DNA from: Paracoccaceae bacterium
GTDB taxonomy: Bacteria > Pseudomonadota > Alphaproteobacteria > Rhodobacterales > Rhodobacteraceae
Direction of reading: 5' to 3'
DNA length: 64,000 bases
Assembly (NCBI GenBank): GCA_958296035.1
Contig: OY282431.1
Span: 2,278,037 to 2,342,036, forward strand
The translations under genes and the position numbers were made by a program. The notes beneath the pieces are model-generated. The model was not told where the DNA came from. It did not search any database and saw only the letters and a list, made by a program, of their open reading frames with translations. This document shows, piece by piece, positions 1-64,000 of the stretch (position 1 is its first letter; each line of letters opens with the position of its first letter).

Positions 1-487
1 GCAGAATGGTTTGCCCTGTCAGCTTGCCCTCGACCCTGATCTTGCCGCGCAAGAGGTAAAAGACTGCGAGCAGGATAGTCACCGCGAATATCAGCCAGCC
101 GCCCCAGGTTCTGAGCGGACCAGCTCGCAGACTGAGCCAAGTCATACCGCCATCCTGAATGAGGAGCGTCGATACAGGCGTATCGGTAGAGGCGATTATG
201 TTTGATTTGGAAAATCGGATACTGCGCCAGACATCTGCATCCGATACACCACCCAAAGGACCCAGCTTTTCATTCTCGGCCGCGGCACCCGATGGGTCCC
301 CGGTGTTGGACCGGCGAAATTCGTAGTCAACGCTTTCGCCCCGCTGACGGGCCATGATGTCTTCAAGAGTCTGGGCCCCACCGGTGGGTTGTCGTACATC
401 GGCTTCCGAGTCCTGGGCCCCGGCTTCGGCAACCGTAACCGATACGAGAACTACTGAAAAAAGGAAGGCAAGAATCGATCGCAACAT
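1..487 (-). CDS. fdhC: Formate dehydrogenase gamma subunit (cytochrome b), 5' part
   Basis: This is the N-terminal 161 residues of the membrane cytochrome b subunit of a respiratory formate dehydrogenase; the rest lies left of the window. It starts at an ATG (485-487) with a hydrophobic N-terminal segment of about 20 residues ending in an AEAGAQD-type cleavage region. A long periplasmic stretch follows (contains DVWRSIRFS), then a transmembrane helix near residues 133-150 followed by LLRGKIRVEGKLTG. FdoI-type subunits of alphaproteobacteria have this N-terminal extension before four heme-bearing helices. It is the last gene of the minus-strand fdhX-A-B-C run, 104 bases after the beta subunit. 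The subunit would anchor the enzyme and pass electrons to quinone. The call rests on context plus the partial sequence. Confidence 0.8.
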   Translation of the reverse strand, partial: MLRSILAFLFSVVLVSVTVAEAGAQDSEADVRQPTGGAQTLEDIMARQRGESVDYEFRRSNTGDPSGAAAENEKLGPLGGVSDADVWRSIRFSKSNIIASTDTPVSTLLIQDGGMTWLSLRAGPLRTWGGWLIFAVTILLAVFYLLRGKIRVEGKLTGQTIL

Positions 488-591
488 CTGTTTACTCAAG
501 ACCCATAGCGAAGCCCATAATTCCGGGGTGCGTACGTACGGGTTGAGAGGGCGGCAACCCTGTGCCGCCCCTCGGAATTCATTATATCGGT

Positions 592-1185
592 CTAGCCCGC
601 CTTGGTGCCGTAGGCCGTACCCCAGCCCCAAGCGCCCGAACCGAAGCCGCGCTGCACGACACGCTCCCGATAGATCCCGGAAACGATATCGCTATCACCG
701 GCCAGAAGTGCTTTTGTTGCGCACATTTCTGCACACAAGGGCAGCTTTCCTTCGGCAATTCGGTTGCGCCCGTATTTGGAGAACTCCGCATTCGAATGGT
801 TTTCCTCGGGACCTCCTGCACAGAAGGTGCATTTGTCCATCTTGCCGCGTGAGCCGAATGCCCCGGCTTGCGGGAATTGCGGTGCTCCGAACGGACAGGC
901 GATCAGACAGTAGCCGCAGCCAATGCACAAATCCTTGGAGTGGAGAACGATTCCGTCATCATCCTGGTAGAAACAGTCCACCGGACAGACCGCCATGCAT
1001 GGTGCATCTGAACAATGCATGCAGGCGACCGAAATGGAACGCTCTCCCGGAATGCCGTCACTAATCGTGACAACCCGTCTCCGGTTGATACCCCAAGGTA
1101 CCTCGTTCTCGTTCTTGCAGGCTGTGACGCAGGCGTTGCATTCAATACAGCGTTCCGCGTCGACAAGAAACTTTGCTCTAGCCAT
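592..1185 (-). CDS. fdhB: Formate dehydrogenase beta subunit, four-cluster ferredoxin-like protein
   Basis: This 197-residue electron-transfer subunit carries electrons from the Mo/W catalytic subunit to the cytochrome b subunit. Cysteine sets for four [4Fe-4S] clusters are visible: CIECNACVTAC at residues 13-23, a second set at 55-71 (CMHCSDAPC...C...C), CIGCGYCLIAC at 87-97, and C119, C122, C151, C155. It lacks the C-terminal membrane helix of E. coli FdoH, so it is the shorter type found in many alphaproteobacteria. The ATG at 1185 is preceded by AGGAGA, which overlaps the stop codon of the alpha subunit gene; the two genes are probably translationally coupled. Confidence 0.93.
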   Translation of the reverse strand: MARAKFLVDAERCIECNACVTACKNENEVPWGINRRRVVTISDGIPGERSISVACMHCSDAPCMAVCPVDCFYQDDDGIVLHSKDLCIGCGYCLIACPFGAPQFPQAGAFGSRGKMDKCTFCAGGPEENHSNAEFSKYGRNRIAEGKLPLCAEMCATKALLAGDSDIVSGIYRERVVQRGFGSGAWGWGTAYGTKAG

Positions 1186-1197
1186 GGTTCAATTCTC

Positions 1198-4092
1198 CTA
1201 AGCTGCCCAGATCTTGCACAGGGTCGCCTTTGTCTCCTGCATCTGGGTCACCGAATCATACCCGTAGGTCTGTGCAGTGTTCGAGGATTCACCAAGCACA
1301 TAGGGATCAGCACCCTCTGGATACTTGTGCCGCAGATCGACTCCCTCAAGATGACCACCGAAATGGAATGGCATGAAGGTTACCCCTACTCCGACCCGTT
1401 CGGTCACCAGTGCCATCACCTTGACCTTGGCGCCTTCCGGCCCCTCGACCCAGACTTGGGCACCGTGGCGAACGCCGTTGTCATTGGCATCCCGCGGATT
1501 TATTTCCACGAACATGTCCTGCTGCAATTCAGCAAGCCACGGATTGGAACGACTCTCGTCACCGCCGCCCTCGTACTCGACCAGTCGTCCCGAAGTCAGG
1601 ATGAGCGGATACTCCTTGGAGAAATCCTGCTTCTGAATCGAGGCGTACATGGTTGGAAGCCGATAGAACTTGCGGTCCTCGTAGGTCGGATAATCCGCCA
1701 CCAGATCCCGCCGCGGAGCGTAGAGCGGCTCTCGGTGCAATGGTATTGGATCCGGGAAGTTCCACACCACCGTTCTTGCCTTGGCATTCCCGAACGGTGC
1801 ACAGCCATGCATGATCGCCACCCGCTGGATGCCTCCCGAGAGGTCGGTCTTCCAATTGGTCTTGGGTCCTGCAATGGCATCTATTGTCGCCCTCTCGGCC
1901 TCGGTCAGATCCGAGTCCCATCCAAGATCGATAAGCGACTGCATGGTAAATTCGGGATACCCGTCCTTGATCTCCGAACCGACGCTGTAGACACCCTCGG
2001 CCAAGAGATTCTCGCCGTCTCTTTCAACGCCGAATCGAGCCCTGAAGGTCAGACCGCCCTCAGCAACCGGCTTCGACATGTCGTAGAGATTGGGCGTGCC
2101 GGGATGACCCATTTCAGCGGTACCCCAACTTGGCCAGGGCATACCATAGTAATCACCGTCTGCAGGGCCACCCACGGCCAGCAGCGACGTGCGATCAAAG
2201 GTGTGCTGGTTGGCCATGTGAAGCTTGATCCGCTCCGGTGACTGACCAGTGTAACCGATCGTCCACATGCCGCGGTTGTACTCGCGGGTTATGTCCTCGA
2301 CATTCGGCTGCATTTCGCCGTCCATCGAGATGTTGCGGAACAGGCGATCGTGAAATCCGAACGCATTTGCGAACATGGCAATGATGTCCTGGTCGGGTCG
2401 CGACTCGAACACCGGCTCCACGACCCGGTCACGCCACTGCAGCGAGCGATTGGAAGCCGTAGCCGATCCTCTCGTTTCGAACTGCGTCGATGCCGGAAGC
2501 AGATAAACCCCGTCGGTGCGATCGTGCAGCACGGCCGATACCGTCGGATACGGATCAACGACGACAAGCATGTCGAGTTGCTCCATGGCAACCTTCATCT
2601 CTTTCTGCCGGGTCTGTGAATTGGGAGCATGGCCCCACAAAACCATTGCCCGCACCCGGTCAGGCTGATCCGTATTGTTCGGGTCTTCGAGAACACCGTC
2701 GATCCAGCGTGACACCGGAATGCCGGTCAGATTCATCAGTTTCTTTTCCTTGCCATCTGCACCCGTTGTGGTTGCAAACTGGCCTTTCAACCAATCGAGA
2801 TCCTCTTCCCAGACTCTGGCCCAGTGTGCCCACGCGCCGGCTGACAAGCCGTAATAGCCGGGAAGCGTGTGGCTGAGAACACCGAGATCAGTGGCGCCCT
2901 GCACATTGTCATGGCCGCGAAATATGTTGGTTCCACCACCCGATGTGCCCATGTTGCCGAGAGCAAGCTGCAGAATGCAGTAGGCCCGCGTGTTGTTATT
3001 GCCGTTGGTATGCTGCGTGCCGCCCATGCACCAGATCACCGTGCCCGGACGGTTATTGGCGAGGGTTCTGGTTACCCGGTGCAGTTGCGAGCCGGGGACA
3101 CCTGTCACCCGCTCAACCTCTTCGGGATGCCAGTGGGCGACTTCTTCCCGGATTCTATCCATGCCCCAGACTCTGGTACGGATAAATTCCTTGTCCTCCC
3201 AGCCATTCTCGAAGAGATGCCAGAGGATGCCCCATATCAGCGCAACATCCGATCCGGGCCGCAAGCGCACATATTCGTCGGCATGAGCTGCCGTGCGCGT
3301 AAACCTCGGGTCGCACACGATCAACGGTGCATTGTTGCGCTCCTTGGCACGCAAGACATGCAGCAACGACACCGGGTGAGCTTCAGCCGGATTTCCACCG
3401 ATGAGGAATATCGCCCGCGAGTTGTGAATGTCATTGTAGCTGTTGGTCATGGCACCGTAGCCCCAGGTATTGGCTACTCCGGCCACGGTCGTGGAATGGC
3501 AGATCCGCGCCTGGTGATCAACATTGTTGGATCCCCAGTATCCGGCAAACTTGCGGAACAGATAGGCCTGCTCATTGCTGTGCTTTGCCGAACCCAGCCA
3601 GTACACGCTGTCAGGCCCGCTTTCTTCGCGGATTTTCAGCATGCCTGCGGAAACTTCGTTAATGGCGTCTTCCCAGCTCATGCGAACCCATTCGCCATTT
3701 TCTTTCTTCATGGGATACTTGAGACGGCGCTCTCCATGTGCGTGTTCACGCACGGAGGCACCCTTGGCGCAATGTGCGCCCAGACTGAACGGGCTATCCC
3801 AACCCGGTTCCTGTCCGATCCACACCCCGTTGTCGACCTCGGCAATAACCGAGCAGCCGACGGAGCAATGGGTGCATACCGACTTGACGATTTCGACGGC
3901 ACCCTGACCGCTACCTTGTGCAGCTGCACCGGTGACTGTGCCACCGACCGCACCCAGTGCGCCAAGTCCGCCGATCGTCAAACCGGAGTTTTTCAGGAAT
4001 GCGCGCCTGTCCATCGACGTTTCAGCCGCATGCGACAGAAGCGAACTCCGCCGGGGGCGTCGCGCAACCCCATTGGTTTTCTTCCTAAGCAT
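1198..4092 (-). CDS. fdhA: Formate dehydrogenase alpha (catalytic) subunit, Tat-exported, cysteine type
   Basis: This is the catalytic molybdopterin subunit (964 residues) that oxidises formate to CO2. A twin-arginine motif (DRRAFLKNSG) precedes a hydrophobic stretch, so the folded enzyme should be exported to the periplasm. A [4Fe-4S] motif CTHCSVGC with a fourth Cys about 28 residues on lies near residues 73-108. The metal-binding position reads HQARICHS (Cys about 198), where E. coli FdnG has selenocysteine, so no SECIS element is needed. I place the start at ATG 4092 because a strong GGAGGAAAG precedes it; an upstream TTG at 4125 would add 11 residues but has no such site. The 3' end feeds directly into the beta subunit gene. 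The cysteine variant and the FdnG/FdoG-type subunit set indicate a respiratory enzyme rather than a soluble NAD-linked one. Confidence 0.95.
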   Translation of the reverse strand: MLRKKTNGVARRPRRSSLLSHAAETSMDRRAFLKNSGLTIGGLGALGAVGGTVTGAAAQGSGQGAVEIVKSVCTHCSVGCSVIAEVDNGVWIGQEPGWDSPFSLGAHCAKGASVREHAHGERRLKYPMKKENGEWVRMSWEDAINEVSAGMLKIREESGPDSVYWLGSAKHSNEQAYLFRKFAGYWGSNNVDHQARICHSTTVAGVANTWGYGAMTNSYNDIHNSRAIFLIGGNPAEAHPVSLLHVLRAKERNNAPLIVCDPRFTRTAAHADEYVRLRPGSDVALIWGILWHLFENGWEDKEFIRTRVWGMDRIREEVAHWHPEEVERVTGVPGSQLHRVTRTLANNRPGTVIWCMGGTQHTNGNNNTRAYCILQLALGNMGTSGGGTNIFRGHDNVQGATDLGVLSHTLPGYYGLSAGAWAHWARVWEEDLDWLKGQFATTTGADGKEKKLMNLTGIPVSRWIDGVLEDPNNTDQPDRVRAMVLWGHAPNSQTRQKEMKVAMEQLDMLVVVDPYPTVSAVLHDRTDGVYLLPASTQFETRGSATASNRSLQWRDRVVEPVFESRPDQDIIAMFANAFGFHDRLFRNISMDGEMQPNVEDITREYNRGMWTIGYTGQSPERIKLHMANQHTFDRTSLLAVGGPADGDYYGMPWPSWGTAEMGHPGTPNLYDMSKPVAEGGLTFRARFGVERDGENLLAEGVYSVGSEIKDGYPEFTMQSLIDLGWDSDLTEAERATIDAIAGPKTNWKTDLSGGIQRVAIMHGCAPFGNAKARTVVWNFPDPIPLHREPLYAPRRDLVADYPTYEDRKFYRLPTMYASIQKQDFSKEYPLILTSGRLVEYEGGGDESRSNPWLAELQQDMFVEINPRDANDNGVRHGAQVWVEGPEGAKVKVMALVTERVGVGVTFMPFHFGGHLEGVDLRHKYPEGADPYVLGESSNTAQTYGYDSVTQMQETKATLCKIWAA

Positions 4093-4199
4093 CGCTTTCC
4101 TCCAATTGACTCGTCGTTGTTTCAACGAATTGTCAGTCCAGTTTCAATCCCGGCCGCTGGGCGTCACGCAACCGTTGGCCAGGCCTCGTGAAAGGTCCG

Positions 4200-4391
4200 T
4201 CAGAAACGGGCGCTTTCGTAGTATGCGCGGGTATGCTCTGTTTCCATCAAGAGCGAACTGCGCTGTTCTGCCTCAGCTGCTCCAGACGGGGTTCCCGCGA
4301 CCGCTGCCGCGGCGGCGGCAGGCCCGGCAACCGCAGCAATCTTGAGAAAATCACGGCGATCCGGCGCCGCGCTGGTTTCTCTTTCGTCCAT
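4200..4391 (-). CDS. Small Tat-signal protein of the formate dehydrogenase region (FdhX-like)
   Basis: A 63-residue protein beginning with a Tat motif (DRRDFLKIAA), followed by an alanine-rich hydrophobic stretch and a short hydrophilic tail ending YYESARF. Tiny Tat-signal proteins of this type sit upstream of formate dehydrogenase alpha genes in many proteobacteria. Their role is not settled; they may be chaperone-like or a small subunit. The ATG at 4391 has AGGAGAAG a few bases upstream. It is the first gene of the operon, 107 bases before the alpha subunit start. Confidence 0.85.
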   Translation of the reverse strand: MDERETSAAPDRRDFLKIAAVAGPAAAAAAVAGTPSGAAEAEQRSSLLMETEHTRAYYESARF

Positions 4392-4442
4392 ATTCTTCTC
4401 CTGACACCGTTCCGGCAGATAGTCTCCGCCATACTAGCTGGA

Positions 4443-4478
4443 ATCTATTATCGGGTACAGGAGATTGTCAAATGTCAA
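4443..4478 (-). promoter_or_regulatory. Possible sigma-70-type promoter of the fdh operon
   Basis: On the minus strand, two overlapping TTGACA-like hexamers (complements of 4466-4471 and 4473-4478) lie upstream of an A/T-rich TAATAGAT element (complement of 4443-4450). Spacing of 15-18 bases is possible depending on the hexamer chosen. It lies about 50-85 bases upstream of the first gene of the formate dehydrogenase operon. Spacing is imperfect, so this is tentative. Confidence 0.3.
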
Positions 4479-4786
4479 CGTCAAAAACGGAACAATTGAA
4501 CGTGCAAGAGCAATTTTCCGTCTCGCAGATGCCAAAAAATGCGATTCTTTGCAGGAACCGGTCCGAAATGGAATTGTTCTTGAATCCCTTGGCGAACGTG
4601 AATCCGAAGAACCATGTGCCCGGATTCTTGCCTCAATGCGCTGCTTTACCAGGCACCAGGGCAATTCAGGCTGCACGCCTGCCTGATTCCTCGCTGTGGT
4701 AACAAATGTCGAAGTGGATTTCACCGACACCCGGGGGCGTCATCCACTCCTCGCTGCCACATGGCTCCTGTCCGGGAATGCCTTGC
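4479..4786. other. Spacer with no supported gene
   Basis: About 300 bases between the fdh promoter region and the end of the BRCT gene. Short open frames occur on both strands, but none has a ribosome site with a recognisable product. I see nothing further. Confidence 0.4.
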
Positions 4787-5407
4787 CTATGCAGACAGAG
4801 CCTTCACCCAGTCATCTTCGTGCACGATCCGGATGCCTGTTTGCCTGTCGTCGCGGTATTTCATGGCCTTCAGGATCTTGTTGCCGAAAGTCTCATGTTT
4901 CCACGCCGGCGTGACATAGGAACCAAGAACCACGAAATTGGTGCGCAGCGTAACGTCACGCTTCACTTCGCCACCCATCTCTTCCGTCGCTTTCTTCATC
5001 TCCCTTCTGGTTCCATAAGCTGCTGTCCCGGTGAACACGAACAATCTACCCCTGCATTTTACAATTCTTGGTTCAGGGTCGAGCGGATAGGATGCAGTCA
5101 AACGTTCCCTGCCGACAGCGAAGCAGCCTCCGGCCCAAGCCATGAGCGCGTCATGCAGCTCATCTCGCTCATACTCGTCAAGTACACCGTCCCGGAGTAT
5201 CTGCTCGACCTGATCCAGAAGCTGGCAAATGTACGGATTGTTCGTATTCCGATTGATTAGAAGCCAGTCCTTGAGCAGCTCTGCTTCGGGTTGACTTACA
5301 ATTCCATCGGCCAGAATGCCCTGTGCCAGTCCGATCAACTGGTCTGTCTGCCTGACAGCCATCGGCCTTGTGTTGGAATGCCTCCACCATGATTTACTTC
5401 GGTTCAT
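4787..5407 (-). CDS. BRCT-domain protein with a helical N-terminal domain
   Basis: About 206 residues. The C-terminal half (about residues 115-206) reads as a BRCT fold: a strand with LFVFTGTAAYGTRREM, then EEMGGEVKRDVTLRTNFVV and a terminal EDDWVKAL, matching BRCT spacing (TG after the first strand, GG, final W). The N-terminal half is helical and resembles a small TerB-like or recruitment domain, but I cannot name it. BRCT domains bind phosphopeptides or DNA ends, so a role in DNA repair or signalling is possible. I choose the ATG at 5407 because AGCAGGGCAG lies just upstream; a longer frame reaches 5461 inside the channel gene. The gene overlaps the channel stop codon by 14 bases, so the two are probably cotranscribed. 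Confidence 0.75.
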   Translation of the reverse strand: MNRSKSWWRHSNTRPMAVRQTDQLIGLAQGILADGIVSQPEAELLKDWLLINRNTNNPYICQLLDQVEQILRDGVLDEYERDELHDALMAWAGGCFAVGRERLTASYPLDPEPRIVKCRGRLFVFTGTAAYGTRREMKKATEEMGGEVKRDVTLRTNFVVLGSYVTPAWKHETFGNKILKAMKYRDDRQTGIRIVHEDDWVKALSA

Positions 5408-6182
5408 CGCTGCCCTGCTTTCTCTTGGCTTCCGGATCAACTTCATTCGGATCGTTTGCAATTCTTGTCAGTGCACTTGCAACCATGCCGGCAGGCACCG
5501 CCACGATGGCTATGCCGACAAGTGCGATGACCGCCGTAAATGCTTTTCCACCAATGGTTACGGGCCAGATTTCGCCATATTCCACATCTAGCAGGAGCCC
5601 GACCGACCACCAAAAGCTTTTTGCAAAGGTTCCGAAGTGTTCGGGTTGTGCACTGGATTCGAACTGATAGATTCCCAATGAGGCGATATAGAGTATCAAT
5701 GCACTTGCAACGAGGAAAATCATGGCCTCGTCGCGACTATCCTTGAGAGCCATCGCAAGCCGAATCCACGCTCGTGAAAATGCCTTATGTTTCCAGAGAA
5801 AAGCCACTCGCAGCAGACGGATTCCGCGCAGCGCGGTCGTATCGGTGCCCAGCATCAGGAAAAAAGGCAGGATTGCCACCAAATCAATCAGCCCATAGAA
5901 GCTGAGTGCATACATCCTCGGCCGATCTGCAATCCAAAGCCGCAACCCATATTCGGCGGTAAATGCAAATAGGATTGCAAGGTCAAGGTATGTGACTGCC
6001 TTCTGCCATCCCGTCACCGCTCCGGTTGTACCTGCAAACGGTGCTGTTATCAGTGCCGCCAGGATCAGGATGGTACTTGTACGTTCCAGTGTTTTCCGTG
6101 CACGCCCCTCGGGGTCCCGAAGACCCTGCCTCAGTCGCTCCATTTTTCTTCTTCTCTTACCGGTCGTACCTTCAGAAAGCAC
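5394..6182 (-). CDS. Voltage-gated ion channel-like protein with abnormal selectivity filter
   Basis: A 262-residue six-helix channel subunit of the Kv/Nav/Cav superfamily. S1-S3 span about residues 36-115. An S4-like helix with positive charges at every third position (RGIRLLRV) lies near 118-130, S5 is around 150-175 and S6 around 215-240 (VALVG..VAVPAGMVASAL). The pore loop reads LLDVEYGEIWP where potassium channels have TTVGYGDxxP. The first filter glycine is Glu, a threonine is Asp and the following Asp is Glu. The protein is therefore a channel by fold, but potassium selectivity is doubtful; a cation or divalent pore is possible. It is followed by an overlapping BRCT gene. I see no regulatory C-terminal domain. 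Confidence 0.85.
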   Translation of the reverse strand: MLSEGTTGKRRRKMERLRQGLRDPEGRARKTLERTSTILILAALITAPFAGTTGAVTGWQKAVTYLDLAILFAFTAEYGLRLWIADRPRMYALSFYGLIDLVAILPFFLMLGTDTTALRGIRLLRVAFLWKHKAFSRAWIRLAMALKDSRDEAMIFLVASALILYIASLGIYQFESSAQPEHFGTFAKSFWWSVGLLLDVEYGEIWPVTIGGKAFTAVIALVGIAIVAVPAGMVASALTRIANDPNEVDPEAKRKQGSDEPK

Positions 6183-6960
6183 TTGGGCCCAGAAAGCCCT
6201 GTATGAACTACATATGCAGAATAGAAGCCCGGAATAACTTGCTCAAGTTCCTCGATTTCCGAGCATATGGCCACAGCCAGTTGCCACGTCCGCACGGGCG
6301 AGAGCACAAATCGTCCTGGAGGCCAGACGGAGACACTCGTAACCCAATGTAACCGGCATCAATGTCCGGTTGCATTGCCGAAGTAGCCAGTTGCCAATCG
6401 TCGGACTCCTCTGCCAGACAGGTCGAGACTCTTTCACAGGTCTACACCCTGGCAACCGCTACCGGAATCCGGCGGTCTTCCCGGCGAGGTTGGCAATCAA
6501 CACATGCTTTGATTGGTCCGGTTCGGCACCTCAGGCCCTCGTGCCGCAATGCCCGGTTCGGGCACAAACAATGGTTGGCCGCAAACTCGTAAACTTGCAA
6601 TTTCCCGGCTTGTCGTTCGCGAACAGGTTATATCTCGAATACCTGAAAACAATATGCACTTATCACGGCCTGATTGTTTCAGCATCCTGCATTTCGGCTG
6701 GACGCAGTTGGAGTCTTCAGGCTTTCTGTTCGCAGAGACTGCGTCCCGCAATCGCCCCGGCCCAACTCGCACACGACCAACAGCAGGGTCAGGCTGCTCA
6801 CCAAATGGGGCCATTCCTGAATCTGCATCGGGGGTCACCGACTTCAGCAGGCTCAACTGCCGGCGCCCCGTCTTCGGAGTAGTTGTTTGGATTGACGCCT
6901 GAACCGGAACATTCGCGTATCCCGACCTGCAAGAAATTGGCCAGCCTTTGCCCGGCCTGC
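6183..6960. other. Long intergenic stretch without a supported gene
   Basis: Some 780 bases between the channel gene and the reductase gene. Open frames of 60-170 codons occur on both strands, but they are mutually overlapping, rich in Arg/Ser/Pro/Cys and show no conserved motif or good ribosome site. It may hold decayed sequence. I recognise nothing. Confidence 0.4.
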
Positions 6961-7683
6961 TCAGCCCATGTACTGACCGCCATTCGCACTCAGCACCGAC
7001 CCGGTTATGAAGTCGGCACCATCCGACACGAGGAATGCAACACAGCGGGCGATCTCCTCGGGCTCACCCAGACGGTTTACCGGTATCTGGCTGATAATGC
7101 GCTGCCTGACTTTTTCCGGAACGGCCATGACCATTTCAGTCGCAATGTAACCGGGACACACCGCATTGACGGTTATGCCCATGCGAGCACCCTCCTGGGC
7201 CAGAGCCCGTGTGAACCCGATATCACCGGCCTTGGATGCCGAATAGTTCACCTGGCCAATCTGCCCCTTCTGCCCGTTGACCGAGGATATGTTGACGATG
7301 CGTCCGTAACTGCGAGACCGCATGCCGTCCCAAACCTGCTTTGTCATGTTGAACATTCCGTTCAGATTGGTGGCGATCACGGCGTTCCACTTATCCAGGG
7401 TCATGCGGTGGAACATTGCATCCCTGGTGATGCCGGCATTGTTGACGAGTATGTCGATCTCCCCCAATGCGCTCACGACACTGGCGACCCCGCTCTCGCA
7501 AGCCCCGTAATCGGCAACCGACCACCTGAACACCGGAATGCCTGTTTCTTCGCTGAAGCGCCTGGCCGCCTCATCGTTTCCTGCATAATTGGCTGCAACG
7601 TTGATTCCCTTGTCAGCAAATGCTCGACTAATGGCCGCGCCTATACCGCGTGTCCCACCCGTAACGATCGCTGTTTTTCCCAT
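6961..7683 (-). CDS. phbB: Acetoacetyl-CoA reductase-like short-chain dehydrogenase
   Basis: A 240-residue SDR that probably reduces acetoacetyl-CoA to (R)-3-hydroxybutyryl-CoA with NADPH, as in polyhydroxybutyrate synthesis. Visible signatures are the cofactor motif TGGTRGIG (8-15), NNAG (81-84), and catalytic Ser133/134, Tyr147 and Lys151 (YSASK). The motif VCPGYIATEMV and the ending SANGGQYMG are typical of PhbB rather than general FabG. The start at 7683 is fixed by GGAG eight bases upstream. It sits downstream of liuC in the leucine-degradation run, so it may channel leucine-derived acetoacetyl units to storage polymer. No phbA or phbC is in the window. Confidence 0.88.
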   Translation of the reverse strand: MGKTAIVTGGTRGIGAAISRAFADKGINVAANYAGNDEAARRFSEETGIPVFRWSVADYGACESGVASVVSALGEIDILVNNAGITRDAMFHRMTLDKWNAVIATNLNGMFNMTKQVWDGMRSRSYGRIVNISSVNGQKGQIGQVNYSASKAGDIGFTRALAQEGARMGITVNAVCPGYIATEMVMAVPEKVRQRIISQIPVNRLGEPEEIARCVAFLVSDGADFITGSVLSANGGQYMG

Positions 7684-7982
7684 TCTCGTGTTCTCCATAA
7701 ACAATTGTAGCGTGAAGTTTCCTGGCCTTCCTGAAAGCCTGCAACATTGCAACTGCCGGCGCGCTGTTGGTTCAGCACCCAATTCCTCAGATGCTGCACA
7801 GCAACAATAGCGCAATATTCAACGATTTGAACCATCAGCGTGCTCAATAGCTTTTCAAACCCCATTCGGATCAGCCGAAAACACTCTTGAGTTGTTCCAG
7901 GGTTGCCAATTCTTCACAGAAAATCTGCGATGTTACCTGCTACCCGTTGATTCCGGCATTGTTGCCGCAAGAGTTCACGGTA

Positions 7983-8765
7983 TCACGATGAATCTGAAGT
8001 CGGCGTACGGCGTTCAAGGAAGGCTTGGACGCCGGCTTGGGCTTCGGAAGATTCCCAGCATTCGGCAAGCTCGTTTGCGGCCAGATTCAGCACCCTTTCA
8101 TCTATTGGATATACCAGCCGTCTATAGAATGCCTTGGCCCTGGCGATGGCTTGCGGCGAACATTTGAGGTATTGCCGAACTGCACGTTCCACCTCATCCC
8201 CAAGCTCTTCCGCTGGCACGACCTGATTGACAAGTCCCAGGTCACGAGCCCTTGCGGCAGAAAAGACCGAAGCGTCGAGCATGACCTCTCGACCTCCGGC
8301 AGAACCAATTCGGGCGACAACAAATGGTGAGATTGTCGCAGGAATGAGTCCTAGCCTGACCTCTGAAAAAGTGAACGATGCCCCGTTTGATGCAATGACC
8401 TTGTCCGCTATGGCAATCAGCCCGAGAGCACCGCCATAACCATTGCCCTGAACCTTGGCGATTACCGGTAACGGCAGTTCATTCCACTTGCTCAGCATAC
8501 GTGCAAGCCCGAGTGCTGCCTGCCTGCGTTGCTCACGCGACGACGCGAATTGCACTTTCATCCAATTCAGATCGGCGCCAGCACAGAAGATTGGACCTCG
8601 AGAAGCAATTACCGCCACTCTTGCTGCACCCGGCACGGCCAGTTTGTCGGCAGCCAGGGAAAGCTCGGCGATCATCTCTGACGACAATGCATGGTGGCGG
8701 TGGGGGCGGTTAAGGAATACGCTGGCAACACGCCTGTCATCAATCTGTAACTCCACCCGCTTCAT
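7983..8765 (-). CDS. liuC: Enoyl-CoA hydratase, probable methylglutaconyl-CoA hydratase
   Basis: A 260-residue crotonase-family protein. The oxyanion-hole motifs are GPIFCAGADLNWM (about 56-68) and GNGYGGALGLIAIAD (about 108-122), and a SFTFSEVRLGLIPATISPFVV segment carries the catalytic Glu region typical of methylglutaconyl-CoA hydratases. It would hydrate 3-methylglutaconyl-CoA to HMG-CoA in leucine degradation. The ATG at 8765 follows GGGAGAGTAGGCA. The neighbours liuD and a BKACE gene upstream support the assignment. General enoyl-CoA hydratase activity cannot be excluded. Confidence 0.87.
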   Translation of the reverse strand: MKRVELQIDDRRVASVFLNRPHRHHALSSEMIAELSLAADKLAVPGAARVAVIASRGPIFCAGADLNWMKVQFASSREQRRQAALGLARMLSKWNELPLPVIAKVQGNGYGGALGLIAIADKVIASNGASFTFSEVRLGLIPATISPFVVARIGSAGGREVMLDASVFSAARARDLGLVNQVVPAEELGDEVERAVRQYLKCSPQAIARAKAFYRRLVYPIDERVLNLAANELAECWESSEAQAGVQAFLERRTPTSDSS

Positions 8766-9039
8766 TGCCTACTCTCCCTCGCGCCGACACCAGAGGACCG
8801 TCGTACTGAACTGCAATTCACCTCATAGCGGTCCATGCAAACGCAGGTGCTTGAAAGCTTCATCCTTTTGAACCGTTCGAACTATCTTGCCAGCGGTCAA
8901 CTTTGGCAGGTATCCGAGCAACCACTGCTGCTTTCCTGGTGCCGGAACTCATCGTCATCTCGCCTAGCCCGGTCATCGGACCCGGAACTTCCACTTCCGT
9001 GGCGGGCACAAGGATGCCACCGCATAATTGACAACACAC
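8766..9039. other. Spacer inside the leucine operon
   Basis: A gap of about 270 bases between the BKACE gene and liuC is unusually long for an operon that is otherwise tight. The minus strand holds a stop-free frame of about 55 codons without a clear start or family match. It could be a residue of a lost gene. Confidence 0.3.
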
Positions 9040-9933
9040 CTACGAGTGCTTGGTAAGGGATAGCTTCTCCCTCACCTCCTCGGGGCCGATCACTCGGGCA
9101 CCAAGAGCCTCAACAATCGTGACAGCCCTTTCAACAAGATCGTGATTGCGAGCCAGCACGCCCCTCGACAGGTACAGATTGTCCTCAAGGCCTACCCGCA
9201 CATTGCCGCCTGCAAGTACGGCTGCGGCAACATAGGGCATCTCGTTCCGACCAAGGGAAAACGCTGAAAAATTCCAGTCTTCGGGGACGTTGTTCACCAT
9301 TGCCATAAACGTGCTCAGGTCATCGGGCGCTCCCCATGGAATACCCATGCACAGTTGTACCAGTGCCGGTGATTCGAGAACGCCATCTGCCACCAGCTTC
9401 TTTGCGAACCAGAGGTGACCGGTATCGAATGCCTCAATCTCGGGCTTAACTCCCAATTCGGTGATCATCCTGCCCATTTCCTCAAGCATTCCCTGCGTGT
9501 TCAGCATGACGTAATCAGCCTCGGCAAAATTCATCGAACCGCAGTCGAGCGTGCAGATTTCGGGCATGCACTGGCGCACATGCTCAAGCCGGTCGGCAGC
9601 ACTGGCCAGGTCCGTACCAACCGGGTCGAAGGGAAGTGGCGATTCGGGAGGTCCAATAACTAGATCTCCGCCCATGCCGGCGGTCAGATTGATAACCGCA
9701 TCCACATTGGCCGAACGAATGCGATCGGTGACCTCACGATAGTATTCCAGCTTGCGAGACGGCGCTCCAGTTGCTGGATCACGCACATGAATATGGACGA
9801 TAGCAGCGCCGGCCCGGGCCGATTCTATGGCACTTTCGGCAATTTGTTTCGGCGTACGCGGAACATGCCTGCTCCTGTCTTGGGTACTGCCTGCACCCGT
9901 AACCGCGCAGGTAATAAAGACTTCACTATTCAT
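9040..9933 (-). CDS. Beta-keto acid cleavage enzyme family protein (BKACE, DUF849)
   Basis: A 297-residue TIM-barrel protein of the 3-keto-5-aminohexanoate cleavage enzyme family. These enzymes condense a beta-keto acid with acetyl-CoA and yield acetoacetate plus a new acyl-CoA. Family signs are the N-terminal FITCAVTGAG, the zinc-binding IHVRDP (His47, His49), INLTAGMGGD and VRVGLEDNLYL (Glu ligand). ATG 9933 is the conventional start, but GGAGAG is better placed (about 7 bases) for the in-frame TTG at 9945, so four more residues are possible. It lies between liuD and liuC, where leucine operons usually carry HMG-CoA lyase, which is absent from this window. The substrate is unknown. Confidence 0.88.
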   Translation of the reverse strand: MNSEVFITCAVTGAGSTQDRSRHVPRTPKQIAESAIESARAGAAIVHIHVRDPATGAPSRKLEYYREVTDRIRSANVDAVINLTAGMGGDLVIGPPESPLPFDPVGTDLASAADRLEHVRQCMPEICTLDCGSMNFAEADYVMLNTQGMLEEMGRMITELGVKPEIEAFDTGHLWFAKKLVADGVLESPALVQLCMGIPWGAPDDLSTFMAMVNNVPEDWNFSAFSLGRNEMPYVAAAVLAGGNVRVGLEDNLYLSRGVLARNHDLVERAVTIVEALGARVIGPEEVREKLSLTKHS

Positions 9934-9942
9934 TAGAAGTGG

Positions 9943-9956
9943 CAATTGGCTCTCCT
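9943..9956 (-). promoter_or_regulatory. Ribosome binding site favouring a TTG start for the BKACE gene
   Basis: The minus strand reads AAAGGAGAGCCAATTG here. The purine-rich core sits 6-7 bases before the TTG (9943-9945) but about 18 before the first ATG (9933). The TTG may be the true start. Confidence 0.45.
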
Positions 9957-10112
9957 TTGAAAAATCCGGAGTGTTGTAACACGTCAAGGACCGGTTCGGT
10001 TTCCACTGCAGGGTGGGTGCGCTGGCCAGGCTTCACTGCATGTATGTGGAGGCGAATCCCGTTGGCCAATGTACAACGGGAGAAACCCACATTGCCCATA
10101 AGCCCAGCCCAA

Positions 10113-12086
10113 CTACAAGGCTGGAACTGCCTTATCTTCGCCACCGGCCTCACGCTCTTCAAGTTCAGCAATTATCGCATCGGCTTCCACCTGTTGACCT
10201 ACTTCAACCCTCAGTCGAGCGACCACTCCTACGCATCCGGCAACCAGTTCATGTTCCATTTTCATTGCTTCCAGTACAGCGATGGTATCGCCCGCGACGA
10301 CTGTCTCTCCGGCCCCAACCAAAATGGTTCGTACAAATCCGGGCATTGGCGAACGAACTGTATCGCGGGAAGTTGCCGCTGTGTGTTGCGAGGTTTCAGG
10401 TTGGATGACCCTGAACATCCACACGCCACCATGCAGTATCCAGACCGAACCCTCGCACACGCATCCCGCATAGTCGTAAATGGAACCATTCACCCTCACA
10501 CGGCAGGACCCGATCCGACTGACGCAGGAATCGTCCTCCCATCTGACTTCACACGAATGCGCCGTGATGTGCACGTCGAGCAGGCGCTCCTCGGCTCCAC
10601 GGCCAATCCTCAACTGCTGCCATCGGTAGCCCCATAGCGCAAATCCGCTGAAGGACGAGGCAATGGCAACCTCGCCGAGATAGGTCAATGCCGCCATGAA
10701 CCAGACGGTCACGGGCGGACACTCGCCTGGAGACCGGACTGCCAGCTCTCGCGACAGGAATTCGGTTTTCGCGCCGCCCTGCTCCATCGCACAGCTTGCC
10801 ACGACAAGGTTCAGGAATCCCTGGTTGGTATCAATGCCGCTCAATCGCGTTTCTCGCAGTGCCCGCCGCAATCTGCGCAACGCATCGATTCGTGTGTTTC
10901 CCGAGGCAATCAGTTTGGCAATCATCGAATCGTAGTATGGCGTAATCCGGTCCCACTGACTGACCCCCGACTCAACCCTCAAGAAATCCGGAAACGATGC
11001 TGCAGAGAGTTGACCAGTGGCGGGCAGGAATCCCTCCTCTACCCGTTCAGCGCAGAGCCTGGCTTCAATGGCATGGCCCCGGGCCGAAATGTCACCCTGG
11101 CGCATTGCCAGTCGCTCTCCCGACGCGATCCGGAACTGCCAATCCACAATATCGATTCCGGTGACCTGTTCGGTAACCGGATGTTCGACCTGCAGCCGCG
11201 TATTCATCTCGATAAACCAGAACTCCTGACCGGCACCGGTCGCGGCCGGACCGACCAGAAACTCGATAGTACCAGCCCCGCGGTAGTTGACAGCGCGGGC
11301 AGCACGGAGTGCTGATCTGAACATGCGGCTGCGAAGCTCCTCATGTAACGAAACTGCCGGTGCTTCTTCTATCAGCTTCTGATGCCGGCGCTGCATCGAA
11401 CAGTCACGATCCAGCAAATGTATGATCTTTCCGTAGTTGTCCGCCAGCACCTGGACCTCGACGTGACGCGCATTGACAACCAGTTTTTCGACCATCAGGG
11501 TATCATCGCCAAAGGATACCAGAGCCTCGGCCCGGGCCGAAGACAGTGCTGCCTGCAAGCCGCCAACCTCAGAGACGATACGCATTCCACGGCCGCCGCC
11601 CCCGGCGACTGGCTTGATCAGAACTGGAAAGCCCAGAGTGCAGGCCGCGTCCAGCAAGGCGACGTCGTCTTGCTCGCTTTCAACTACACCCGGTACAACC
11701 GGCACACCTGCTGCGGCCATCAGGTCCTTGGCGCGGTCCTTGGAACCCATGGCGCGAATTGCATCTGCGGTAGGGCCCACGAATGTCATTCCGGCTGCCG
11801 TTACAGTTTCGGCAAAGTGGGCGCTTTCGGCAAGAAAGCCGTAACCCGGATGCACGCAATCAGCGTGCTCTTCCAGCGCCAGCTCTACAATCCTCCGGCC
11901 ATCAAGATAGCTTTGGCCGGGGGCCGGAGGCCCTAGCCTTACGGCGCGGTCAGCCAACCTCGTGTGTTGGGAATTCGCGTCAGCGTCGGAGAACACAGCG
12001 ATTGTCCGAATTCCCAGCCCCTGGGCAGATCGAATGATGCGACAGGCGATCTCGCCTCGATTTGCAATTAGTACGCTTTTCAGCAC
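10113..12086 (-). CDS. liuD: Methylcrotonoyl-CoA carboxylase biotin-containing alpha subunit
   Basis: About 657 residues. An N-terminal biotin carboxylase (LIANRGEIACRI; ATP-grasp loop GGGGRGM; EMNTRLQVEHPVTE; about residues 1-445) is followed by a linker and a C-terminal biotinyl domain with EAMKM. It carboxylates enzyme-bound biotin for conversion of 3-methylcrotonyl-CoA to 3-methylglutaconyl-CoA with the LiuB beta subunit. The preferred start is GTG 12086, which has AGGAGGGG directly upstream; a longer frame to 12146 lacks a good site. Length and domain order match MccA/LiuD. Its partner liuB is 5 kb upstream across an inserted TRAP cluster. Other biotin-dependent acyl-CoA carboxylases share this layout, so context decides the name. 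Confidence 0.9.
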   Translation of the reverse strand: MLKSVLIANRGEIACRIIRSAQGLGIRTIAVFSDADANSQHTRLADRAVRLGPPAPGQSYLDGRRIVELALEEHADCVHPGYGFLAESAHFAETVTAAGMTFVGPTADAIRAMGSKDRAKDLMAAAGVPVVPGVVESEQDDVALLDAACTLGFPVLIKPVAGGGGRGMRIVSEVGGLQAALSSARAEALVSFGDDTLMVEKLVVNARHVEVQVLADNYGKIIHLLDRDCSMQRRHQKLIEEAPAVSLHEELRSRMFRSALRAARAVNYRGAGTIEFLVGPAATGAGQEFWFIEMNTRLQVEHPVTEQVTGIDIVDWQFRIASGERLAMRQGDISARGHAIEARLCAERVEEGFLPATGQLSAASFPDFLRVESGVSQWDRITPYYDSMIAKLIASGNTRIDALRRLRRALRETRLSGIDTNQGFLNLVVASCAMEQGGAKTEFLSRELAVRSPGECPPVTVWFMAALTYLGEVAIASSFSGFALWGYRWQQLRIGRGAEERLLDVHITAHSCEVRWEDDSCVSRIGSCRVRVNGSIYDYAGCVCEGSVWILHGGVWMFRVIQPETSQHTAATSRDTVRSPMPGFVRTILVGAGETVVAGDTIAVLEAMKMEHELVAGCVGVVARLRVEVGQQVEADAIIAELEEREAGGEDKAVPAL

Positions 12087-12749
12087 ACGCCCCTCCTGAC
12101 GCAAACTTATACGCGGGCTCAGGAACCGCAGCCGCGCGCCTGACAATATCCTATCCCTTTAGCATGCTTGACTCTATCAACTCTCGCGTCGTTTCATTCC
12201 TTGGTTGCCTTCCCTGAGGACGACGGCATCCGAGACCGATTTGGCGAGTATCTTCATCATTTCCCAAGGCTTCTGCGTCGCCGGCAACGGAAAACGCGTC
12301 GCGGGATGCACGCTGACACGCCTTCAGCATCGCAGAAATCGCCTTGGTCACTGCGGACCGACCGCCCGGCACCCGGATTTGCTACAGGCTATATTGCGGC
12401 GCGGGCACGTCGATTTCATAACCGGCCATATGGCTGCCAGCCAACTCCCTCACCCGCTAGTCCCGCGCCACCCGGAACAGGCGCGTTTCACGTAATCTCG
12501 TGATGCTATCAAAGGCTACACTCATCAGGTGCTCAGTGGCCTTGCCAAGCTGAATCTCCTCGTGTTTTCCATGAAGTTCCGAACGGTCGTGACGCTAATT
12601 CAAGGCGCCTGAGAGCAACTTAACGGGAATTGGTCCACCGCCGGGGCTGCGCAACACTCCGCGGCGACTGACATTAAGGTGCCAGAACGGATGTAATGCA
12701 GGAGGCAGGCGTCGCAACCTGTACGATCAGCGGACAGCATGACCGAACG
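12087..12749. other. Spacer between liuD and a TnpB remnant
   Basis: About 660 bases with no gene I can support. Short open frames on both strands have no motifs. The stretch lies between liuD and transposon-derived sequence and is probably part of the inserted or decayed segment. Confidence 0.4.
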
Positions 12750-13238
12750 CGCCGAGCCAAACGACATCCATTTGGGAACGCAGCAAAGGCCTTTTGGAGC
12801 GTTCGCCAGTCCTTCAGCCGCGACAGCAATCACTTTGCCAATCAGGCCGCGACTGTTGTTGTCGAGAAACTGAACACGCCGGGCATGACACGATCTGCCA
12901 GGGGCACGGCAGAGAAACCCGGCAAGCAAGTGAAGGCCAAGGCCGGTCTCGATCGCGGCATACTGGCCCCGGGCTGGCACCGGTTGCGGCAGAGGCTTGC
13001 CTACAAGGGCAGGGTTGTCGAAATCAACCCTGCCTGTACTCCACAGACCTGTCATTCCTGCGCGGATGCTCACCAGGCGTCCTGCCAGGGCAGGATGTTC
13101 AGTTGCGTGGCTTGCGGCCATGCGGACCTGAATGCGGCCCGCACCATCATGGCCGCCGGGACCGGGGCTTCTGCACGGCGAGAGGCGTTTGCTCTGGCAA
13201 CCTCCGTGACCCGTGAAACGGGTACAGTGACGACATGA
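12750..13238 (+). pseudogene. C-terminal remnant of a TnpB / IS200-IS605 OrfB protein
   Basis: The plus frame ending at 13238 reads like the C-terminal 40% of a TnpB nuclease. It has VVVEKLNTPGMTRSARGTAE (RuvC-II region with its Glu), GLDRGILAPGW, a VVEINPACTPQTCHSC zinc half-site, SCVACG as the second half-site, and HADLNAARTI, the RuvC-III aspartate motif. The N-terminal half, with the first RuvC Asp and the helical DNA-binding part, is missing: a full gene would need to begin inside liuD. No tnpA is present. It is a dead transposon scar, and it lies at one edge of the segment that separates liuB from liuD. Confidence 0.75.
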
Positions 13239-13589
13239 AGTGTCAACCGATGTATATAGTTCCCATTAGATTTATCTTCTGCACGAGCCAGATGAATCGA
13301 AACTGGCTGTGAACCAACGGGAAGCACTGCGCTCCTGACATGCCGGTTTTTCGTCTCGCCTGCCAGTAACTGAGGGGGGGGGAAAGTTTGTGAGCCACGA
13401 AAAGAGACCCGGCTGTTCCTAGAACTGGCGCAGATTCGGTTGCGATTCCAGCCGTGCAATACGGCCTGTCTTGGGACGCGAATCCAGGTATGTCGACCTC
13501 AAACTGGGCAATTGGAATAGAGACTGAAGCCTTCCCCGACATGGCCGACAGGACAATTCCGGAACTTGCTCTGACCGGTTGCAAGTTTG
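13239..13589. other. Spacer after the TnpB remnant
   Basis: About 350 bases holding the possible right end of the transposon remnant and the 3' flank of dctM. A C/G homopolymer (gggggggg near 13375-13382) stands out. I see no gene and no clear reRNA/omega-RNA fold by eye. Confidence 0.35.
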
Positions 13590-14885
13590 CTACATCAGGA
13601 GACCCGGCAGGAGGAGAGCGATTTCCGGAACTGCGACCAGTAGCACCACTCCAAGGAGAAGAATTAGCCAATAGGGTACTGTGGCGAGAGCAACTTCGCC
13701 GAGTGACACATCGTCCTTCGTCACCGAGACGAGGACCGACAGGTTCAATCCCACCGGCGGGGTGACCTGCCCGATCTCAATCAAGATCGTGATGATGACT
13801 CCGAGCAGAACTGCATCGATATTCAGACCGGTCATCAGTGGAAAGACGATGGGCAGCGTCATGATCATCAGAGAGAGACCGTCAAAGAAACAGCCGAGAA
13901 CAAGATAGACAAGGATCACGACAGCAAGTACGGCATTCGGTCCTAAGCCAGAGGAGCGAACCGCCTCAAGTATCGTCTGCGGGACGGCGAGAAGGCTCAC
14001 CGCCTGGGCGAGCATTGTTGCTCCCATCACGACAAAGGCAATTGCGGCGAATAGAAGGATCGCCTGGTAGACGCTCCTGGCGAGGATTTGTGGTGTCAGC
14101 GTCCCCCAGAACCATCCAACAACGATCGTGGCAAGCACGCCGACACCAGCCGCCTCGGTTGGCGTGGCCAGCCCGAACGCAATTGATCCCATGATTGCCA
14201 GAATCAACAGCAGAAAGGGCCAGAGTCCAAGGAGTTGGAGGACAACGCGGCCGAGGCTGGCCTGCTCCTCCGGCTGGGGGGCTATCCATGGTGCCGCGAG
14301 GGCGCGCGTCAATACGAACAACGAAAACATCCCTGCCAACATGACCCCCGGCAGGACCCCCGCAAGAAAAAGCTGGCCTATCGAGGTTTCAGTAAGTGCT
14401 CCAAAAATGAGAAGCGACAGACTCGGCGGGATTAGAAGTCCGAGTGTGCCACCAGCAGCGAGCGACCCGGCTACTGCTTTCCGGTCGTAGCCACGGCGGG
14501 CCAACTCCGGGTAAGCGACTGATCCAACGGCAGCAGCAGTCGAAAGGCTGGACCCGCTGACGGCGCCAAAAAGCGTACAGACAGCGATATTGGTATGGAG
14601 TAGACCGCCCGGTACGCGCTGGAAGACCGGCGAGAGAGCTGCATAGACACGCTCGCTGACACCGCTCCGGAGCATGATCTCACCGAGGATTATGAAAAGA
14701 GGAATTGCACTCAGCGTAAAGGAATTGAGCACATTCCAAACAGCGTCAACTGCGACGAAAGTTGATCCATTGGCCGAGAACTGAAGAATAAGTAGCCCTG
14801 TCAGACCGAGAGCAGCACCGAGGGCAAGGCCGGAGCCGGCCAGAATCGTGATACCGCCGACCAGAAGACTCCAGAACCCGGTCAT
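13590..14885 (-). CDS. dctM: TRAP transporter large permease (DctM)
   Basis: A 431-residue, about 12-helix membrane protein, the ion-coupled transport subunit of a TRAP system. Family features are SAIPLFIILGEIMLRSG, an HTNIAVCTLFGAVSGSS segment, AAGGTLGLLIPPS and the C-terminal IGQVTPPVGLNL. The start at 14885 overlaps the dctQ stop codon as TGATG, indicating translational coupling. It is the last gene of dctP-dctQ-dctM. The substrate cannot be read from this subunit. Confidence 0.93.
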   Translation of the reverse strand: MTGFWSLLVGGITILAGSGLALGAALGLTGLLILQFSANGSTFVAVDAVWNVLNSFTLSAIPLFIILGEIMLRSGVSERVYAALSPVFQRVPGGLLHTNIAVCTLFGAVSGSSLSTAAAVGSVAYPELARRGYDRKAVAGSLAAGGTLGLLIPPSLSLLIFGALTETSIGQLFLAGVLPGVMLAGMFSLFVLTRALAAPWIAPQPEEQASLGRVVLQLLGLWPFLLLILAIMGSIAFGLATPTEAAGVGVLATIVVGWFWGTLTPQILARSVYQAILLFAAIAFVVMGATMLAQAVSLLAVPQTILEAVRSSGLGPNAVLAVVILVYLVLGCFFDGLSLMIMTLPIVFPLMTGLNIDAVLLGVIITILIEIGQVTPPVGLNLSVLVSVTKDDVSLGEVALATVPYWLILLLGVVLLVAVPEIALLLPGLLM

Positions 14886-15427
14886 CAGGGGACGAAGGTC
14901 TCCGCTCTTGAACTGTCCGCGGCCCCGCCCGTGAGGCCTCTGACCGCAAAGGCAAGCGCAGACAGCAGGAGCGAGAGAGGCAGTAGAGCCATCCATGGAT
15001 ACATCAGAAGTCGCGCGACTTCGGTCCTGATGCTACGCTGGAAGGCAAATTCAAACCAAGGCAGCGCGAGCCACAAGAACCACAGGCAGAAGATCAGCCC
15101 GAGCAAGTTCGCAAAGACCGCAACCGCGCAACGAATCCCGGTCGGCAGGACGCTGACAAGAACCTGGATCCTGACATGTTCCGACCGCAGCGTAACGAGT
15201 GGCAGGGCAAGGAAAAAGGCCGCCGTCATCAGGATCCCCACAAGTTCCTCGGTAAATCGGAACGGGGCGTTGGCAAAGTGGCGCATTACCACGCTCGCCC
15301 CAATCAGCCCGACAATCGCCGCACCCGCGAGCGCGGCGAGGATGGCCATGGCCGAGAAGACCGGAACAAGAAACGCCTCAATGCGCCGAGCAAAGCCCGG
15401 CACCGAGAGTGCGCCTTGGCCAGACAA
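14885..15427 (-). CDS. dctQ: TRAP transporter small permease (DctQ)
   Basis: About 180 residues with four predicted membrane helices (about 17-40, 50-70, 92-115 and 140-165) and the family signature RFTEELVGILMTAAFFLALP. It pairs with DctM. The frame can begin at TTG 15425-15427, which lies three bases after the dctP stop; no strong ribosome site is seen there. A GTG eight codons inside (after AAGG) is an alternative start. Confidence 0.88.
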   Translation of the reverse strand: MSGQGALSVPGFARRIEAFLVPVFSAMAILAALAGAAIVGLIGASVVMRHFANAPFRFTEELVGILMTAAFFLALPLVTLRSEHVRIQVLVSVLPTGIRCAVAVFANLLGLIFCLWFLWLALPWFEFAFQRSIRTEVARLLMYPWMALLPLSLLLSALAFAVRGLTGGAADSSRAETFVP

Positions 15428-15430
15428 AAT

Positions 15431-16441
15431 TCAGCGTTCGAGGATGTCGAGTATTCTCTGGCGATACTCTGGCGCATTACCGCCAGCTGCTTCAGCCATC
15501 TCTGCCCAGGTTGCCGAGGCCGCTTCAAGAAATGCGGCTCGATCCTCATCCGAGAAGTCGTCAAGAAACTCCACCCCTTGTTCGGCAAGCGTTGCACGGG
15601 CTGCCTGCTCGTTCTCCTCGGCGGCATCATAGACGTTTGTGCGATCCCAAACCCGCGAAGCGGCCTCCGTCACCGCCCCGCGCTCGGCATCCGACACGCT
15701 GGCCCACGCGTCCTCGTTCACGCCAAGGACATATGGCACCCCGGCCACTGGATAGAGATAGGCGGCGTAGTCGGTTACCTCATGGAGCGAGATCGTGTGG
15801 GCAAACAGGGCAGGATAGACCGCACAGTCGACCACTCCAGTCTGGAGCGCGACATAGAGTTCCGTTTGTCCGACGATTTGTGCCGATACCCCGAGCTTCA
15901 AGAACGTCTCAACCTGGTCACCACTCCAGACCCGAAGCTTTTTCTTTCTTAGTTCTTCAAGCGTTCGCACCGGCTCGTCGCGGCAGAAGATCGATGCCTG
16001 GAGCAGGGGGAGAGCCATAAATCCCGCCGGTACAATGCCCCACTCGGCAAGCTCCTCGGCATAGATTTCCTGGATTTCTGGAAGGGCCGCAATAAGCTCA
16101 TCGGAACTGCCTACCGAGCCCTGAATCAACACGGCATTCAGCGCCGGAGCGTCGCGCCCGAGGTAATTGGCCCAGACAAGTCCCATCTCCACTGCACCCT
16201 GTGGCAGCCAACGAACCACATCTTCGTTCTTGAGGTTGAGCGAACCGCCGTGGAAGACATTGATGACGACACTGCCGCCGGTCAGTTCAGCAACATCAGA
16301 GGCGAATGTTTCGAGTTGTCTTGATTCGTTCCGCCCCTCGGGCAGGCCATTGTTGAACTTCCATTCACTAGCGCTGGCACTTCCGGTGAGCAGGGCAAGG
16401 CCCACTGTGGCAACAAGTAGATGGTAAAGTGACTTTGTCAT
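15431..16441 (-). CDS. dctP: TRAP transporter substrate-binding protein (DctP)
   Basis: A 336-residue periplasmic binding protein with a Sec signal (hydrophobic core [18 protein letters not shown], cleavage near residue 24). The conserved region [20 protein letters not shown] carries the ligand-contact Arg typical of the family (carboxylate ligands), and [13 protein letters not shown] follows. GGAGGATTGG precedes the ATG at 16441. It starts the dctPQM operon. Its position inside a leucine-degradation locus would fit a branched-chain acid ligand, but the operon may simply be inserted there, so the ligand is open. Confidence 0.92.
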
Positions 16442-16803
16442 CCAATCCTCCGCGGTTACTAGAAATTACCCCGTGAATGTAGTGGAGGGGGTGTTTCCTA
16501 GCAAGCAACTCACTCCGATGGGTGTTGTAGGCAATGATCTTGTGGCAAGCCTTCGGTGCAAAAGAGCCAGACCAGTGTCCCTCACGGAAACTGCAAGGTT
16601 TCACTGGGCTACCGAGACTCTCCTGAAACTTGATGGCGGATCGTTTCTAGCAGGAAGGCCTCTCGATTGATGTTGGATCAAGCCGCATTGACTGGTTTCA
16701 ATCCGTACGGACTGGTGAGCACAGTGCCTGCCGGAACCCCCTGGGATACAACATAGGCTCCCACCAGATGCCCCCGGAAGCCGAACCTTCCGGTCAAATG
16801 GCG
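16442..16803. other. Upstream region of dctP, no gene seen
   Basis: About 360 bases between dctP and a gene remnant. It presumably holds the dctP promoter on the minus strand. No coding sequence or clear hairpin is recognised. Confidence 0.35.
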
Positions 16804-17160
16804 TCATTCACCAGAGGTACCTGTTGTTGGGCCGAACGCGCCAATACCAGGTGTATCGCATTTCTGGCAAGTGCCGGCTGTTTCGATATTGAACACGCCG
16901 CCTGCCGCCTGCGCTTTCTCGCCATAGAAACTGCCGTCCACGTTTACGTTATCGCCGCAGGTCTCGTCATCCGCAAGTTCCAAGAATCCCGTGAACGCGT
17001 TCCCCTGGTCGATTCTCCTGGAAGCTCCAGCCGATAAACCTGTCTGCCCTGTCGGCCGCCAGGAAACGCCTCACCTGATGCTTGTGAGCATGAGATCCCG
17101 CACTGCGCCGCCAAAGTTCACCGTTAGCGTAGCGTCTCCCTCATCGTACCTGAAGACTGA
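16804..17160 (-). pseudogene. Remnant of a transferrin-binding-protein-like surface lipoprotein
   Basis: Read on the minus strand from about 17160 to the stop at 16804-16806, the frame gives beta-barrel-like repeats. These include DEGDATLTVNFGGAV, then an in-frame TGA (about 17071-17073), then GNAFTGFLEL and VDGSFYGEKAQAAGGVFNI, ending in a Cys-pair tail. The pattern 'GxFYGxxAxxxGGxF' is the C-terminal hallmark of TbpB-like (Slam-exported type) lipoproteins common in alphaproteobacteria. No signal peptide or N-terminal half is present and the internal stop breaks the frame, so this is a decayed fragment. Family recall is by motif only. Confidence 0.45.
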
Positions 17161-17237
17161 TCTACGCAATCTCTGTACATGGTACAGTCGAAAGCGTGCC
17201 TTTGAGACCAAGGTATCAATCGGCCCGTGCTGCCGTG

Positions 17238-18845
17238 TTACATGCGGAAGACACCAAATCTCGTTGGTTTGATAGCGGCGTTGAGAGATATCGAAAGCGA
17301 AAGCCCCAGGACCTCCCGCGAGTGCTTCGGATCAATAATGCCATCATCCCATAGCCTGGCCGACGCGTACAGTGGATGTGACTGCTCGGCAAATTGCCTG
17401 AGGGTCGTCGCCCTTGTTCTAGCAATTCTGCCCTCGTCAACGGTGCGACCCGAAGCTCGGGCTGCGTTACGCCTGACCGTGGCCAGGACGTCCGCAGCCT
17501 GCTCTCCACCCATGACTGAAATGCGCGAGTTGGGCCAGGTCCAGAGAAAGCGGGGCTGGTATGCACGGCCGGCCATCCCGTAGTTGCCGGCACCAAAGGA
17601 TCCGCCAATGATCAGAGTCACCTTTGGAACTTCGGTGGCAGCGACTGCTGCGACCATCTTGGCACCATGACGGGCAATGCCCTCGTTTTCGTATTTCTGC
17701 CCGACCATGAATCCGGAAATGTTCTGCAGGAATACGAGCGGGATGCAGCGTTGCGAACAGAGTTCGATAAAATGGGTTGCCTTGATCGCGCTTTCCGAGA
17801 ACAGGATTCCATCATTGGCTACGATACCCACGCCAATGCCGGTGATGTGCGCAAATCCGGTGACAATTGTGTCGCCGTAAAACTGCTTGAACTCGTCAAA
17901 TTCCGACCCGTCGACAATGCGTGCAATGACCTCCCTGACGTCAAAGCTGCGTCGTAAATCGGCGGACACGATCCCCGTCAGTTCACGAGCATCAAAAAGT
18001 GGCTCCGCAGCCGAGGCTGCCCCTTTCGCATCTCGCCCGGACCGATTGCAGGACGCAACAGCCTGACGGGTCAGCACAAGTGCATGGGCATCGTTCCCGG
18101 CAATGTAGTCGGCCACGCCAGACTTCCGGGTGTGAACGTCAGCACCGCCCAAATCCTCGGCTTCAACTCTTTCGCCGGTCGCCGCCTGAACAAGGGGTGG
18201 ACCGGCCAGGAATATTGTTCCCTGATTGCGGACGATTATTGAAATGTCAGCCATGGCCGGCACATACGCACCGCCCGCCGTGCATGATCCCATTACAACC
18301 GCGATTTGCGGAATCCCGGCTGCTGACATCCTCGCCTGATTGTAGAAAATGCGACCAAAATGATCACGATCGGGAAAGACCTGGTCCTGCTGCGGCAAGT
18401 TGGCACCACCTGAATCAACAAGGTATACGCAAGGAAGGTTACATTCCGCGGCAATTTCCTGGGCACGCAGGTGCTTCTTGACGGTTACGGGATAATAAGT
18501 TCCGCCCTTGACCGTAGCATCGTTGCAAACGACCATAGTGTCGATGCCGTGAACGCGCCCGATACCCGCAATCAACCCACCGGACGGGATTTCCTCGCCG
18601 TACATGCCAAATCCGGCGTGGACACCAATTTCCAGGAAAGGCGATCCCGGGTCCAGAAGGTTTGATACTCGGTCACGCGGCAGCATCTTGTTGCGTGCCA
18701 AATGTTTGGAGCGTGCCCTTTCGTTACCTCCCTGCATGGCACGCCTTGCCGCGCTGGCAACTTTCTCGAGCGCCGCCTCGTTGGCCTGCCGATTGTTATT
18801 GAAGGCCTCATCGTCAGTCCTGATCCGGGATTTCAAGACTGCCAT
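17238..18845 (-). CDS. liuB: Methylcrotonoyl-CoA carboxylase carboxyltransferase beta subunit
   Basis: A 535-residue carboxyltransferase with two crotonase-like halves. Motifs include [13 protein letters not shown] (about 140-152), the oxyanion-stabilising [13 protein letters not shown] (about 195-207), [11 protein letters not shown] and a C-terminal [16 protein letters not shown]. It transfers CO2 from LiuD biotin to 3-methylcrotonyl-CoA. AGAGGCAA precedes the ATG at 18845. It follows liuA by 102 bases and is separated from liuD by the 5-kb TRAP-containing segment. The [14 protein letters not shown] region near the C-terminus is as in known MccB. This is a strong match. Confidence 0.95.
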
Positions 18846-18947
18846 TTGCCTCTACCTGCATACCTGCACAATGCGCTGCAATTACTCATGGCTGACCCGC
18901 CTGTACCGGCAACATGTTGGTCGACCCTTCACCTTCGCGTCCAGAAT

Positions 18948-20111
18948 TCAATCCACCGACTTCAGCAGTTCGCGTCCAATCAGCATGCGGCGGATTTCCG
19001 AAGTGCCCGCACCGATCTCCATGAGCTTGGCATCGCGAAACAGTCGACCCACAGTTGCCTCGGCCAGATATCCGGCCCCTCCCATGGCTTGCACTGCCTG
19101 ATGTGCCTGCTTCATGGCTGCCTCTGATGCATAGAGCACACAGGCGGCGGCGTCCTGCCGCGTGACCGTACCGTTGTCGCAACACCTTGCCACTTCATAG
19201 AGGTAGGCACGGGCGGTATTCATGGCCGTGTACATGTCGGCCATTTTGGCCTGCATGAGCTGAAACTCTCCGATCGGTCTGCCGAATTGCCTGCGATGCC
19301 TGAGATATGGCATGATCTCGTCCATGCAGGCTGCCATGGTACCGGTGCCAATACCCGACAGCACGACACGTTCGTAGTCCAGGCCCGACATCAGTACCCG
19401 GGCTCCCTCGTTTTCCTCACCAAGCACGTGTTCGAAAGGTACTTCCACGTCTTCAAATACCAGCTCAGCAGTGTTCGAGCCGCGCATGCCAAGTTTGTCA
19501 AGATGTGGTGAAACCGAAAACCCGGCCATGTCGCGTTCGACTATGAATGCTGTTATGCCCCTGGACCCTGCATGGGGAAGAGTCTTGGCATACACGACGA
19601 GAATATCTGCCTCGGGTGCATTCGTAATCCAGAACTTGGTTCCGTTCAGGAGGTAGTAACCATTGCGCCTGGCAGCCGACAGCCGCATGGATACAACATC
19701 CGAACCGGCGCCGGCTTCCGACATGGCCAGTGCTCCGACATGTTCTCCCGACACTAGCCGCGGAAGATAATCAAGCTTCTGTTCCTCGGTTCCGTTCAGG
19801 CGAATCTGGTTGACGCAGAGATTGGAATGGGCCCCGTAGGACAAGGCGACGCTGGCCGAGGCGCGGGCGATTTCCTCGACCACAACGACATGGGCCAAAT
19901 ATCCCATTTCGCTGCCACCGTAAGATTCCTCGACCGTCATTCCGAGCACACCGAGCTCGCCCATTTCTTTCCAGAGCGAGTGTGGGAACCGATTGGAGGC
20001 ATCAATTTCACCCGCCATCGGCTTGATGCGGGCCTGGGCCCAGCGGTGCACGACCTCCCGCAGGGAGTCTACCTCCTCTCCCAGGTCAAAGGTCATGCTG
20101 GCTGTAAACAT
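18948..20111 (-). CDS. liuA: Isovaleryl-CoA dehydrogenase
   Basis: A 387-residue acyl-CoA dehydrogenase that oxidises isovaleryl-CoA to 3-methylcrotonyl-CoA, giving electrons to ETF (etfBA lies at 31.7-33.4 kb). Features are SYGAHSNLCVNQI, AMSEAGAGSDVVSM (FAD/substrate loop), FWITNAPEADILVVYAKT, and the catalytic Glu in GLDYERVVLSGIG, a position specific to isovaleryl-type enzymes. The C-terminal motif is YLAEATVGRLFRDAK...GTSEIRRMLIGREL. It is directly upstream of liuB. Confidence 0.94.
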   Translation of the reverse strand: MFTASMTFDLGEEVDSLREVVHRWAQARIKPMAGEIDASNRFPHSLWKEMGELGVLGMTVEESYGGSEMGYLAHVVVVEEIARASASVALSYGAHSNLCVNQIRLNGTEEQKLDYLPRLVSGEHVGALAMSEAGAGSDVVSMRLSAARRNGYYLLNGTKFWITNAPEADILVVYAKTLPHAGSRGITAFIVERDMAGFSVSPHLDKLGMRGSNTAELVFEDVEVPFEHVLGEENEGARVLMSGLDYERVVLSGIGTGTMAACMDEIMPYLRHRRQFGRPIGEFQLMQAKMADMYTAMNTARAYLYEVARCCDNGTVTRQDAAACVLYASEAAMKQAHQAVQAMGGAGYLAEATVGRLFRDAKLMEIGAGTSEIRRMLIGRELLKSVD

Positions 20112-20198
20112 CAGAACTCACTCGCAGCTTCTCTCCGGTGGCAGCCAGATGGCAAAAACGTGATTCCTGCAGTTATCCGGGTTTGCGCCGCAATACCT

Positions 20199-21407
20199 TC
20201 AGGTCCCTTCGACGCTCCTGATCACCTGCCTGATTATCTCGGCAATCAACTGGCAGTCCGCAACAGAAAACGTTAGCGGCAGTCGCATGTCTAGCAAGGA
20301 TGCCAGGGCACGTCGCGTAACCGGGCAATCCTGCTTGCCGAGATACTGCCAGTGGTCGAATCGCGAGGTGTACCCTTCTGCCGCCTGGTTTCCGAACCAT
20401 TTGAGCTCGACCCCGCGTTCGGCACACCTTTCCACGACCTGATGCATCTTGACGGATGAATAGCCGGGAAGCCGAAACTGGATTGACGAGCCGACAAAGG
20501 ATTCTTCACGACGGCGCGGGATTGTGCGCACTGCGGCAACGTCCTGCAATCCTCTCTCAATGACACGGTAACGAATTCTCCATGCATCGCAGCGGCGACT
20601 CAAATCCTGTAATTGTGGTCGCAGGACCGCAGCCCGCAAATTGTCCATCCGGCCCGAGCAGTTGGGATAGCGGTAGGGAATTTTGGCAAATTCGTCCGCA
20701 TCTGGTGCAGCCAGATGGCGCCCAAACAGCATGTAGCTTCCCGAGAGTATTGTAGCCTTGGCCATCAGGTCGGTGGCATCCGTTGTCAGGAGGCCGCCCT
20801 CTCCTGAGTTGACATGCTTGTAGGTCTGTGTCGAATAGCAGGCCATCAGGCCGTGGTTTCCTGACCACACATCGTTCCAGTGTGCGCCCATTGTGTGGGC
20901 GCAGTCTTCGACTACCAGTACCTGCGACGCCCTGCAGACACTCGTCAGCTGATCCATGTCACAAATGTGCCCGCGCATATGTGAAAGTACAAGAATGCGT
21001 GCCGCTGTAGCCTCGATCTTGCGCTGCAAATCATCAAAGTCGATGATTAGTTCATTTCCACATTCGACCAATACCGGTCGCGCTCCGGCGGCAACAATGG
21101 CTCCCGGTACGGGAGCAAGGGTAAAGGCATTGGAAAGTACGGGTTCTCCCGGTGCCACATCAAGAGCCTTGAGGGCACAGGAGATTGCGTACCCGCCCGA
21201 CGCCACAGCGAGACAGTATTTTCGACCGGCCATCGCCGCGAACTCCTGCTCAAGCAGCGCTGTTTCGGAGAGTTCGCCCTCGGAAATGTTGTAGCGATGC
21301 AATCTCCCGCTTCTCATGATACCTGTCGCCGCTTCAATCGCAGCCTCTGGGATTGGTTCCTGCTGCGTAAAGCTCCCTTCAAATCTGAGCATCAACGGTT
21401 CAACCAT
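20199..21407 (-). CDS. DegT/DnrJ/EryC1-family PLP-dependent aminotransferase
   Basis: About 402 residues of sugar-aminotransferase fold. Recognisable parts are ASGGYAISCALKAL (cofactor phosphate region), VVEDCAHTMGAHWN (Asp to the pyridine N) and STQTYKHVNSGEGG, with the Schiff-base lysine in TYKH. SSIQFRLPGYSS follows in the C-terminal domain. Such enzymes transaminate keto-sugars or related ketones. It is last in the minus-strand run ROK kinase, HAD phosphatase, aminotransferase. The start is uncertain: ATGs at 21440, 21407 and 21392 are in frame, and 21407 has AGGTGAC upstream. The substrate is unknown. Confidence 0.85.
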   Translation of the reverse strand: MVEPLMLRFEGSFTQQEPIPEAAIEAATGIMRSGRLHRYNISEGELSETALLEQEFAAMAGRKYCLAVASGGYAISCALKALDVAPGEPVLSNAFTLAPVPGAIVAAGARPVLVECGNELIIDFDDLQRKIEATAARILVLSHMRGHICDMDQLTSVCRASQVLVVEDCAHTMGAHWNDVWSGNHGLMACYSTQTYKHVNSGEGGLLTTDATDLMAKATILSGSYMLFGRHLAAPDADEFAKIPYRYPNCSGRMDNLRAAVLRPQLQDLSRRCDAWRIRYRVIERGLQDVAAVRTIPRRREESFVGSSIQFRLPGYSSVKMHQVVERCAERGVELKWFGNQAAEGYTSRFDHWQYLGKQDCPVTRRALASLLDMRLPLTFSVADCQLIAEIIRQVIRSVEGT

Positions 21408-21555
21408 GTCACCTGGCATCTTGCACAATTGAACCTTCATTATGACTTCATCGCCGCTGTCGCAAATCGGGTCAATCGCATTCTGGCACTACCGTGCGAG
21501 AAGTGAAAAGCGCTCACTGGTGCTGTGCCTGGCAGATCTGGAAGGGGATCAGTTT

Positions 21556-22242
21556 CTATTTCAACATGGTGGGAGCCATGTCGACCAGCTGGTCGTAGTC
21601 GTAAAGCAATGCATCAGGCTCGAACTGGGTGACAGCTTCTCCCAGCGGACCAAAGGCAACAAGTACAACGCTTGTGTTCGACGCCCTTGCGGTTTGCAAA
21701 TCCACGATGGTATCGCCAACCATGAAGGAGTTCTGCACCGGAACACCAGCCAGACCGGTCGTAAGCTCATACACACGCGGGTCCGGTTTGCGCATTGGAA
21801 ACGTGTCACCGCCGACAATACTGTGAAAGCAATCGAATATACCAAGGCGGTCAAGCAGGTCCAGAGCCAGGTGCTCTGGCTTATTGGTGCAAACGCAAAG
21901 CCTCCAGCCATCGTCGCTCAGCATTTGCAGGGCTTCAACGGCACGAGGATAAAGCGTCGTGTGTTGATCGATGTTTTCGCCGTATTTTTTCAGAAACACC
22001 GGATAGTATTTCTCAGACAGCGCTTGCCGGTCAAGTGTCGCGTCCAGTCGTTCAAATCCGCAAGACAGCATGGCGCGGGCACCCTGGAAGGCAACAAGTT
22101 GATCACTCTCCGGGTCCAGAAGCGGAGTATCATGACCCATGTCGAAGAAACAGGCATTGGTTGCAGCGATCAAATCTTCACTGGTATCGGCAAGTGTTCC
22201 ATCCAGGTCGAACACGACTGCACGTACCTTGGTGCTAGGCAT
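21556..22242 (-). CDS. gph: HAD-family phosphatase (phosphoglycolate phosphatase-like)
   Basis: A 228-residue HAD hydrolase with all motifs: VVFDLDGTLADT (I, nucleophile Asp), CTNKPEHLA (II, Thr), Lys in RKPDPRVYEL (III) and FMVGDTIVDLQTA (IV). The helical cap fits Gph-like enzymes that act on phosphoglycolate or sugar phosphates. AAAGGAA precedes the ATG at 22242. Its place between a ROK kinase and a DegT aminotransferase suggests a sugar-phosphate substrate, but housekeeping phosphoglycolate removal is equally possible. Confidence 0.85.
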   Translation of the reverse strand: MPSTKVRAVVFDLDGTLADTSEDLIAATNACFFDMGHDTPLLDPESDQLVAFQGARAMLSCGFERLDATLDRQALSEKYYPVFLKKYGENIDQHTTLYPRAVEALQMLSDDGWRLCVCTNKPEHLALDLLDRLGIFDCFHSIVGGDTFPMRKPDPRVYELTTGLAGVPVQNSFMVGDTIVDLQTARASNTSVVLVAFGPLGEAVTQFEPDALLYDYDQLVDMAPTMLK

Positions 22243-22323
22243 ACGGATTCCTTTTGTTCCTGCGTTTGCCCGGTTTCCAAAGGGATTAGGAGCCGCGGGC
22301 AAACAGGTTGATGCAAATTCAGA

Positions 22324-23337
22324 CTATAAAGAGGTCCGGTTGAAATTGTCTCCGCGAGGCAGGCGCGCCTTGCCAGCCAGCACCATTTCGTGGGCATAGC
22401 TGGCAGCTCCCACAAACCCAGCCTGGTTGCCAAGCTGGGCCGGGACTGCTTCGAGCGACATGTAGTAGTGTTCCACTCCCATGCGCCTGGCATGGTGAAG
22501 TATCCGATCAACGAACTCCTGTCCCACCGTACTCCACCCGCCACCAAAGGCGACCTTGTCAGGGCCAAAGATCTGGATGACAGATGCGGTCCACATGCCG
22601 AGCCAGTGCGCAGTGTCCTCCATCTTGTCGACGCAAACCCTGTCTCCGGCCCTGGCGCCCTTGATCACATCCTGGACAGAGGGATTCCGCTGTTGTTCGT
22701 GCAGCAGGATGCCGAGGTAGCTGTGTGGATGGGTTTCGGCCAACGCAAGTGCATCCCGATCAAGGGCAAGTGCCGATGCAACTGATTCAATGCACCCCAG
22801 ACATCCGCCCCGACACTTGTATCGCATTTGCTTGTCGACAATGATGTGACCGATGTCGCCGAGGGTGCCGTTGGCAGTGACGGTGATCAGGCCGCCATTG
22901 ATGAAGGACGTGCCAATGCCTGTTCCCAGGGTAACCATGAGGAACTTGTGTGAACCGCGGCCGGCTCCGAACCTGTATTCACCTATGCCGGCAACATCGG
23001 CGTCATTTTCAATCCAGACCGGAAGTCCAAGCTTTTCTTCAACATGGTCGGCGATTGGAAAGCGATTCAATCGCTTCAGATTGCACACGTCGGTCGAGCG
23101 ATGCCGGTCGGTCACGTGACCCGGCACACCTATGCCGACAGCCGTTAACTCACAGCCCAGGACATTCCGCCAGTGGTCGATCGAATTGATGTAGGAATTG
23201 AGCAGCCCTTGAGGCGACTTGTTTACCGGTGTGGGGATGGTTGACCGGGCAACAATCGAACCATCCAGTGCGACTAGTCCAACCTTTGCCGCACTTCCGC
23301 CGATATCAATTCCCACGTTTAGCGGGCCACTAGCCAT
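22324..23337 (-). CDS. ROK-family sugar kinase (glucokinase-like)
   Basis: A 337-residue ROK protein without an N-terminal helix-turn-helix, so a kinase rather than a repressor. The ATP phosphate loop GIDIGGSAAKVGLV is at the N-terminus, ENDADVAGIGEYRFGAG holds the catalytic Asp region, and GTGIGTSFI follows. A zinc site GHIIVD...CRGGCLGCIES (CxxGCxGC) is complete, and FGGGWS is near the end. GAGGAAA precedes the ATG at 23337. It is the first gene of the run with HAD phosphatase and DegT aminotransferase. The sugar specificity cannot be read from sequence. Confidence 0.87.
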   Translation of the reverse strand: MASGPLNVGIDIGGSAAKVGLVALDGSIVARSTIPTPVNKSPQGLLNSYINSIDHWRNVLGCELTAVGIGVPGHVTDRHRSTDVCNLKRLNRFPIADHVEEKLGLPVWIENDADVAGIGEYRFGAGRGSHKFLMVTLGTGIGTSFINGGLITVTANGTLGDIGHIIVDKQMRYKCRGGCLGCIESVASALALDRDALALAETHPHSYLGILLHEQQRNPSVQDVIKGARAGDRVCVDKMEDTAHWLGMWTASVIQIFGPDKVAFGGGWSTVGQEFVDRILHHARRMGVEHYYMSLEAVPAQLGNQAGFVGAASYAHEMVLAGKARLPRGDNFNRTSL

Positions 23338-23793
23338 GTTGTATTTCCTCGGCAAACCTACAGTGGCATCTCTTGGCCGGGGCGCTCAGGAGATGCCTCT
23401 GCAATTCTGACAAATGACGGCCACATCTCGCACGCCCTGGACTATTGCAGGCCAAATTCACAACCAATGCAAGCCGGACAATTGTCATGCAATGCTTGCC
23501 TCCCCGCGACCGAGACCATCAATGCAGGCCATGTGGCGAGATTGCGTTCCTGCCATGACGGGCCTTTGGGGAGGCTTCCAGCTTGACTGAAGGCAGTGCT
23601 CGGCGAAATTCCCGTGAAGTGCAATCCCGGGATCGCTTGATGGAAAGCGGTGTACGATGTGACTGAACAATGGTTGTATATCACGTGAGCCCTGCAATTT
23701 GTGCTCTATGGAATCTCGACACACGAAAATGTCAAACTGCGCGCATTGCTGCTCATGCAAAGTTGCCCGTAATATGGGCACCGCACTTGCGGT
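23338..23793. other. Spacer between methyltransferase and ROK kinase genes
   Basis: About 455 bases; it should carry the promoter of the ROK-HAD-DegT run. Short frames of 80-100 codons show no family features. Confidence 0.35.
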
Positions 23794-24426
23794 TCAGCAC
23801 ACTCGAAACGCTGCGATCTGTCCGCAGCTAATTCTGTCATCAGTTGAAACGCCTTCGTAAATTCGAACGTTTTGATATGTAACACGACAAATTCGGCCCA
23901 ACGCTTCCATCCTTTCAAAGAACGCCGCAAAACCCGATTCCGCAAAATGTTGCGCATTGACACCAATAATGCAGAGTGCGCCGCTTCGAGCAAGACCGAG
24001 ACAGACGGAGAGCGCATTCGGACCAAGATGGCCAAGTGTAAAGGTGCCGGAACTGATCAAGGCTCCATATTGATCTGTCGGGGATGCAATCGGTATTGTC
24101 AAATCGGCCTCGACCAGATGGCGATAGACGTTCTTTCTTCGAGCCATCGACAGCATGTCGGGAGACAAGTCGAAGCCGTCGATCTCCAGATTCCGAGCCG
24201 CGAGCGCTTCACCGACCAATCCGGTTCCACACCCCAGATCAGCTATCGGTACATCTCTCCCATGCGCCAATGCGAGGTAACAGGCTGCGACCTCGCGGTG
24301 ATAGACGTACCCCTTGTTCTCTGCAAGGTCCTTGTCATATCCCGACGCGTGGGTCGCATAAAACCGCCTATGCGCAGCAATTGTCCCAAGCCTGTATGCA
24401 TCTTCCAGTTCCAGTCCGGAATTCAT
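23794..24426 (-). CDS. Class I SAM-dependent methyltransferase
   Basis: A 210-residue Rossmann methyltransferase. SAM-binding motif I is IADLGCGTGLVGEAL (about 60-74) and the acidic loop is IDGFDLSPDML (about 82-92), followed by a motif II/III-like ALISSGTFTLGHLGPNAL. The HASGYDKDLAENKGY N-terminus recalls UbiE/Williams-Beuren-type small-molecule methyltransferases. The ATG at 24426 follows GGGAGTTTGGG. It is a single gene on the minus strand. The acceptor is unknown. Confidence 0.83.
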   Translation of the reverse strand: MNSGLELEDAYRLGTIAAHRRFYATHASGYDKDLAENKGYVYHREVAACYLALAHGRDVPIADLGCGTGLVGEALAARNLEIDGFDLSPDMLSMARRKNVYRHLVEADLTIPIASPTDQYGALISSGTFTLGHLGPNALSVCLGLARSGALCIIGVNAQHFAESGFAAFFERMEALGRICRVTYQNVRIYEGVSTDDRISCGQIAAFRVC

Positions 24427-24785
24427 CCCAAACTCCCGGCAACCTGGCTATACACAATGCGTCGATGGCTGGTCATGCGAGCCATGCATCCTGTGCGAGC
24501 GGCCTCATTGCCCTCGCCGCCCGATGTTTGGCTGCCAGGACCGCTGACCTGACACAGCCCTGCCGCCGGCCAACACCAAACCTGCAACAGTTTTGAAACA
24601 GAAACGACGATGCCTGCCGGATTGCAGGACTCTGAACAACCCGCTCGGCTCTGTGTCCCGGCTATGGCCAGGCTCCATGTCTCCCTCCTGTGGCTCGCCT
24701 GTGTATTTCGGTACATCGGCAATTAAGTCTGCGCTTGCATGCAACATGCAGGTCTCGTCGGTTAGAGAGGAAATGACGATAGATG
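24427..24785. other. Spacer, no gene seen
   Basis: About 360 bases between the lipoprotein and the methyltransferase gene. No coding sequence, repeat or hairpin is convincing. Confidence 0.35.
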
Positions 24786-25361
24786 CTAGAGGCCTGAGAT
24801 AGGACTCTCGTCTGACCTCAGCCAGGTTTCTATGTCTAGTGCCACTTGCCTGCCCAGAGACTGAAGCTGCTGGTCTCCGGTTTGCATCAAGCCGGACCCG
24901 ATGACCGAAGCGGCTGATACGGGCTCCCTGACAATGAGGGTTTTCGGCGGTTCATTTAGAATCTTCTGGGTCGCATCGTCCCAGATAATGACCTCGATGC
25001 CGAGCGTAGAAGCTGGGGATGCAATGAGCGGAATTCCTGGAGCGCTTAGATTGTATGCCGACACGGTGACCGCAATGTGGTAGAATTTGCGGCCCTTGAA
25101 TTTTCCGAAATGTTTGGTCAGGCTGGATTTCAGAGTTGCTTCGACATCATCTATGTCGGCCTCACGCGAGGCCGGCACCCTGGTCGCGTTGTCTGCGAAC
25201 ACGACCGCGAATCCCAGTTTGAATTCACCTAAAGGCGGCACGTCGGCCTCGGGGTCCTGTGACGCTGCGCAACTGACCAACAGGCTGGCAAGCAAGACTG
25301 CCAGAAGACCGGGGAGAATCCTGTAGACTCCCGAGTGAGCCATGGGCCAAGCGCCTAGCAT
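24786..25361 (-). CDS. Hypothetical lipoprotein
   Basis: A 191-residue protein with a lipoprotein signal: a hydrophobic stretch then a lipobox LVSC at about residues 28-31. The mature part has mixed alpha/beta character with no motif I can name. It resembles the small DUF6778-type lipoproteins of Rhodobacterales, a recollection I cannot verify here. GGAGA precedes the ATG at 25361; an ATG at 25343 is the alternative. It diverges from the cytochrome P450 gene with only about 75 bases between the starts, so the two share a promoter region. Confidence 0.65.
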   Translation of the reverse strand: MLGAWPMAHSGVYRILPGLLAVLLASLLVSCAASQDPEADVPPLGEFKLGFAVVFADNATRVPASREADIDDVEATLKSSLTKHFGKFKGRKFYHIAVTVSAYNLSAPGIPLIASPASTLGIEVIIWDDATQKILNEPPKTLIVREPVSAASVIGSGLMQTGDQQLQSLGRQVALDIETWLRSDESPISGL

Positions 25362-25439
25362 GATGGGCGGTCTCCAACACCGTTGTGTACTGGTTTGTTG
25401 GCAAAGCCAAACTGCAGTATCATATAATAGCTATTGCCG

Positions 25440-26801
25440 ATGGTCTATACTTCTTCATCTCCACATCCTGTCCGCGTACGATTGGCAAACGCGCCTCTCG
25501 ACATGTTCGAAGTGGTGCGTGCGGCACGGCGTAACGTGCTCGAGATAATTCCGGAACTTGCCACCCGCCAGCCAATGGTATCTGGCAAGATGTGGAAACG
25601 ATGGCATATGGTCATGGACCCGGCCGGTCTGAAACGAATCCTTCAGGAGAAGCCCACCGCCTATCCCAAGTCTCCGATTACCAAGAATGTTCTGCGTCCC
25701 GGGATCGGGAACAGCATGTTCATAGCCGAGGGACAACATTGGCGCTGGCAGCGACGAGCGGCGGCGCCGGTATTCGCAATCCGCAATATTCGCAGATTAA
25801 GTCCGGTTATGAGCGCCGCGGCCGAGAGAGTAAGCGAGCGTCTAGACAACGCTGTCCAACAACCGGTCGATCTATACGCTGAAATGGTCCGGGCAACCTT
25901 CGAGGTCATCAGCGATGTAACCTTTTCGGGCGGCGCAACCATTGACAGAAATCTTATTCATCGGGCAATCGATGATTATCTGAACAGTACGGCCCAAGTC
26001 TCCGCATTCGATGTTCTTGGACTGCCGGCGTGGGTCCCTCGAGTCGGTAGACTGGTCGCCAGTCGTGCCACCCGTGACATGAAACGGGTTGCGAGTGAGG
26101 CCATTGAAGAACGGCGCAAGAAACCGCCATCTGTTACGCCGGACCTGTTTGATCTTCTGGTTGCAGGTGAGGACCCGTCTACCGGCCGAAAAATGAACGA
26201 CGCGGAGTTGCGCGACAATCTATTGACCTTTATCGTGGCCGGTCACGAGACCACTGCCCTGACCCTGGCCTGGAGTCTCTACCTGCTGGCTTTCGATACC
26301 CATTGGCAAGAATCTGCGCGAGAAGAAGCCGTGGCGGTTCTTGGCAAGCGAGCCGCCAATGCAAGTGACCTCGGGGCACTGTCAAGAAACCGCCAGGTCA
26401 TCGAGGAATCACTTCGCCTCTATCCTCCGGCAGCGTTGCTTCTCCGGGTTGCACTTGAAGCAGACACCATTGGCGGACGCGAAGTGCGACGAGGTGATAC
26501 CATGTTCTTGCCGATATATGCCTTGCACCGGAACCATGTCCTGTGGCAGAACCCTGACATGTTCGACCCCGGGCGCTTCGCCGGGGGACACCGGATCGAC
26601 CGCTACGCCTATCTGCCGTTTGGTGGCGGACCCAGGGTTTGCATCGGGGCAGGTTTTGCCATGCAGGAGGCGACTATAATTCTAGCGACATTGCTGGCGC
26701 GATATCGGTTTCACCTCATGGAAGACCGCCTGCCAAAGCCCGTGCTTGTGCTGACGCTGCGGCCTGCAGGAGGCGTCTGGCTTCACGTATCACCTCTTTA
26801 G
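25440..26801 (+). CDS. Cytochrome P450
   Basis: About 453 residues. The I-helix oxygen-activation motif FIVAGHETTALTL is near residue 265, the K-helix ExxR is in VIEESLRLYPPA, PDMFDPGRF gives the PERF-like region, and the heme-binding loop LPFGGGPRVCIGAGFAM carries the axial Cys near residue 401. There is no N-terminal anchor, so it is a soluble bacterial class I enzyme needing separate ferredoxin and reductase, which are not seen nearby. Sequence style is that of fatty-acid or terpene hydroxylases, but the substrate is not deducible. The start is ATG 25440; a TTG two codons upstream is also possible. Confidence 0.93.
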   Translation: MVYTSSSPHPVRVRLANAPLDMFEVVRAARRNVLEIIPELATRQPMVSGKMWKRWHMVMDPAGLKRILQEKPTAYPKSPITKNVLRPGIGNSMFIAEGQHWRWQRRAAAPVFAIRNIRRLSPVMSAAAERVSERLDNAVQQPVDLYAEMVRATFEVISDVTFSGGATIDRNLIHRAIDDYLNSTAQVSAFDVLGLPAWVPRVGRLVASRATRDMKRVASEAIEERRKKPPSVTPDLFDLLVAGEDPSTGRKMNDAELRDNLLTFIVAGHETTALTLAWSLYLLAFDTHWQESAREEAVAVLGKRAANASDLGALSRNRQVIEESLRLYPPAALLLRVALEADTIGGREVRRGDTMFLPIYALHRNHVLWQNPDMFDPGRFAGGHRIDRYAYLPFGGGPRVCIGAGFAMQEATIILATLLARYRFHLMEDRLPKPVLVLTLRPAGGVWLHVSPL

Positions 26802-26839
26802 ACTTGACCGGACAACGTTGCCGACCTCTTCTTGCGGGC

Positions 26840-27019
26840 ATGAGTGGGATACTGGACATTCACCTACTCGCCCGGCAACTCGCCGTGCCGGAGGAACGCA
26901 TGGAACGCCGGATGGCCGAGCGCGATTCCAGACAGACAACCAGACTTTATGGCTCTTTGCCGGTCATGACCGGCATGATCCTGACATGTCCTGGAATTGC
27001 GGTTGCAATACTGGGTTGA
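26840..27019 (+). CDS. Possible small protein downstream of the P450 gene
   Basis: A 59-codon frame 38 bases after the P450 stop gives a charged N-terminal half (PEERMERRMAERDSRQ) and a hydrophobic C-terminus (MTGMILTCPGIAVAILG). It could be a single-pass small membrane protein. There is no clear ribosome site and no family match, so it may be chance. Confidence 0.2.
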   Translation: MSGILDIHLLARQLAVPEERMERRMAERDSRQTTRLYGSLPVMTGMILTCPGIAVAILG

Positions 27020-27062
27020 GCGCGAAGTTTGGCGACCGCCGATTGGCTAGGGAGTCTCCCCT

Positions 27063-28002
27063 TCAGAACGGCGACGGGCTGCTGTACGATTCCGGTTCCG
27101 GTTGTTCAGGTTCATGCGTCTTTGGAAGTTCGTCACGTTCTTTCTCCAGCTTGCTGGCATAAGCCTGCCACCCCGCCTTCCCCTCCCTGGCCACACTTTC
27201 TCCTTTCAGAGCTGCCCCGAGAGAGGCTCTGCTTTCGGCCATCGCCTTCTCGTGTCTGACGTGCCGGCTCTGAAAACTGTCCAGCTGGAGCTTGAGTTTC
27301 GCTACCTGACTAGCAGCAAATGTGCGCAGCGTCTGCCAGAGCTGCTGGCCCCAGCCAAGGGGGCCGGGATGGAGCGTAGGGTTGTGCGTGTTCCACCAGC
27401 CTTGCTGTTTGACCGTCCAGTGACCTTCCCTCTCCCCCGGCTCCACATGGCCCTCTGCGATGGCGGTCACGCTTGCCTGCAGGGCCGCGTCACGCTGCTG
27501 AAATGCCTTTTCCTGCTTCTTGGGCCAACACTTTCACCGCTAAGGTAAGAGTTCCAGCAAGTACTAGAATAAAACTCACCACTGCAGGAGCTTTCTCACA
27601 CTTACTCCGCAGGGTCACCTGCTGCTGCTTGAGACCGGCAATCTCTTCGTTAAGCTGACCCACGAGCGCCCGGCCCTGATCAAGGATCTCGTTAAGCTTA
27701 CTGTCCAGCTCCGCCTTCCCGGCCCGGCGCTCCTTGATGATCCTGTTCCCGGTCTCCAGTTGCACCTCGGCAGCGGCGATCTCCTGCGGCAGATCCCGTG
27801 AAGCTGCCGCAACGATTGATGAACAGTTGCCGAGAAAGGCTCACTGGCCTCGATGCAGGCCTGTTTGGCAACGCCGCGCACGATCATGGGAAAGAAGGGT
27901 ACAATGGCAGCAGCCGCAATGTCCTGCAACTCCTTGCCCCGCACGGCCGCTTGTGCCGGTCTGCCGTCTTCACTGCAGGTGTCCCACGTCACATGGGACT
28001 GG
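27063..28002 (-). pseudogene. Frameshifted coiled-coil/membrane protein gene downstream of parC
   Basis: Three overlapping minus-strand frames together give what looks like one protein. Segment 1 (about 27992 to 27840) contains GKELQDIAAAAIVPFFPMIV. It continues after a shift near 27840 as SRDLPQEIAAAEVQLETGNR with a coiled coil (KLNEILDQGRALVGQLNEEI) and a membrane helix (VSFILVLAGTLTLAVKV). After a second shift near 27510 it runs on as KKQEKAFQQRDAALQASVTA, a Trp-rich stretch, and a charged Glu/Lys tail ending at 27063. The continuous composition across shifts suggests a decayed or mis-sequenced gene. It would start some 30 bases after the parC stop. I know no family for it. Confidence 0.4.
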
Positions 28003-28025
28003 GCGGTGAAACGCAGGCCAGAAGG

Positions 28026-30248
28026 CTAGGTGAAGCGGTTGCTCCTCGGAAACCCGCGAGGAACGGTCTTGCCAGCAGTGCCTCGCCGACCAATCCAGGC
28101 ATCAAACTTGATAAGGCGACGCTTTCTTTCCCGACCGATATTCCACTGCAATCCCTGCTTGGCACTGAAGGAGCAAGCGTCGGCGAGTGTTCCGGCCTTG
28201 AATCGCTGTAACCACACACCCTTCCCCTTGTTCCTGACCGGGACCACGTCGATCGGCAGAACCAGGAGACGCCGGTTCCCGCCGACCAATGCCACATGAT
28301 CACCATCAACCGGACCGCAAATCTTGACCCTGTCGCCCTCGTCGACCGAGAATACCTGTCGCCCGAGCCGGGTCGCGGCCAATACACGGGGCTCTTCTAC
28401 CTGAAATCCCTTTCCCTGCTGCGATACGAGGAGAAGTCTTCGGTCCGGATTGTGCGGAAAGAGCGAAATGGCATGGCAATCTATGGGAATATCAGCGAGC
28501 ACCCGCACCGGCTCTCCTGTTCCCTTGCCACCTGGAACCGCATCGGCAGGAAAGGAATAGAACCTGCCAGCCGAGCTGCACAGCACAAGGCGGTCTGTCG
28601 TCGTGGCGTGCAATACGAATCCCTTCTCGTCACCGTCCTTGTAACGAAAGTCCTGATCAAGTGGAACGTGACCCTTGAGGGCGCGTATCCATCCCAGTTT
28701 CGAGCAAATGACGGTTATGGGTTCGCTTGTCGTCTCGGCAGCAGCAGCCAACGTGTCAATGTTTGCCCTGGCGCCAAACGACGTTCTTCTCGCCCCGAGA
28801 CCGGTTTTCTGAAATCGCTTCTTGACGTCACGTAACTGGTTCCTGATTTCGAGCCAGAGACTTTCTGGATTGGCCATGAGGTCCTCGAGTGTCGCCCGCT
28901 CCTCGAGAAGCTGGTCCTGCTCCCTTTTCAACTCTATCTCCTCAAGGCGTCTCAGACTGCGCAGCCGCATGTTGAGAATCGCCTCGGCCTGAATGTCTGT
29001 AAGCGTGAACTCGGCAATGAGCTGGGCCTTGGGCCGATCGTGAAAGCGAATAATCTCGATGACTCGATCAAGCTTGAGGAATGCCACCAGGAATCCTTCG
29101 AGCAGCATCAGGCGGTGGTCAATCTTGCCGAGTCGAAACCTGGTGCGGCGTTCGAGCACGGTCTTGCGATGGTGCAGGAATATCGTCAGAATTTCCTTGA
29201 GCGAACAACGGCGCGGCGTACGTCCATCGATCAGGGCGTTCATGTTCAACGAGAATTTTGTCTCCAGGGGTGTTTGCTGAAACAAGGACTCCATCATTGC
29301 TGTGGTATTGATCCGCGACGATTTCGGCTCCAGGACAATGCGGATTTCCTCGGCAGATTCGTCTCTGATATCGCTCAGGAACGGAAATTTGCGACTCTGG
29401 ATCTGTTTGGCGACACCGCTAATCAGCTTTCCCTTCTGAACCTGATACGGAATTTCGGTAACCACGACCTGCCATTGGCCACGGGTGAGCTTTTCGACCT
29501 GCCAGCGCGACCGCACGGCAATTTGCCCGCGTCCCTTCAGGTATGCCTTGGCGATACTGCTCGCCGCATCAACAATTTCGCCTCCGGTCGGGAAGTCGGG
29601 TCCCGGTATGTACTTCATCAGCGTTGAATGCGCGGCGTTGGGATGCTTGACGAGATGGGCGCAGGCATCGCAGAGTTCGCCAACGTTGTGTGGCGGAATG
29701 TTGGTTGCCATGCCTACGGCAATGCCGCTCGACCCGTTGGCGAGCAGATTGGGAAATGACGCCGGCAGCACGACCGGCTCTTCCAGTGTGGCGTCATAAT
29801 TGGGCGAAAAGTCGACCGCATCCTCCGCCAGACCCGCCATGAGTTCCAAGGCACCCTGACTGAGCCTGGCTTCGGTATAACGGGCCGACGCAGGTCGATC
29901 ACCATCAATGCTGCCGAAGTTGCCCTGGCCATCGATCAGCGGGTAGCGAAGATTGAATTCCTGGGCAAGTCGGGCCAGGGCGTCGTAGATCGCCTGATCG
30001 CCATGGGGATGGAAGTTTCCCATCACATCCCCGGAAATCTTGGCAGACTTGCGAAACCCGCTCGTTGGTCCGAGCTTGAGCTCTCTCATGGCAAACAGAA
30101 TGCGCCGCTGAACCGGCTTCAGGCCGTCGCGGGCATCAGGGAGTGCCCGGTTCATGATTGTCGACAGCGCGTACTGCAGGTACCTGTCGCTTATGGCCTT
30201 GGTCAGTGGCTCGTCGACAATGTCCGGATTAAGCCGGTCGTCACTCAT
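28026..30248 (-). CDS. parC: DNA topoisomerase IV subunit A
   Basis: A 740-residue type IIA topoisomerase breakage-reunion subunit. N-terminal signatures are PDARDGLKPVQRRILFAM, the quinolone region NFHPHGDQAIYDALARLAQ, and RYTEARLS with the catalytic Tyr (about 123). A coiled-coil arm and a C-terminal pinwheel domain without a GyrA box (QRRGGKG is lacking) identify ParC rather than GyrA. Gln replaces the Ser/Thr that fluoroquinolones contact in E. coli, which I believe is common in alphaproteobacterial ParC. It is transcribed alone; parE is not in the window. Confidence 0.95.
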   Translation of the reverse strand: MSDDRLNPDIVDEPLTKAISDRYLQYALSTIMNRALPDARDGLKPVQRRILFAMRELKLGPTSGFRKSAKISGDVMGNFHPHGDQAIYDALARLAQEFNLRYPLIDGQGNFGSIDGDRPASARYTEARLSQGALELMAGLAEDAVDFSPNYDATLEEPVVLPASFPNLLANGSSGIAVGMATNIPPHNVGELCDACAHLVKHPNAAHSTLMKYIPGPDFPTGGEIVDAASSIAKAYLKGRGQIAVRSRWQVEKLTRGQWQVVVTEIPYQVQKGKLISGVAKQIQSRKFPFLSDIRDESAEEIRIVLEPKSSRINTTAMMESLFQQTPLETKFSLNMNALIDGRTPRRCSLKEILTIFLHHRKTVLERRTRFRLGKIDHRLMLLEGFLVAFLKLDRVIEIIRFHDRPKAQLIAEFTLTDIQAEAILNMRLRSLRRLEEIELKREQDQLLEERATLEDLMANPESLWLEIRNQLRDVKKRFQKTGLGARRTSFGARANIDTLAAAAETTSEPITVICSKLGWIRALKGHVPLDQDFRYKDGDEKGFVLHATTTDRLVLCSSAGRFYSFPADAVPGGKGTGEPVRVLADIPIDCHAISLFPHNPDRRLLLVSQQGKGFQVEEPRVLAATRLGRQVFSVDEGDRVKICGPVDGDHVALVGGNRRLLVLPIDVVPVRNKGKGVWLQRFKAGTLADACSFSAKQGLQWNIGRERKRRLIKFDAWIGRRGTAGKTVPRGFPRSNRFT

Positions 30249-30369
30249 CCCGTGATGCCCAAATGCATGCCCCGCATTACAGATAAGCGTATATTGACCG
30301 AACGCAATGGCTGCACTCGGGCGGGGTTCGCGTGCACTTGAATGATCTGTTACTTTCTACCGAAGCCTG

Positions 30370-31386
30370 TCAGCCGTCGAAATCGACTCCCTGCACGAGT
30401 TCCAGGGACTGCGGCCGCAACCTGGCGACGTCAGAAAGACTGAGGTTGTCATGGCTGAAGCTTCCCCAGGATGCAACCAGGTCGGACGGCGGCACGTCAG
30501 GATTGACAGGATACTCGAAGTTGACCTCGGCGTAGACACGCTGTGCTTCGGTGCCTGAAAGAAACTCCAGCAACCTGACGGCATTGTCGCGATTGGGTGA
30601 CGCAGCCGTCATCGCCATGCCGGAGACGTTGACGTGTGTGCCGCCATTCTCGAATTCCGGAAAACTGATCCTGACGGCACTGGCCCATTGTTGTTGCTCC
30701 TCATCGGCCAGCATTTTGCCGAAATAGTAGGTATTGCCTATCGCTAAATCGCATTCTCCCGCCCAGATTGCCTTTACCTGGGCCCTGTCATTGCCCTGAG
30801 GTTTTCTGGCAAGGTTCGACTTGAGCCCGGACAACCAGTCGCGGGTCGATTCTTCTCCGTGGTGTGCCAGCATGGCCGACGTGAGCGCTATGTTGTAGGC
30901 GTGGCTTCCCGATCTTGTACAGATTCGGCCCTTCCATATGTCACTGGCCAGATTTTCATAGGTTGTGACTTCGCCAGCGCCAACCCTGTCCTTTGATGAA
31001 TAAACAATGCGTGCACGCAGGGTGAGTGCAAACCAGTGCCCGCCGGGATCGCGATAGTTGTGAGGAATGTTGCTGTCGAGAACGTCAGACTGCACACTCT
31101 GGGTCAATCCTGCATCAACCAGGGCATGAAGTCGTGAAATGTCGGTAGTCAAGACAAGGTCTGCGGGAGACCGTTTCCCTTCGGCCTGCAAACGTTCTGT
31201 CACGCCCTTGCTGATATACGACACATTGACCGTGATGCCCGTTTTTTCACTGAAAGCGTCTAGCAATGGTTCCACCAGCTCTGGTTGGCGTAACGAATAG
31301 ACGTTGACCTCGCTGCACCATGTGCTGGCCGTAGTGGCTACAAACAGGGCACAGGTTGCGGCCAGGAGCTTGGCTGAGTTGTACAT
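30370..31386 (-). CDS. Iron(III) ABC transporter substrate-binding protein
   Basis: A 338-residue periplasmic protein of the FbpA/FutA group. It has a Sec signal (about residues 1-24), then EVNVYSLRQPELVEPLLDAF, the usual start of ferric-binding proteins. The paired tyrosines in GNTYYFGKML (about 225-228) match the iron-coordinating Tyr pair. GGAGGATCCAG precedes the ATG at 31386. No permease or ATPase gene is adjacent, so it is an orphan that must work with components elsewhere. A dyad lies 43 bases upstream of the start. Confidence 0.88.
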   Translation of the reverse strand: MYNSAKLLAATCALFVATTASTWCSEVNVYSLRQPELVEPLLDAFSEKTGITVNVSYISKGVTERLQAEGKRSPADLVLTTDISRLHALVDAGLTQSVQSDVLDSNIPHNYRDPGGHWFALTLRARIVYSSKDRVGAGEVTTYENLASDIWKGRICTRSGSHAYNIALTSAMLAHHGEESTRDWLSGLKSNLARKPQGNDRAQVKAIWAGECDLAIGNTYYFGKMLADEEQQQWASAVRISFPEFENGGTHVNVSGMAMTAASPNRDNAVRLLEFLSGTEAQRVYAEVNFEYPVNPDVPPSDLVASWGSFSHDNLSLSDVARLRPQSLELVQGVDFDG

Positions 31387-31428
31387 CTGGATCCTCCAAT
31401 CGCAGTCTTGCCAGCTGATTTCATAATG

Positions 31429-31445
31429 CCGAGTATTTTACTCGG
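31429..31445. promoter_or_regulatory. Inverted repeat upstream of the iron-binding protein gene
   Basis: CCGAGTA-TTT-TACTCGG is a perfect 7-base dyad with a 3-base centre, 43 bases before the ATG. Its position fits an operator for a metal-responsive regulator (Irr, Fur or RirA class) or an early leader hairpin. It does not match a consensus I can recall with certainty. Confidence 0.4.
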
Positions 31446-31726
31446 GTATAAGCTCTATCGCACCTTTCAACACCCGTCAAGCATTGCCTTCAGAGCAACG
31501 CCCGGGCTCGCTCGGCAAAGCGCCTGCTCGTGTCGAGTTCAGCCGGGGAGTCTCGGTGTCAACTGCTGGATCATGTCGGGAAATTACCCGCTCGGCCGCC
31601 TTGAAGCGCGCCTCGGCAGGTGCCGGTCTTTCGGTTTCGACAGCCTTGCCATTACGGGCCTGGTCTGGTTGCAGGCTGCCCGCTCATTTTGTCGACGGCA
31701 GCCTGCGAATTGCTGAAAGGCCGGGG
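31446..31726. other. Spacer downstream of etfA
   Basis: About 280 bases. On the minus strand one frame is open for some 60 codons (composition Arg/Ala/Glu/Pro) without start signal or family. Nothing else is seen. Confidence 0.3.
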
Positions 31727-32656
31727 CTAGTCGAGCTTGTCGATCAGCTCGGGAACCGCTGTGAACAAATCGGCAACCAGCCCGTAATCCGCCACCTGAA
31801 ATATCGGAGCCTCACCATCCTTGTTGATGGCCACGATGATCTTCGAATCCTTCATTCCTGCGAGGTGCTGTATGGCGCCCGAAATTCCGATAGCCACATA
31901 GAGGTCCGGCGCCACAACCTTGCCGGTCTGCCCGACCTGCCAGTCATTTGGAGCGAATCCGGAATCCACCGCGGCGCGGGACGCACCAACCGCGGCACCC
32001 AACTTGTCGGCAAGTTTTTCGATGAGTTCAAAATCATCGTGCGAGCCGACTCCCCGGCCACCCGACACCACGGCCCTGGCCGACGTCAGTTCTGGCCTGT
32101 CGGAAGCCGCCACCCTGTCTTCGACCCAGCTGCTGCTGCCAGGATCAGCCACCGGCTCAATGGCAACAACCGGGGCTGGTGTACCCTCTCCTACAGCGTC
32201 GTAGGACGCCGTGCGCACGGTGATCACCTTGTGGTGGTCTATGGACTGCACGGTCTGTATGGCGTTGCCGGCATAGATCGGTCGCTCGAAAGTGTTGTCG
32301 TCAATCACGGCCGTTATGTCCGAAATCATCATGACATCCAGAAGCGCCGCAACTCTTGGCAGAATATTCTGGGCCGAGGTGGATGCCGGACCAACTATGT
32401 GCTCGAACTCAGAGGACAGTGCCACGATAAGTTCGGCTGTTGGTTCCGCAAGCTGGTGCCCATAGCGACCGTCGCTGGCGACAAGCACCTTGTCCACACC
32501 ATCCAGTCTGCCTGCTTCCTCGGCCGCCTCTTCGCAGCCTTCTGAAGCACAAAGCGCAGTGACGGAACCCAGTTGGCGTGCCGCACAAATCGTCTTGGCT
32601 GTCAGGTCGGTGGCCAGGCTGCTGCCGTTAAGCTCCGCAACAAGAAGGACGGCCAT
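31727..32656 (-). CDS. etfA: Electron transfer flavoprotein alpha subunit
   Basis: A 309-residue FAD-binding subunit. The C-terminal FAD domain shows [20 protein letters not shown] and [33 protein letters not shown] (signature of ETF-alpha). It accepts electrons from acyl-CoA dehydrogenases such as LiuA in this window and passes them to ETF-ubiquinone oxidoreductase. Start and upstream stop overlap as TGATG with etfB, preceded by GGAGGTG, so translation is coupled. Confidence 0.96.
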
Positions 32657-33417
32657 CAGATCACCTCCGCTTCGTCTCTGAGTTTGGCAACCAGGTCATC
32701 AACAGTCGAAAGAATTTCTCCAGCCTTGCGGGCAGGTGGTTCGACGGTGTGCAGAATATTCAGCCTGGGACTTATGTCGACCCCAAGATCTTCGGGACCG
32801 TGGACCGCAAAGGGCTTTCTTCGTGCCTTGCGGATATTGGGCAAGGATGGATAACGGGGCTCGTTCATCCTGAGGTCGACGGTAACAACGCAGGGGAGCG
32901 TCAGTTGCACGACCTGGAGGCCGCCATCGACTTCTCTCGTCGCCGTGGCCTGCCCGTCGTCGACCCGCAATTCGGATGCGAATGTCGCCTGACCACATGC
33001 CATTAGGCCGGCCAGCATCTGCCCGGTCGCGTTGAGATCATTGTCGATTGCCTGCTTGCCCATCAGGACCAGGCCTGGCTGTTCCTGCTGAACAATTCTG
33101 TGCAGGATCTTGGCAACAGCAAGAGGCTCGACATCGACATGCGGATCATCACCGGTGACGATGTGAATGGCGCGGTCGGCACCCATGGCAAGTGCGGTTC
33201 GCAGAACGAGCTGTGCCTTCCTTACGCCGACAGATACAGCAATGATTTCGCTGGCGATTCCGCTCTCTCGCAATCGCAGGGCCTCCTCGACTGCAATCTC
33301 GTCGAATGGATTCATCGACATCTTGACGTTGGCGAGATCGACGCCGCTCCCGTCTGTGCGGACCCGGACCTTGACATTGTAATCTATGACCCGCTTTACG
33401 GGTACCAAGACCTTCAT
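32656..33417 (-). CDS. etfB: Electron transfer flavoprotein beta subunit
   Basis: A 253-residue AMP-binding subunit of ETF. It starts [19 protein letters not shown] and contains [15 protein letters not shown], the adenine-binding [19 protein letters not shown] and a recognition-loop region with [21 protein letters not shown] choose the ATG at 33417, which has AGGAG nine bases upstream; the open frame extends to 33477 without support. In Rhodobacterales this gene normally follows the cobalamin adenosyltransferase gene; here a DUF2147 gene and spacer come between. Confidence 0.96.
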
Positions 33418-34149
33418 CGCGTTATCTCCTGAAGCATTTTCCGGAACCGCCAGACCTGACCGATGCATGGTGTGCAACCAGGCAACGGGAAACTAAGTAC
33501 TGTCAGGCCGAAATGCAATTGCTGGCTCATCTCGGCACCGTGAAAATTGCACCGCCACATAATCTGGAAACAGGATACAGCCGTGACGCGTGAGCCACCT
33601 GTCACTGCGGCTCGAACACCGAAAGCAACATTCCATTGATGTGACCATTGCAATGTCAAAACCGGGGAGATTTACCCGTGCAGTGAGGTTCGTTTTCGCT
33701 TGTGCCCCCGGCCAGGGTTTCATCGCTTTCACGCAGGCGTGATCGGATGTCAATCTGCCACTGCAAAGGCTTGCAGCGCCCGGTGGCAATTGGGGCGACA
33801 CCGTCTTCCACGCAATGCCGCCGAAACGAACAGACCCACGTTAGGACCTGCAAGCGATGGCAAGAACATCGTACTCTGTAATTCTGCAAGAAGTCCGCGA
33901 CACCTGGAAGCAATTTTTCGGAGCACAAATGCAGTAATTGCAGGCCGGCAGGTCATTTTGCACCGGAGATGAGTCGAAAGGACATCGTCTGCTGACCAGT
34001 CTCGGTATCGCTCGTGCTCAGTCCAGGCACCGGGCACTACTGGGCCCGTCTCCTTTGCTTCCCAATCCAGAACTGATGTAGTCAAGAGACTTGGCGAGAT
34101 CACAATTCGCTAGAATACAGCTCTGAGCACTGGCAACATTGGTAGGACA
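33418..34149. other. Long spacer between etfB and the DUF2147 gene
   Basis: About 730 bases with divergent promoters expected for etfBA (minus) and the DUF2147 gene (plus). Overlapping frames of up to 117 codons lack motifs and I do not call them. Confidence 0.4.
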
Positions 34150-34590
34150 ATGACAAGATTGAATGCGTTTTGGGTTGGTGTAGTGAGTGTCCCTATGGTG
34201 TTCCTTATATCGATACCTGCGGCGGCCGACCCACGCGGATTGTGGCGCACACCGGAAGGGAAGTCACATGTCAAGATCTATGTGTGTGCCAGGAATACGG
34301 TTTGTGGAGAGATCGTAGAACTGAAGGAACCCTTGAACGAGGACGGTAGTGCAAAGCTCGATAGACACAATGAGGACCAGGCTCTACGCGGCAGGCCAAT
34401 CGTTGGCATTCAGCTGGTGACCGGAATGAAACGCAAGGGTAATGGGGTGTGGTCCGGAGGACATATTTACAATCCGGAGGACGGCAAGACCTACAAATCA
34501 AACATGAGAGAACTCGATTCCGATACCCTCAAGGTAAAAGGCTGTGTGCTGTTCCTCTGTAAGTCGCAGCAATGGACACGCATCAAATGA
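34150..34590 (+). CDS. DUF2147 family secreted protein
   Basis: A 146-residue exported protein with a signal peptide (about 1-26, ending PAAADP). The mature part has GLWRTPEGKSHVKIYVC, CGEIVELKEP, GRPIVGIQLVTGMKRKGNGVWSGG-type strands, IYNPEDGKTYKSNM and LKVKGCVLFLCKSQQWTRI, which is the DUF2147 small beta-barrel pattern. Function is unknown. GGTAGGACA precedes the ATG. It is a single plus-strand gene between two minus-strand blocks that are adjacent in many relatives. Confidence 0.88.
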   Translation: MTRLNAFWVGVVSVPMVFLISIPAAADPRGLWRTPEGKSHVKIYVCARNTVCGEIVELKEPLNEDGSAKLDRHNEDQALRGRPIVGIQLVTGMKRKGNGVWSGGHIYNPEDGKTYKSNMRELDSDTLKVKGCVLFLCKSQQWTRIK

Positions 34591-34762
34591 TCCGGCGACA
34601 CGCTGTCCAGACTTCACGCGGGGCATTCCTTGGGCAGGTCCAGTCCTGCCCTTGGCCGCATGAGAAGAGGCGCGGCCAATACGATCGGCGCAGAATATTC
34701 GTGCAGAACCCGACCACGAAGAGGGTTTCCGGGTACGACCGGCAACTTTCTCCGAGCGGCGA

Positions 34763-35335
34763 TCAGTCAGAACGGTTGGTTCCCGGAACCCAGAGGACGT
34801 CACTCTTGCCCCCATCATTGGCCAGTCTGGCCTGAACAAAGAACCAGTCGGACAGTCGGTTCAGGTATTGCAGCGCGTTGGGATTGATCGCGGCAACGCG
34901 AGAAAGTGCCATTACGTTCCGTTCGGCGCGCCTGGTTACCGTCCGGCATTGGTGGAGATGTGCTGACATTGCCGTGCCGCCGGGAAGAACAAAGCTCCGT
35001 AGTGGTTGTAGTCTGCTTGTGGCCCGATCGATTTCATGCTCAAGTCTCTGCACCTGCGCAGGCACTATTCTCAGAGAAGAACTTTCCTCTTCGCCAGGCA
35101 TTGAGGGCTTGCACAGGTCAGCACCCAAATCGAATAGATCTTGCTGAATGCTTGCCAGGCGGCTGTCATCTTCAACCCCGGCATGCAATCGTGCCACACC
35201 TATAACCGAATTCAGTTCATCCACGGTGCCGTAGGCGGTCACGCGCGGGGAGTCCTTCGCAGTCCGGCGGCCATCTCCAAGGGATGTCTCCCCGCCATCC
35301 CCGGCGCGCGTGTAAATCCTGTTCAGTACGACCAC
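34763..35335 (-). CDS. Cob(I)alamin adenosyltransferase, PduO type
   Basis: A 190-residue ATP:corrinoid adenosyltransferase making coenzyme B12. Family signatures: IYTRAGDGGETSLGDG (ATP loop), AYGTVDELNSVIGVAR, FVLPGGTAMSAHLHQCRTVTRRAER (active-site Arg and Glu) and YLNRLSDWFFVQAR. It begins at GTG 35335, two bases after the stop of the twin-TM gene, with AAGGGA upstream. In this clade it often travels with etfB/etfA and hbd. Confidence 0.93.
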   Translation of the reverse strand: MVVLNRIYTRAGDGGETSLGDGRRTAKDSPRVTAYGTVDELNSVIGVARLHAGVEDDSRLASIQQDLFDLGADLCKPSMPGEEESSSLRIVPAQVQRLEHEIDRATSRLQPLRSFVLPGGTAMSAHLHQCRTVTRRAERNVMALSRVAAINPNALQYLNRLSDWFFVQARLANDGGKSDVLWVPGTNRSD

Positions 35336-35337
35336 TG

Positions 35338-35541
35338 CTATCCCTTGTCACGGCTGAAAATGAAAATCATGATGAGCAGTACGGCCACAGCTTGGGCAAT
35401 GATCCGTAGCCGCATCACTTTGTTGGCATGCTTGCGGTTAAATTCACTGCCGGTGGCGAATCCACCGATTCCAAAGAGCAGTATGCCCAGTACAACGAGG
35501 GCAGCAATGACGACGATCAAAAACAGAGGGTCACGGGCCAT
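35338..35541 (-). CDS. Twin transmembrane helix small protein (HIG1-like)
   Basis: A 67-residue membrane protein with two helices (about 6-27 and 46-62) separated by GSEFNRKHANKVMRLRI, the pattern of HIG1-type small proteins found next to the cobalamin adenosyltransferase in alphaproteobacteria. HIG1 relatives assist cytochrome oxidase in mitochondria; the bacterial role is unproven. ATG 35541 is preferred; the open frame reaches 35586 but overlaps the SDR gene end. Confidence 0.82.
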   Translation of the reverse strand: MARDPLFLIVVIAALVVLGILLFGIGGFATGSEFNRKHANKVMRLRIIAQAVAVLLIMIFIFSRDKG

Positions 35542-35557
35542 CGGAGTGAGGGGAAGC

Positions 35558-36412
35558 CTACATCCTTCTTGCCAACATGTTATCAAGCATCCCAGTTGGT
35601 AAAATCCGTTTCAGAATTGCTGCCATCTTCGTCGGCGTGGTCACGCGGTATCGGGCGCGTGGAAACGGTGACTCGAGGGCTCGAATCAATTGCTTGGTAA
35701 CTGCAGCAGGTGGCAATTCGAAGCGTTCCGGGCGGGGCTGTTCACTATACAGGTGCGGAATCAGGTTCTGCCGATATCGTGTTACATGCACGGATTCTTC
35801 CCAGTCGACCCACGCTTCGAAATGGGGTCGACTATTCTCTCTGATGCAGGTGGTAATCGGGCCGGGCTGCAGCAGGCAAACGTGGATATTAGAGCCGCGA
35901 AGTTCGAGGCGAAGCGTATCGGACAATCCCTCCAGCGCAAATTTGGTAGCATTGTATGCGCCGCGCCAGGGCATCGAGACAAATCCAAGTATAGAAGAAT
36001 TGTTGACTATTCGGCCACTCCCCCGCCGCCGCATCAGCGGAATTACCAGATTCGTCAATTCATGGTAGCCGAAGACATTGGCCTCGAAAATCTGTCTTAG
36101 CCCCTCTCTCGGAATATCCTCGACGGCACCTGGGAGGGCATAGGCTCCGTTGTTGAAAAGTGCATCGATTCGTCCCCCTGACAATTCCTTGGCAGTTTCG
36201 AATGCTGTCTGGATGCTGTCGGGGCTCGTGTAGTCGAGTTGAAAGGATTCAAATCCATAGTTTGCCAGCCAATCACAATCGTCAGCCTGGCGACAGGTCG
36301 CCAGAACCCTCCAACCTCTTTGACGCAAGGTCGTGGCCGCATCGAGACCAATGCCCGATGAACATCCTGTAATCAGAATGCAGCGTTTCTGTGTGGGGTT
36401 CGCGTCACTCAC
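35558..36412 (-). CDS. Short-chain dehydrogenase/reductase
   Basis: A 284-residue classical SDR. Cofactor motif ITGCSSGIG (about 14-22), NNGAYA (90s), catalytic Ser in NNSSILGFVS and YNATKFALEGL with Tyr and Lys, and QPGPITT. The longer C-terminus ending RILPTGMLDNMLARRM is typical of SDRs acting on steroid- or retinol-like lipids. It uses GTG at 36412. The substrate is unknown. It lies upstream of the twin-TM gene on the same strand. Confidence 0.88.
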   Translation of the reverse strand: MSDANPTQKRCILITGCSSGIGLDAATTLRQRGWRVLATCRQADDCDWLANYGFESFQLDYTSPDSIQTAFETAKELSGGRIDALFNNGAYALPGAVEDIPREGLRQIFEANVFGYHELTNLVIPLMRRRGSGRIVNNSSILGFVSMPWRGAYNATKFALEGLSDTLRLELRGSNIHVCLLQPGPITTCIRENSRPHFEAWVDWEESVHVTRYRQNLIPHLYSEQPRPERFELPPAAVTKQLIRALESPFPRARYRVTTPTKMAAILKRILPTGMLDNMLARRM

Positions 36413-36671
36413 GGGATGCTGTCGTTAGACTCGGTCTGACCATTAAAAGGCGGTAGGGATAGCGTTCTCGGCCGGCTCATACGACCAAATCCATTCTGGC
36501 CGACTGTCCGCAAGCATAAACCCAGAGCATATCCGTGGCAACTTGATTTACTTTGCGATATTTGACACGGTTTTTGGACCAACGATTGTTCCTGGTGCCC
36601 GGCACGGTGGCGCTTGTGATTGGCTGCGGTCAATGTAATATGATCTGGAACTGGTCCAGTTGCGAGACATT

Positions 36672-37547
36672 ATGGAAATCACGCGGGTGGGAATCGTTGG
36701 CGCAGGCCAGATGGGTAACGGGATTGCCCATGTCTTCGCCATGGCGAAGTACGAGGTCTTACTTTACGACAACTCGGTCGAGAATCTCTTCAACGGAATG
36801 CAGCGTATCCACAAGGATCTCGACACGCTCATCCGTCGTGACAAGATTTCGGCGCAGATCAAGCAGGATGTACTCGAACGCATTGGTCAGGTAGAACGAC
36901 TGCGAGAACTTGGATCGTGTGATCTGATCATCGAGGCCGCCAAGGAAGATGAAGATGTCAAGAAGGCCATCTTCAAGGGGCTGGAGCCATTTCTTTCAGA
37001 GCACACCCTGCTGACAACAAACACGTCATCGATCTCGATAACCAGGTTGGCATCCTGCACGGACCGACCTGAGAGATTCATGGGTTTCCACTTCATGAAT
37101 CCCGTCCCGCAGATGAAACTCGTGGAACTGATCCGCGGCATAGCCACCGAGGACCCAATATATCAGACCCTTCAGGGAATTGTTACGCGCCTTGGCAAGA
37201 CGTCTGCGTCCTCGGAAGATTTTCCCGGGTTCATTGTCAATCGCGTCCTGATGCCAATGATAAATGAGGCAATCTATGCGCTGTATGAGGGAGTTGGCTC
37301 CGTCAGCGCCATCGACAAGTCGCTCAAACTGGGCGCCAACCATCCCATGGGGCCGTTCGAACTGGCCGACTTCATCGGACTGGATACCTGCCTGGCGATC
37401 ATGAACGTGCTGCATGATGGTCTTGCCGACACCAAGTACCGGCCTTGTCCGCTGCTAACCAAGTATGTGGAAGCCGGCTGGTTAGGTCGCAAGAAGATGC
37501 GCGGGTTTTATGATTACCACGTTAATCCGCCGCGCCCGACGAGGTAA
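36672..37547 (+). CDS. hbd: 3-hydroxybutyryl-CoA dehydrogenase
   Basis: A 291-residue 3-hydroxyacyl-CoA dehydrogenase. NAD motif GIVGAGQMGNGIAHVFA, then LLTTNTSSISITRLA, RFMGFHFMNPVPQMKLVELI with the catalytic His, GFIVNRVLMPMINEAIYAL and HPMGPFELADFIGLDT. It converts (S)-3-hydroxybutyryl-CoA to acetoacetyl-CoA. An in-frame TTG four codons upstream is possible. It is divergent from the SDR gene. In Rhodobacterales it usually follows etfA on the same strand, so the local order is rearranged. Confidence 0.95.
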   Translation: MEITRVGIVGAGQMGNGIAHVFAMAKYEVLLYDNSVENLFNGMQRIHKDLDTLIRRDKISAQIKQDVLERIGQVERLRELGSCDLIIEAAKEDEDVKKAIFKGLEPFLSEHTLLTTNTSSISITRLASCTDRPERFMGFHFMNPVPQMKLVELIRGIATEDPIYQTLQGIVTRLGKTSASSEDFPGFIVNRVLMPMINEAIYALYEGVGSVSAIDKSLKLGANHPMGPFELADFIGLDTCLAIMNVLHDGLADTKYRPCPLLTKYVEAGWLGRKKMRGFYDYHVNPPRPTR

Positions 37548-37838
37548 GCGCGCCAACACGTTTTCGAACCGGGACCTGCAGGGTTCCGCTCCCGGGCGAA
37601 TGGGAATGGACGGCAACGGATCAGAAACGCCCGGCATTCACTGATCTACACTAACCGGACCAGACGTTCCTGATCTGGCTGTGACGCTGGTCAGGCGCGG
37701 CAAGATTCCCGCAAGTCGGGAAGCCCTGATCCATAGCTGCCGACGGTGAACACCGGAATGTCGACCGGGGTCTGTGCAGAATTGCGGCGGTAAACGGTTA
37801 GAATCCCCCGGCCCTGTGCCTGCAACCGGGACGTGAAC

Positions 37839-38126
37839 TCAGTACTCCTCGTTGAATCGATCAGACACGAGTTCTTCCAGTGCGTCGGCCAGGCTTCCTG
37901 CTGCCGGACCTCTGGTTTCGACCGCAATGATTGAACCTGTCGACGCGCCCAGGGTCAGGAGGCCCATGATCGAATCCCCTGAGACATCCCAGCCCCCCAG
38001 GCTGACCCTTGCCTCGGCATCGTGAGCTTCGACAACTTCGACAAATTTTGCCGAGGCGCGGGCATGCAATCCCTTCTCGTTGATTATCTTGAGCTTTCGG
38101 CAAACAGCAGGAGACTGGCTACACAT
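37839..38126 (-). CDS. ptsH: HPr-family phosphocarrier protein (NPr type)
   Basis: A 95-residue HPr. The active-site His21 lies in KGLHARASAKFVE and the HprK-target serine is Ser52 in GDSIMGLLTLGAS. Both regulatory sites are intact. No PTS sugar permease is nearby, so it belongs to a regulatory phosphorelay. The ATG at 38126 overlaps the 3' end of the EIIA gene by 8 bases. Order hprK-EIIA-ptsH is as in alphaproteobacteria. Confidence 0.93.
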   Translation of the reverse strand: MCSQSPAVCRKLKIINEKGLHARASAKFVEVVEAHDAEARVSLGGWDVSGDSIMGLLTLGASTGSIIAVETRGPAAGSLADALEELVSDRFNEEY

Positions 38127-38505
38127 CGTCGAACATCCTTACATGCTGGCGGCCGGCTTCAATTGCGCACTGTGCGGCGTGATGCAGGCCGGAACGGCGC
38201 GACACTGCCAACTTGATCAACATCGGCATGTTGACACCACACAGAATTATGCTGTTAAGCCCGTGACAGGCACAGAAAGACAGGTTGGCCGGTGTGCTTC
38301 CGTACAAATCCGTCACGATCACAACCCCCTGTCCCTGGTCTGCCCGGCAGGCGGCGTCGCAAATCTCCTGCTGCTTCGAGGCTCGGTCATGATTCACTTG
38401 GACCTCGACCGTTTCAATGGCCTCCTGCATGCCGATAATTTGCTCTAGACAGCTGCGCAGTTCAACCGCCAGCCGGCCATTCGCAACTATAACTATGCCA
38501 ATCAC
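38119..38505 (-). CDS. PTS EIIA (mannose-family) regulatory protein lacking the active-site histidine
   Basis: A 128-residue EIIA-Man domain starting at GTG 38505 after GAGG. Fold markers are IGIVIV at the N-terminus, GVVIVTDLYGSTPANLS (switch loop), ILCGVNMPMLIKLAV and a C-terminal AIEAGRQHVRMF. In the family the first strand ends THG, with His (residue 9-10) receiving phosphate from HPr; here the strand ends ANG, so the histidine is Asn9. The rest of the fold looks intact and the gene overlaps ptsH, so it is not an obvious pseudogene. It would be unable to carry phosphate by the usual route. An open frame extends upstream to 38787 but has no family similarity. Confidence 0.85.
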   Translation of the reverse strand: MIGIVIVANGRLAVELRSCLEQIIGMQEAIETVEVQVNHDRASKQQEICDAACRADQGQGVVIVTDLYGSTPANLSFCACHGLNSIILCGVNMPMLIKLAVSRRSGLHHAAQCAIEAGRQHVRMFDDV

Positions 38506-38789
38506 GCTGCCTCGACCCACCCTGGCGCCAAAGTCATTCATACCGCGCTCTGGCCACATTACCCGACTGTTGACCAATGAGCCAATGCAAGCTCTCGGCG
38601 TCACCGATGGTGATAATTCCTTTACCCCCACTCTTCGGCTGGATCTGACGGGAACAAGAGCTGGGTGGATCCAAAGATAACGGCAACCAGGATTCGTGGG
38701 GCCACCCTTCCCCCGCACCGGCAGTTTCTTCGCCACCGAAAGTCCTGCGTTGTTCGAACAGCTGTCGGAATGCAGACATCTACGCACAG
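38506..38789. other. Gap between hprK and EIIA where rapZ often lies
   Basis: About 280 bases between hprK and the EIIA start. Many alphaproteobacteria have rapZ here. Frames on the minus strand are open but I cannot recognise RapZ (no Walker A, no C-terminal GCTGG). Either rapZ was lost or never present. Confidence 0.35.
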
Positions 38790-39218
38790 TCAGTCGTTCT
38801 GAGCAGTCTTCAGATATTGCAGAATCACTGCCGCAAGATTTCCAAGCTGGCCGGCCCGAATCAGATCAACTTCGCATCCGAGAAGAGAGTATTGCCTTCG
38901 TTTTGGCAACCTATCAGTCTCGATAGAATTCAAATCTGCGACCAGGACAAGCCGAGCCGACTCCATGTAATCGCAGTTGAGAATTCCTACTTTTCTGGCT
39001 TCGATCCTGCCGGCAATCCGGGCGGGGGTTGTAGCGTACAACCGCCCGTTATGTCGACTGATGACCGTGCGGTCATCGGCGATCAGGGTTGCACCTCGGG
39101 ACATAAGCTCAAGGGCCGTGCCTGACTTCCCACAGCCGGCCGGTCCGACCAGGGCAACCGCGCCTCGGCCATAGAATACCGTGGTGGCGTGCACTGTCGT
39201 TTGACGGTCAGAGGCCAC
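38790..39218 (-). CDS. hprK: HPr kinase/phosphorylase, short alphaproteobacterial form
   Basis: A 142-residue catalytic domain only. Walker A is LVGPAGCGKSGTALEL, followed by ATLIADDRTVI (catalytic Asp-Asp), then the family signature GRIEARKVGIL. It phosphorylates HPr at the serine visible in ptsH. GTG 39218 follows AGGAACGCC. It lacks the N-terminal domain of Gram-positive enzymes, as usual for this group. Confidence 0.92.
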   Translation of the reverse strand: MASDRQTTVHATTVFYGRGAVALVGPAGCGKSGTALELMSRGATLIADDRTVISRHNGRLYATTPARIAGRIEARKVGILNCDYMESARLVLVADLNSIETDRLPKRRQYSLLGCEVDLIRAGQLGNLAAVILQYLKTAQND

Positions 39219-39238
39219 GGCGTTCCTGCCAAGGAACC

Positions 39239-40054
39239 TCAGTACACGGCCGTCCGTACACCAGAATGTTCGCTCTCCATTCCGACGTGTTCGCGAACAT
39301 CACCGACATGCTTGCTGGCGGCAGCACTCAGCAAGCGCACATCGCTGAGCAGCGTTACCAGATCAAAGCCCCAGTCAATTGCCTTGATGGCATATTCGGT
39401 TGATGCCGTGTGAATCCCGGCCTTGATGCCTGCCGCATGACACACGTTCCTGATTCGGTGCAACGCCTCGATGAGTTCTGGTTCCTCCCGATCAAGGCCA
39501 GGCGCCAGACGGCCCTCGGTCAGCCCAAGCGTGAGATCAGCAGGCCCGATATAGACACCGTCAAGACCCGGAGTTGCGGCAATATCGGGAAGGTTGGCAT
39601 AGGCCTCCGCCGTCTCGACCATGGCCAGGCAAATGACATTGTCATTGGCTTCGCAAAAATAGTCTGGCCCACCGGAAAAAATGGCTCGGGTCGGACCAAA
39701 ACTGCGCGTGCCTTCTGGCGGGTACCGGACATAGGAAACGAACTCCTGTGCCTGCTCCCGGTTGTTGATCATAGGGCAGATTATGCCGTAAGCGCCGGCA
39801 TCTAGCATCTTCATGATAATGCCCGGGTCCAGCCAAGGGACTCTCGCCAGCGGTGTAACGTTGCTGGCGCGCATCGCCTGAAACATTTGTACAGCATCGC
39901 TGTAATCGACAACACCGTGCTGGGCATCGACTGTGATGCCGTCAAACGCCTGTGCTGCCATGACTTCGGCTGTAAGGGAATTCGGAATTGCGAGCCATCC
40001 ATTGAGAGCCGCCTTGCCGTTGTCCCAGGCCCGCTTGATCCTGTTCTTGATCAT
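39239..40054 (-). CDS. HpcH/HpaI-family aldolase
   Basis: A 271-residue class II pyruvate aldolase-like protein. Active-site markers are VDAQHGVVDYSDAV (His base), LARVPWLDPGIIMKMLDAGAYGIICPMI (Arg and the metal-site helix), VETAEAYANL (metal Glu) and DGVYIGPADLTL (metal Asp). Relatives cleave 4-hydroxy-2-oxoacids to pyruvate plus an aldehyde. ATG 40054 follows GGGAGATCGG. It is alone on its strand with hprK downstream; the substrate is unknown. Confidence 0.9.
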   Translation of the reverse strand: MIKNRIKRAWDNGKAALNGWLAIPNSLTAEVMAAQAFDGITVDAQHGVVDYSDAVQMFQAMRASNVTPLARVPWLDPGIIMKMLDAGAYGIICPMINNREQAQEFVSYVRYPPEGTRSFGPTRAIFSGGPDYFCEANDNVICLAMVETAEAYANLPDIAATPGLDGVYIGPADLTLGLTEGRLAPGLDREEPELIEALHRIRNVCHAAGIKAGIHTASTEYAIKAIDWGFDLVTLLSDVRLLSAAASKHVGDVREHVGMESEHSGVRTAVY

Positions 40055-41227
40055 CCGATCTCCCAACTCGCTTCCAACACTTGAATAAACGGTATTCCGG
40101 AAAACTGGGCGAGGTCCGCCGGTGAATTCAACCATCCTCGGAACTCGGAGGATTGCCAGCGATCTGGCGAGTATCAGCCATTATTGCCGAACCCCTCGAG
40201 GTGCAAGCTGTCGCCTCGGCCTGGTTGCGCATCCCGAAATGCGACAGAGCTTTCCCCACTTGCGCCCATCTGGACTGACTCAGGCCAATTCAACGGCCCA
40301 ATTGAGACTGATTTTCGTCACGCCGTGACAGTATTTGGCAAACGCCGGATAGACTGCCACAAAACACCTTCCCAGACACCAAATCCGGGGCTCCCCTTAT
40401 GATCCATGAAGGCGGCTCCCCTATTACCCTATCCATGCATATCCAGGACCACACTAACAGGATTTTCAGCCGCATGGGAAACGTCGCCGCGACCGAATTG
40501 ACCAACGCCCGTCAGCCCGCCTCCAGAACCCGGAAGAAATCCCCCACAGGCCAGTGCTGCAGCATCGCCAATTTCGAGCAGCCTCCTTAACTGTCTGGAA
40601 TGCCCTACGACCTGAAAAGAGGGACGATCTGGAAAGAAAGAAGTACGGCACCCAATCTCGACACAAGTGGGCAAGAGTGCATCGGCATTGACAGGGAAGA
40701 GTCTGAAAGCGTGACGACTTGGATTCGCAATTACCCCCGCCGAATCCACCGATCAGCACGAGGCTGCCATCGCCACGCGACTCGACCGGTTGACCCGCGC
40801 TGTCGAACGGCTCAAATACCATGTTACATTCGGCATTGAGGCACTTTCGCTCCTTGTCGGATTCTGACTCACAACTACACTGCCGCTGCCCAATATCCTG
40901 CGCGAGGATGGCAAGGCCAAGCGCCGCAAACGCTATGACGGGTCTGTTCTGCACTTGCGGATGATGACAATTCCTCGAAGTCGCAACTTTTTCAATGAGC
41001 CATTGAATTCACGGCGTTATGCAAATATCATTTTCGGAGCAAAACCACGCGCATTGGGAACACAGAGGCAACCGAAAATCGGACCGATTGGCCAGGACAT
41101 CAGCCCCAGGCTCAAAGACGGCAAAGGCAGATCTGTGATTCCTGCTGAACTGCAGAGTGGATTCACATCCACAACAAACACATTCAACCTCTTCATCATG
41201 ACATAGATAAGCCAAGGAAATTGCCAA
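40055..41227. other. 1.2-kb region with no supported gene
   Basis: Frames on both strands between 40400 and 41000 compete. A plus-strand frame at about 40711-40866 gives a helical peptide (EAAIATRLDRLTRAVERLKY) without a start codon. A minus-strand frame starting at 40954 has a hydrophobic N-terminus (IAFAALGLAILA) but loses plausibility after about 70 residues. One may be the tail of a decayed gene. The right end carries the promoter region of the TTT operon. Confidence 0.4.
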
Positions 41228-42214
41228 ATGCAAAAGTTCTCACGTAGATTTCTGCCGCTTGTTGTCGTTGCACTGTCGATCCTTGCCGGTGCATCTGCTG
41301 CATTCGGTGACGCCATGTTGCAAAAGCCCGAGGGTTTTGGTGACCGACCGCTGACCATGATTGTTCCCTATGGCTCCGGCGGCGGCTCCGACCAGCTGTC
41401 GCGAGCTATGGCGGCGGCAATGACCGAAGCTGCCGGGCTTGAGTTTCAGGTCGTTAACAAGCCAGGTGGTGGTGGCACGGCGGCCATCCCCGACTTTATG
41501 CTTGCCAGGGCCGATGGCTACACGGTTCTCGAGCACATTGATGACGCAGTTTCGGCCTACGCCTCCGGCAGCATTGCCGAGAACCCCGCCGTCGACTGGA
41601 TTCCACTTTGCATGGCACAGATTACATTCAGCCAGGTCTACATCCGCAGCAACGAAGACCGCTTTTCCAACTGGGAGGAATTTGTGGCCTGGCTAGGTGG
41701 CAATTCCGGTACCGCTACAATGGCCAATGTCGGCAAGGTGGGTTCGATGGAACTTACGGTCATGGAACAGCTTGAATCGGCTCTCGGCATCGAGATCAGC
41801 CAGATTTCCTTCGACAAGCCCGCCGAGCGTTATGCAGCGCTGGTTGGCGGTCATGTCGATCTGCTTTTCGAACAGCCGGGTGATGTTCGCAATCTGACCG
41901 ACGCCGGCGAAATCAAACCCATCCTTACCTTTCTCAGGGAACGGCCCGATGTATTTGCAGACGTGCCGACTCATATCGAGGCCGGCGCAGACTTCGAACC
42001 GCTTACCCGCTTTCGGGGATTTTACGTGAAGAAGGGTGTTCCGGAAGAAATCGTCAGTTTCCTGTCCGCCGCCTGCAAGGCTGGATTCAACACCGACAGT
42101 TTTCAGGAGTTCAATCGCAAGAAGTACATGCACCTGATCGACAGTTTCCGAGACACTGAGGGATCCATTGCATTGATTAACGACGCTATCGACACCTATA
42201 GCGCGATGAACTAG
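41228..42214 (+). CDS. Tripartite tricarboxylate transporter substrate-binding protein (TctC family)
   Basis: A 328-residue periplasmic binding protein with a Sec signal (about 1-27). Family motifs are LTMIVPYGSGGGSDQLSRAM, VVNKPGGGGTAAIPDFM (ligand-binding Pro-Gly-Gly loop) and a late AGADFEPLTRFRGFYVKKG. AAGGAAATTGCC precedes the ATG. It leads a plus-strand operon with TctB, TctA, an acylating aldehyde dehydrogenase and two CoA-ligase subunits. TTT proteins bind carboxylates or sulfonated carboxylates; the downstream enzymes should tell which. Confidence 0.93.
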   Translation: MQKFSRRFLPLVVVALSILAGASAAFGDAMLQKPEGFGDRPLTMIVPYGSGGGSDQLSRAMAAAMTEAAGLEFQVVNKPGGGGTAAIPDFMLARADGYTVLEHIDDAVSAYASGSIAENPAVDWIPLCMAQITFSQVYIRSNEDRFSNWEEFVAWLGGNSGTATMANVGKVGSMELTVMEQLESALGIEISQISFDKPAERYAALVGGHVDLLFEQPGDVRNLTDAGEIKPILTFLRERPDVFADVPTHIEAGADFEPLTRFRGFYVKKGVPEEIVSFLSAACKAGFNTDSFQEFNRKKYMHLIDSFRDTEGSIALINDAIDTYSAMN

Positions 42215-42364
42215 CTGGTCGGTACAGGAACCTGCGACGCCGCAGCTTATGCAATTCCAGACTGCGCAAGCAGTCACGTACATGTCAATGCTTATTCAAT
42301 TCTGTCAGTCGGTTCCACGGCCAGCATGAGCCGCGCCTCGTAAGCGATCAAGGAAACGACAGGT

Positions 42365-42916
42365 ATGACTGACCTTCGGTACGCAGGCAAGCCAGTCGCG
42401 GAGTGGCTCGTCTGGATCGCAATTGCCGGTATTGCCTATAGTCAGACCGGTCACTTCGACATGGAAATCAAGCAATACGCATTCGGTGCAGATGGCTGGC
42501 CAACAGCCATTTGCATCGGGCTTGTGCTGGGCGCCACAGGACAACTCATTTATCAGTTGACGCGATTGCCTCGCAGTTTCCCAGCTGCATCCCCTGGGGC
42601 CGCTGTCAAATCGATGAAGTTGCTGCCGAGCAGGGGGATGGCGCAACGTGTTGCCATTTTCATGCTGCCCTTCGTATTTCTGTATCTTACGCCGATCTTC
42701 GGCGCGTATGTCAGCGTGCCACTCTTTGTGCTGGCCATGCTGATCCTGCTGGATGTCCGGTCGCCAAGGACCCTGATCGGTGTGACAGCCATCATCTATG
42801 CCGTTCTCCTCCTCGTATTCACGCGAATATTCTATGTTGCACTACCGACCGGCAGAATCGACCTCCTCTACGAGTTCAACACCGCGTTGATCGTGCTCTC
42901 GAGAATGGGACTATAG
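42365..42916 (+). CDS. Tripartite tricarboxylate transporter small membrane subunit (TctB family)
   Basis: A 183-residue membrane protein with four helices: about 18-34, 42-60, 99-135 (a double pass around VAIFMLPFVFLYLTPIFGAYVSVPLFV) and 140-165. It assists the large TctA permease. AGGAAACGACAGGT lies before the ATG. A 150-base gap separates it from the binding-protein gene, the usual site for processing that leaves more binding protein than permease. Confidence 0.85.
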   Translation: MTDLRYAGKPVAEWLVWIAIAGIAYSQTGHFDMEIKQYAFGADGWPTAICIGLVLGATGQLIYQLTRLPRSFPAASPGAAVKSMKLLPSRGMAQRVAIFMLPFVFLYLTPIFGAYVSVPLFVLAMLILLDVRSPRTLIGVTAIIYAVLLLVFTRIFYVALPTGRIDLLYEFNTALIVLSRMGL

Positions 42917-42924
42917 AACGCCCC

Positions 42925-44451
42925 ATGGAACAGTTTCTAACCGGAACCGCAGCGCTCTTTGGTGACCTGACCAGTATAACAATATTTGTCTGTGGTCTGG
43001 TCGGAGGCGCGCTGTTTGGTGCGGTTCCTGGTGTCAACATGCTGACACTGGGTGCGGTGCTGCTGCCCTTTACAATCTCCATGGAACCCGGCCATGCGGT
43101 TATGCTGTTTTCGGTCATCTACTGTTCGGGGGTGTTTGGCGGGGCCATAACCGCTATCCTGTTCAACATTCCCGGGGCACCTGAGAATGCCCCCACCTGC
43201 CTGGACGGCTATCCGATGACGGTCAGCGGGCGGGCCGGCAAGGCAATTGGCGCAGCGGTGTGCTGCTCGGCATTGGGAGGCGTGGCCTCGGCCATCCTGA
43301 TGATGTCGGCCACGGGCGCGATCGCCGGCTGGGCTGTGCGTGCCTTTGGTCCCCAGGAGGTCTTTTCCCTGATATTCTTTGGCCTGGTCGTATCGGCATC
43401 AATGGGCGCCTCAAACCTGTGGAAAGGGTGGCTGTCAGTTTTTGCGGGACTGCTGATCGCCACCGTGGGCACCGATCCGGTCGGCGGCATTGCTCGCTTT
43501 GGCGAGTGGACGCTGTTTGATCTGCACTACAAGTCATACTACCTCTCGGCCGGCATTCACTTCATCCCGATGATTCTGGGCTTCTTTGCAATCTCGGAGG
43601 TACTGGTACAGGCAACCAATATCTCGCTAGGAGTGCGCGAACGACCCAAGGCATCACTGGAGTTTCCCTCGCTGGCAGAATTCTGGCGCGTTCGTTTTAC
43701 GTTGCTCCGATCAACCCTGATTGGATTCTTTGCAGGTATCCTGCCCGGGATCGGCGCCACACTGGCGGCCTTTCTCGGCTACAGTCAGGCATTGCGGTGG
43801 TCGCGGCATCGAGACAATTTTGGCAAAGGCGAGATTGAGGGCGTCGTGGCGTCGGAAACCGCCAACAATGCCGCCACCGGGGCCGCCATGATTCCACTTC
43901 TTGCACTTGGGTTGCCAGGTGGTGCGCTGACGGCCATGATCTTGGGCATTTTCCAGATTCATGGCATGGAGCCGGGCCCCCTGATATTCATCAACTCGGG
44001 TGACCTGGTCTGGGTGACGTTCGCGGCGATGTTCTGGGCCAATGTCGCCATTGTGCTGCTTGGTTGGGTACAGACCAAGACCGTTGTGCACATCTTGCGC
44101 CTGCCATTTCGCTGGCTGGCACCCGGAATACTGATACTTGCAACCATCGGTGCCTATGCGCTGCGCAATCTCATGATTGACGTGTGGGTCATGTTCGTGG
44201 CAGGTGTCCTTGCCTATCTACTCCGGGCGAGCGGATATTCTGCGGCGGGCGTTATCCTGGGACTCATACTTGGCAAGTTGGGAGAATCGGCCTTTTCCAA
44301 GTCCATGCAGTTGATGGACTACAATATATTCGGATTCTTTGCGCGTCCGATATCCGCTACACTGATCATATTCGCCGTGGTCGCCCTGGCGGCTTCGATA
44401 ATCGGCGAGCTTCGCGGAGACAGGCGGCAGAACCGACCCTCGGAAACATAA
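42925..44451 (+). CDS. Tripartite tricarboxylate transporter large permease (TctA family)
   Basis: A 508-residue, roughly 12-helix permease. Signatures: GALFGAVPGVNMLTLGAVLLPFT-type N-terminal repeat (VPGVNM), FNIPGAPENAPTCLDGYPM, GILPGIGATLAAFLGY (second repeat), and SETANNAATGAAMIPLLALGLPGG. It imports the substrate captured by the binding protein using an ion gradient. It begins 8 bases after the tctB stop. The following dehydrogenase starts 21 bases after its end. Confidence 0.94.
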   Translation: MEQFLTGTAALFGDLTSITIFVCGLVGGALFGAVPGVNMLTLGAVLLPFTISMEPGHAVMLFSVIYCSGVFGGAITAILFNIPGAPENAPTCLDGYPMTVSGRAGKAIGAAVCCSALGGVASAILMMSATGAIAGWAVRAFGPQEVFSLIFFGLVVSASMGASNLWKGWLSVFAGLLIATVGTDPVGGIARFGEWTLFDLHYKSYYLSAGIHFIPMILGFFAISEVLVQATNISLGVRERPKASLEFPSLAEFWRVRFTLLRSTLIGFFAGILPGIGATLAAFLGYSQALRWSRHRDNFGKGEIEGVVASETANNAATGAAMIPLLALGLPGGALTAMILGIFQIHGMEPGPLIFINSGDLVWVTFAAMFWANVAIVLLGWVQTKTVVHILRLPFRWLAPGILILATIGAYALRNLMIDVWVMFVAGVLAYLLRASGYSAAGVILGLILGKLGESAFSKSMQLMDYNIFGFFARPISATLIIFAVVALAASIIGELRGDRRQNRPSET

Positions 44452-44472
44452 ATGCAGTAGAGCAGGACGGGA

Positions 44473-45915
44473 ATGACCGGCGCAAATGTAGAGCCAGTGC
44501 TGCGCAGCGAAGGGCAGGACGAGAACATTGTAATGCACGTTGCCTCCCTAGTCGAGCGGGCACGTGCGGCAATGGATCACTTCAGGAATGACGACCAGGA
44601 ATGCGTTGACCAGACTGTAAGGGCGCTGGCATGGTCTGTTTACAATTCCGAGAATGCGACCCTATTGGCAGTCATGGCTGTCCGGGACACCAGTCTCGGC
44701 AATGTTGAATCCAAGATCCTGAAGAATCGCCGCAAGACCTTTGGCACGCTGCGGGACCTGCTGCGGGTCAAGACTGTCGGCATCATCGAGGAGGATCCGT
44801 CCCGCGGCCTTGTTCTGTATGGCAAACCAGTGGGTGTGGTTGCAGCATTATGCCCCTCGACCAATCCATCTGCGACACCGGTCAACAAGGCCATGATGGC
44901 CATCAAGGGCGGTAATGCGATCATTATCGCGCCCTCCCCTGCCGGCTATCGAACCTCTGCAAGAACGGTATCCCTGATGCGGGCTGAACTGAAGAAATGC
45001 GGACAACCGGAGGATCTTGTTCAGGTGCTGCCCGCCCCGGTCACACGCCAGATGACGCGTTGCCTGGTGTCGCAGGCCGACCTGGCTGTAATAACCGGCT
45101 CGCAGAACAACGTCAGGTCAGCCATGGAAACCGGTACGGTCTCAATCGGTGTCGGGCCAGGCAATGTACCGGTCATCATTGACAGTACAGCCGATTTGGC
45201 AGATGCAGCTGACAAGATCAGGAGATCGAAGACATTCGACTACGCAACTTCGTGTTCGTCGGAAAACTCGCTGATCATCCTTGCCGATATCTACGAAGCG
45301 GCAATCGCTGAACTGGAAGCCGTTGGCGGCCGGCGGAGTTCTCCCGAAGAATGCGAACGATTGCGAAAAATCCTGTGGCGCGACGGAAATCTCAACCGGG
45401 AGGTCATAGCCTCGAGCCCCATCTTCCTGGCCCGAACCTGCGGAATGTCGTTCGATCCCGATAGGCTCCAGTTCCTGATTGTGGAGCAGGATACCATAGA
45501 TGGCGCTCATGGATTTGCCGACGAAAAACTTTCGCCAGTCCTGGCGGTTTACCGTGCTGAGTCCCTTGACCAGGCGATCGAACTCGCCAGTGACATTCTT
45601 GCAGTTAGAGGTCGGGGTCACTCGGTGGGCATTCATACGCGCTGTATTGACCACGCCAGGCGCGTTGCTGAGCGTACAGATGTGGTGCGGGTCCTGGTAA
45701 ACCAGGCGCATACATTTGGCAATGGCGGCAGTTTTGACAACTGCCTCCCCTTTACACTGTCGATGGGTGGCGGCACCTGGGCAGGAAACAGTATTTCCGA
45801 AAACCTCAATTACCGGCACTTTATCAACGTAACGCACCTGGTCACCACGATTGCCGAGGACAAGCCATCCGAGGAGGAGTTGCTCGGTCCATATTGGAAA
45901 CAGGTGGGCGTGTAG
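44473..45915 (+). CDS. CoA-acylating aldehyde dehydrogenase (sulfoacetaldehyde dehydrogenase-like)
   Basis: A 480-residue aldehyde dehydrogenase of the acylating (EutE/AdhE/SauS) class. Motifs: ALCPSTNPSATPVNKAM, the dinucleotide region ITGSQNNVRSAM, SIGVGPGNVPVIID, and the catalytic cysteine in YATSCSSENSLIIL. VNQAHTFGNGG...LPFTLSMGGGTWAGNS near the end matches EutE-type enzymes. It would interconvert an acyl-CoA and an aldehyde with NAD(P)H. AGGACGGG precedes the ATG. With the SCS-like ligase downstream and a TTT importer upstream, sulfoacetaldehyde dehydrogenase (SauS) is my leading reading. Acetaldehyde, malonate-semialdehyde or succinate-semialdehyde dehydrogenase are alternatives. Confidence 0.82.
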   Translation: MTGANVEPVLRSEGQDENIVMHVASLVERARAAMDHFRNDDQECVDQTVRALAWSVYNSENATLLAVMAVRDTSLGNVESKILKNRRKTFGTLRDLLRVKTVGIIEEDPSRGLVLYGKPVGVVAALCPSTNPSATPVNKAMMAIKGGNAIIIAPSPAGYRTSARTVSLMRAELKKCGQPEDLVQVLPAPVTRQMTRCLVSQADLAVITGSQNNVRSAMETGTVSIGVGPGNVPVIIDSTADLADAADKIRRSKTFDYATSCSSENSLIILADIYEAAIAELEAVGGRRSSPEECERLRKILWRDGNLNREVIASSPIFLARTCGMSFDPDRLQFLIVEQDTIDGAHGFADEKLSPVLAVYRAESLDQAIELASDILAVRGRGHSVGIHTRCIDHARRVAERTDVVRVLVNQAHTFGNGGSFDNCLPFTLSMGGGTWAGNSISENLNYRHFINVTHLVTTIAEDKPSEEELLGPYWKQVGV

Positions 45916-46098
45916 AGGACATCCAGCGGTTGTCCTGGCAAGATGACTGGCAGACTCCATCCACCGTTTGAGCAGGTCATACGAGGTGTGTTCAGCCCGG
46001 CATGAACGGCCGTCCGAGGGTGGCGGTGCGAGAAACTGGACAGGCGATTTGCTTCCCATAAAGACCAGGCATTCAGATCTGTTGGTGAGGAGAGCATA

Positions 46099-47232
46099 GT
46101 GGCAGACTTTTGCGAGCATGTCGGTAAGGTGCTGCTGGCTGAGGCCGGAATTGCCGTGCCAGAAGGCGTGTTGGTTCGCGCGGCTTCCCAGGCGGCGGCG
46201 GCCTTCGACGAGTTGGGTGAGTGTGTCGTCAAGGCACAGGTTCCGGTCGGCGGGCGCGGTCTGGCCGGAGGTATCCAGCGCGCTGGCAACGCCGAGGAAA
46301 CCGCCCGCGCCGCAAACGAAATCCTCGGCATGCATATTGGTGATCATGACGTCACGACTTTGCTGATTGAAAGGCAAATCCAGACCTGCCACGAATTCTA
46401 TGCTGCGATCCTCAACGATACGGCTTCACGAGGTCCGTTGCTCGTCTTTTCGACCGCAGGTGGCATGGATGTCGAGAATTCCTTCACACTGGCGCCTGCG
46501 AAGTCTGTCAAGTACAGCATCAGTCTCCACACCGGTCTGAGTTTCGACACCGCTCGCCGGGCTGTCAGCCATCTGGTTGGCGGGGAGAGTGTTGACAGCG
46601 TCGCAGACACGCTGGCCAGGCTATACGATGTATACCTGGACACCGACGCAGAACTCGTCGAAATCAACCCGCTGGCCATTGATATGACCGGCAAGGCGAT
46701 GGCGCTGGACTGTAAACTTGTTGTGGATGATTCAGCCATATCGAGGCAGCCGGCGCTGGCCGCCCAGAAGGCGCATCGGCCGGAAAGTCGACTGGAGACG
46801 AAGGCGGCGCGTTCGGGGCTGAAATACATTGATTTGGATGGGTCCGTAGGCATCCTCGCCAATGGGGCGGGACTAACCATGACAACCATGGATGCGGTTG
46901 AGACTTACGGTGGCAAGCCGGCTAACTTTCTCGAAATCGGCGGCGAGGCATATACGATAGCAGGCACCGCCACAGAACTGTTGCTTGACAACCCTGATGT
47001 CAGGTCCGTCTTGGTCAATTTCTGCGGTGCGTTTGCTCGCACGGATGTCATGGTCAAGGGTGTAATCGAGTCCTGGAAGGCCATCGATCCTCAGGTTCCC
47101 GTATTCTTCACTGTGCATGGTACCGGTGATCGAGAGGCGCGCGCCATGATCCGCAGGGATCTGGGACTTGAACCGTTTGAAAACATGGATGACGCCGTCA
47201 GGGCAGCTGTAGCTGCAGGGAGTTCAAAATGA
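46099..47232 (+). CDS. Succinyl-CoA synthetase-like beta subunit (ADP-forming acyl-CoA ligase)
   Basis: A 377-residue ATP-grasp subunit. VVKAQVPVGGRGLAGGI (nucleotide-binding), VEINPLAID (metal-site), a VGILANGAGLTMTTMDAVETYGG segment and FLEIGGEA follow SucC order. Low similarity to housekeeping SucC (e.g. PVGGRGLAGG for HAGGRGKAGG) suggests another acid substrate, as in malate thiokinase or sulfoacetate-CoA ligase. It starts at GTG 46099 after GAGGAGAG and overlaps its alpha partner by four bases. A 183-base gap separates it from the aldehyde dehydrogenase gene. Confidence 0.85.
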   Translation: MADFCEHVGKVLLAEAGIAVPEGVLVRAASQAAAAFDELGECVVKAQVPVGGRGLAGGIQRAGNAEETARAANEILGMHIGDHDVTTLLIERQIQTCHEFYAAILNDTASRGPLLVFSTAGGMDVENSFTLAPAKSVKYSISLHTGLSFDTARRAVSHLVGGESVDSVADTLARLYDVYLDTDAELVEINPLAIDMTGKAMALDCKLVVDDSAISRQPALAAQKAHRPESRLETKAARSGLKYIDLDGSVGILANGAGLTMTTMDAVETYGGKPANFLEIGGEAYTIAGTATELLLDNPDVRSVLVNFCGAFARTDVMVKGVIESWKAIDPQVPVFFTVHGTGDREARAMIRRDLGLEPFENMDDAVRAAVAAGSSK

Positions 47233-48131
47233 TTTTGCGGCGGCACAATCGTATTTTGGTGTTCGGACTGACCGGGCGGCAAGCGACCTTTTGGGCCGGC
47301 AAGATGATCGCCTACGGTGCCCCGATAGTCGGAGGTGTCAATCCTCGCAAACCTGGAATTCAGCACCTGGGGCTTCCTGTATGGGCATCGGCCAAGGATG
47401 CGTCGGCAAATTGCGAATTCGATACAGCACTGCTCTTTGTTCCGACCACAGCTGCGCTCTCCGCTACCGTCGATGCTCTTGAGGCCGGCGCGAAAGTCGT
47501 CATTTGCCTTACCGAGCATGTTCCGGTTCGGGATGTCATGAAAATGGTGGCTATGGCAAACCGCTGCCACGCCTGTTTGATCGGCCCCAATACCGCTGGC
47601 CTAGTGACACCTGGCGAAACATTTGCCGGAATTATGCCAGCATTCAATGCACAGGTGTTTCGGCCCGGTGAGGTCGGCGTTGTATCGCGCTCGGGAAGTC
47701 TGGGGACCCTGGTATGCCTGAACCTGGTTCAAAGCGGCCTAGGCATCTCGGCGTTTTGCGGGGTGGGCGGTGATCCAATCATAGGTACTACCTCGCGGCA
47801 GGCCTTGGCAGTGATGGCGGTGGACAGAAAGACGAAGGCCATTGTCCTTTGTGGCGAAATAGGTGGCAGTGCCGAGGAAGAGGCTGCAGAATATGCTGCT
47901 ACGATTTCCAAGCCGGTAGTTGCCTTCGTTGCCGGACGAAGCGCTCCGGTCGGCAAGAGGATGGGGCATGCCGGTGCAATCGTGTCAGGCCGTACCGGAA
48001 CCTTTGCAAGCAAGGTCAGGGCATTGGAGCGCAATGGCGTTGCCGTTGCGCATCTTCCCAGCGCAATTCCCGATCTTGTCGCGGATGCCCTGCAAATTCG
48101 ACCGCAATCAAGATCCGGCCCAGAGACCTGA
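47229..48131 (+). CDS. Succinyl-CoA synthetase-like alpha subunit (ADP-forming acyl-CoA ligase)
   Basis: A 300-residue CoA-binding subunit. The Rossmann CoA domain (FGLTGRQATFWAGKMIAYGA, VGGVNPRKPG) is followed by IGPNTAGLVTPGE, the phosphohistidine-loop region SRSGSLGTLVCLNL, and the phosphorylated His in MGHAGAIVSG. It forms an alpha-beta ligase with the gene just upstream (ATGA overlap). CoA activation of the imported acid would precede reduction by the acylating dehydrogenase. Confidence 0.86.
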   Translation: MILRRHNRILVFGLTGRQATFWAGKMIAYGAPIVGGVNPRKPGIQHLGLPVWASAKDASANCEFDTALLFVPTTAALSATVDALEAGAKVVICLTEHVPVRDVMKMVAMANRCHACLIGPNTAGLVTPGETFAGIMPAFNAQVFRPGEVGVVSRSGSLGTLVCLNLVQSGLGISAFCGVGGDPIIGTTSRQALAVMAVDRKTKAIVLCGEIGGSAEEEAAEYAATISKPVVAFVAGRSAPVGKRMGHAGAIVSGRTGTFASKVRALERNGVAVAHLPSAIPDLVADALQIRPQSRSGPET

Positions 48132-48136
48132 CGGTC

Positions 48137-48718
48137 TCAGCGCCGCGACCTGCTCCCGAACATAGCGGGCGAACTGTAGAGACGGTGTTTGAAGTTGCGG
48201 GCGTACTGCGTCTTGAGATCCCTCCGCTCGCGCTTGGAAAGATTCGGATGGTATGCCAAGGCACTGTGCTCCTCGCAATAGGGCTTCCCGGTCTGAACAG
48301 TCTGCTTGCCGCAAAACCAGAAATTGGGCGTTGATGGATCGCCAACTGGCCATCTACAGGACCGCTCGGTCAACTCCATTAGTACCGTACGTTTGTCTTC
48401 AATGGCCTCAGCGGCATCCTTGGCTTCGGCCGCCTCTGCGTCCGATGCCTCCTGGGCCTCACCTCCCGGTTGTGTGTCGCCCGCTTCGCCATCCTTGGCG
48501 GGCTGGGCGTCATCATCACCTTCCTCCGTCTGGGTGACAGCAGATCCGTGTTTGACCTTGAGACGATACATCTTGCCGATAACGGCGCGCCGTGTCTTGC
48601 CGATCTTGTTGCCGATCTCGGCCGCTGTATGGCTGTTCCGCCACATGGTTGAGGCTGTATCCACTTGGTCGTCCGTCCATGTTGGCGGCGTCGAATTGGT
48701 TGTCTCTTCAACGGTCAT
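48137..48718 (-). CDS. gcrA: GcrA family cell cycle regulator
   Basis: A 193-residue alphaproteobacterial regulator that binds methylated GANTC sites with RNA polymerase sigma-70. The N-terminal helix-turn-helix reads TWTDDQVDTASTMWRNSHTA...TRRAVIGKMYRL (about 12-55). A low-complexity Ala/Glu/Asp linker (about 60-108) and the C-terminal domain LTERSCRWPVGDPSTPNFWFCG...YCEEHSALAYHP follow. AGGAGA lies eight bases before ATG 48718. It converges with the CoA-ligase alpha gene with only 5 bases between stops. This is a strong clade marker. Confidence 0.93.
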   Translation of the reverse strand: MTVEETTNSTPPTWTDDQVDTASTMWRNSHTAAEIGNKIGKTRRAVIGKMYRLKVKHGSAVTQTEEGDDDAQPAKDGEAGDTQPGGEAQEASDAEAAEAKDAAEAIEDKRTVLMELTERSCRWPVGDPSTPNFWFCGKQTVQTGKPYCEEHSALAYHPNLSKRERRDLKTQYARNFKHRLYSSPAMFGSRSRR

Positions 48719-49017
48719 GGAAAATTCTCCTGGCAAGCGAAGGAACGTCCTGAGGCAAGTGATGCCGCGCGGTCTTCCTTCATTGGGAGCCGCAATGTTT
48801 ACTGGTAGAGCAGGCAACCGGAGCGGCACTCCACCAAGACACATATAAACCAGCATTCATATTGCAAGTGGCACCAACGTCTCTTCCAGGCGGCTTGTCC
48901 GGCCGGTCAAAACAAGGGTGTGACCAATTCAAGCTCAACGTAAACGGGCAAACGCGTATACCCCTGTTCTTCATTACTTCAGATGATTGCAAAAACTGAT
49001 CGTCAACAGCTTTTGGG

Positions 49018-49150
49018 GATGTAACCCGTTCGCCCGCCTGCCGGAGATAGGCGAGATTGAAGCCAACAATTTCAACCTGAACATCTCGCGTTATGTCAGC
49101 ACAGCCGAACCAGAAGTCGAGATCAAGGAGCAGATTCAGGAGTCAACGGC
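49018..49150 (+). pseudogene. Fragment resembling the C-terminus of a type I restriction methylase (HsdM)
   Basis: The plus frame reads GEIEANNFNLNISRYVSTAE followed by PEVEIKEQIQE. The pattern EI-x-x-N-x-(Y/F)NLNI-x-RYV is the end of HsdM N6-adenine methylases. Neither the methylase core nor hsdS/hsdR is present, so it is a scar. It ends against the truncated 3' end of the GHKL ATPase gene on the other strand. Called by motif only. Confidence 0.5.
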
Positions 49151-49751
49151 AGCACAACGTATTTCCGAAGGAACCCGGGCTATCCCCAATGAGCAATTGA
49201 GGCGGCGCAAGCCGACATTGGTCATTCCCGTCAAATTCCTTGAAAGTTCCGAGAGCATGATCCTGGTTCCGTTAGGATGGTCGTCGGGCCAATCAGTAAG
49301 CTCCTCAGGTGTGTAGGCTTCGTGGGTACCGGTCTTGATCTGTTCGCGGATAGTGTCTCGATTCATTCTAAAGGCGGTTCGCTCACCGCTGCCGGAGGTA
49401 TAAGGCTCGACGATCTTGGCGATGGAAAACGCAGACAGTTTTCCGATGCCTTTCCGGCCCATGGGCAAACGCCCTCTTGGTGTTGTTTGCCCAGGCTCTG
49501 AACGTCTTTTGAACCCGACATTGAGAAAGTGGTCGATCACCTGGTCTCGGGTCATCCCCATTGCCGTTGTCGTCGATCGTGATCCTTCCTGCGCCTCTGT
49601 CGAGATCAATATCCACCTTGGTTGCGTCGGCATCCCAAGCGTTCGCCACGATCTCCGACAGCACGGACGGGACGTTGCTATACAGATTCATGCCCAAATG
49701 CTCGAGCGCATTCAGGCTGATTGTCATCTCAAGCTTCCGCTGTTCAGGCAT
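49136..49751 (-). pseudogene. Frameshifted and truncated GHKL (HSP90/MORC-like) ATPase of a restriction-modification locus
   Basis: Frame 1 starts at ATG 49751 (ATG overlaps the methyltransferase stop by 8 bases) and shows the N-box SEIVANAWDADATKVDI and the G1 box DDNGNG. It then goes out of frame at a run of four C (49556-49559, plus strand). Frame 2 continues directly with MTRDQVIDHFLNVGFKRR and the G2 box GRKGIGKLSAFSIAKIV, then a TRIMLSELSRNL segment, and stops at 49136. One extra base explains the break. The protein also ends about 200 residues in, where these ATPases normally continue for several hundred. GHKL ATPases paired with cytosine methyltransferases are known from restriction systems. 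Confidence 0.78.
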
Positions 49752-50799
49752 TCATGGTCCTCACACCATGCTCGGCCAGATGATCACGAACTGATCGGGC
49801 AATCGCCCGTGCAAGGGGAACGGGTACTGCGTTTCCGATCATTCGGCCGACAGTCCTGAATGAGATTTGGTCACCATCGGCAACGAATTGATAGTCTGTC
49901 GGGAAGCCCTGCAGTATCGCGCCCTCCCGCAGGGACAGTGCCCGATCCTGAGAGGGGTGCCCAAATCTTCCGTTTCCAAACCCATAGAACTGCGTTGTTA
50001 TGGTAGGGGCGGGTCGATGAGGGGCCATTCGACCGTACACAGAGGAATAACCGCTACCGGTCTTCACCCTATGGCATTTGGAGACGAGGTGTGGGGGCCA
50101 GTCCCTCCATGTGCCGCCAGGAGTGGAGGCTCGAATTCGTTCGAGGTTGATTGCGGAAAGTCGGCTTGCCCGATGCAGTGGATCCTTCTGATCGGAGCCA
50201 CCGGCACTCAGGGCCGGAAGTGATCCGATTTCCATTTCAACGGTGCGATATTCGCTCTTGTGTGTGGGTTTGGGTAAAGAAACTGTGCCCAGTTGCGAAG
50301 CTAGCAAGACCAAGCGTGATCGGGATTGGGCAAGCCCATAGTTTGGACCGTAAAGGATGTCGAAAGCAACCTCGTAACCAGCCGATCTCAGGGTGTCCGT
50401 AAAGTTTCCGAAGACGGTTCCTCCGCGAAAATTCAGCAGACGTGGGACGTTCTCCATCGAAACGACGTCAGGTTCGGTCTCTACAATAAGGCGGCCGAAG
50501 TCTTGGAGTAGTTTCCAACTCGGATCGTCATTCTTCTGGTTATATGTAGAGAATGGTTGGCATGGCGCACAGCCAACCAAGACGGAGTGCGTCCGCTTTC
50601 GGTATAGTTCCTTGAGTGTGGGGCCAGCGAGAGAAGAGACATCCTGGCAAAGGAATGGTGCCCCGATGTTCGCTTCGTATGCGTGCCTGCAAACTTCATC
50701 GGCATCAATGCCGGCGATTACGGCAAATCCTTCGTCAAGGAAGCCGTAGGACAATCCGCCAGCGCCGCAGAACAGGTCGATGACCGATGTTGATTTCAT
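49744..50799 (-). CDS. dcm: DNA (cytosine-5) methyltransferase
   Basis: A 351-residue C5 methyltransferase with ordered motifs: I VIDLFCGAGGLSYGF, IV GCAPCQPFSTYNQ (catalytic Cys), VI VSMENVPRLL, VIII QSRSRLVLLAS, and IX-X with RTVGRMIGNAVPVPLA. The target-recognition region between VIII and IX is short (about 120 residues). ATG 50799 is preferred (AAGG six bases upstream); ATG 50811 is possible. The partner ATPase downstream is broken, so the methylase may now be an orphan modifier. The recognition site cannot be read. Confidence 0.92.
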   Translation of the reverse strand: MKSTSVIDLFCGAGGLSYGFLDEGFAVIAGIDADEVCRHAYEANIGAPFLCQDVSSLAGPTLKELYRKRTHSVLVGCAPCQPFSTYNQKNDDPSWKLLQDFGRLIVETEPDVVSMENVPRLLNFRGGTVFGNFTDTLRSAGYEVAFDILYGPNYGLAQSRSRLVLLASQLGTVSLPKPTHKSEYRTVEMEIGSLPALSAGGSDQKDPLHRASRLSAINLERIRASTPGGTWRDWPPHLVSKCHRVKTGSGYSSVYGRMAPHRPAPTITTQFYGFGNGRFGHPSQDRALSLREGAILQGFPTDYQFVADGDQISFRTVGRMIGNAVPVPLARAIARSVRDHLAEHGVRTMNA

Positions 50800-51133
50800 G
50801 GAAGCCTTCATCAATCGGCTGTCCTCTAACGATCCGCCAACTTGCGGTCGTCCAGTAGTCCGTTAACCTGCAATGCCCTGAGACGGAGAATCCTCACTGA
50901 CTTGTCGCGTTTGTGTGCCACGTTCCTTTTCGATTTCCTGATCCGAGGCAAGGCCATGAATTGAATTGCAGCATGGGCGGCCTTGCGCCCCAACTGGTAA
51001 ACTCCTACGATCCAGATCATTCTACAATTTCATCATAAACTTGTCGAAGGTACATAGTGTGCAGTTTGCGGGAAGGGTACAACGCATCTTAAAAACGGTT
51101 CCAGCAAGCTGTGGGTGTTTCAATTGATTTCAT

Positions 51134-51193
51134 GGGATCGCTTCCTGCGTATGCGGTTGGTGGTACATGCTGATATTCAGGAGTAGCGATCCC
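51134..51193. repeat. Inverted repeat able to form a long hairpin
   Basis: GGGATCGCTTCCTG (51134-51147) pairs with CAGGAGTAGCGATCCC (51178-51193) over 14 bases with a two-base bulge, around a 30-base loop. No gene covers it. It could be an RNA structure, a recombination site or a small non-autonomous element. Confidence 0.4.
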
Positions 51194-51670
51194 TTGGTCG
51201 GTTCCTGATTGGCGGACATCGCTGGAAATCAGGCAAAACTCCCTGTTCTTATCATTGTGTGTGACATTCGACCCGCGACTATCGGAGCGTTCTCTCCGAT
51301 GGTTTGACTTGCGCGAAATCCCCGCCGTGCGAGGGGCCCTCCCGACACGGGTTTCAAATGTTCACCTTGTAGCAAATCTGTCGGGACTTATGCCATTGAA
51401 AGAAGAAACGCTGGTCGTTAGGGATCCACAGTTCCGGGACCTAATGCCTCATGGTCGAGCAGACTAGGATTACTGGCTGGCGCCCCAATATTCCACTCTG
51501 CGGGATTCACATCCGGGCAAACCGGGAATCAAGGTCAAAGTCAGGATTGCCTGCCCAAAGTCCGGACAGATAGTGAGCAGAATCATGGTGTGGACCGCGT
51601 CGAACCAGCCAAATCTGCGACCGCAACAATTCAGGGCATGAGGTCAGTTTCTGCAGACAGGAAGTACACC

Positions 51671-51765
51671 CGGAATTCCGAATTCTGACATCATGTCACA
51701 CATAGTAAAGAAATTGGCAGAAATTGTCAATATTGTGGTCAATTTCCGATATAGTCTGTCGACAG
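51671..51765 (+). promoter_or_regulatory. Promoter and operator candidates for the carbohydrate operon
   Basis: Three dyads precede the binding-protein gene: the perfect palindrome CGGAATTCCG (51671-51680), TGACA-TCA-TGTCA (51686-51698) and the perfect CTGTCGACAG (51756-51765). A possible sigma-70 promoter is TTGTCA (51724-51729) with GATATA (51748-51753), spacing 18. The dyads flank it as repressor operators would. The GlxA/AraC gene at 62.6 kb is one candidate regulator. Confidence 0.35.
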
Positions 51766-51938
51766 TGTTTGCGCATTCCCGGCGTAATTGAGGATCAGCT
51801 TAGCAGGCTGCACCGAAAGCAAAAACCCGTGCCTTCTGTCGCAGATTGTATGCCTGTCTTTCTGAACCTGGTGCTCCAGGCAAACGCGGTGGTCGTCTCA
51901 AGTTTGGCCGCAATTCAATACCCAGCAGGAGGTAGAAT

Positions 51939-53288
51939 ATGACAGCAGACTCTTCAATCGAAAGCTCGTCCGGGCGCACGGACATTTCTCGACGTCGCAT
52001 GCTGAAAGGAACAGCTGCGACTGCAATCGGCCTGTCGGCTCCGTTTCTTGGGCCGTCGAGGGCACTGGCTGCCGATCCGATTGAGATTGTTCACTGGAGT
52101 TGGCTTGCAGCGTCGGATGGTGAAATCTGGGCGCAGATGATTGACAACTTTAATGAGGCCCACAAGGACAAGGGTGTCCAGATCAAGATGGAACTGGTAC
52201 CCGAGGAACAGTATGTAACCAAGGTGCTGGCTGCCACGGCAACCGGCAGGGCGCCGGATTTCGGATGGGGAACCGCCGGCAAGGGAGCCGCGCTGGCTCG
52301 AGACGGCGTCACTGTGCCACTCGACGATGTAATCTCCGAGGTTGGCCTGGATATCGGTGATTTCGATCCCAAGGCGATTTCTGCCGCCCGCTATCCGAAG
52401 TACGACAACAAGGTCTTCATGATTCCGATGGATCTCATGAGTCTCCAGCCGGAAATCAATCTTGATCACGTTGCCGAAGCAGGGCTGGACCCGTCTTCAC
52501 CGCCATCGACCGGTGAAGAGTTGATTGAATGGGGACTGGCCATGACCAGGCGTGATGGCGACACTGTAACCCGTTCGGGCATCCTGATGACTGGCTCAGG
52601 CGTACAGCCAACGGTCACCTGGGGCATTGTTGCCGAACAGATGGGATTCCGCCGTGCCAGTGACGACCTGTCGACTGCGGCCGTAAATCCCGCAGCCGGA
52701 ATTGCCGCCATGGAATGGGTGCTGGCGTTGTTCGATACACATCGTGTGTCGACACGCGACGTAACCGATCGCTACAAGGCGTTCGGTACCGGTGGCGGTT
52801 CGATATTCTGGACTGGCCCGTGGACGTTGAATGGCTATGTTGGCCAGGGTCTGAATTTCATGACCTCGAACTTCCCGAACATCGGCGGTGAATTGAGGAC
52901 CTACTTCGAGATGGGTGGACTGGAGCTTTACAAGCAACAGGACGCAGGTCGTTACGCAGCGACGCTCGACGCAGTCAAATGGCTTTCCGACAACAGCTTC
53001 CTGTGGACAACGATTGGCCGAGGGGCCTCCCCGAGGCTATCGATCCTCGAACGTCCCGACTACAAGACAGCAGGTCACCCGTGGAGCGTCCGCGGCGCCT
53101 TTGTAGACGGCATGGAATTTGCCACTATTCCGGAAATCCCGGTTGTGGCAGGGCCGGAATTCACCATCTATTCGGGCGGCAATTTCCTGGCGAGGACGCT
53201 GGAAGGTGTCTGGGCCGGCTCGAAGACGCCAGCGGAAGCGATGGATGCACTGCAAGAGCGATGGCAGGCAGGACTCGACCAGGGTTGA
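51939..53288 (+). CDS. ABC transporter extracellular substrate-binding protein (CUT1 sugar type), Tat signal
   Basis: A 449-residue family 1 binding protein. The N-terminus carries a Tat signal (SRRRMLKGTAATAIGL), then VHWSWLAASDGEIWAQMIDNF, the usual start of the mature sugar-binding fold; FWTGPWTLNGYVGQG and a Trp-rich C-terminal lobe follow. It captures a mono- or oligosaccharide (or sugar acid) for the permeases downstream. A terminator-like hairpin and a second stem-loop follow its stop. Confidence 0.92.
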   Translation: MTADSSIESSSGRTDISRRRMLKGTAATAIGLSAPFLGPSRALAADPIEIVHWSWLAASDGEIWAQMIDNFNEAHKDKGVQIKMELVPEEQYVTKVLAATATGRAPDFGWGTAGKGAALARDGVTVPLDDVISEVGLDIGDFDPKAISAARYPKYDNKVFMIPMDLMSLQPEINLDHVAEAGLDPSSPPSTGEELIEWGLAMTRRDGDTVTRSGILMTGSGVQPTVTWGIVAEQMGFRRASDDLSTAAVNPAAGIAAMEWVLALFDTHRVSTRDVTDRYKAFGTGGGSIFWTGPWTLNGYVGQGLNFMTSNFPNIGGELRTYFEMGGLELYKQQDAGRYAATLDAVKWLSDNSFLWTTIGRGASPRLSILERPDYKTAGHPWSVRGAFVDGMEFATIPEIPVVAGPEFTIYSGGNFLARTLEGVWAGSKTPAEAMDALQERWQAGLDQG

Positions 53289-53306
53289 GCAGTAATATGG
53301 CACAGG

Positions 53307-53332
53307 GCAGTCGGCGGCGGCCGGCTGCTTTT
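53307..53332 (+). terminator. Intrinsic-terminator-like hairpin after the binding-protein gene
   Basis: GCAGTCGGC-GGCG-GCCGGCTGC forms a 9-base stem with one G-T wobble, followed by TTTT. It lies 19 bases after the stop codon. Partial termination here would give more binding protein than permease. Confidence 0.6.
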
Positions 53333-53347
53333 GCAAAAAGAGAAATC

Positions 53348-53363
53348 CTGCCGCTTGCGGCAG
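53348..53363 (+). repeat. Second stem-loop before the first permease gene
   Basis: CTGCCG-CTTG-CGGCAG is a perfect 6-7-base stem, 12 bases before the permease GTG. It could stabilise processed mRNA or shield the permease ribosome site (GGAG is absent just upstream). Confidence 0.45.
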
Positions 53364-53375
53364 TAATTTAGCGCC

Positions 53376-54290
53376 GTGAATCTGGGAGGAGGAACGTCCG
53401 CGCTAAAGGGTGCGGCAGCGCCCCTGAACCCCAGGGAACCGATCGACTGGATTGGCTACCTTTTCGTCGCTTTCTTTGCCGCACCCTTCCTCATTTTCAA
53501 CGTCGGACCGGTGTTCTTCGGCGCCTATGTCGCCTTTACCGAGTGGAGCATCATCGGCTCGCCGCGCTGGGTTGGCATCCAGAACTTCGACGATGCCGTT
53601 TCCGACGAATGGGTCTGGGTGGCCTTTCGGAACATATTCTTTTACGCCATTATCATCGTGCCCGGTGTTACCGTGCTCGGTCTGTTTTTTGCGTTATTTG
53701 TCAATCGTTCCTATCCGCTGGCCGGCCTTGCGAGAACCTTGTTCTTTGCGCCAAATGTGGTTTCGGCAACTGTTATCGGGCTGGTCTGGGTGTGGATGCT
53801 CGACACGCAGTTTGGCCTCGTCAACAACCTGATCTCCACAGTTGGAATTCCAAAGATTCCCTGGCTGACCTCGACAGACTGGGCATTGGTCGGTGTTTCG
53901 ATAGCCTCGATCTGGTGGGATTTCGGGCTTGCCTTTGTCCTGATTCTGGCCGCTTTGCAGGACATTCCGCGCGATCTCACGGAGGCCGCCACGGTGGATG
54001 GCGCGGGTCCGCTGAATCGCCTGCGCTTTGTGATCCTGCCTCATTTGCGGCCGGTGTTGTCAATGGTGATTACCCTGCAGCTGATTTCGACGCTGCGAAT
54101 TTTCAGCCAGGTCTATGTCATGACCAATGGCGGGCCGGCTGGCTCCTCGTCGTCACCTATCCACTACATATATACCGTGGCAATCGTGCGAAATCTCTAT
54201 GGCTACGCATCGGCTCTAGCCATTTCGCTGTTCGTGGTCATACTGTGTGTAACCATCGTTCAGCGCTTTGTTATCCGGGAAACCTTGTGA
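53376..54290 (+). CDS. ABC sugar transporter permease (MalF/UgpA type)
   Basis: A 304-residue permease with six helices. It has the EAA loop DLTEAATVDGAGPLNRLRFVILPHLRP, with the conserved EAA-x3-G-x9-I-x-LP pattern, about residue 205. It starts at GTG 53376, possibly read poorly because two stem-loops precede it. It overlaps the next permease by TGATG. Confidence 0.92.
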   Translation: MNLGGGTSALKGAAAPLNPREPIDWIGYLFVAFFAAPFLIFNVGPVFFGAYVAFTEWSIIGSPRWVGIQNFDDAVSDEWVWVAFRNIFFYAIIIVPGVTVLGLFFALFVNRSYPLAGLARTLFFAPNVVSATVIGLVWVWMLDTQFGLVNNLISTVGIPKIPWLTSTDWALVGVSIASIWWDFGLAFVLILAALQDIPRDLTEAATVDGAGPLNRLRFVILPHLRPVLSMVITLQLISTLRIFSQVYVMTNGGPAGSSSSPIHYIYTVAIVRNLYGYASALAISLFVVILCVTIVQRFVIRETL

Positions 54291-55144
54291 TGCACCGCTG
54301 GTTCGAGCGCCGGGGGATGCGTGCTGGCGATGTCGCGGTATGGATCATCGGCATGATTGTGGCCCTTTTGTGGGCAGCACCCTTTTTTTGGATGGTGTCA
54401 ACGTCATTCAAGTTTCCTGCCGACGTCATGACGGAGACAATCGAGTGGATCCCCCGTCGGTTCACGTTTGACAACTACATCAAGATTTTCGACTTTCCGA
54501 TAGTGCGCTGGACCATCAACAGTCTGGTGCAGGCCATCGTGTCAACAAGCATTTGCGTCATCTGTGGTGCCATGGCTGGTTTTGCGCTTGCCCAGCTCCG
54601 TTTTCCCGGACGTGCCACGATCTTCCTGATTTTCCTGGCCTCGATCATGATCCCGGTGGAAGTGTCAGTGATTCCGATGTTGCTGGCATTTATCAAGATT
54701 GGCTGGGCGAGCACCTACCAGGCGTTGATCCTGCCAACCATCGCCAACGTATTTTCGGTTTACATCTTTCGACAGTTCTTTCTCAATTTTCCAAAAGAGC
54801 TGGTTGAAGCGGCACGCATGGACGGAGCCGGTGCATTTCGCCTGTTTTTCCTTGTTGCTCTACCGCTGGCCCGGGCCCCGATGATTGCCGCGGCCGTGAT
54901 CGTTTTCACTCTTAACTGGAACAATTTTCTGTGGCCACTGCTGGTCGTATTTGACGAGAGCATGAAGACAATGCCGGTCGGTATTGCCCGCTTCGCACCA
55001 GTGGTCGGCACACATACGCAGCTTGAGGGATATTCGGTTGCCATGGCCGGGGTCACGGTTCTGTCCATTCCCAGCCTATTGCTGTTCTTTTTCCTGCAAC
55101 GCTATTTCATTCAGGGCATCTCCCATGGCAGCATCAAGCAGTAG
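54290..55144 (+). CDS. ABC sugar transporter permease (MalG/UgpE type)
   Basis: A 284-residue second permease with six helices. Its EAA loop reads [27 protein letters not shown]-like (ending LARAPM), and [13 protein letters not shown] is typical of MalG-type proteins. ATG 54290 overlaps the stop of the first permease. Its 3' end overlaps the aldehyde dehydrogenase gene by 20 bases. Confidence 0.92.
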   Translation: [284 protein letters not shown]

Positions 55145-56642
55145 TGTGCAGAACGTCAGGCAGCTGGTCAGCCTTGCCGGAGGTGGCCAGCATGGCGACA
55201 ATCCGCCAGTGTGTAATACCATCTGGACCGAAAACTCGTTCGGTCCGGCTGCCAGCGGCGAAGAGTTCCTGACGATAGACCCGAGCACCTCGGCACCCAT
55301 TGCCAGCGTATCTCGAGGTGGACCGACAGACATTGATGTCGCGGTGAGGGCCGCTCGCCGGTCACTTGCGGGTCCGTGGCGCATGACGACGCCCCAGGAG
55401 CGCGGCGAAATGCTCCATCGGTTGGCGGATATTGTTGCCGATGCCGTGGATGAGCTGGCAGCCCTGGAAACACTGGATGTTGGAAAACCACTGCGTGACG
55501 CACGCGGCGACGTCGGTGGAGCAGTAGCAACACTTCGCTACAATGCCGGCGCTGCGGACAAGATGGAGGGAGCAACCATCCCGCTCGGTCTCCATGTCAT
55601 AGACTACACGGAGCTGGAACCTCTGGGCGTAACAGGTCACATAACGCCGTGGAATTTTCCTCTTGGCATGGCGGTGCGGTCTCTGGCCCCGGCACTGGCG
55701 GCCGGCTGCACAGCGGTTATCAAGCCCGCCGAGCAGTCACCTCTGACCACCACGGTCCTGGCCGAACTGGCTCGCGAGGCCGGCTTTCCTGCCGGTGTTA
55801 TCAACGTTGTTACCGGATTTGGCGACGAGGCCGGCGCTGCTCTTTGCAAACATCCTCTTGTCGACGGGATTACATTTACAGGCTCGGTTGCAACTGGTCG
55901 CAAGGTGGCATCGTCTGCTGGACGCCAGCTCAAACCGGTGGTGCTGGAACTGGGCGGCAAGAACCCGTTGATAGTCTTTGATGACGCACGGCTTGATCTT
56001 GCGGTAAAGACCGCAATGGAAGGCGCCTTCGACAACTGCGGACAAGTCTGTTCTTCGGTTTCACGACTCCTGTTGCACAACAGCATAGCGGACCAGTTTC
56101 TTAGCCGCTTCATTGCCGAGGCCAGCCAATTGAAGGTCGGCACCGGAATGCAGAATGTCGACCTCGGGCCACTGGTTTCCGCAGAACAATATGATAAGGT
56201 TATAGGTCATATAGAGTCGGCAGTTGACAGTGGCGGAGAATTGCTCCTGGATGGTCGAGTTGTCGCAGGAAACGGAAGTGGCTTCTTTTGCGGGCCGACA
56301 ATCATCGACGGAGTTTCTCTGGAAAGCACCGTTGCGCGGCACGAAACATTTGGACCCGTCGTTACCGTTTTTCGGTTTGCCGACGAGGACGAAGCTGCAC
56401 AGATGGCCAACGCCCTTCGCTACGGTCTGGCAGCCGGCATTCATACCCGGGACGTAAATCGGGCACTGAGCCTGTCCCGAAGGCTTGAGGCCGGCAGCGT
56501 GTGGATCAATGGCTGGTTCATGGGAGGTGTTCAGGCTCCAACCGGTGGTGTCAAGGATAGCGGCTACGGACGCGAGCGCGGGCTGGAGGGCATCCGCAAT
56601 TATTTTCGCATCAAGAATATCGCCGTGAACCTGGCCGACTGA
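55125..56642 (+). CDS. NAD(P)-dependent aldehyde dehydrogenase
   Basis: A 505-residue ALDH. Cofactor and catalytic motifs: ITPWNFPLGM (Asn), KPAEQSPLT, FTGSVATGRKV, the general base Glu in VLELGGKNPL (about 275) and the nucleophile Cys in GAFDNCGQVCSS (about 308). It oxidises a small or sugar-derived aldehyde to the acid, for instance alpha-ketoglutarate semialdehyde if the locus degrades hexarates. ATG 55125 lies inside the permease end, so it is coupled to the transporter. Confidence 0.93.
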   Translation: MAASSSSVQNVRQLVSLAGGGQHGDNPPVCNTIWTENSFGPAASGEEFLTIDPSTSAPIASVSRGGPTDIDVAVRAARRSLAGPWRMTTPQERGEMLHRLADIVADAVDELAALETLDVGKPLRDARGDVGGAVATLRYNAGAADKMEGATIPLGLHVIDYTELEPLGVTGHITPWNFPLGMAVRSLAPALAAGCTAVIKPAEQSPLTTTVLAELAREAGFPAGVINVVTGFGDEAGAALCKHPLVDGITFTGSVATGRKVASSAGRQLKPVVLELGGKNPLIVFDDARLDLAVKTAMEGAFDNCGQVCSSVSRLLLHNSIADQFLSRFIAEASQLKVGTGMQNVDLGPLVSAEQYDKVIGHIESAVDSGGELLLDGRVVAGNGSGFFCGPTIIDGVSLESTVARHETFGPVVTVFRFADEDEAAQMANALRYGLAAGIHTRDVNRALSLSRRLEAGSVWINGWFMGGVQAPTGGVKDSGYGRERGLEGIRNYFRIKNIAVNLAD

Positions 56643-56706
56643 AGTTCACCACAGGCAAGTGAATCGGCAAGGCAGGAAAAGGATTACGTCCAACAGTAGG
56701 AAAGAC

Positions 56707-57915
56707 ATGACCGCAATATCCGACGTATCGCACCACGACATATTTCGACATCCGCAACACTGCGTAAACCAGATTGCTGCCAGGACGCTGGCGAGCGGTG
56801 ATATTGTCGCGGTCTTCAATGAGGAACGATACCCTTATCACCACGACAGCGGTCAGACGCTGATCGTGCGCTCGAGCGACGGCGGAAAAACATGGTCGAA
56901 GCCAGATATCGTCCTTCCGTGGACAGAAACTACCGGCAACTGGGACTGTGGTATCTGCGAACTTGGCGATGGAACGCTGATTGTAAACCTGACAATCACC
57001 GGGTTTTTCAAGCGCGGCGTCAAGCCGGAACAACCGTCCTGGAGTTCTAGCCCCTACACCCGGGAGTGGGGTGACTGGACCTGGGCGTTCAAGACGCAAG
57101 GCTGGCTCGGAACCTATGTGTTGAAGTCTTCCGACGGTGGAAGGACCTGGGATGCTCCAATTCCCTGCAATGTGCGTCCGCTCAAACACGGTGGCTGCCG
57201 ATCAGGATGCTGGCAGCTTCCCTCCGGTGCCCTGTTGATGGGGCTGTATGGTCGTATTCGCGGTTATGGCGAAGAAGGTGAGGGAGAAAGCACTCGGTCG
57301 GCGTTGATTCGGTCTGACGACAATGGCAACAACTGGGAGTACTACTCCACCATTGCGTATGATGCCGCTTCAATTATCGACTACGAGGAACCTGCCATAT
57401 TGCGCCTGAAGGACGGACGTTTGGTTTGTTTCATGCGGACACACGTCAATCCGAGCAGTGATGCCAAGAACATGGTGATGACAGTCTCGGAGGACGATGG
57501 TTTTTCGTGGACATTACCCAAATGGACAAACATCTGGGGATACCCTGCCGACCTTATCACGCTTCACGATGGTCGCTATTTGATGGTTTACGGCTACCGC
57601 CGTCCGCCTTACGGTGTCCGCGGTGTTGTTTCCGAGGACGGCACAACCTGGGATGTTGCCGACGAATTCGTCATTCGAGAGGGTGGTGTCCCTGCCCGGA
57701 GCGACGATGACAGCCCGGCCTCAAGTCTCGGCTGGAACTCCAGCACCGGTATGCCTTCGGGCCGAGTCGACCACAAGAATCCCGGACTCTACCAACACAT
57801 AGGATATCCGACCGTGGTTCAGGCACCTGACGGGGCAGTGGTCGCCTGCTATCACGAGTGGAGCAACGATCCATCCCCGTTGCAGTTCGTATTATGTACG
57901 CGCTTCAGCGTTTGA
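56707..57915 (+). CDS. Asp-box (BNR/sialidase-like) propeller protein, no signal peptide
   Basis: A 402-residue beta-propeller. Five Asp-box-like repeats S-x-D-x-G-x-x-W are visible: SSDGGKTWS (about 57), SSDGGRTWD (about 143), SDDNGNNWE (about 205), SEDDGFSWT (about 265) and SEDGTTWD (about 318). The protein starts MTAISDVSHHD with no signal, so it should be cytosolic. AGGAAAG precedes the ATG. I do not see a clear sialidase Arg triad or RIP motif, so exo-sialidase activity is only one option. It sits among transport and sugar-acid genes and may process the imported saccharide. Confidence 0.82.
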   Translation: MTAISDVSHHDIFRHPQHCVNQIAARTLASGDIVAVFNEERYPYHHDSGQTLIVRSSDGGKTWSKPDIVLPWTETTGNWDCGICELGDGTLIVNLTITGFFKRGVKPEQPSWSSSPYTREWGDWTWAFKTQGWLGTYVLKSSDGGRTWDAPIPCNVRPLKHGGCRSGCWQLPSGALLMGLYGRIRGYGEEGEGESTRSALIRSDDNGNNWEYYSTIAYDAASIIDYEEPAILRLKDGRLVCFMRTHVNPSSDAKNMVMTVSEDDGFSWTLPKWTNIWGYPADLITLHDGRYLMVYGYRRPPYGVRGVVSEDGTTWDVADEFVIREGGVPARSDDDSPASSLGWNSSTGMPSGRVDHKNPGLYQHIGYPTVVQAPDGAVVACYHEWSNDPSPLQFVLCTRFSV

Positions 57916-57958
57916 ATGACCGGCCTCGGTTGGAATTCATTCCGATGAGGAAACGCAG

Positions 57959-59050
<1,092 letters not shown>

Positions 59051-59171
59051 TGGATTACGCCGGGCATGATTCCCGGTGCGAACCCAATTGAGGTCCGTAA
59101 TCCCGGCATCTCGCCAACTGTCGGGTTGAATGTGGTCCGGACCCGGCCTCTGCCCTTCAATTCCAAACAGT

Positions 59172-60368
59172 CTACAGCCAGTAGGTATCCGGATTTCGCT
59201 TGAATTCCTGGAGCTTGCATGAATACACAGCCGACTCGTCGAACGGATACCTTCTCTCGATGTCGGCCGTCAGGGTAACGCCGAGTCCCGGAGCGGCCGG
59301 ACGATCAAGATTGCCACCTCTGATCGTACATTGTTCTCCGAGCATGTCGGTTGCCAGCGGGAAATCCAGCAATGGATATTCGACAAGCCCGCCTCCGCCT
59401 GCGAAGGCGGAATGATAATTGGCCATCATGGAAACCGCGCCACCCCATGCATGGACCACAACTGGAGTCGACATCTGGCGCGACGCCCGAAATACTGCCA
59501 TCACGGCTCCCACACCTCCAATGACAGTGGCGTCCGGCTGGACAAAATCGAAGCAATCGGCCTGCATGTAGTCGATCATTTCGTTGGGCGTTGTAATCGT
59601 CTCTCCACCACAGATCGTGGTGGTTGTCCGGTTTCTCAGGTCCACAAATCCTTCCGGCGTTTCCGGGCCGACCGCCTCCTCCAGAAAGACAATTGGCTGC
59701 CTGCTTCGATCATGTACCGCGGTTACGAATTGCATGGCATCATCAGACGATTGCGGCGACTCGGCGAGGTTTTGACACATGTCGACAGCGACTGTGATAT
59801 TGCGGTCGGCTGCCTGCTCGAGCACCCACAGAGTGCGGTTGATGTCTTCCTTGGCAGAACGAATCTTGTAGAGTCCGATACCCAGAGCGTTCATTTGCTC
59901 GAACTCCTGAAAGAAATGCTCTTTCGTATCGCAACAGCCACCGCTGCCATAGACCCGGATTGTGTTGCTGGTGGCGTGTCCGACAAACTTCCACAAGGGT
60001 TGGTTCGAGCACTTGGCCGCAGCGTCATGGAGGGCAATATCGATGGCACTGATGACATGTCTGGCAGCACCCTGACGCGACCAGTAATCGCATACACTGC
60101 GAATGTCGGCGACCCGACGTGCAATGTCCAGAGCATCTTGGCCAATTAGGTAAGGTGCGCAGAGATTCACAATTTCCCGAAAGACCAGGGGAGCAAACAC
60201 GGCCAGATAGCCCTCTCCCAGGCCGGTTACCCCGTTGTCCAGTCTTATCTCGACCATACCAATGGTCCGCTTCGGACCGTTGGGGAAACACTCCCTGATT
60301 TCTGCATCCTCGGCAAATGAATAGGGCGAACTCAGCAAGACGCAGCGAACGCTTTCAATAACTGGCAT
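59172..60368 (-). CDS. Enolase-superfamily dehydratase/racemase (mandelate racemase group)
   Basis: A 398-residue enolase-superfamily enzyme. The capping domain (about 1-125) is followed by a barrel with KIRSA (catalytic Lys after GLY), metal ligands Asp in VAVDMCQN, Glu in FLEEAVGPE and Glu in CGGETITT, and a His in VVVHAWGG. These are typical of sugar-acid dehydratases. ATG 60368 overlaps the upstream hydroxyacid dehydrogenase stop (TAATG). It likely dehydrates an aldonate or aldarate imported by the ABC system. The exact acid cannot be named. Confidence 0.88.
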   Translation of the reverse strand: MPVIESVRCVLLSSPYSFAEDAEIRECFPNGPKRTIGMVEIRLDNGVTGLGEGYLAVFAPLVFREIVNLCAPYLIGQDALDIARRVADIRSVCDYWSRQGAARHVISAIDIALHDAAAKCSNQPLWKFVGHATSNTIRVYGSGGCCDTKEHFFQEFEQMNALGIGLYKIRSAKEDINRTLWVLEQAADRNITVAVDMCQNLAESPQSSDDAMQFVTAVHDRSRQPIVFLEEAVGPETPEGFVDLRNRTTTTICGGETITTPNEMIDYMQADCFDFVQPDATVIGGVGAVMAVFRASRQMSTPVVVHAWGGAVSMMANYHSAFAGGGGLVEYPLLDFPLATDMLGEQCTIRGGNLDRPAAPGLGVTLTADIERRYPFDESAVYSCKLQEFKRNPDTYWL

Positions 60369-61300
60369 TAGTAACCCTTCCTGAAGTCAACTTGGCCAAC
60401 CAGTGCTTTACCCTGACGGTACCTTTGCAGGTTGTTGGCGAATACCTGCAGTTTTCTGTCTATTTCATCCACCGACCCACCTCCGCTGTGTTGCGAGAGG
60501 ATTACATTGTTGCAATCCCACAACCTGCTACACTTCGGTAATGGCTCCCTTTCGGTTACATCGAGCAAGGCTCCCCCGATGGTTCCCTGAACAAGCGCGT
60601 CGGCCAACGCTTCTTCATCAACCAGAGACCCTCGGCCAACATTTACAAACAAGGCACCGCTCATTAACTCACCCAGTCGCCTGCGATCGAAGGCCCGACG
60701 AGTATCCGGTGTTTCAGGGCAGGCACAGACGACGATATCCGCCCTGCCTAGCTCGCGGTCGAGCGAAACGGGTTTCCAGTCCCGTCGAAAGACAGCAACT
60801 TCGCATCCGAAAGGTTGCAAGAGTTCGTGCAAACGCCGGTTGATTGCGCCGTATCCGAACAATACCACTCGGGCACCGGCCAATGTCCGAATACACGAAC
60901 GCAATCTGTCGCCCCGCCAGGTGCGGGTTTCCTTCAGACTGACAACTTTGTGCATGCCCCGGTAAAGGGCCAAAATCCCGGCCAGGCATGTTTCGGCCAC
61001 CGGTTCGGCAAAGAAGCCCGCAAGATTGGTCAGGATTGGGTTGGGCTCGTTCGCCAGGTCAGCGAGCGGAGCATACTCGTTGAAACCGGTTGACTCGAGC
61101 TGAATCCAGCGGAGCTTATCTGCTGATTTCAGCCATGGGAACGGAGGGTTTCCGAGCGCAATCTGACAGCTGATGAATTCAGGAGGCGGCCGCACGACTT
61201 TCGAACAATCTCCGGCGATGTGAATCACATCATTGCCCGCTATTTGCCTCAAGAACCGGACTTGTGCCTGGTTGACATCAAGGCAAACAAAGATCTCCAT
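60368..61300 (-). CDS. D-isomer-specific 2-hydroxyacid dehydrogenase
   Basis: A 310-residue NAD(P)-dependent dehydrogenase. The nucleotide-binding loop is VVLFGYGAINRRL, where the third glycine of GxGxxG is Asn. Catalytic Arg in FVNVGRGSLVDE (about 232), Glu in DVTEREPLP (about 261) and His in LSQHSGGG (about 280) are intact. It reduces a 2-oxoacid or oxidises a D-2-hydroxyacid in the sugar-acid pathway. It is translationally coupled to the enolase-family gene. Confidence 0.9.
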   Translation of the reverse strand: MEIFVCLDVNQAQVRFLRQIAGNDVIHIAGDCSKVVRPPPEFISCQIALGNPPFPWLKSADKLRWIQLESTGFNEYAPLADLANEPNPILTNLAGFFAEPVAETCLAGILALYRGMHKVVSLKETRTWRGDRLRSCIRTLAGARVVLFGYGAINRRLHELLQPFGCEVAVFRRDWKPVSLDRELGRADIVVCACPETPDTRRAFDRRRLGELMSGALFVNVGRGSLVDEEALADALVQGTIGGALLDVTEREPLPKCSRLWDCNNVILSQHSGGGSVDEIDRKLQVFANNLQRYRQGKALVGQVDFRKGY

Positions 61301-61401
61301 TTTGGCTCAATTCCGGTCATGCGGAGCTTGACACACCTGCGAAAAGCTCCGAGCAAAGGTCAACTGGGGGTCCCGGAGTGACTATCAGTCAAGCCTTTCA
61401 A

Positions 61402-62364
61402 CTATGCGCTGACAAGACGCGGGGCACCAATTTGCCGCAGCATGCTCAATGTCTCCCGGCGATACAGTTGCCGAATGTCGCGTGTGGGCGGTCTGCAGCG
61501 GCTAGAAGGCAGTCCTACCAGTTCCATACACAGCTTGTCGAGGTACCCGTCTCCACTCGTGTATTCTTGCTCAATTCGCGTCCACAGCTTGTAAAACGGC
61601 ATTGCCTCGGCCACCAGCATCCTGGCGATTTCTGCATACTCTCCTGAACGGGCCATGTCGACCAACTTAATCCCCCATTCAGGCCAGAAATTGCAGTTGT
61701 GGACCTCGAATGCCCGCGCCCCCAAGGCTGGCATGGCGCTGAACGCAAAGTAAAGGTTGTTGTCGATGATCGAGAAGCGCTGCGAAAAACTGGCGGTTAC
61801 ATCCTCGAATTCCATGGCATCGGTTCTGGATACGGCCCATTTCAGTCCGACTATGTTCGGAATTTCTGCCAGGCGATGAATCAGCTCGTATGTCAGATTG
61901 GAACTGGTCCAGAAAGTATTGTAGACAATGATCCCGATTTCCGGCGCGGCCTCAGCGGCGGCTATCACGAATTCCTCAAAGTCGGCTTCGGTATGGGTGA
62001 AATAGTACGGACAGGAGACCTGGATGAACTGGGCTCCGATATCCTGCGCTGCCCTTGCCAACCGGCAGACTTCCAGAGTACTCGTGGTTTGTGCTCCCAT
62101 TGCAACCGGTGCTCTTCCGGCAACTTCCTCGACGACGACCGAGGCAACTTTCACCCTCTCGTCGAATGTCATGGTCGAGAAATCGCCCGCTGCGCCGGCG
62201 GCCAGAAACACGGCATAATCCGCCTCCAGCCCAGCACCTGTCAGGAATTGCACGTGCCGCCTCAATGCCGGCTCATTGACCGACAAGCCTGGTTCGTCAT
62301 GAAACGGTGTCGGTATCGTGACATAGCAGCCCGTCAGGCGGTCTTTCAGTCGTTGTGCGGTCAC
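61402..62364 (-). CDS. Dihydrodipicolinate synthase/N-acetylneuraminate lyase family protein
   Basis: A 320-residue class I aldolase-fold protein. GAAGDFSTMT replaces the usual GTTGE loop, VYNTFW carries the catalytic Tyr (about 138) and IVGLKWAVSR the Schiff-base Lys (about 165). Relatives include KDG aldolase, 5-dehydro-4-deoxyglucarate dehydratase and NAL. With an enolase-type dehydratase, ALDH and hydroxyacid dehydrogenase nearby, a keto-deoxy sugar acid is the likely substrate. The start is GTG 62364; no strong ribosome site is seen. Confidence 0.9.
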   Translation of the reverse strand: MTAQRLKDRLTGCYVTIPTPFHDEPGLSVNEPALRRHVQFLTGAGLEADYAVFLAAGAAGDFSTMTFDERVKVASVVVEEVAGRAPVAMGAQTTSTLEVCRLARAAQDIGAQFIQVSCPYYFTHTEADFEEFVIAAAEAAPEIGIIVYNTFWTSSNLTYELIHRLAEIPNIVGLKWAVSRTDAMEFEDVTASFSQRFSIIDNNLYFAFSAMPALGARAFEVHNCNFWPEWGIKLVDMARSGEYAEIARMLVAEAMPFYKLWTRIEQEYTSGDGYLDKLCMELVGLPSSRCRPPTRDIRQLYRRETLSMLRQIGAPRLVSA

Positions 62365-62556
62365 TCAGCCATCCATCGCGCTTTGCTACATGCTCCTGGA
62401 AAACACCTCCCAGGCCTCGAGATTGATTTGATGAAAACCCGGCAACTGGTCTCTGGACTCGAGCCCGCTATATAGGTACTTCACGATTGTTGCCACTTAT
62501 TGATATATTGTGCCAAAAACTGTTCCAATTCTGACATTCAAACTGTTTCGCATCAC

Positions 62557-63672
62557 GTGAATACCTCAATACAGCGCGATCTGGACTACATACGGTTCAA
62601 TTTCATCATGCAATCCGAGTTTCCGGTCAATGCGCTTGTGCTGGCAAGTGAGGCTCTGCGAATTGCCAACCAGAACACCGGAAGGCAACTTTTCGACTGG
62701 TCGTTTGTATCCGAGGATGGCCAGCCAGTTCGGGCCAGCAATGGTATGTGGCTGGGAGCCGACTGTGCGACAACGAGGATGCCCCCGGCAGATGTATATC
62801 TGTTCTTTGCCGGCAATCTACCCACACAGTGCAACTCGCGACAACTCCTGGCTCCGCTGCGCCAGGCTGCCCGGGAGGGAGCAATTGTCGGGGGCGTCGA
62901 CACCGGAGCCTTTGCTCTGGTCGAAGCGGGGTTGGCAGGGCAGCGTGATAGCCGAAACGTAATCCTTCACTGGGAAGCAGTATCGAGCTTTCTCGAGCAG
63001 TTTCCCGATGCCAGCGCAAATAATCAGATTTTTGCCATTGAGAGGGGCCGGGCCTTCTGTGCCGGGGGCATTGCCACCCTGGACATGGTTCTGGAACTTG
63101 TGGCCCGCTTTCGCGGCCAGACACTGGCCAATGAAATCGCCAATGCACTGGTCCATACCCGTCGGGAAATGACGACACCGCAGCGCAGCGACTCCAGATT
63201 TGGCAAGCGCTCCGTTTCACCTCTGAGCAGAATGATTGAACTCATGGAATGCAACATCGAAGAGTGCCTGACACTACCCGAATTGAGTCGCAGGCTAGGC
63301 GTTTCGGACCGGACCTTGTCACGCATATGCCATCGCGCTTTCGCGCAATCGCCGATGAAGCTTTACCGCAACATCAGATTGAGATCTGCCAGGAATCTGT
63401 TGTTCTATAGCGAGCTTTCCATTCGTGAAATCGGTCTGGCCTGCGGTTTTTCGCACCCTTCTGTTTTTTCGCGAGTTTTCAGGAAACAGTTCGGCAAGTC
63501 ACCTCGTGCATTTCGGTCCGAGTTTCGCGACATCCAGAATCTGAATCTTCGTCCAGAGTTGCATCGAATGGTGTACCTTCCGGTGGAACCCAGGTCCCTG
63601 AGCAGTTCGCCGGGCCCGAACGAGCCTGGCCACCCGCCTACCTGGGTTCCGTCCAACCAATGCCGCACGTAG
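62557..63672 (+). CDS. GlxA-family transcriptional regulator (DJ-1/PfpI plus AraC HTH)
   Basis: About 371 residues. An N-terminal amidotransferase-like domain (about 10-180; FNFIMQSEFPVNALVLASEALRIA-type start, GAIVGGVDTGAFALVEAGL) is followed by a C-terminal AraC double HTH: LPELSRRLGVSDRTLSRICHRAF (about 255-277) and IREIGLACGFSHPSVFSRVF. It begins at GTG 62557, needed to include the first strand; TTG 62500 is an alternative. It is divergent from the DHDPS-family gene and is the likely regulator of the sugar-acid locus. GlxA-type proteins often control amine or carnitine use, so the effector is open. Confidence 0.88.
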   Translation: MNTSIQRDLDYIRFNFIMQSEFPVNALVLASEALRIANQNTGRQLFDWSFVSEDGQPVRASNGMWLGADCATTRMPPADVYLFFAGNLPTQCNSRQLLAPLRQAAREGAIVGGVDTGAFALVEAGLAGQRDSRNVILHWEAVSSFLEQFPDASANNQIFAIERGRAFCAGGIATLDMVLELVARFRGQTLANEIANALVHTRREMTTPQRSDSRFGKRSVSPLSRMIELMECNIEECLTLPELSRRLGVSDRTLSRICHRAFAQSPMKLYRNIRLRSARNLLFYSELSIREIGLACGFSHPSVFSRVFRKQFGKSPRAFRSEFRDIQNLNLRPELHRMVYLPVEPRSLSSSPGPNEPGHPPTWVPSNQCRT

Positions 63673-63850
63673 GCTGGTTGTACGGGGACATCCCTTGCGA
63701 CCCTGCAGGATCGACAAGGGTTCGACTCTTGCCAGTTGCAGAAACCGGACCCGTATGACAGGTGCAAATGCCAATTCACGCCCGTGTTTCATTGACTTGC
63801 ATCTGGCATGCCGGCATTAGGCTAGCCCGCAGAATACGCAGGACTTTCCC

Positions 63851-64000
63851 ATGATATCACCGGTAATGCCAACTTATGCCCGGACCAATTTCGGTTTCGA
63901 GAGGGGCGAGGGATGTTGGGTCATTGATGAAGAGGGCAATCGATACCTTGATGCAGGTGCCGGCATCGCCGTATCCTGCCTCGGGCATGCGCATCCGCGC
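63851..64000 (+). CDS. argD: Acetylornithine aminotransferase-like protein, N-terminal part
   Basis: The first 50 residues of a class III aminotransferase, cut by the window end. It starts [21 protein letters not shown] and continues [27 protein letters not shown], which is the characteristic ArgD start. It would transfer the amino group in arginine synthesis. The start ATG follows AGGACTTTCCC. Confidence 0.85.

Follow-up and report, generated by a model that had tools for sequence, protein, structure and literature searches.

The small sulfonate sulfoacetate is described as a product that some bacteria release from taurine or from sulfoquinovose, a plant sulfosugar. A 2025 paper reported the sauSCD genes together with a TTT transporter in the sponge symbiont OTU3 and credited Bilophila wadsworthia as the precedent (PMC12625764). 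Two related enzyme systems have also been described: SqwD and SqwKL of some fermenting bacteria are reported to oxidise sulfoacetaldehyde to sulfoacetate with the formation of ATP, and the HpfYZ ligase is reported to accept 3-sulfopropionate but not sulfoacetate. This kind of cluster is thus already described in other bacteria, and here we present it in a further genome.

The window, that is, the whole 64-kb stretch of DNA that was analysed, had been assigned in a first-pass annotation six plus-strand genes for a TTT transporter, an acylating aldehyde dehydrogenase and a SucC/SucD-like pair. The analysis confirmed an operon of six adjacent plus-strand genes in the order TctC-TctB-TctA-SauS-SauC-SauD at 41228-48131, and each product scored above its Pfam cut-offs (Table 1). 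The reading frames of SauC and SauD share 4 bases. SauS and SauC are separated by 183 bases, where a single pairwise alignment against the own-genus genome G003 revealed no clear conservation of an element.

Table 1. Genes of the predicted operon, with positions in the window and domain scores in bits.
Gene product	Position	Strand	Length and start	Family evidence
TctC-type binding protein, TTT (SauXYZ-like)	41228..42214	+	328 aa	Pfam PF03401 69.5, cut-off 27
TctB small membrane subunit	42365..42916	+	183 aa	Pfam PF07331 37.0, cut-off 29.1
TctA large membrane subunit	42925..44451	+	508 aa, ATG at 42925	Pfam PF01970 413.5, cut-off 28.9
SauS, predicted CoA-acylating sulfoacetaldehyde dehydrogenase	44473..45915	+	480 aa	NCBIfam NF047625; Pfam Aldedh 87.6, above cut-off
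SauC, predicted ADP-forming acyl-CoA ligase, ATP-grasp (beta) subunit	46099..47232	+	377 aa, GTG start	Pfam ATP-grasp_2 144.2 and Ligase_CoA 51.2, above cut-offs
SauD, CoA-binding (alpha) subunit with phospho-His motif	47229..48131	+	300 aa	Pfam CoA_binding 62.7 and Ligase_CoA 53.9, above cut-offs

Judging from the sequence, the operon very probably encodes the first steps of sulfoacetate degradation. TctCBA would import sulfoacetate, SauCD would convert it to sulfoacetyl-CoA at the expense of ATP via a phospho-histidine on SauD, and SauS would reduce sulfoacetyl-CoA to sulfoacetaldehyde with NAD(P)H, using a catalytic cysteine. Xsc would then convert sulfoacetaldehyde and phosphate to sulfite and acetyl phosphate, from which a phosphotransacetylase would form acetyl-CoA, while a SoeABC-like enzyme would oxidise the sulfite. 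We infer the substrate, the direction of flux and the joint action of three loci, as well as the reaction chemistry, the last from what is known of the families.

The dehydrogenase reached 711.9 bits against the SauS equivalog model NF047625 (cut-off 600), a cut-off that was reached by none of the 14 control genomes. The scores with EutE/AdhE-type models lay far below their cut-offs (297.4 of 620.1 and 203.2 of 403). The catalytic cysteine had been placed earlier in SCSSENS, and indeed the cysteine of TSCSSENS (SauS residues 259-266) aligns with the motif cysteine of E. coli EutE and AdhE, consistent with its predicted role. For the phylogeny, 101 rows including references were kept by coverage (>85%) and length; the window's own copy, L095, forms a second row in the sets for both SauS and SauC, and a few genomes are duplicated. 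In the resulting quick tree, which was midpoint-rooted and had long-branched outgroups, SauS was nested among SauC-linked SauS proteins and did not group with EutE. On the family scores and the tree, an acetaldehyde dehydrogenase of the EutE/AdhE type was rejected. The SauS of Caballeronia, whose plasmid cluster matches the sauST type, formed a separate branch. A plasmid match in Enterococcus gilvus was rejected as an HpfXYZ control, as its cluster is a different one, comprising a dehydrogenase, a phosphate acyltransferase and a butyrate kinase; it served here only as an outgroup row.

The ligase carries both features of the two-subunit type, the ATP-grasp domain in SauC and the phospho-His motif (KRMGHAGAI) in SauD, as had been proposed. 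The alignments comprised 74 SauC-type and 60 SauD-type rows, references included, kept by coverage >85% and length. The histidine was present in 60/60 aligned SauD-type rows. NFCGAFARTD is a subfamily motif of SauC; the SauD subfamily motifs GPNT and SRSGSL occurred in all 58 rows that remained after the E. coli and own SucCD were set aside from the motif counts, where the two SucD references have GPNC and SRSGTL. A brief search turned up no study of which SucCD residues bind succinate, so we make no claim that the substrate pocket is lined by the replaced motifs.

These data bear on the activation of succinate, malate or malonate with subsequent reduction to a semialdehyde. Such a function would agree with the SucCD fold of the ligase, with the closest solved structure to SauS (8cei, E 5.9e-84), which is named succinate-semialdehyde dehydrogenase (acetylating), and with an xsc-linked SauC of Azospirillum that lies exactly at the succinate-ligase cut-off NF001913 (370.0 of 370), so that this cut-off is no clean separator. 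Nevertheless, we regard it as highly improbable: SauC stayed below the SucC cut-offs (320.9 of 370 and 289.6 of 375.55) and, with 221.2 of 604, also below that of the malate-CoA ligase beta model, SauD stayed below those of SucD (319.3 of 353.2 and 311.3 of 336), the SucD motifs are replaced throughout the subfamily rows, and a canonical SucC (509.3 bits) with an adjoining SucD-like gene is encoded elsewhere in the genome. The first-pass annotation had left the substrate open, with malonate and malate-type acids also fitting; on scores and motifs the malate/succinate type was rejected for SauCD, and sulfoacetate, which had been favoured, gained support from the SauS score, from Xsc and a phosphotransacetylase in the genome, and from the gene linkage in relatives described below.

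As noted earlier, the window holds neither Xsc nor a sulfite exporter, and the matches of the genome to the Xsc and TauE models all fall outside it. The genome search yielded an Xsc of 910.8 bits (cut-off 676.4, reached by 0/14 control genomes). Two outcomes that the first-pass annotation had named as contrary to its reading, a dehydrogenase clustering with EutE and a genome lacking xsc, did not occur. The phosphotransacetylase gene that adjoins it scored 330.3 of 310 with PRK09653 and 307.5 of 311.2 with the Pta equivalog, and the two genes lie ~1.24 Mb from the operon on the contig. A third locus encodes a SoeABC-like enzyme, with a SoeA-like protein of 58% identity over 935 aa and adjoining SoeB- and SoeC-like genes. 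The genome thus holds a predicted candidate for each step of the pathway, split over three chromosomal places, with xsc and soe unlinked to the operon. The two TauE matches carry little information, since the TauE cut-off was also passed in 14/14 control genomes. No taurine-binding protein above the cut-off was found in the genome (138.3 of 304.25 bits).

Gene linkage was surveyed in the best 80 of 143 relatives, with loci L105-L116 left out of the analysis. As the relatives were picked by likeness to this SauS, the following counts are biased towards its own type: SauC comes immediately after SauS in 64 of the 76 loci with room for it, Xsc of >60% identity occurs in 24/80 loci and TctA of any identity in 31/80, while 19 of 31 long-flank loci have no Xsc nearby. 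Complete clusters were found in Afifella (TctCBA-SauSCD-Xsc-Pta) and Albidovulum (TctCBA-SauS-SauC-SauD-Xsc-SoeABC), and a similar, likewise complete one is plasmid-borne in Azospirillum. SauCD-type clusters also occur in bins labelled Gammaproteobacteria, Nitrospira, Chloroflexota and Acidimicrobiales. Among 101 genomes, Xsc exceeded its cut-off in 14 of the 16 with SauS above the cut-off versus 26 of the 85 without (Fisher p 2.8e-5 by genome and 0.0027 by genus, kinship ignored). Against the reading, G001 and G040 have SauS with Xsc matches that are partial or below the cut-off.

In relatives, the genes are linked to those for Xsc and SoeABC-like enzymes, and this narrows the substrate to sulfoacetate. 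Since HpfYZ is described as taking 3-sulfopropionate instead, sequence alone cannot settle the substrate, and the HpfX/HpfYZ enzymes, being of the same types, make another sulfonated or short acid conceivable. We consider such a substrate quite unlikely in view of the SauS equivalog score and the linkage in relatives. A reverse flux, in which sulfoacetaldehyde is converted to sulfoacetate with a gain of ATP and the transporter serves another substrate, is also unlikely. SqwD/SqwKL are reported to catalyse just this with the same two enzyme types, but the operon is linked to a binding-protein-dependent importer, and the Xsc and SoeABC-like genes linked in some relatives would consume sulfoacetaldehyde and sulfite.

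The TTT set is complete. TctC shares 68-75% identity with the SauSCD-adjacent TctC of Afifella, Albidovulum and the own-genus genomes G002, G006 and G007, and TctA shares 76-79% with its SauSCD-adjacent counterparts in own-genus genomes, Albidovulum and Afifella. The four other TctA proteins found in the same genome reach at most 37% identity to that of the operon. A point against the proposed pathway is that G003 carries SauSCD without TctCBA, flanked by the same neighbours, and that TctA of >35% identity was absent from the fragmented assemblies of G003 and G005. A divergent HpcH/HpaI-family gene (39239-40135) adjoins SauSCD in G003 as well (77%). Its neighbours, which we take by eye for HprK, PTS EIIA and GcrA, are also kept there, so that shared chromosomal context, and not a role in the pathway, appears to account for the position of this gene.

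Sulfoacetate uptake and activation thus remains the preferred function of the operon. We lean slightly towards a broader view in which SauCD and a dedicated TTT importer form a widespread alphaproteobacterial front end that feeds Xsc and SoeABC for complete mineralisation, in which the SauC and SauD motifs may be signatures of sulfonate-specific ligases that currently pass as relatives of succinate-CoA ligase, and in which the importer, being absent at the same chromosomal place in the sister genome, is an exchangeable module. The motifs offer testable ligase markers. The Azospirillum plasmid record names its genes only 'aldehyde dehydrogenase family protein', 'ATP-grasp domain-containing protein' and 'CoA-binding protein', so this capacity is easily overlooked; the present genome adds a case with a nameable candidate for each step despite scattered loci.

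Compared with known systems, SauCD resembles SucCD in its fold, ATP-grasp domain and phospho-His motif, whereas its family scores, its motifs and the separate canonical SucC set it apart. SqwD/SqwKL and HpfX/HpfYZ, compared by description, likewise pair an acylating dehydrogenase with an ADP-forming ligase for a sulfonated acid, but they are described for anaerobes and in the oxidative direction, with 3-sulfopropionate as the HpfYZ substrate. The sauST system of Cupriavidus necator (Weinitschke 2010, as recounted in PMC12625764) has SauS and the sulfoacetyl-CoA route in common with the present locus and is described with a ligase of the one-subunit, AMP-binding type and with an MFS transporter, where the present locus has SauCD and TTT. 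By described gene content, the closest match is the sauSCD and SauXYZ of B. wadsworthia and OTU3, with the same TTT transporter, SauS and two-subunit ADP-forming ligase (PMC12625764). In B. wadsworthia, sulfoacetaldehyde is reported to pass to isethionate and the radical enzyme IseG (PMC12890257), in contrast to the Xsc and phosphotransacetylase predicted here, while OTU3 is reported to have xsc and pta as well (PMC12625764).

The chain of six plus-strand genes for import, CoA activation and reduction of an acid, proposed in the first-pass annotation, was found complete, with Pfam scores above the cut-off for each product. The intergenic gaps along the operon are 150, 8, 21 and 183 bases, and the SauC and SauD coordinates overlap by 4 bases.

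Genes of the operon, the adjacent frame and two later pathway steps (window positions in the first seven rows, source-genome positions in the last two)
Feature	Positions	Strand	Evidence
TctC	41228-42214	+	Pfam match over cut-off
TctB	42365-42916	+	Pfam match over cut-off
TctA	42925-44451	+	Pfam match over cut-off
Acylating aldehyde dehydrogenase (SauS)	44473-45915	+	Pfam match over cut-off
SucC-like (SauC, beta subunit)	46099-47232	+	Pfam match over cut-off
SucD-like (SauD)	47229-48131	+	Pfam match over cut-off
Next reading frame after SauD, convergent to operon	48137-48856	-	GcrA by eye
Xsc	3565134-3566861		910.8 bits, cut-off 676.4
SoeA-like protein	3434053-3436830		58% identity over 935 aa to Azospirillum counterpart

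Elsewhere in the window, at 49136-50814, a DNA cytosine methyltransferase-like gene lies beside two overlapping frames that by eye resemble pieces of a GHKL-type ATPase gene. Also by eye, a frame with CxxC motifs (12696-13238) resembles the C-terminus of a TnpB-type transposon protein and is apparently a remnant. Region 592-4125 holds a formate dehydrogenase-like alpha subunit (461.1 bits, below the cut-off of 666.25) and, adjoining it, a beta subunit of FDH3 type (338.6 bits; cut-off 240).

The dehydrogenase scored 711.9 bits against NCBIfam NF047625, the model for acylating sulfoacetaldehyde dehydrogenase SauS (cut-off 600, passed in 0/14 control genomes), versus 345.3, 297.4 and 203.2 bits against acetaldehyde dehydrogenase models (cut-offs 951, 620.1 and 403). 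A quick tree of 101 rows places it among SauS proteins adjoining SauC; its own copy aside, it is nearest to the SauS of the own-genus genome G003. E. coli EutE and AdhE fall outside SauS, on long branches that leave their exact position unsure. The tree supports the SauS-type assignment. The model is blind to ligase type: Caballeronia SauS, which adjoins an AMP-binding ligase and forms a separate branch with five relatives, scores 800.3.

A second SauS-like dehydrogenase, below the cut-off, was seen in L137 (G008:C69:24000-36000; 462.3 bits) and L138 (G051:C29:35000-46000; 428.2 bits). It directly precedes a TPP enzyme of Xsc/acetolactate-synthase-like type (about 280 bits), with Gfo/Idh oxidoreductase-like genes and a TIM-barrel protein upstream (by eye); by coordinates, the same pairing is found in G004, G007, G009 and G020.

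Both ligase subunits score under the succinate-CoA ligase cut-offs, and SauC lies far under that for malate-CoA ligase. The succinate cut-off is no clean separator, because the xsc-linked Azospirillum SauC reaches 370.0 of 370. The canonical SucC of the source genome is encoded elsewhere (2510694-2511875; 509.3 bits, cut-off 375.55), adjoined by a SucD-like gene. Relative to the E. coli and own-genome SucCD, FCG replaces IFG in 72/72 SauC rows and GG[ED][AS] replaces GGGA in 65/72, while GPNT replaces GPNC and SRSGSL replaces SRSGTL in 58/58 SauD rows; these rows are related to each other, and the 72 include the window twice. SauD retains the phospho-His motif. Sulfoacetate is the probable substrate of SauCD and SauS; against this, HpfYZ, although of this ligase type, does not act on sulfoacetate (PMC11489063).

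The source genome (one contig, 3,644,635 bases, 95.03% complete) was searched for the later steps, of which the window holds no Xsc. Of 14 matches to the Xsc model only one exceeds the cut-off, which 0/14 control genomes passed; this protein also reaches 1004.5 bits with the subfamily model for sulfoacetaldehyde acetyltransferase. A phosphotransacetylase gene adjoins xsc on the same strand (PRK09653, 330.3 bits, cut-off 310), slightly below the stricter Pta equivalog cut-off (307.5/311.2). A candidate for each of these two steps is present. Two TauE-family proteins exceed the cut-off (71.6 and 57.9 bits; 32.6), but the model also passes in 14/14 controls. The gene immediately preceding xsc, in the same orientation, encodes a YjbE-family putative metal transport membrane protein (L005, 14912-15586; 180.4 bits, cut-off 134.8).

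Downstream of the SoeA-like gene are SoeB-like (57%) and SoeC-like (38%) genes, presumably forming the sulfite dehydrogenase layout from which we took the SoeABC names. In the Azospirillum record the counterpart genes are annotated as molybdopterin oxidoreductase, 4Fe-4S protein and DmsC-type anchor, and no NCBIfam model exceeded its cut-off for them.

Among 101 genomes (own included), SauS exceeds its cut-off in 16, including all nine of the own genus, and Xsc in 40. Xsc was found in 14/16 genomes with SauS versus 26/85 without (Fisher p = 2.8e-5 counting genomes and 0.0027 counting genera, uncorrected for kinship); in the exceptions, G001 and G040, Xsc matches are partial or sub-cut-off.

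Gene linkage was examined for 80 loci of named genomes, selected for the similarity of their SauS to that of the window. SauC directly adjoins SauS in 64 of the 76 loci with at least 600 bases downstream. Eight of the remaining 12 carry a gene for a SauT-like AMP ligase, the one-subunit alternative (directly downstream of SauS in seven), and four (L019, L064, L069, L077) show neither arrangement. Xsc of >60% identity occurs in 24/80 loci and TctA of any identity in 31/80, some only 33-44% like the window TctA. Where at least 7 kb to the left and 5 kb to the right were present (31 loci), SauC was found in 29, Xsc in 12, TctA in 13, and Xsc or TctA in 18.

The operon's transport role is the weakest link of the reading, because G003 (L130, G003:C311, 3801-8797) has SauSCD flanked, as in the window, by GcrA-like and HpaI-like genes but lacks TctCBA there, and the best TctA identity is 35% in G003 and 34% in G005, assemblies fragmented into about 350 and 630 contigs. 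Downstream of SauD in the own-genus genomes G002, G006 and G007 (L131, L132, L134), siroheme synthase- and sulfite reductase-like genes were seen by eye, which suggests a link to sulfur assimilation.

Whole clusters occur in Afifella pfennigii (TctCBA-SauSCD-Xsc-Pta) and Albidovulum RHO1_bin_2 (TctCBA-SauSCD-Xsc-SoeABC). The SauS of this bin, which belongs to the source genome's family in the genome set (Paracoccaceae at NCBI), is identical to that of L025. An Azospirillum argentinense plasmid has the order phosphotransacylase, TctCBA, SauSCD, SoeABC-like genes, hypothetical protein, xsc. PMC12625764 describes sauST and sauSCD clusters, each with a TTT transporter, in three dominant Arctic sponge symbionts that also carry xsc and pta, and names Liu 2023, a study of B. 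wadsworthia, as the source of SauCD and SauXYZ; SauCD, SauS and SqwD/SqwKL are reviewed in PMC12890257. A system of this kind has therefore already been described, and the window locus is a further member.
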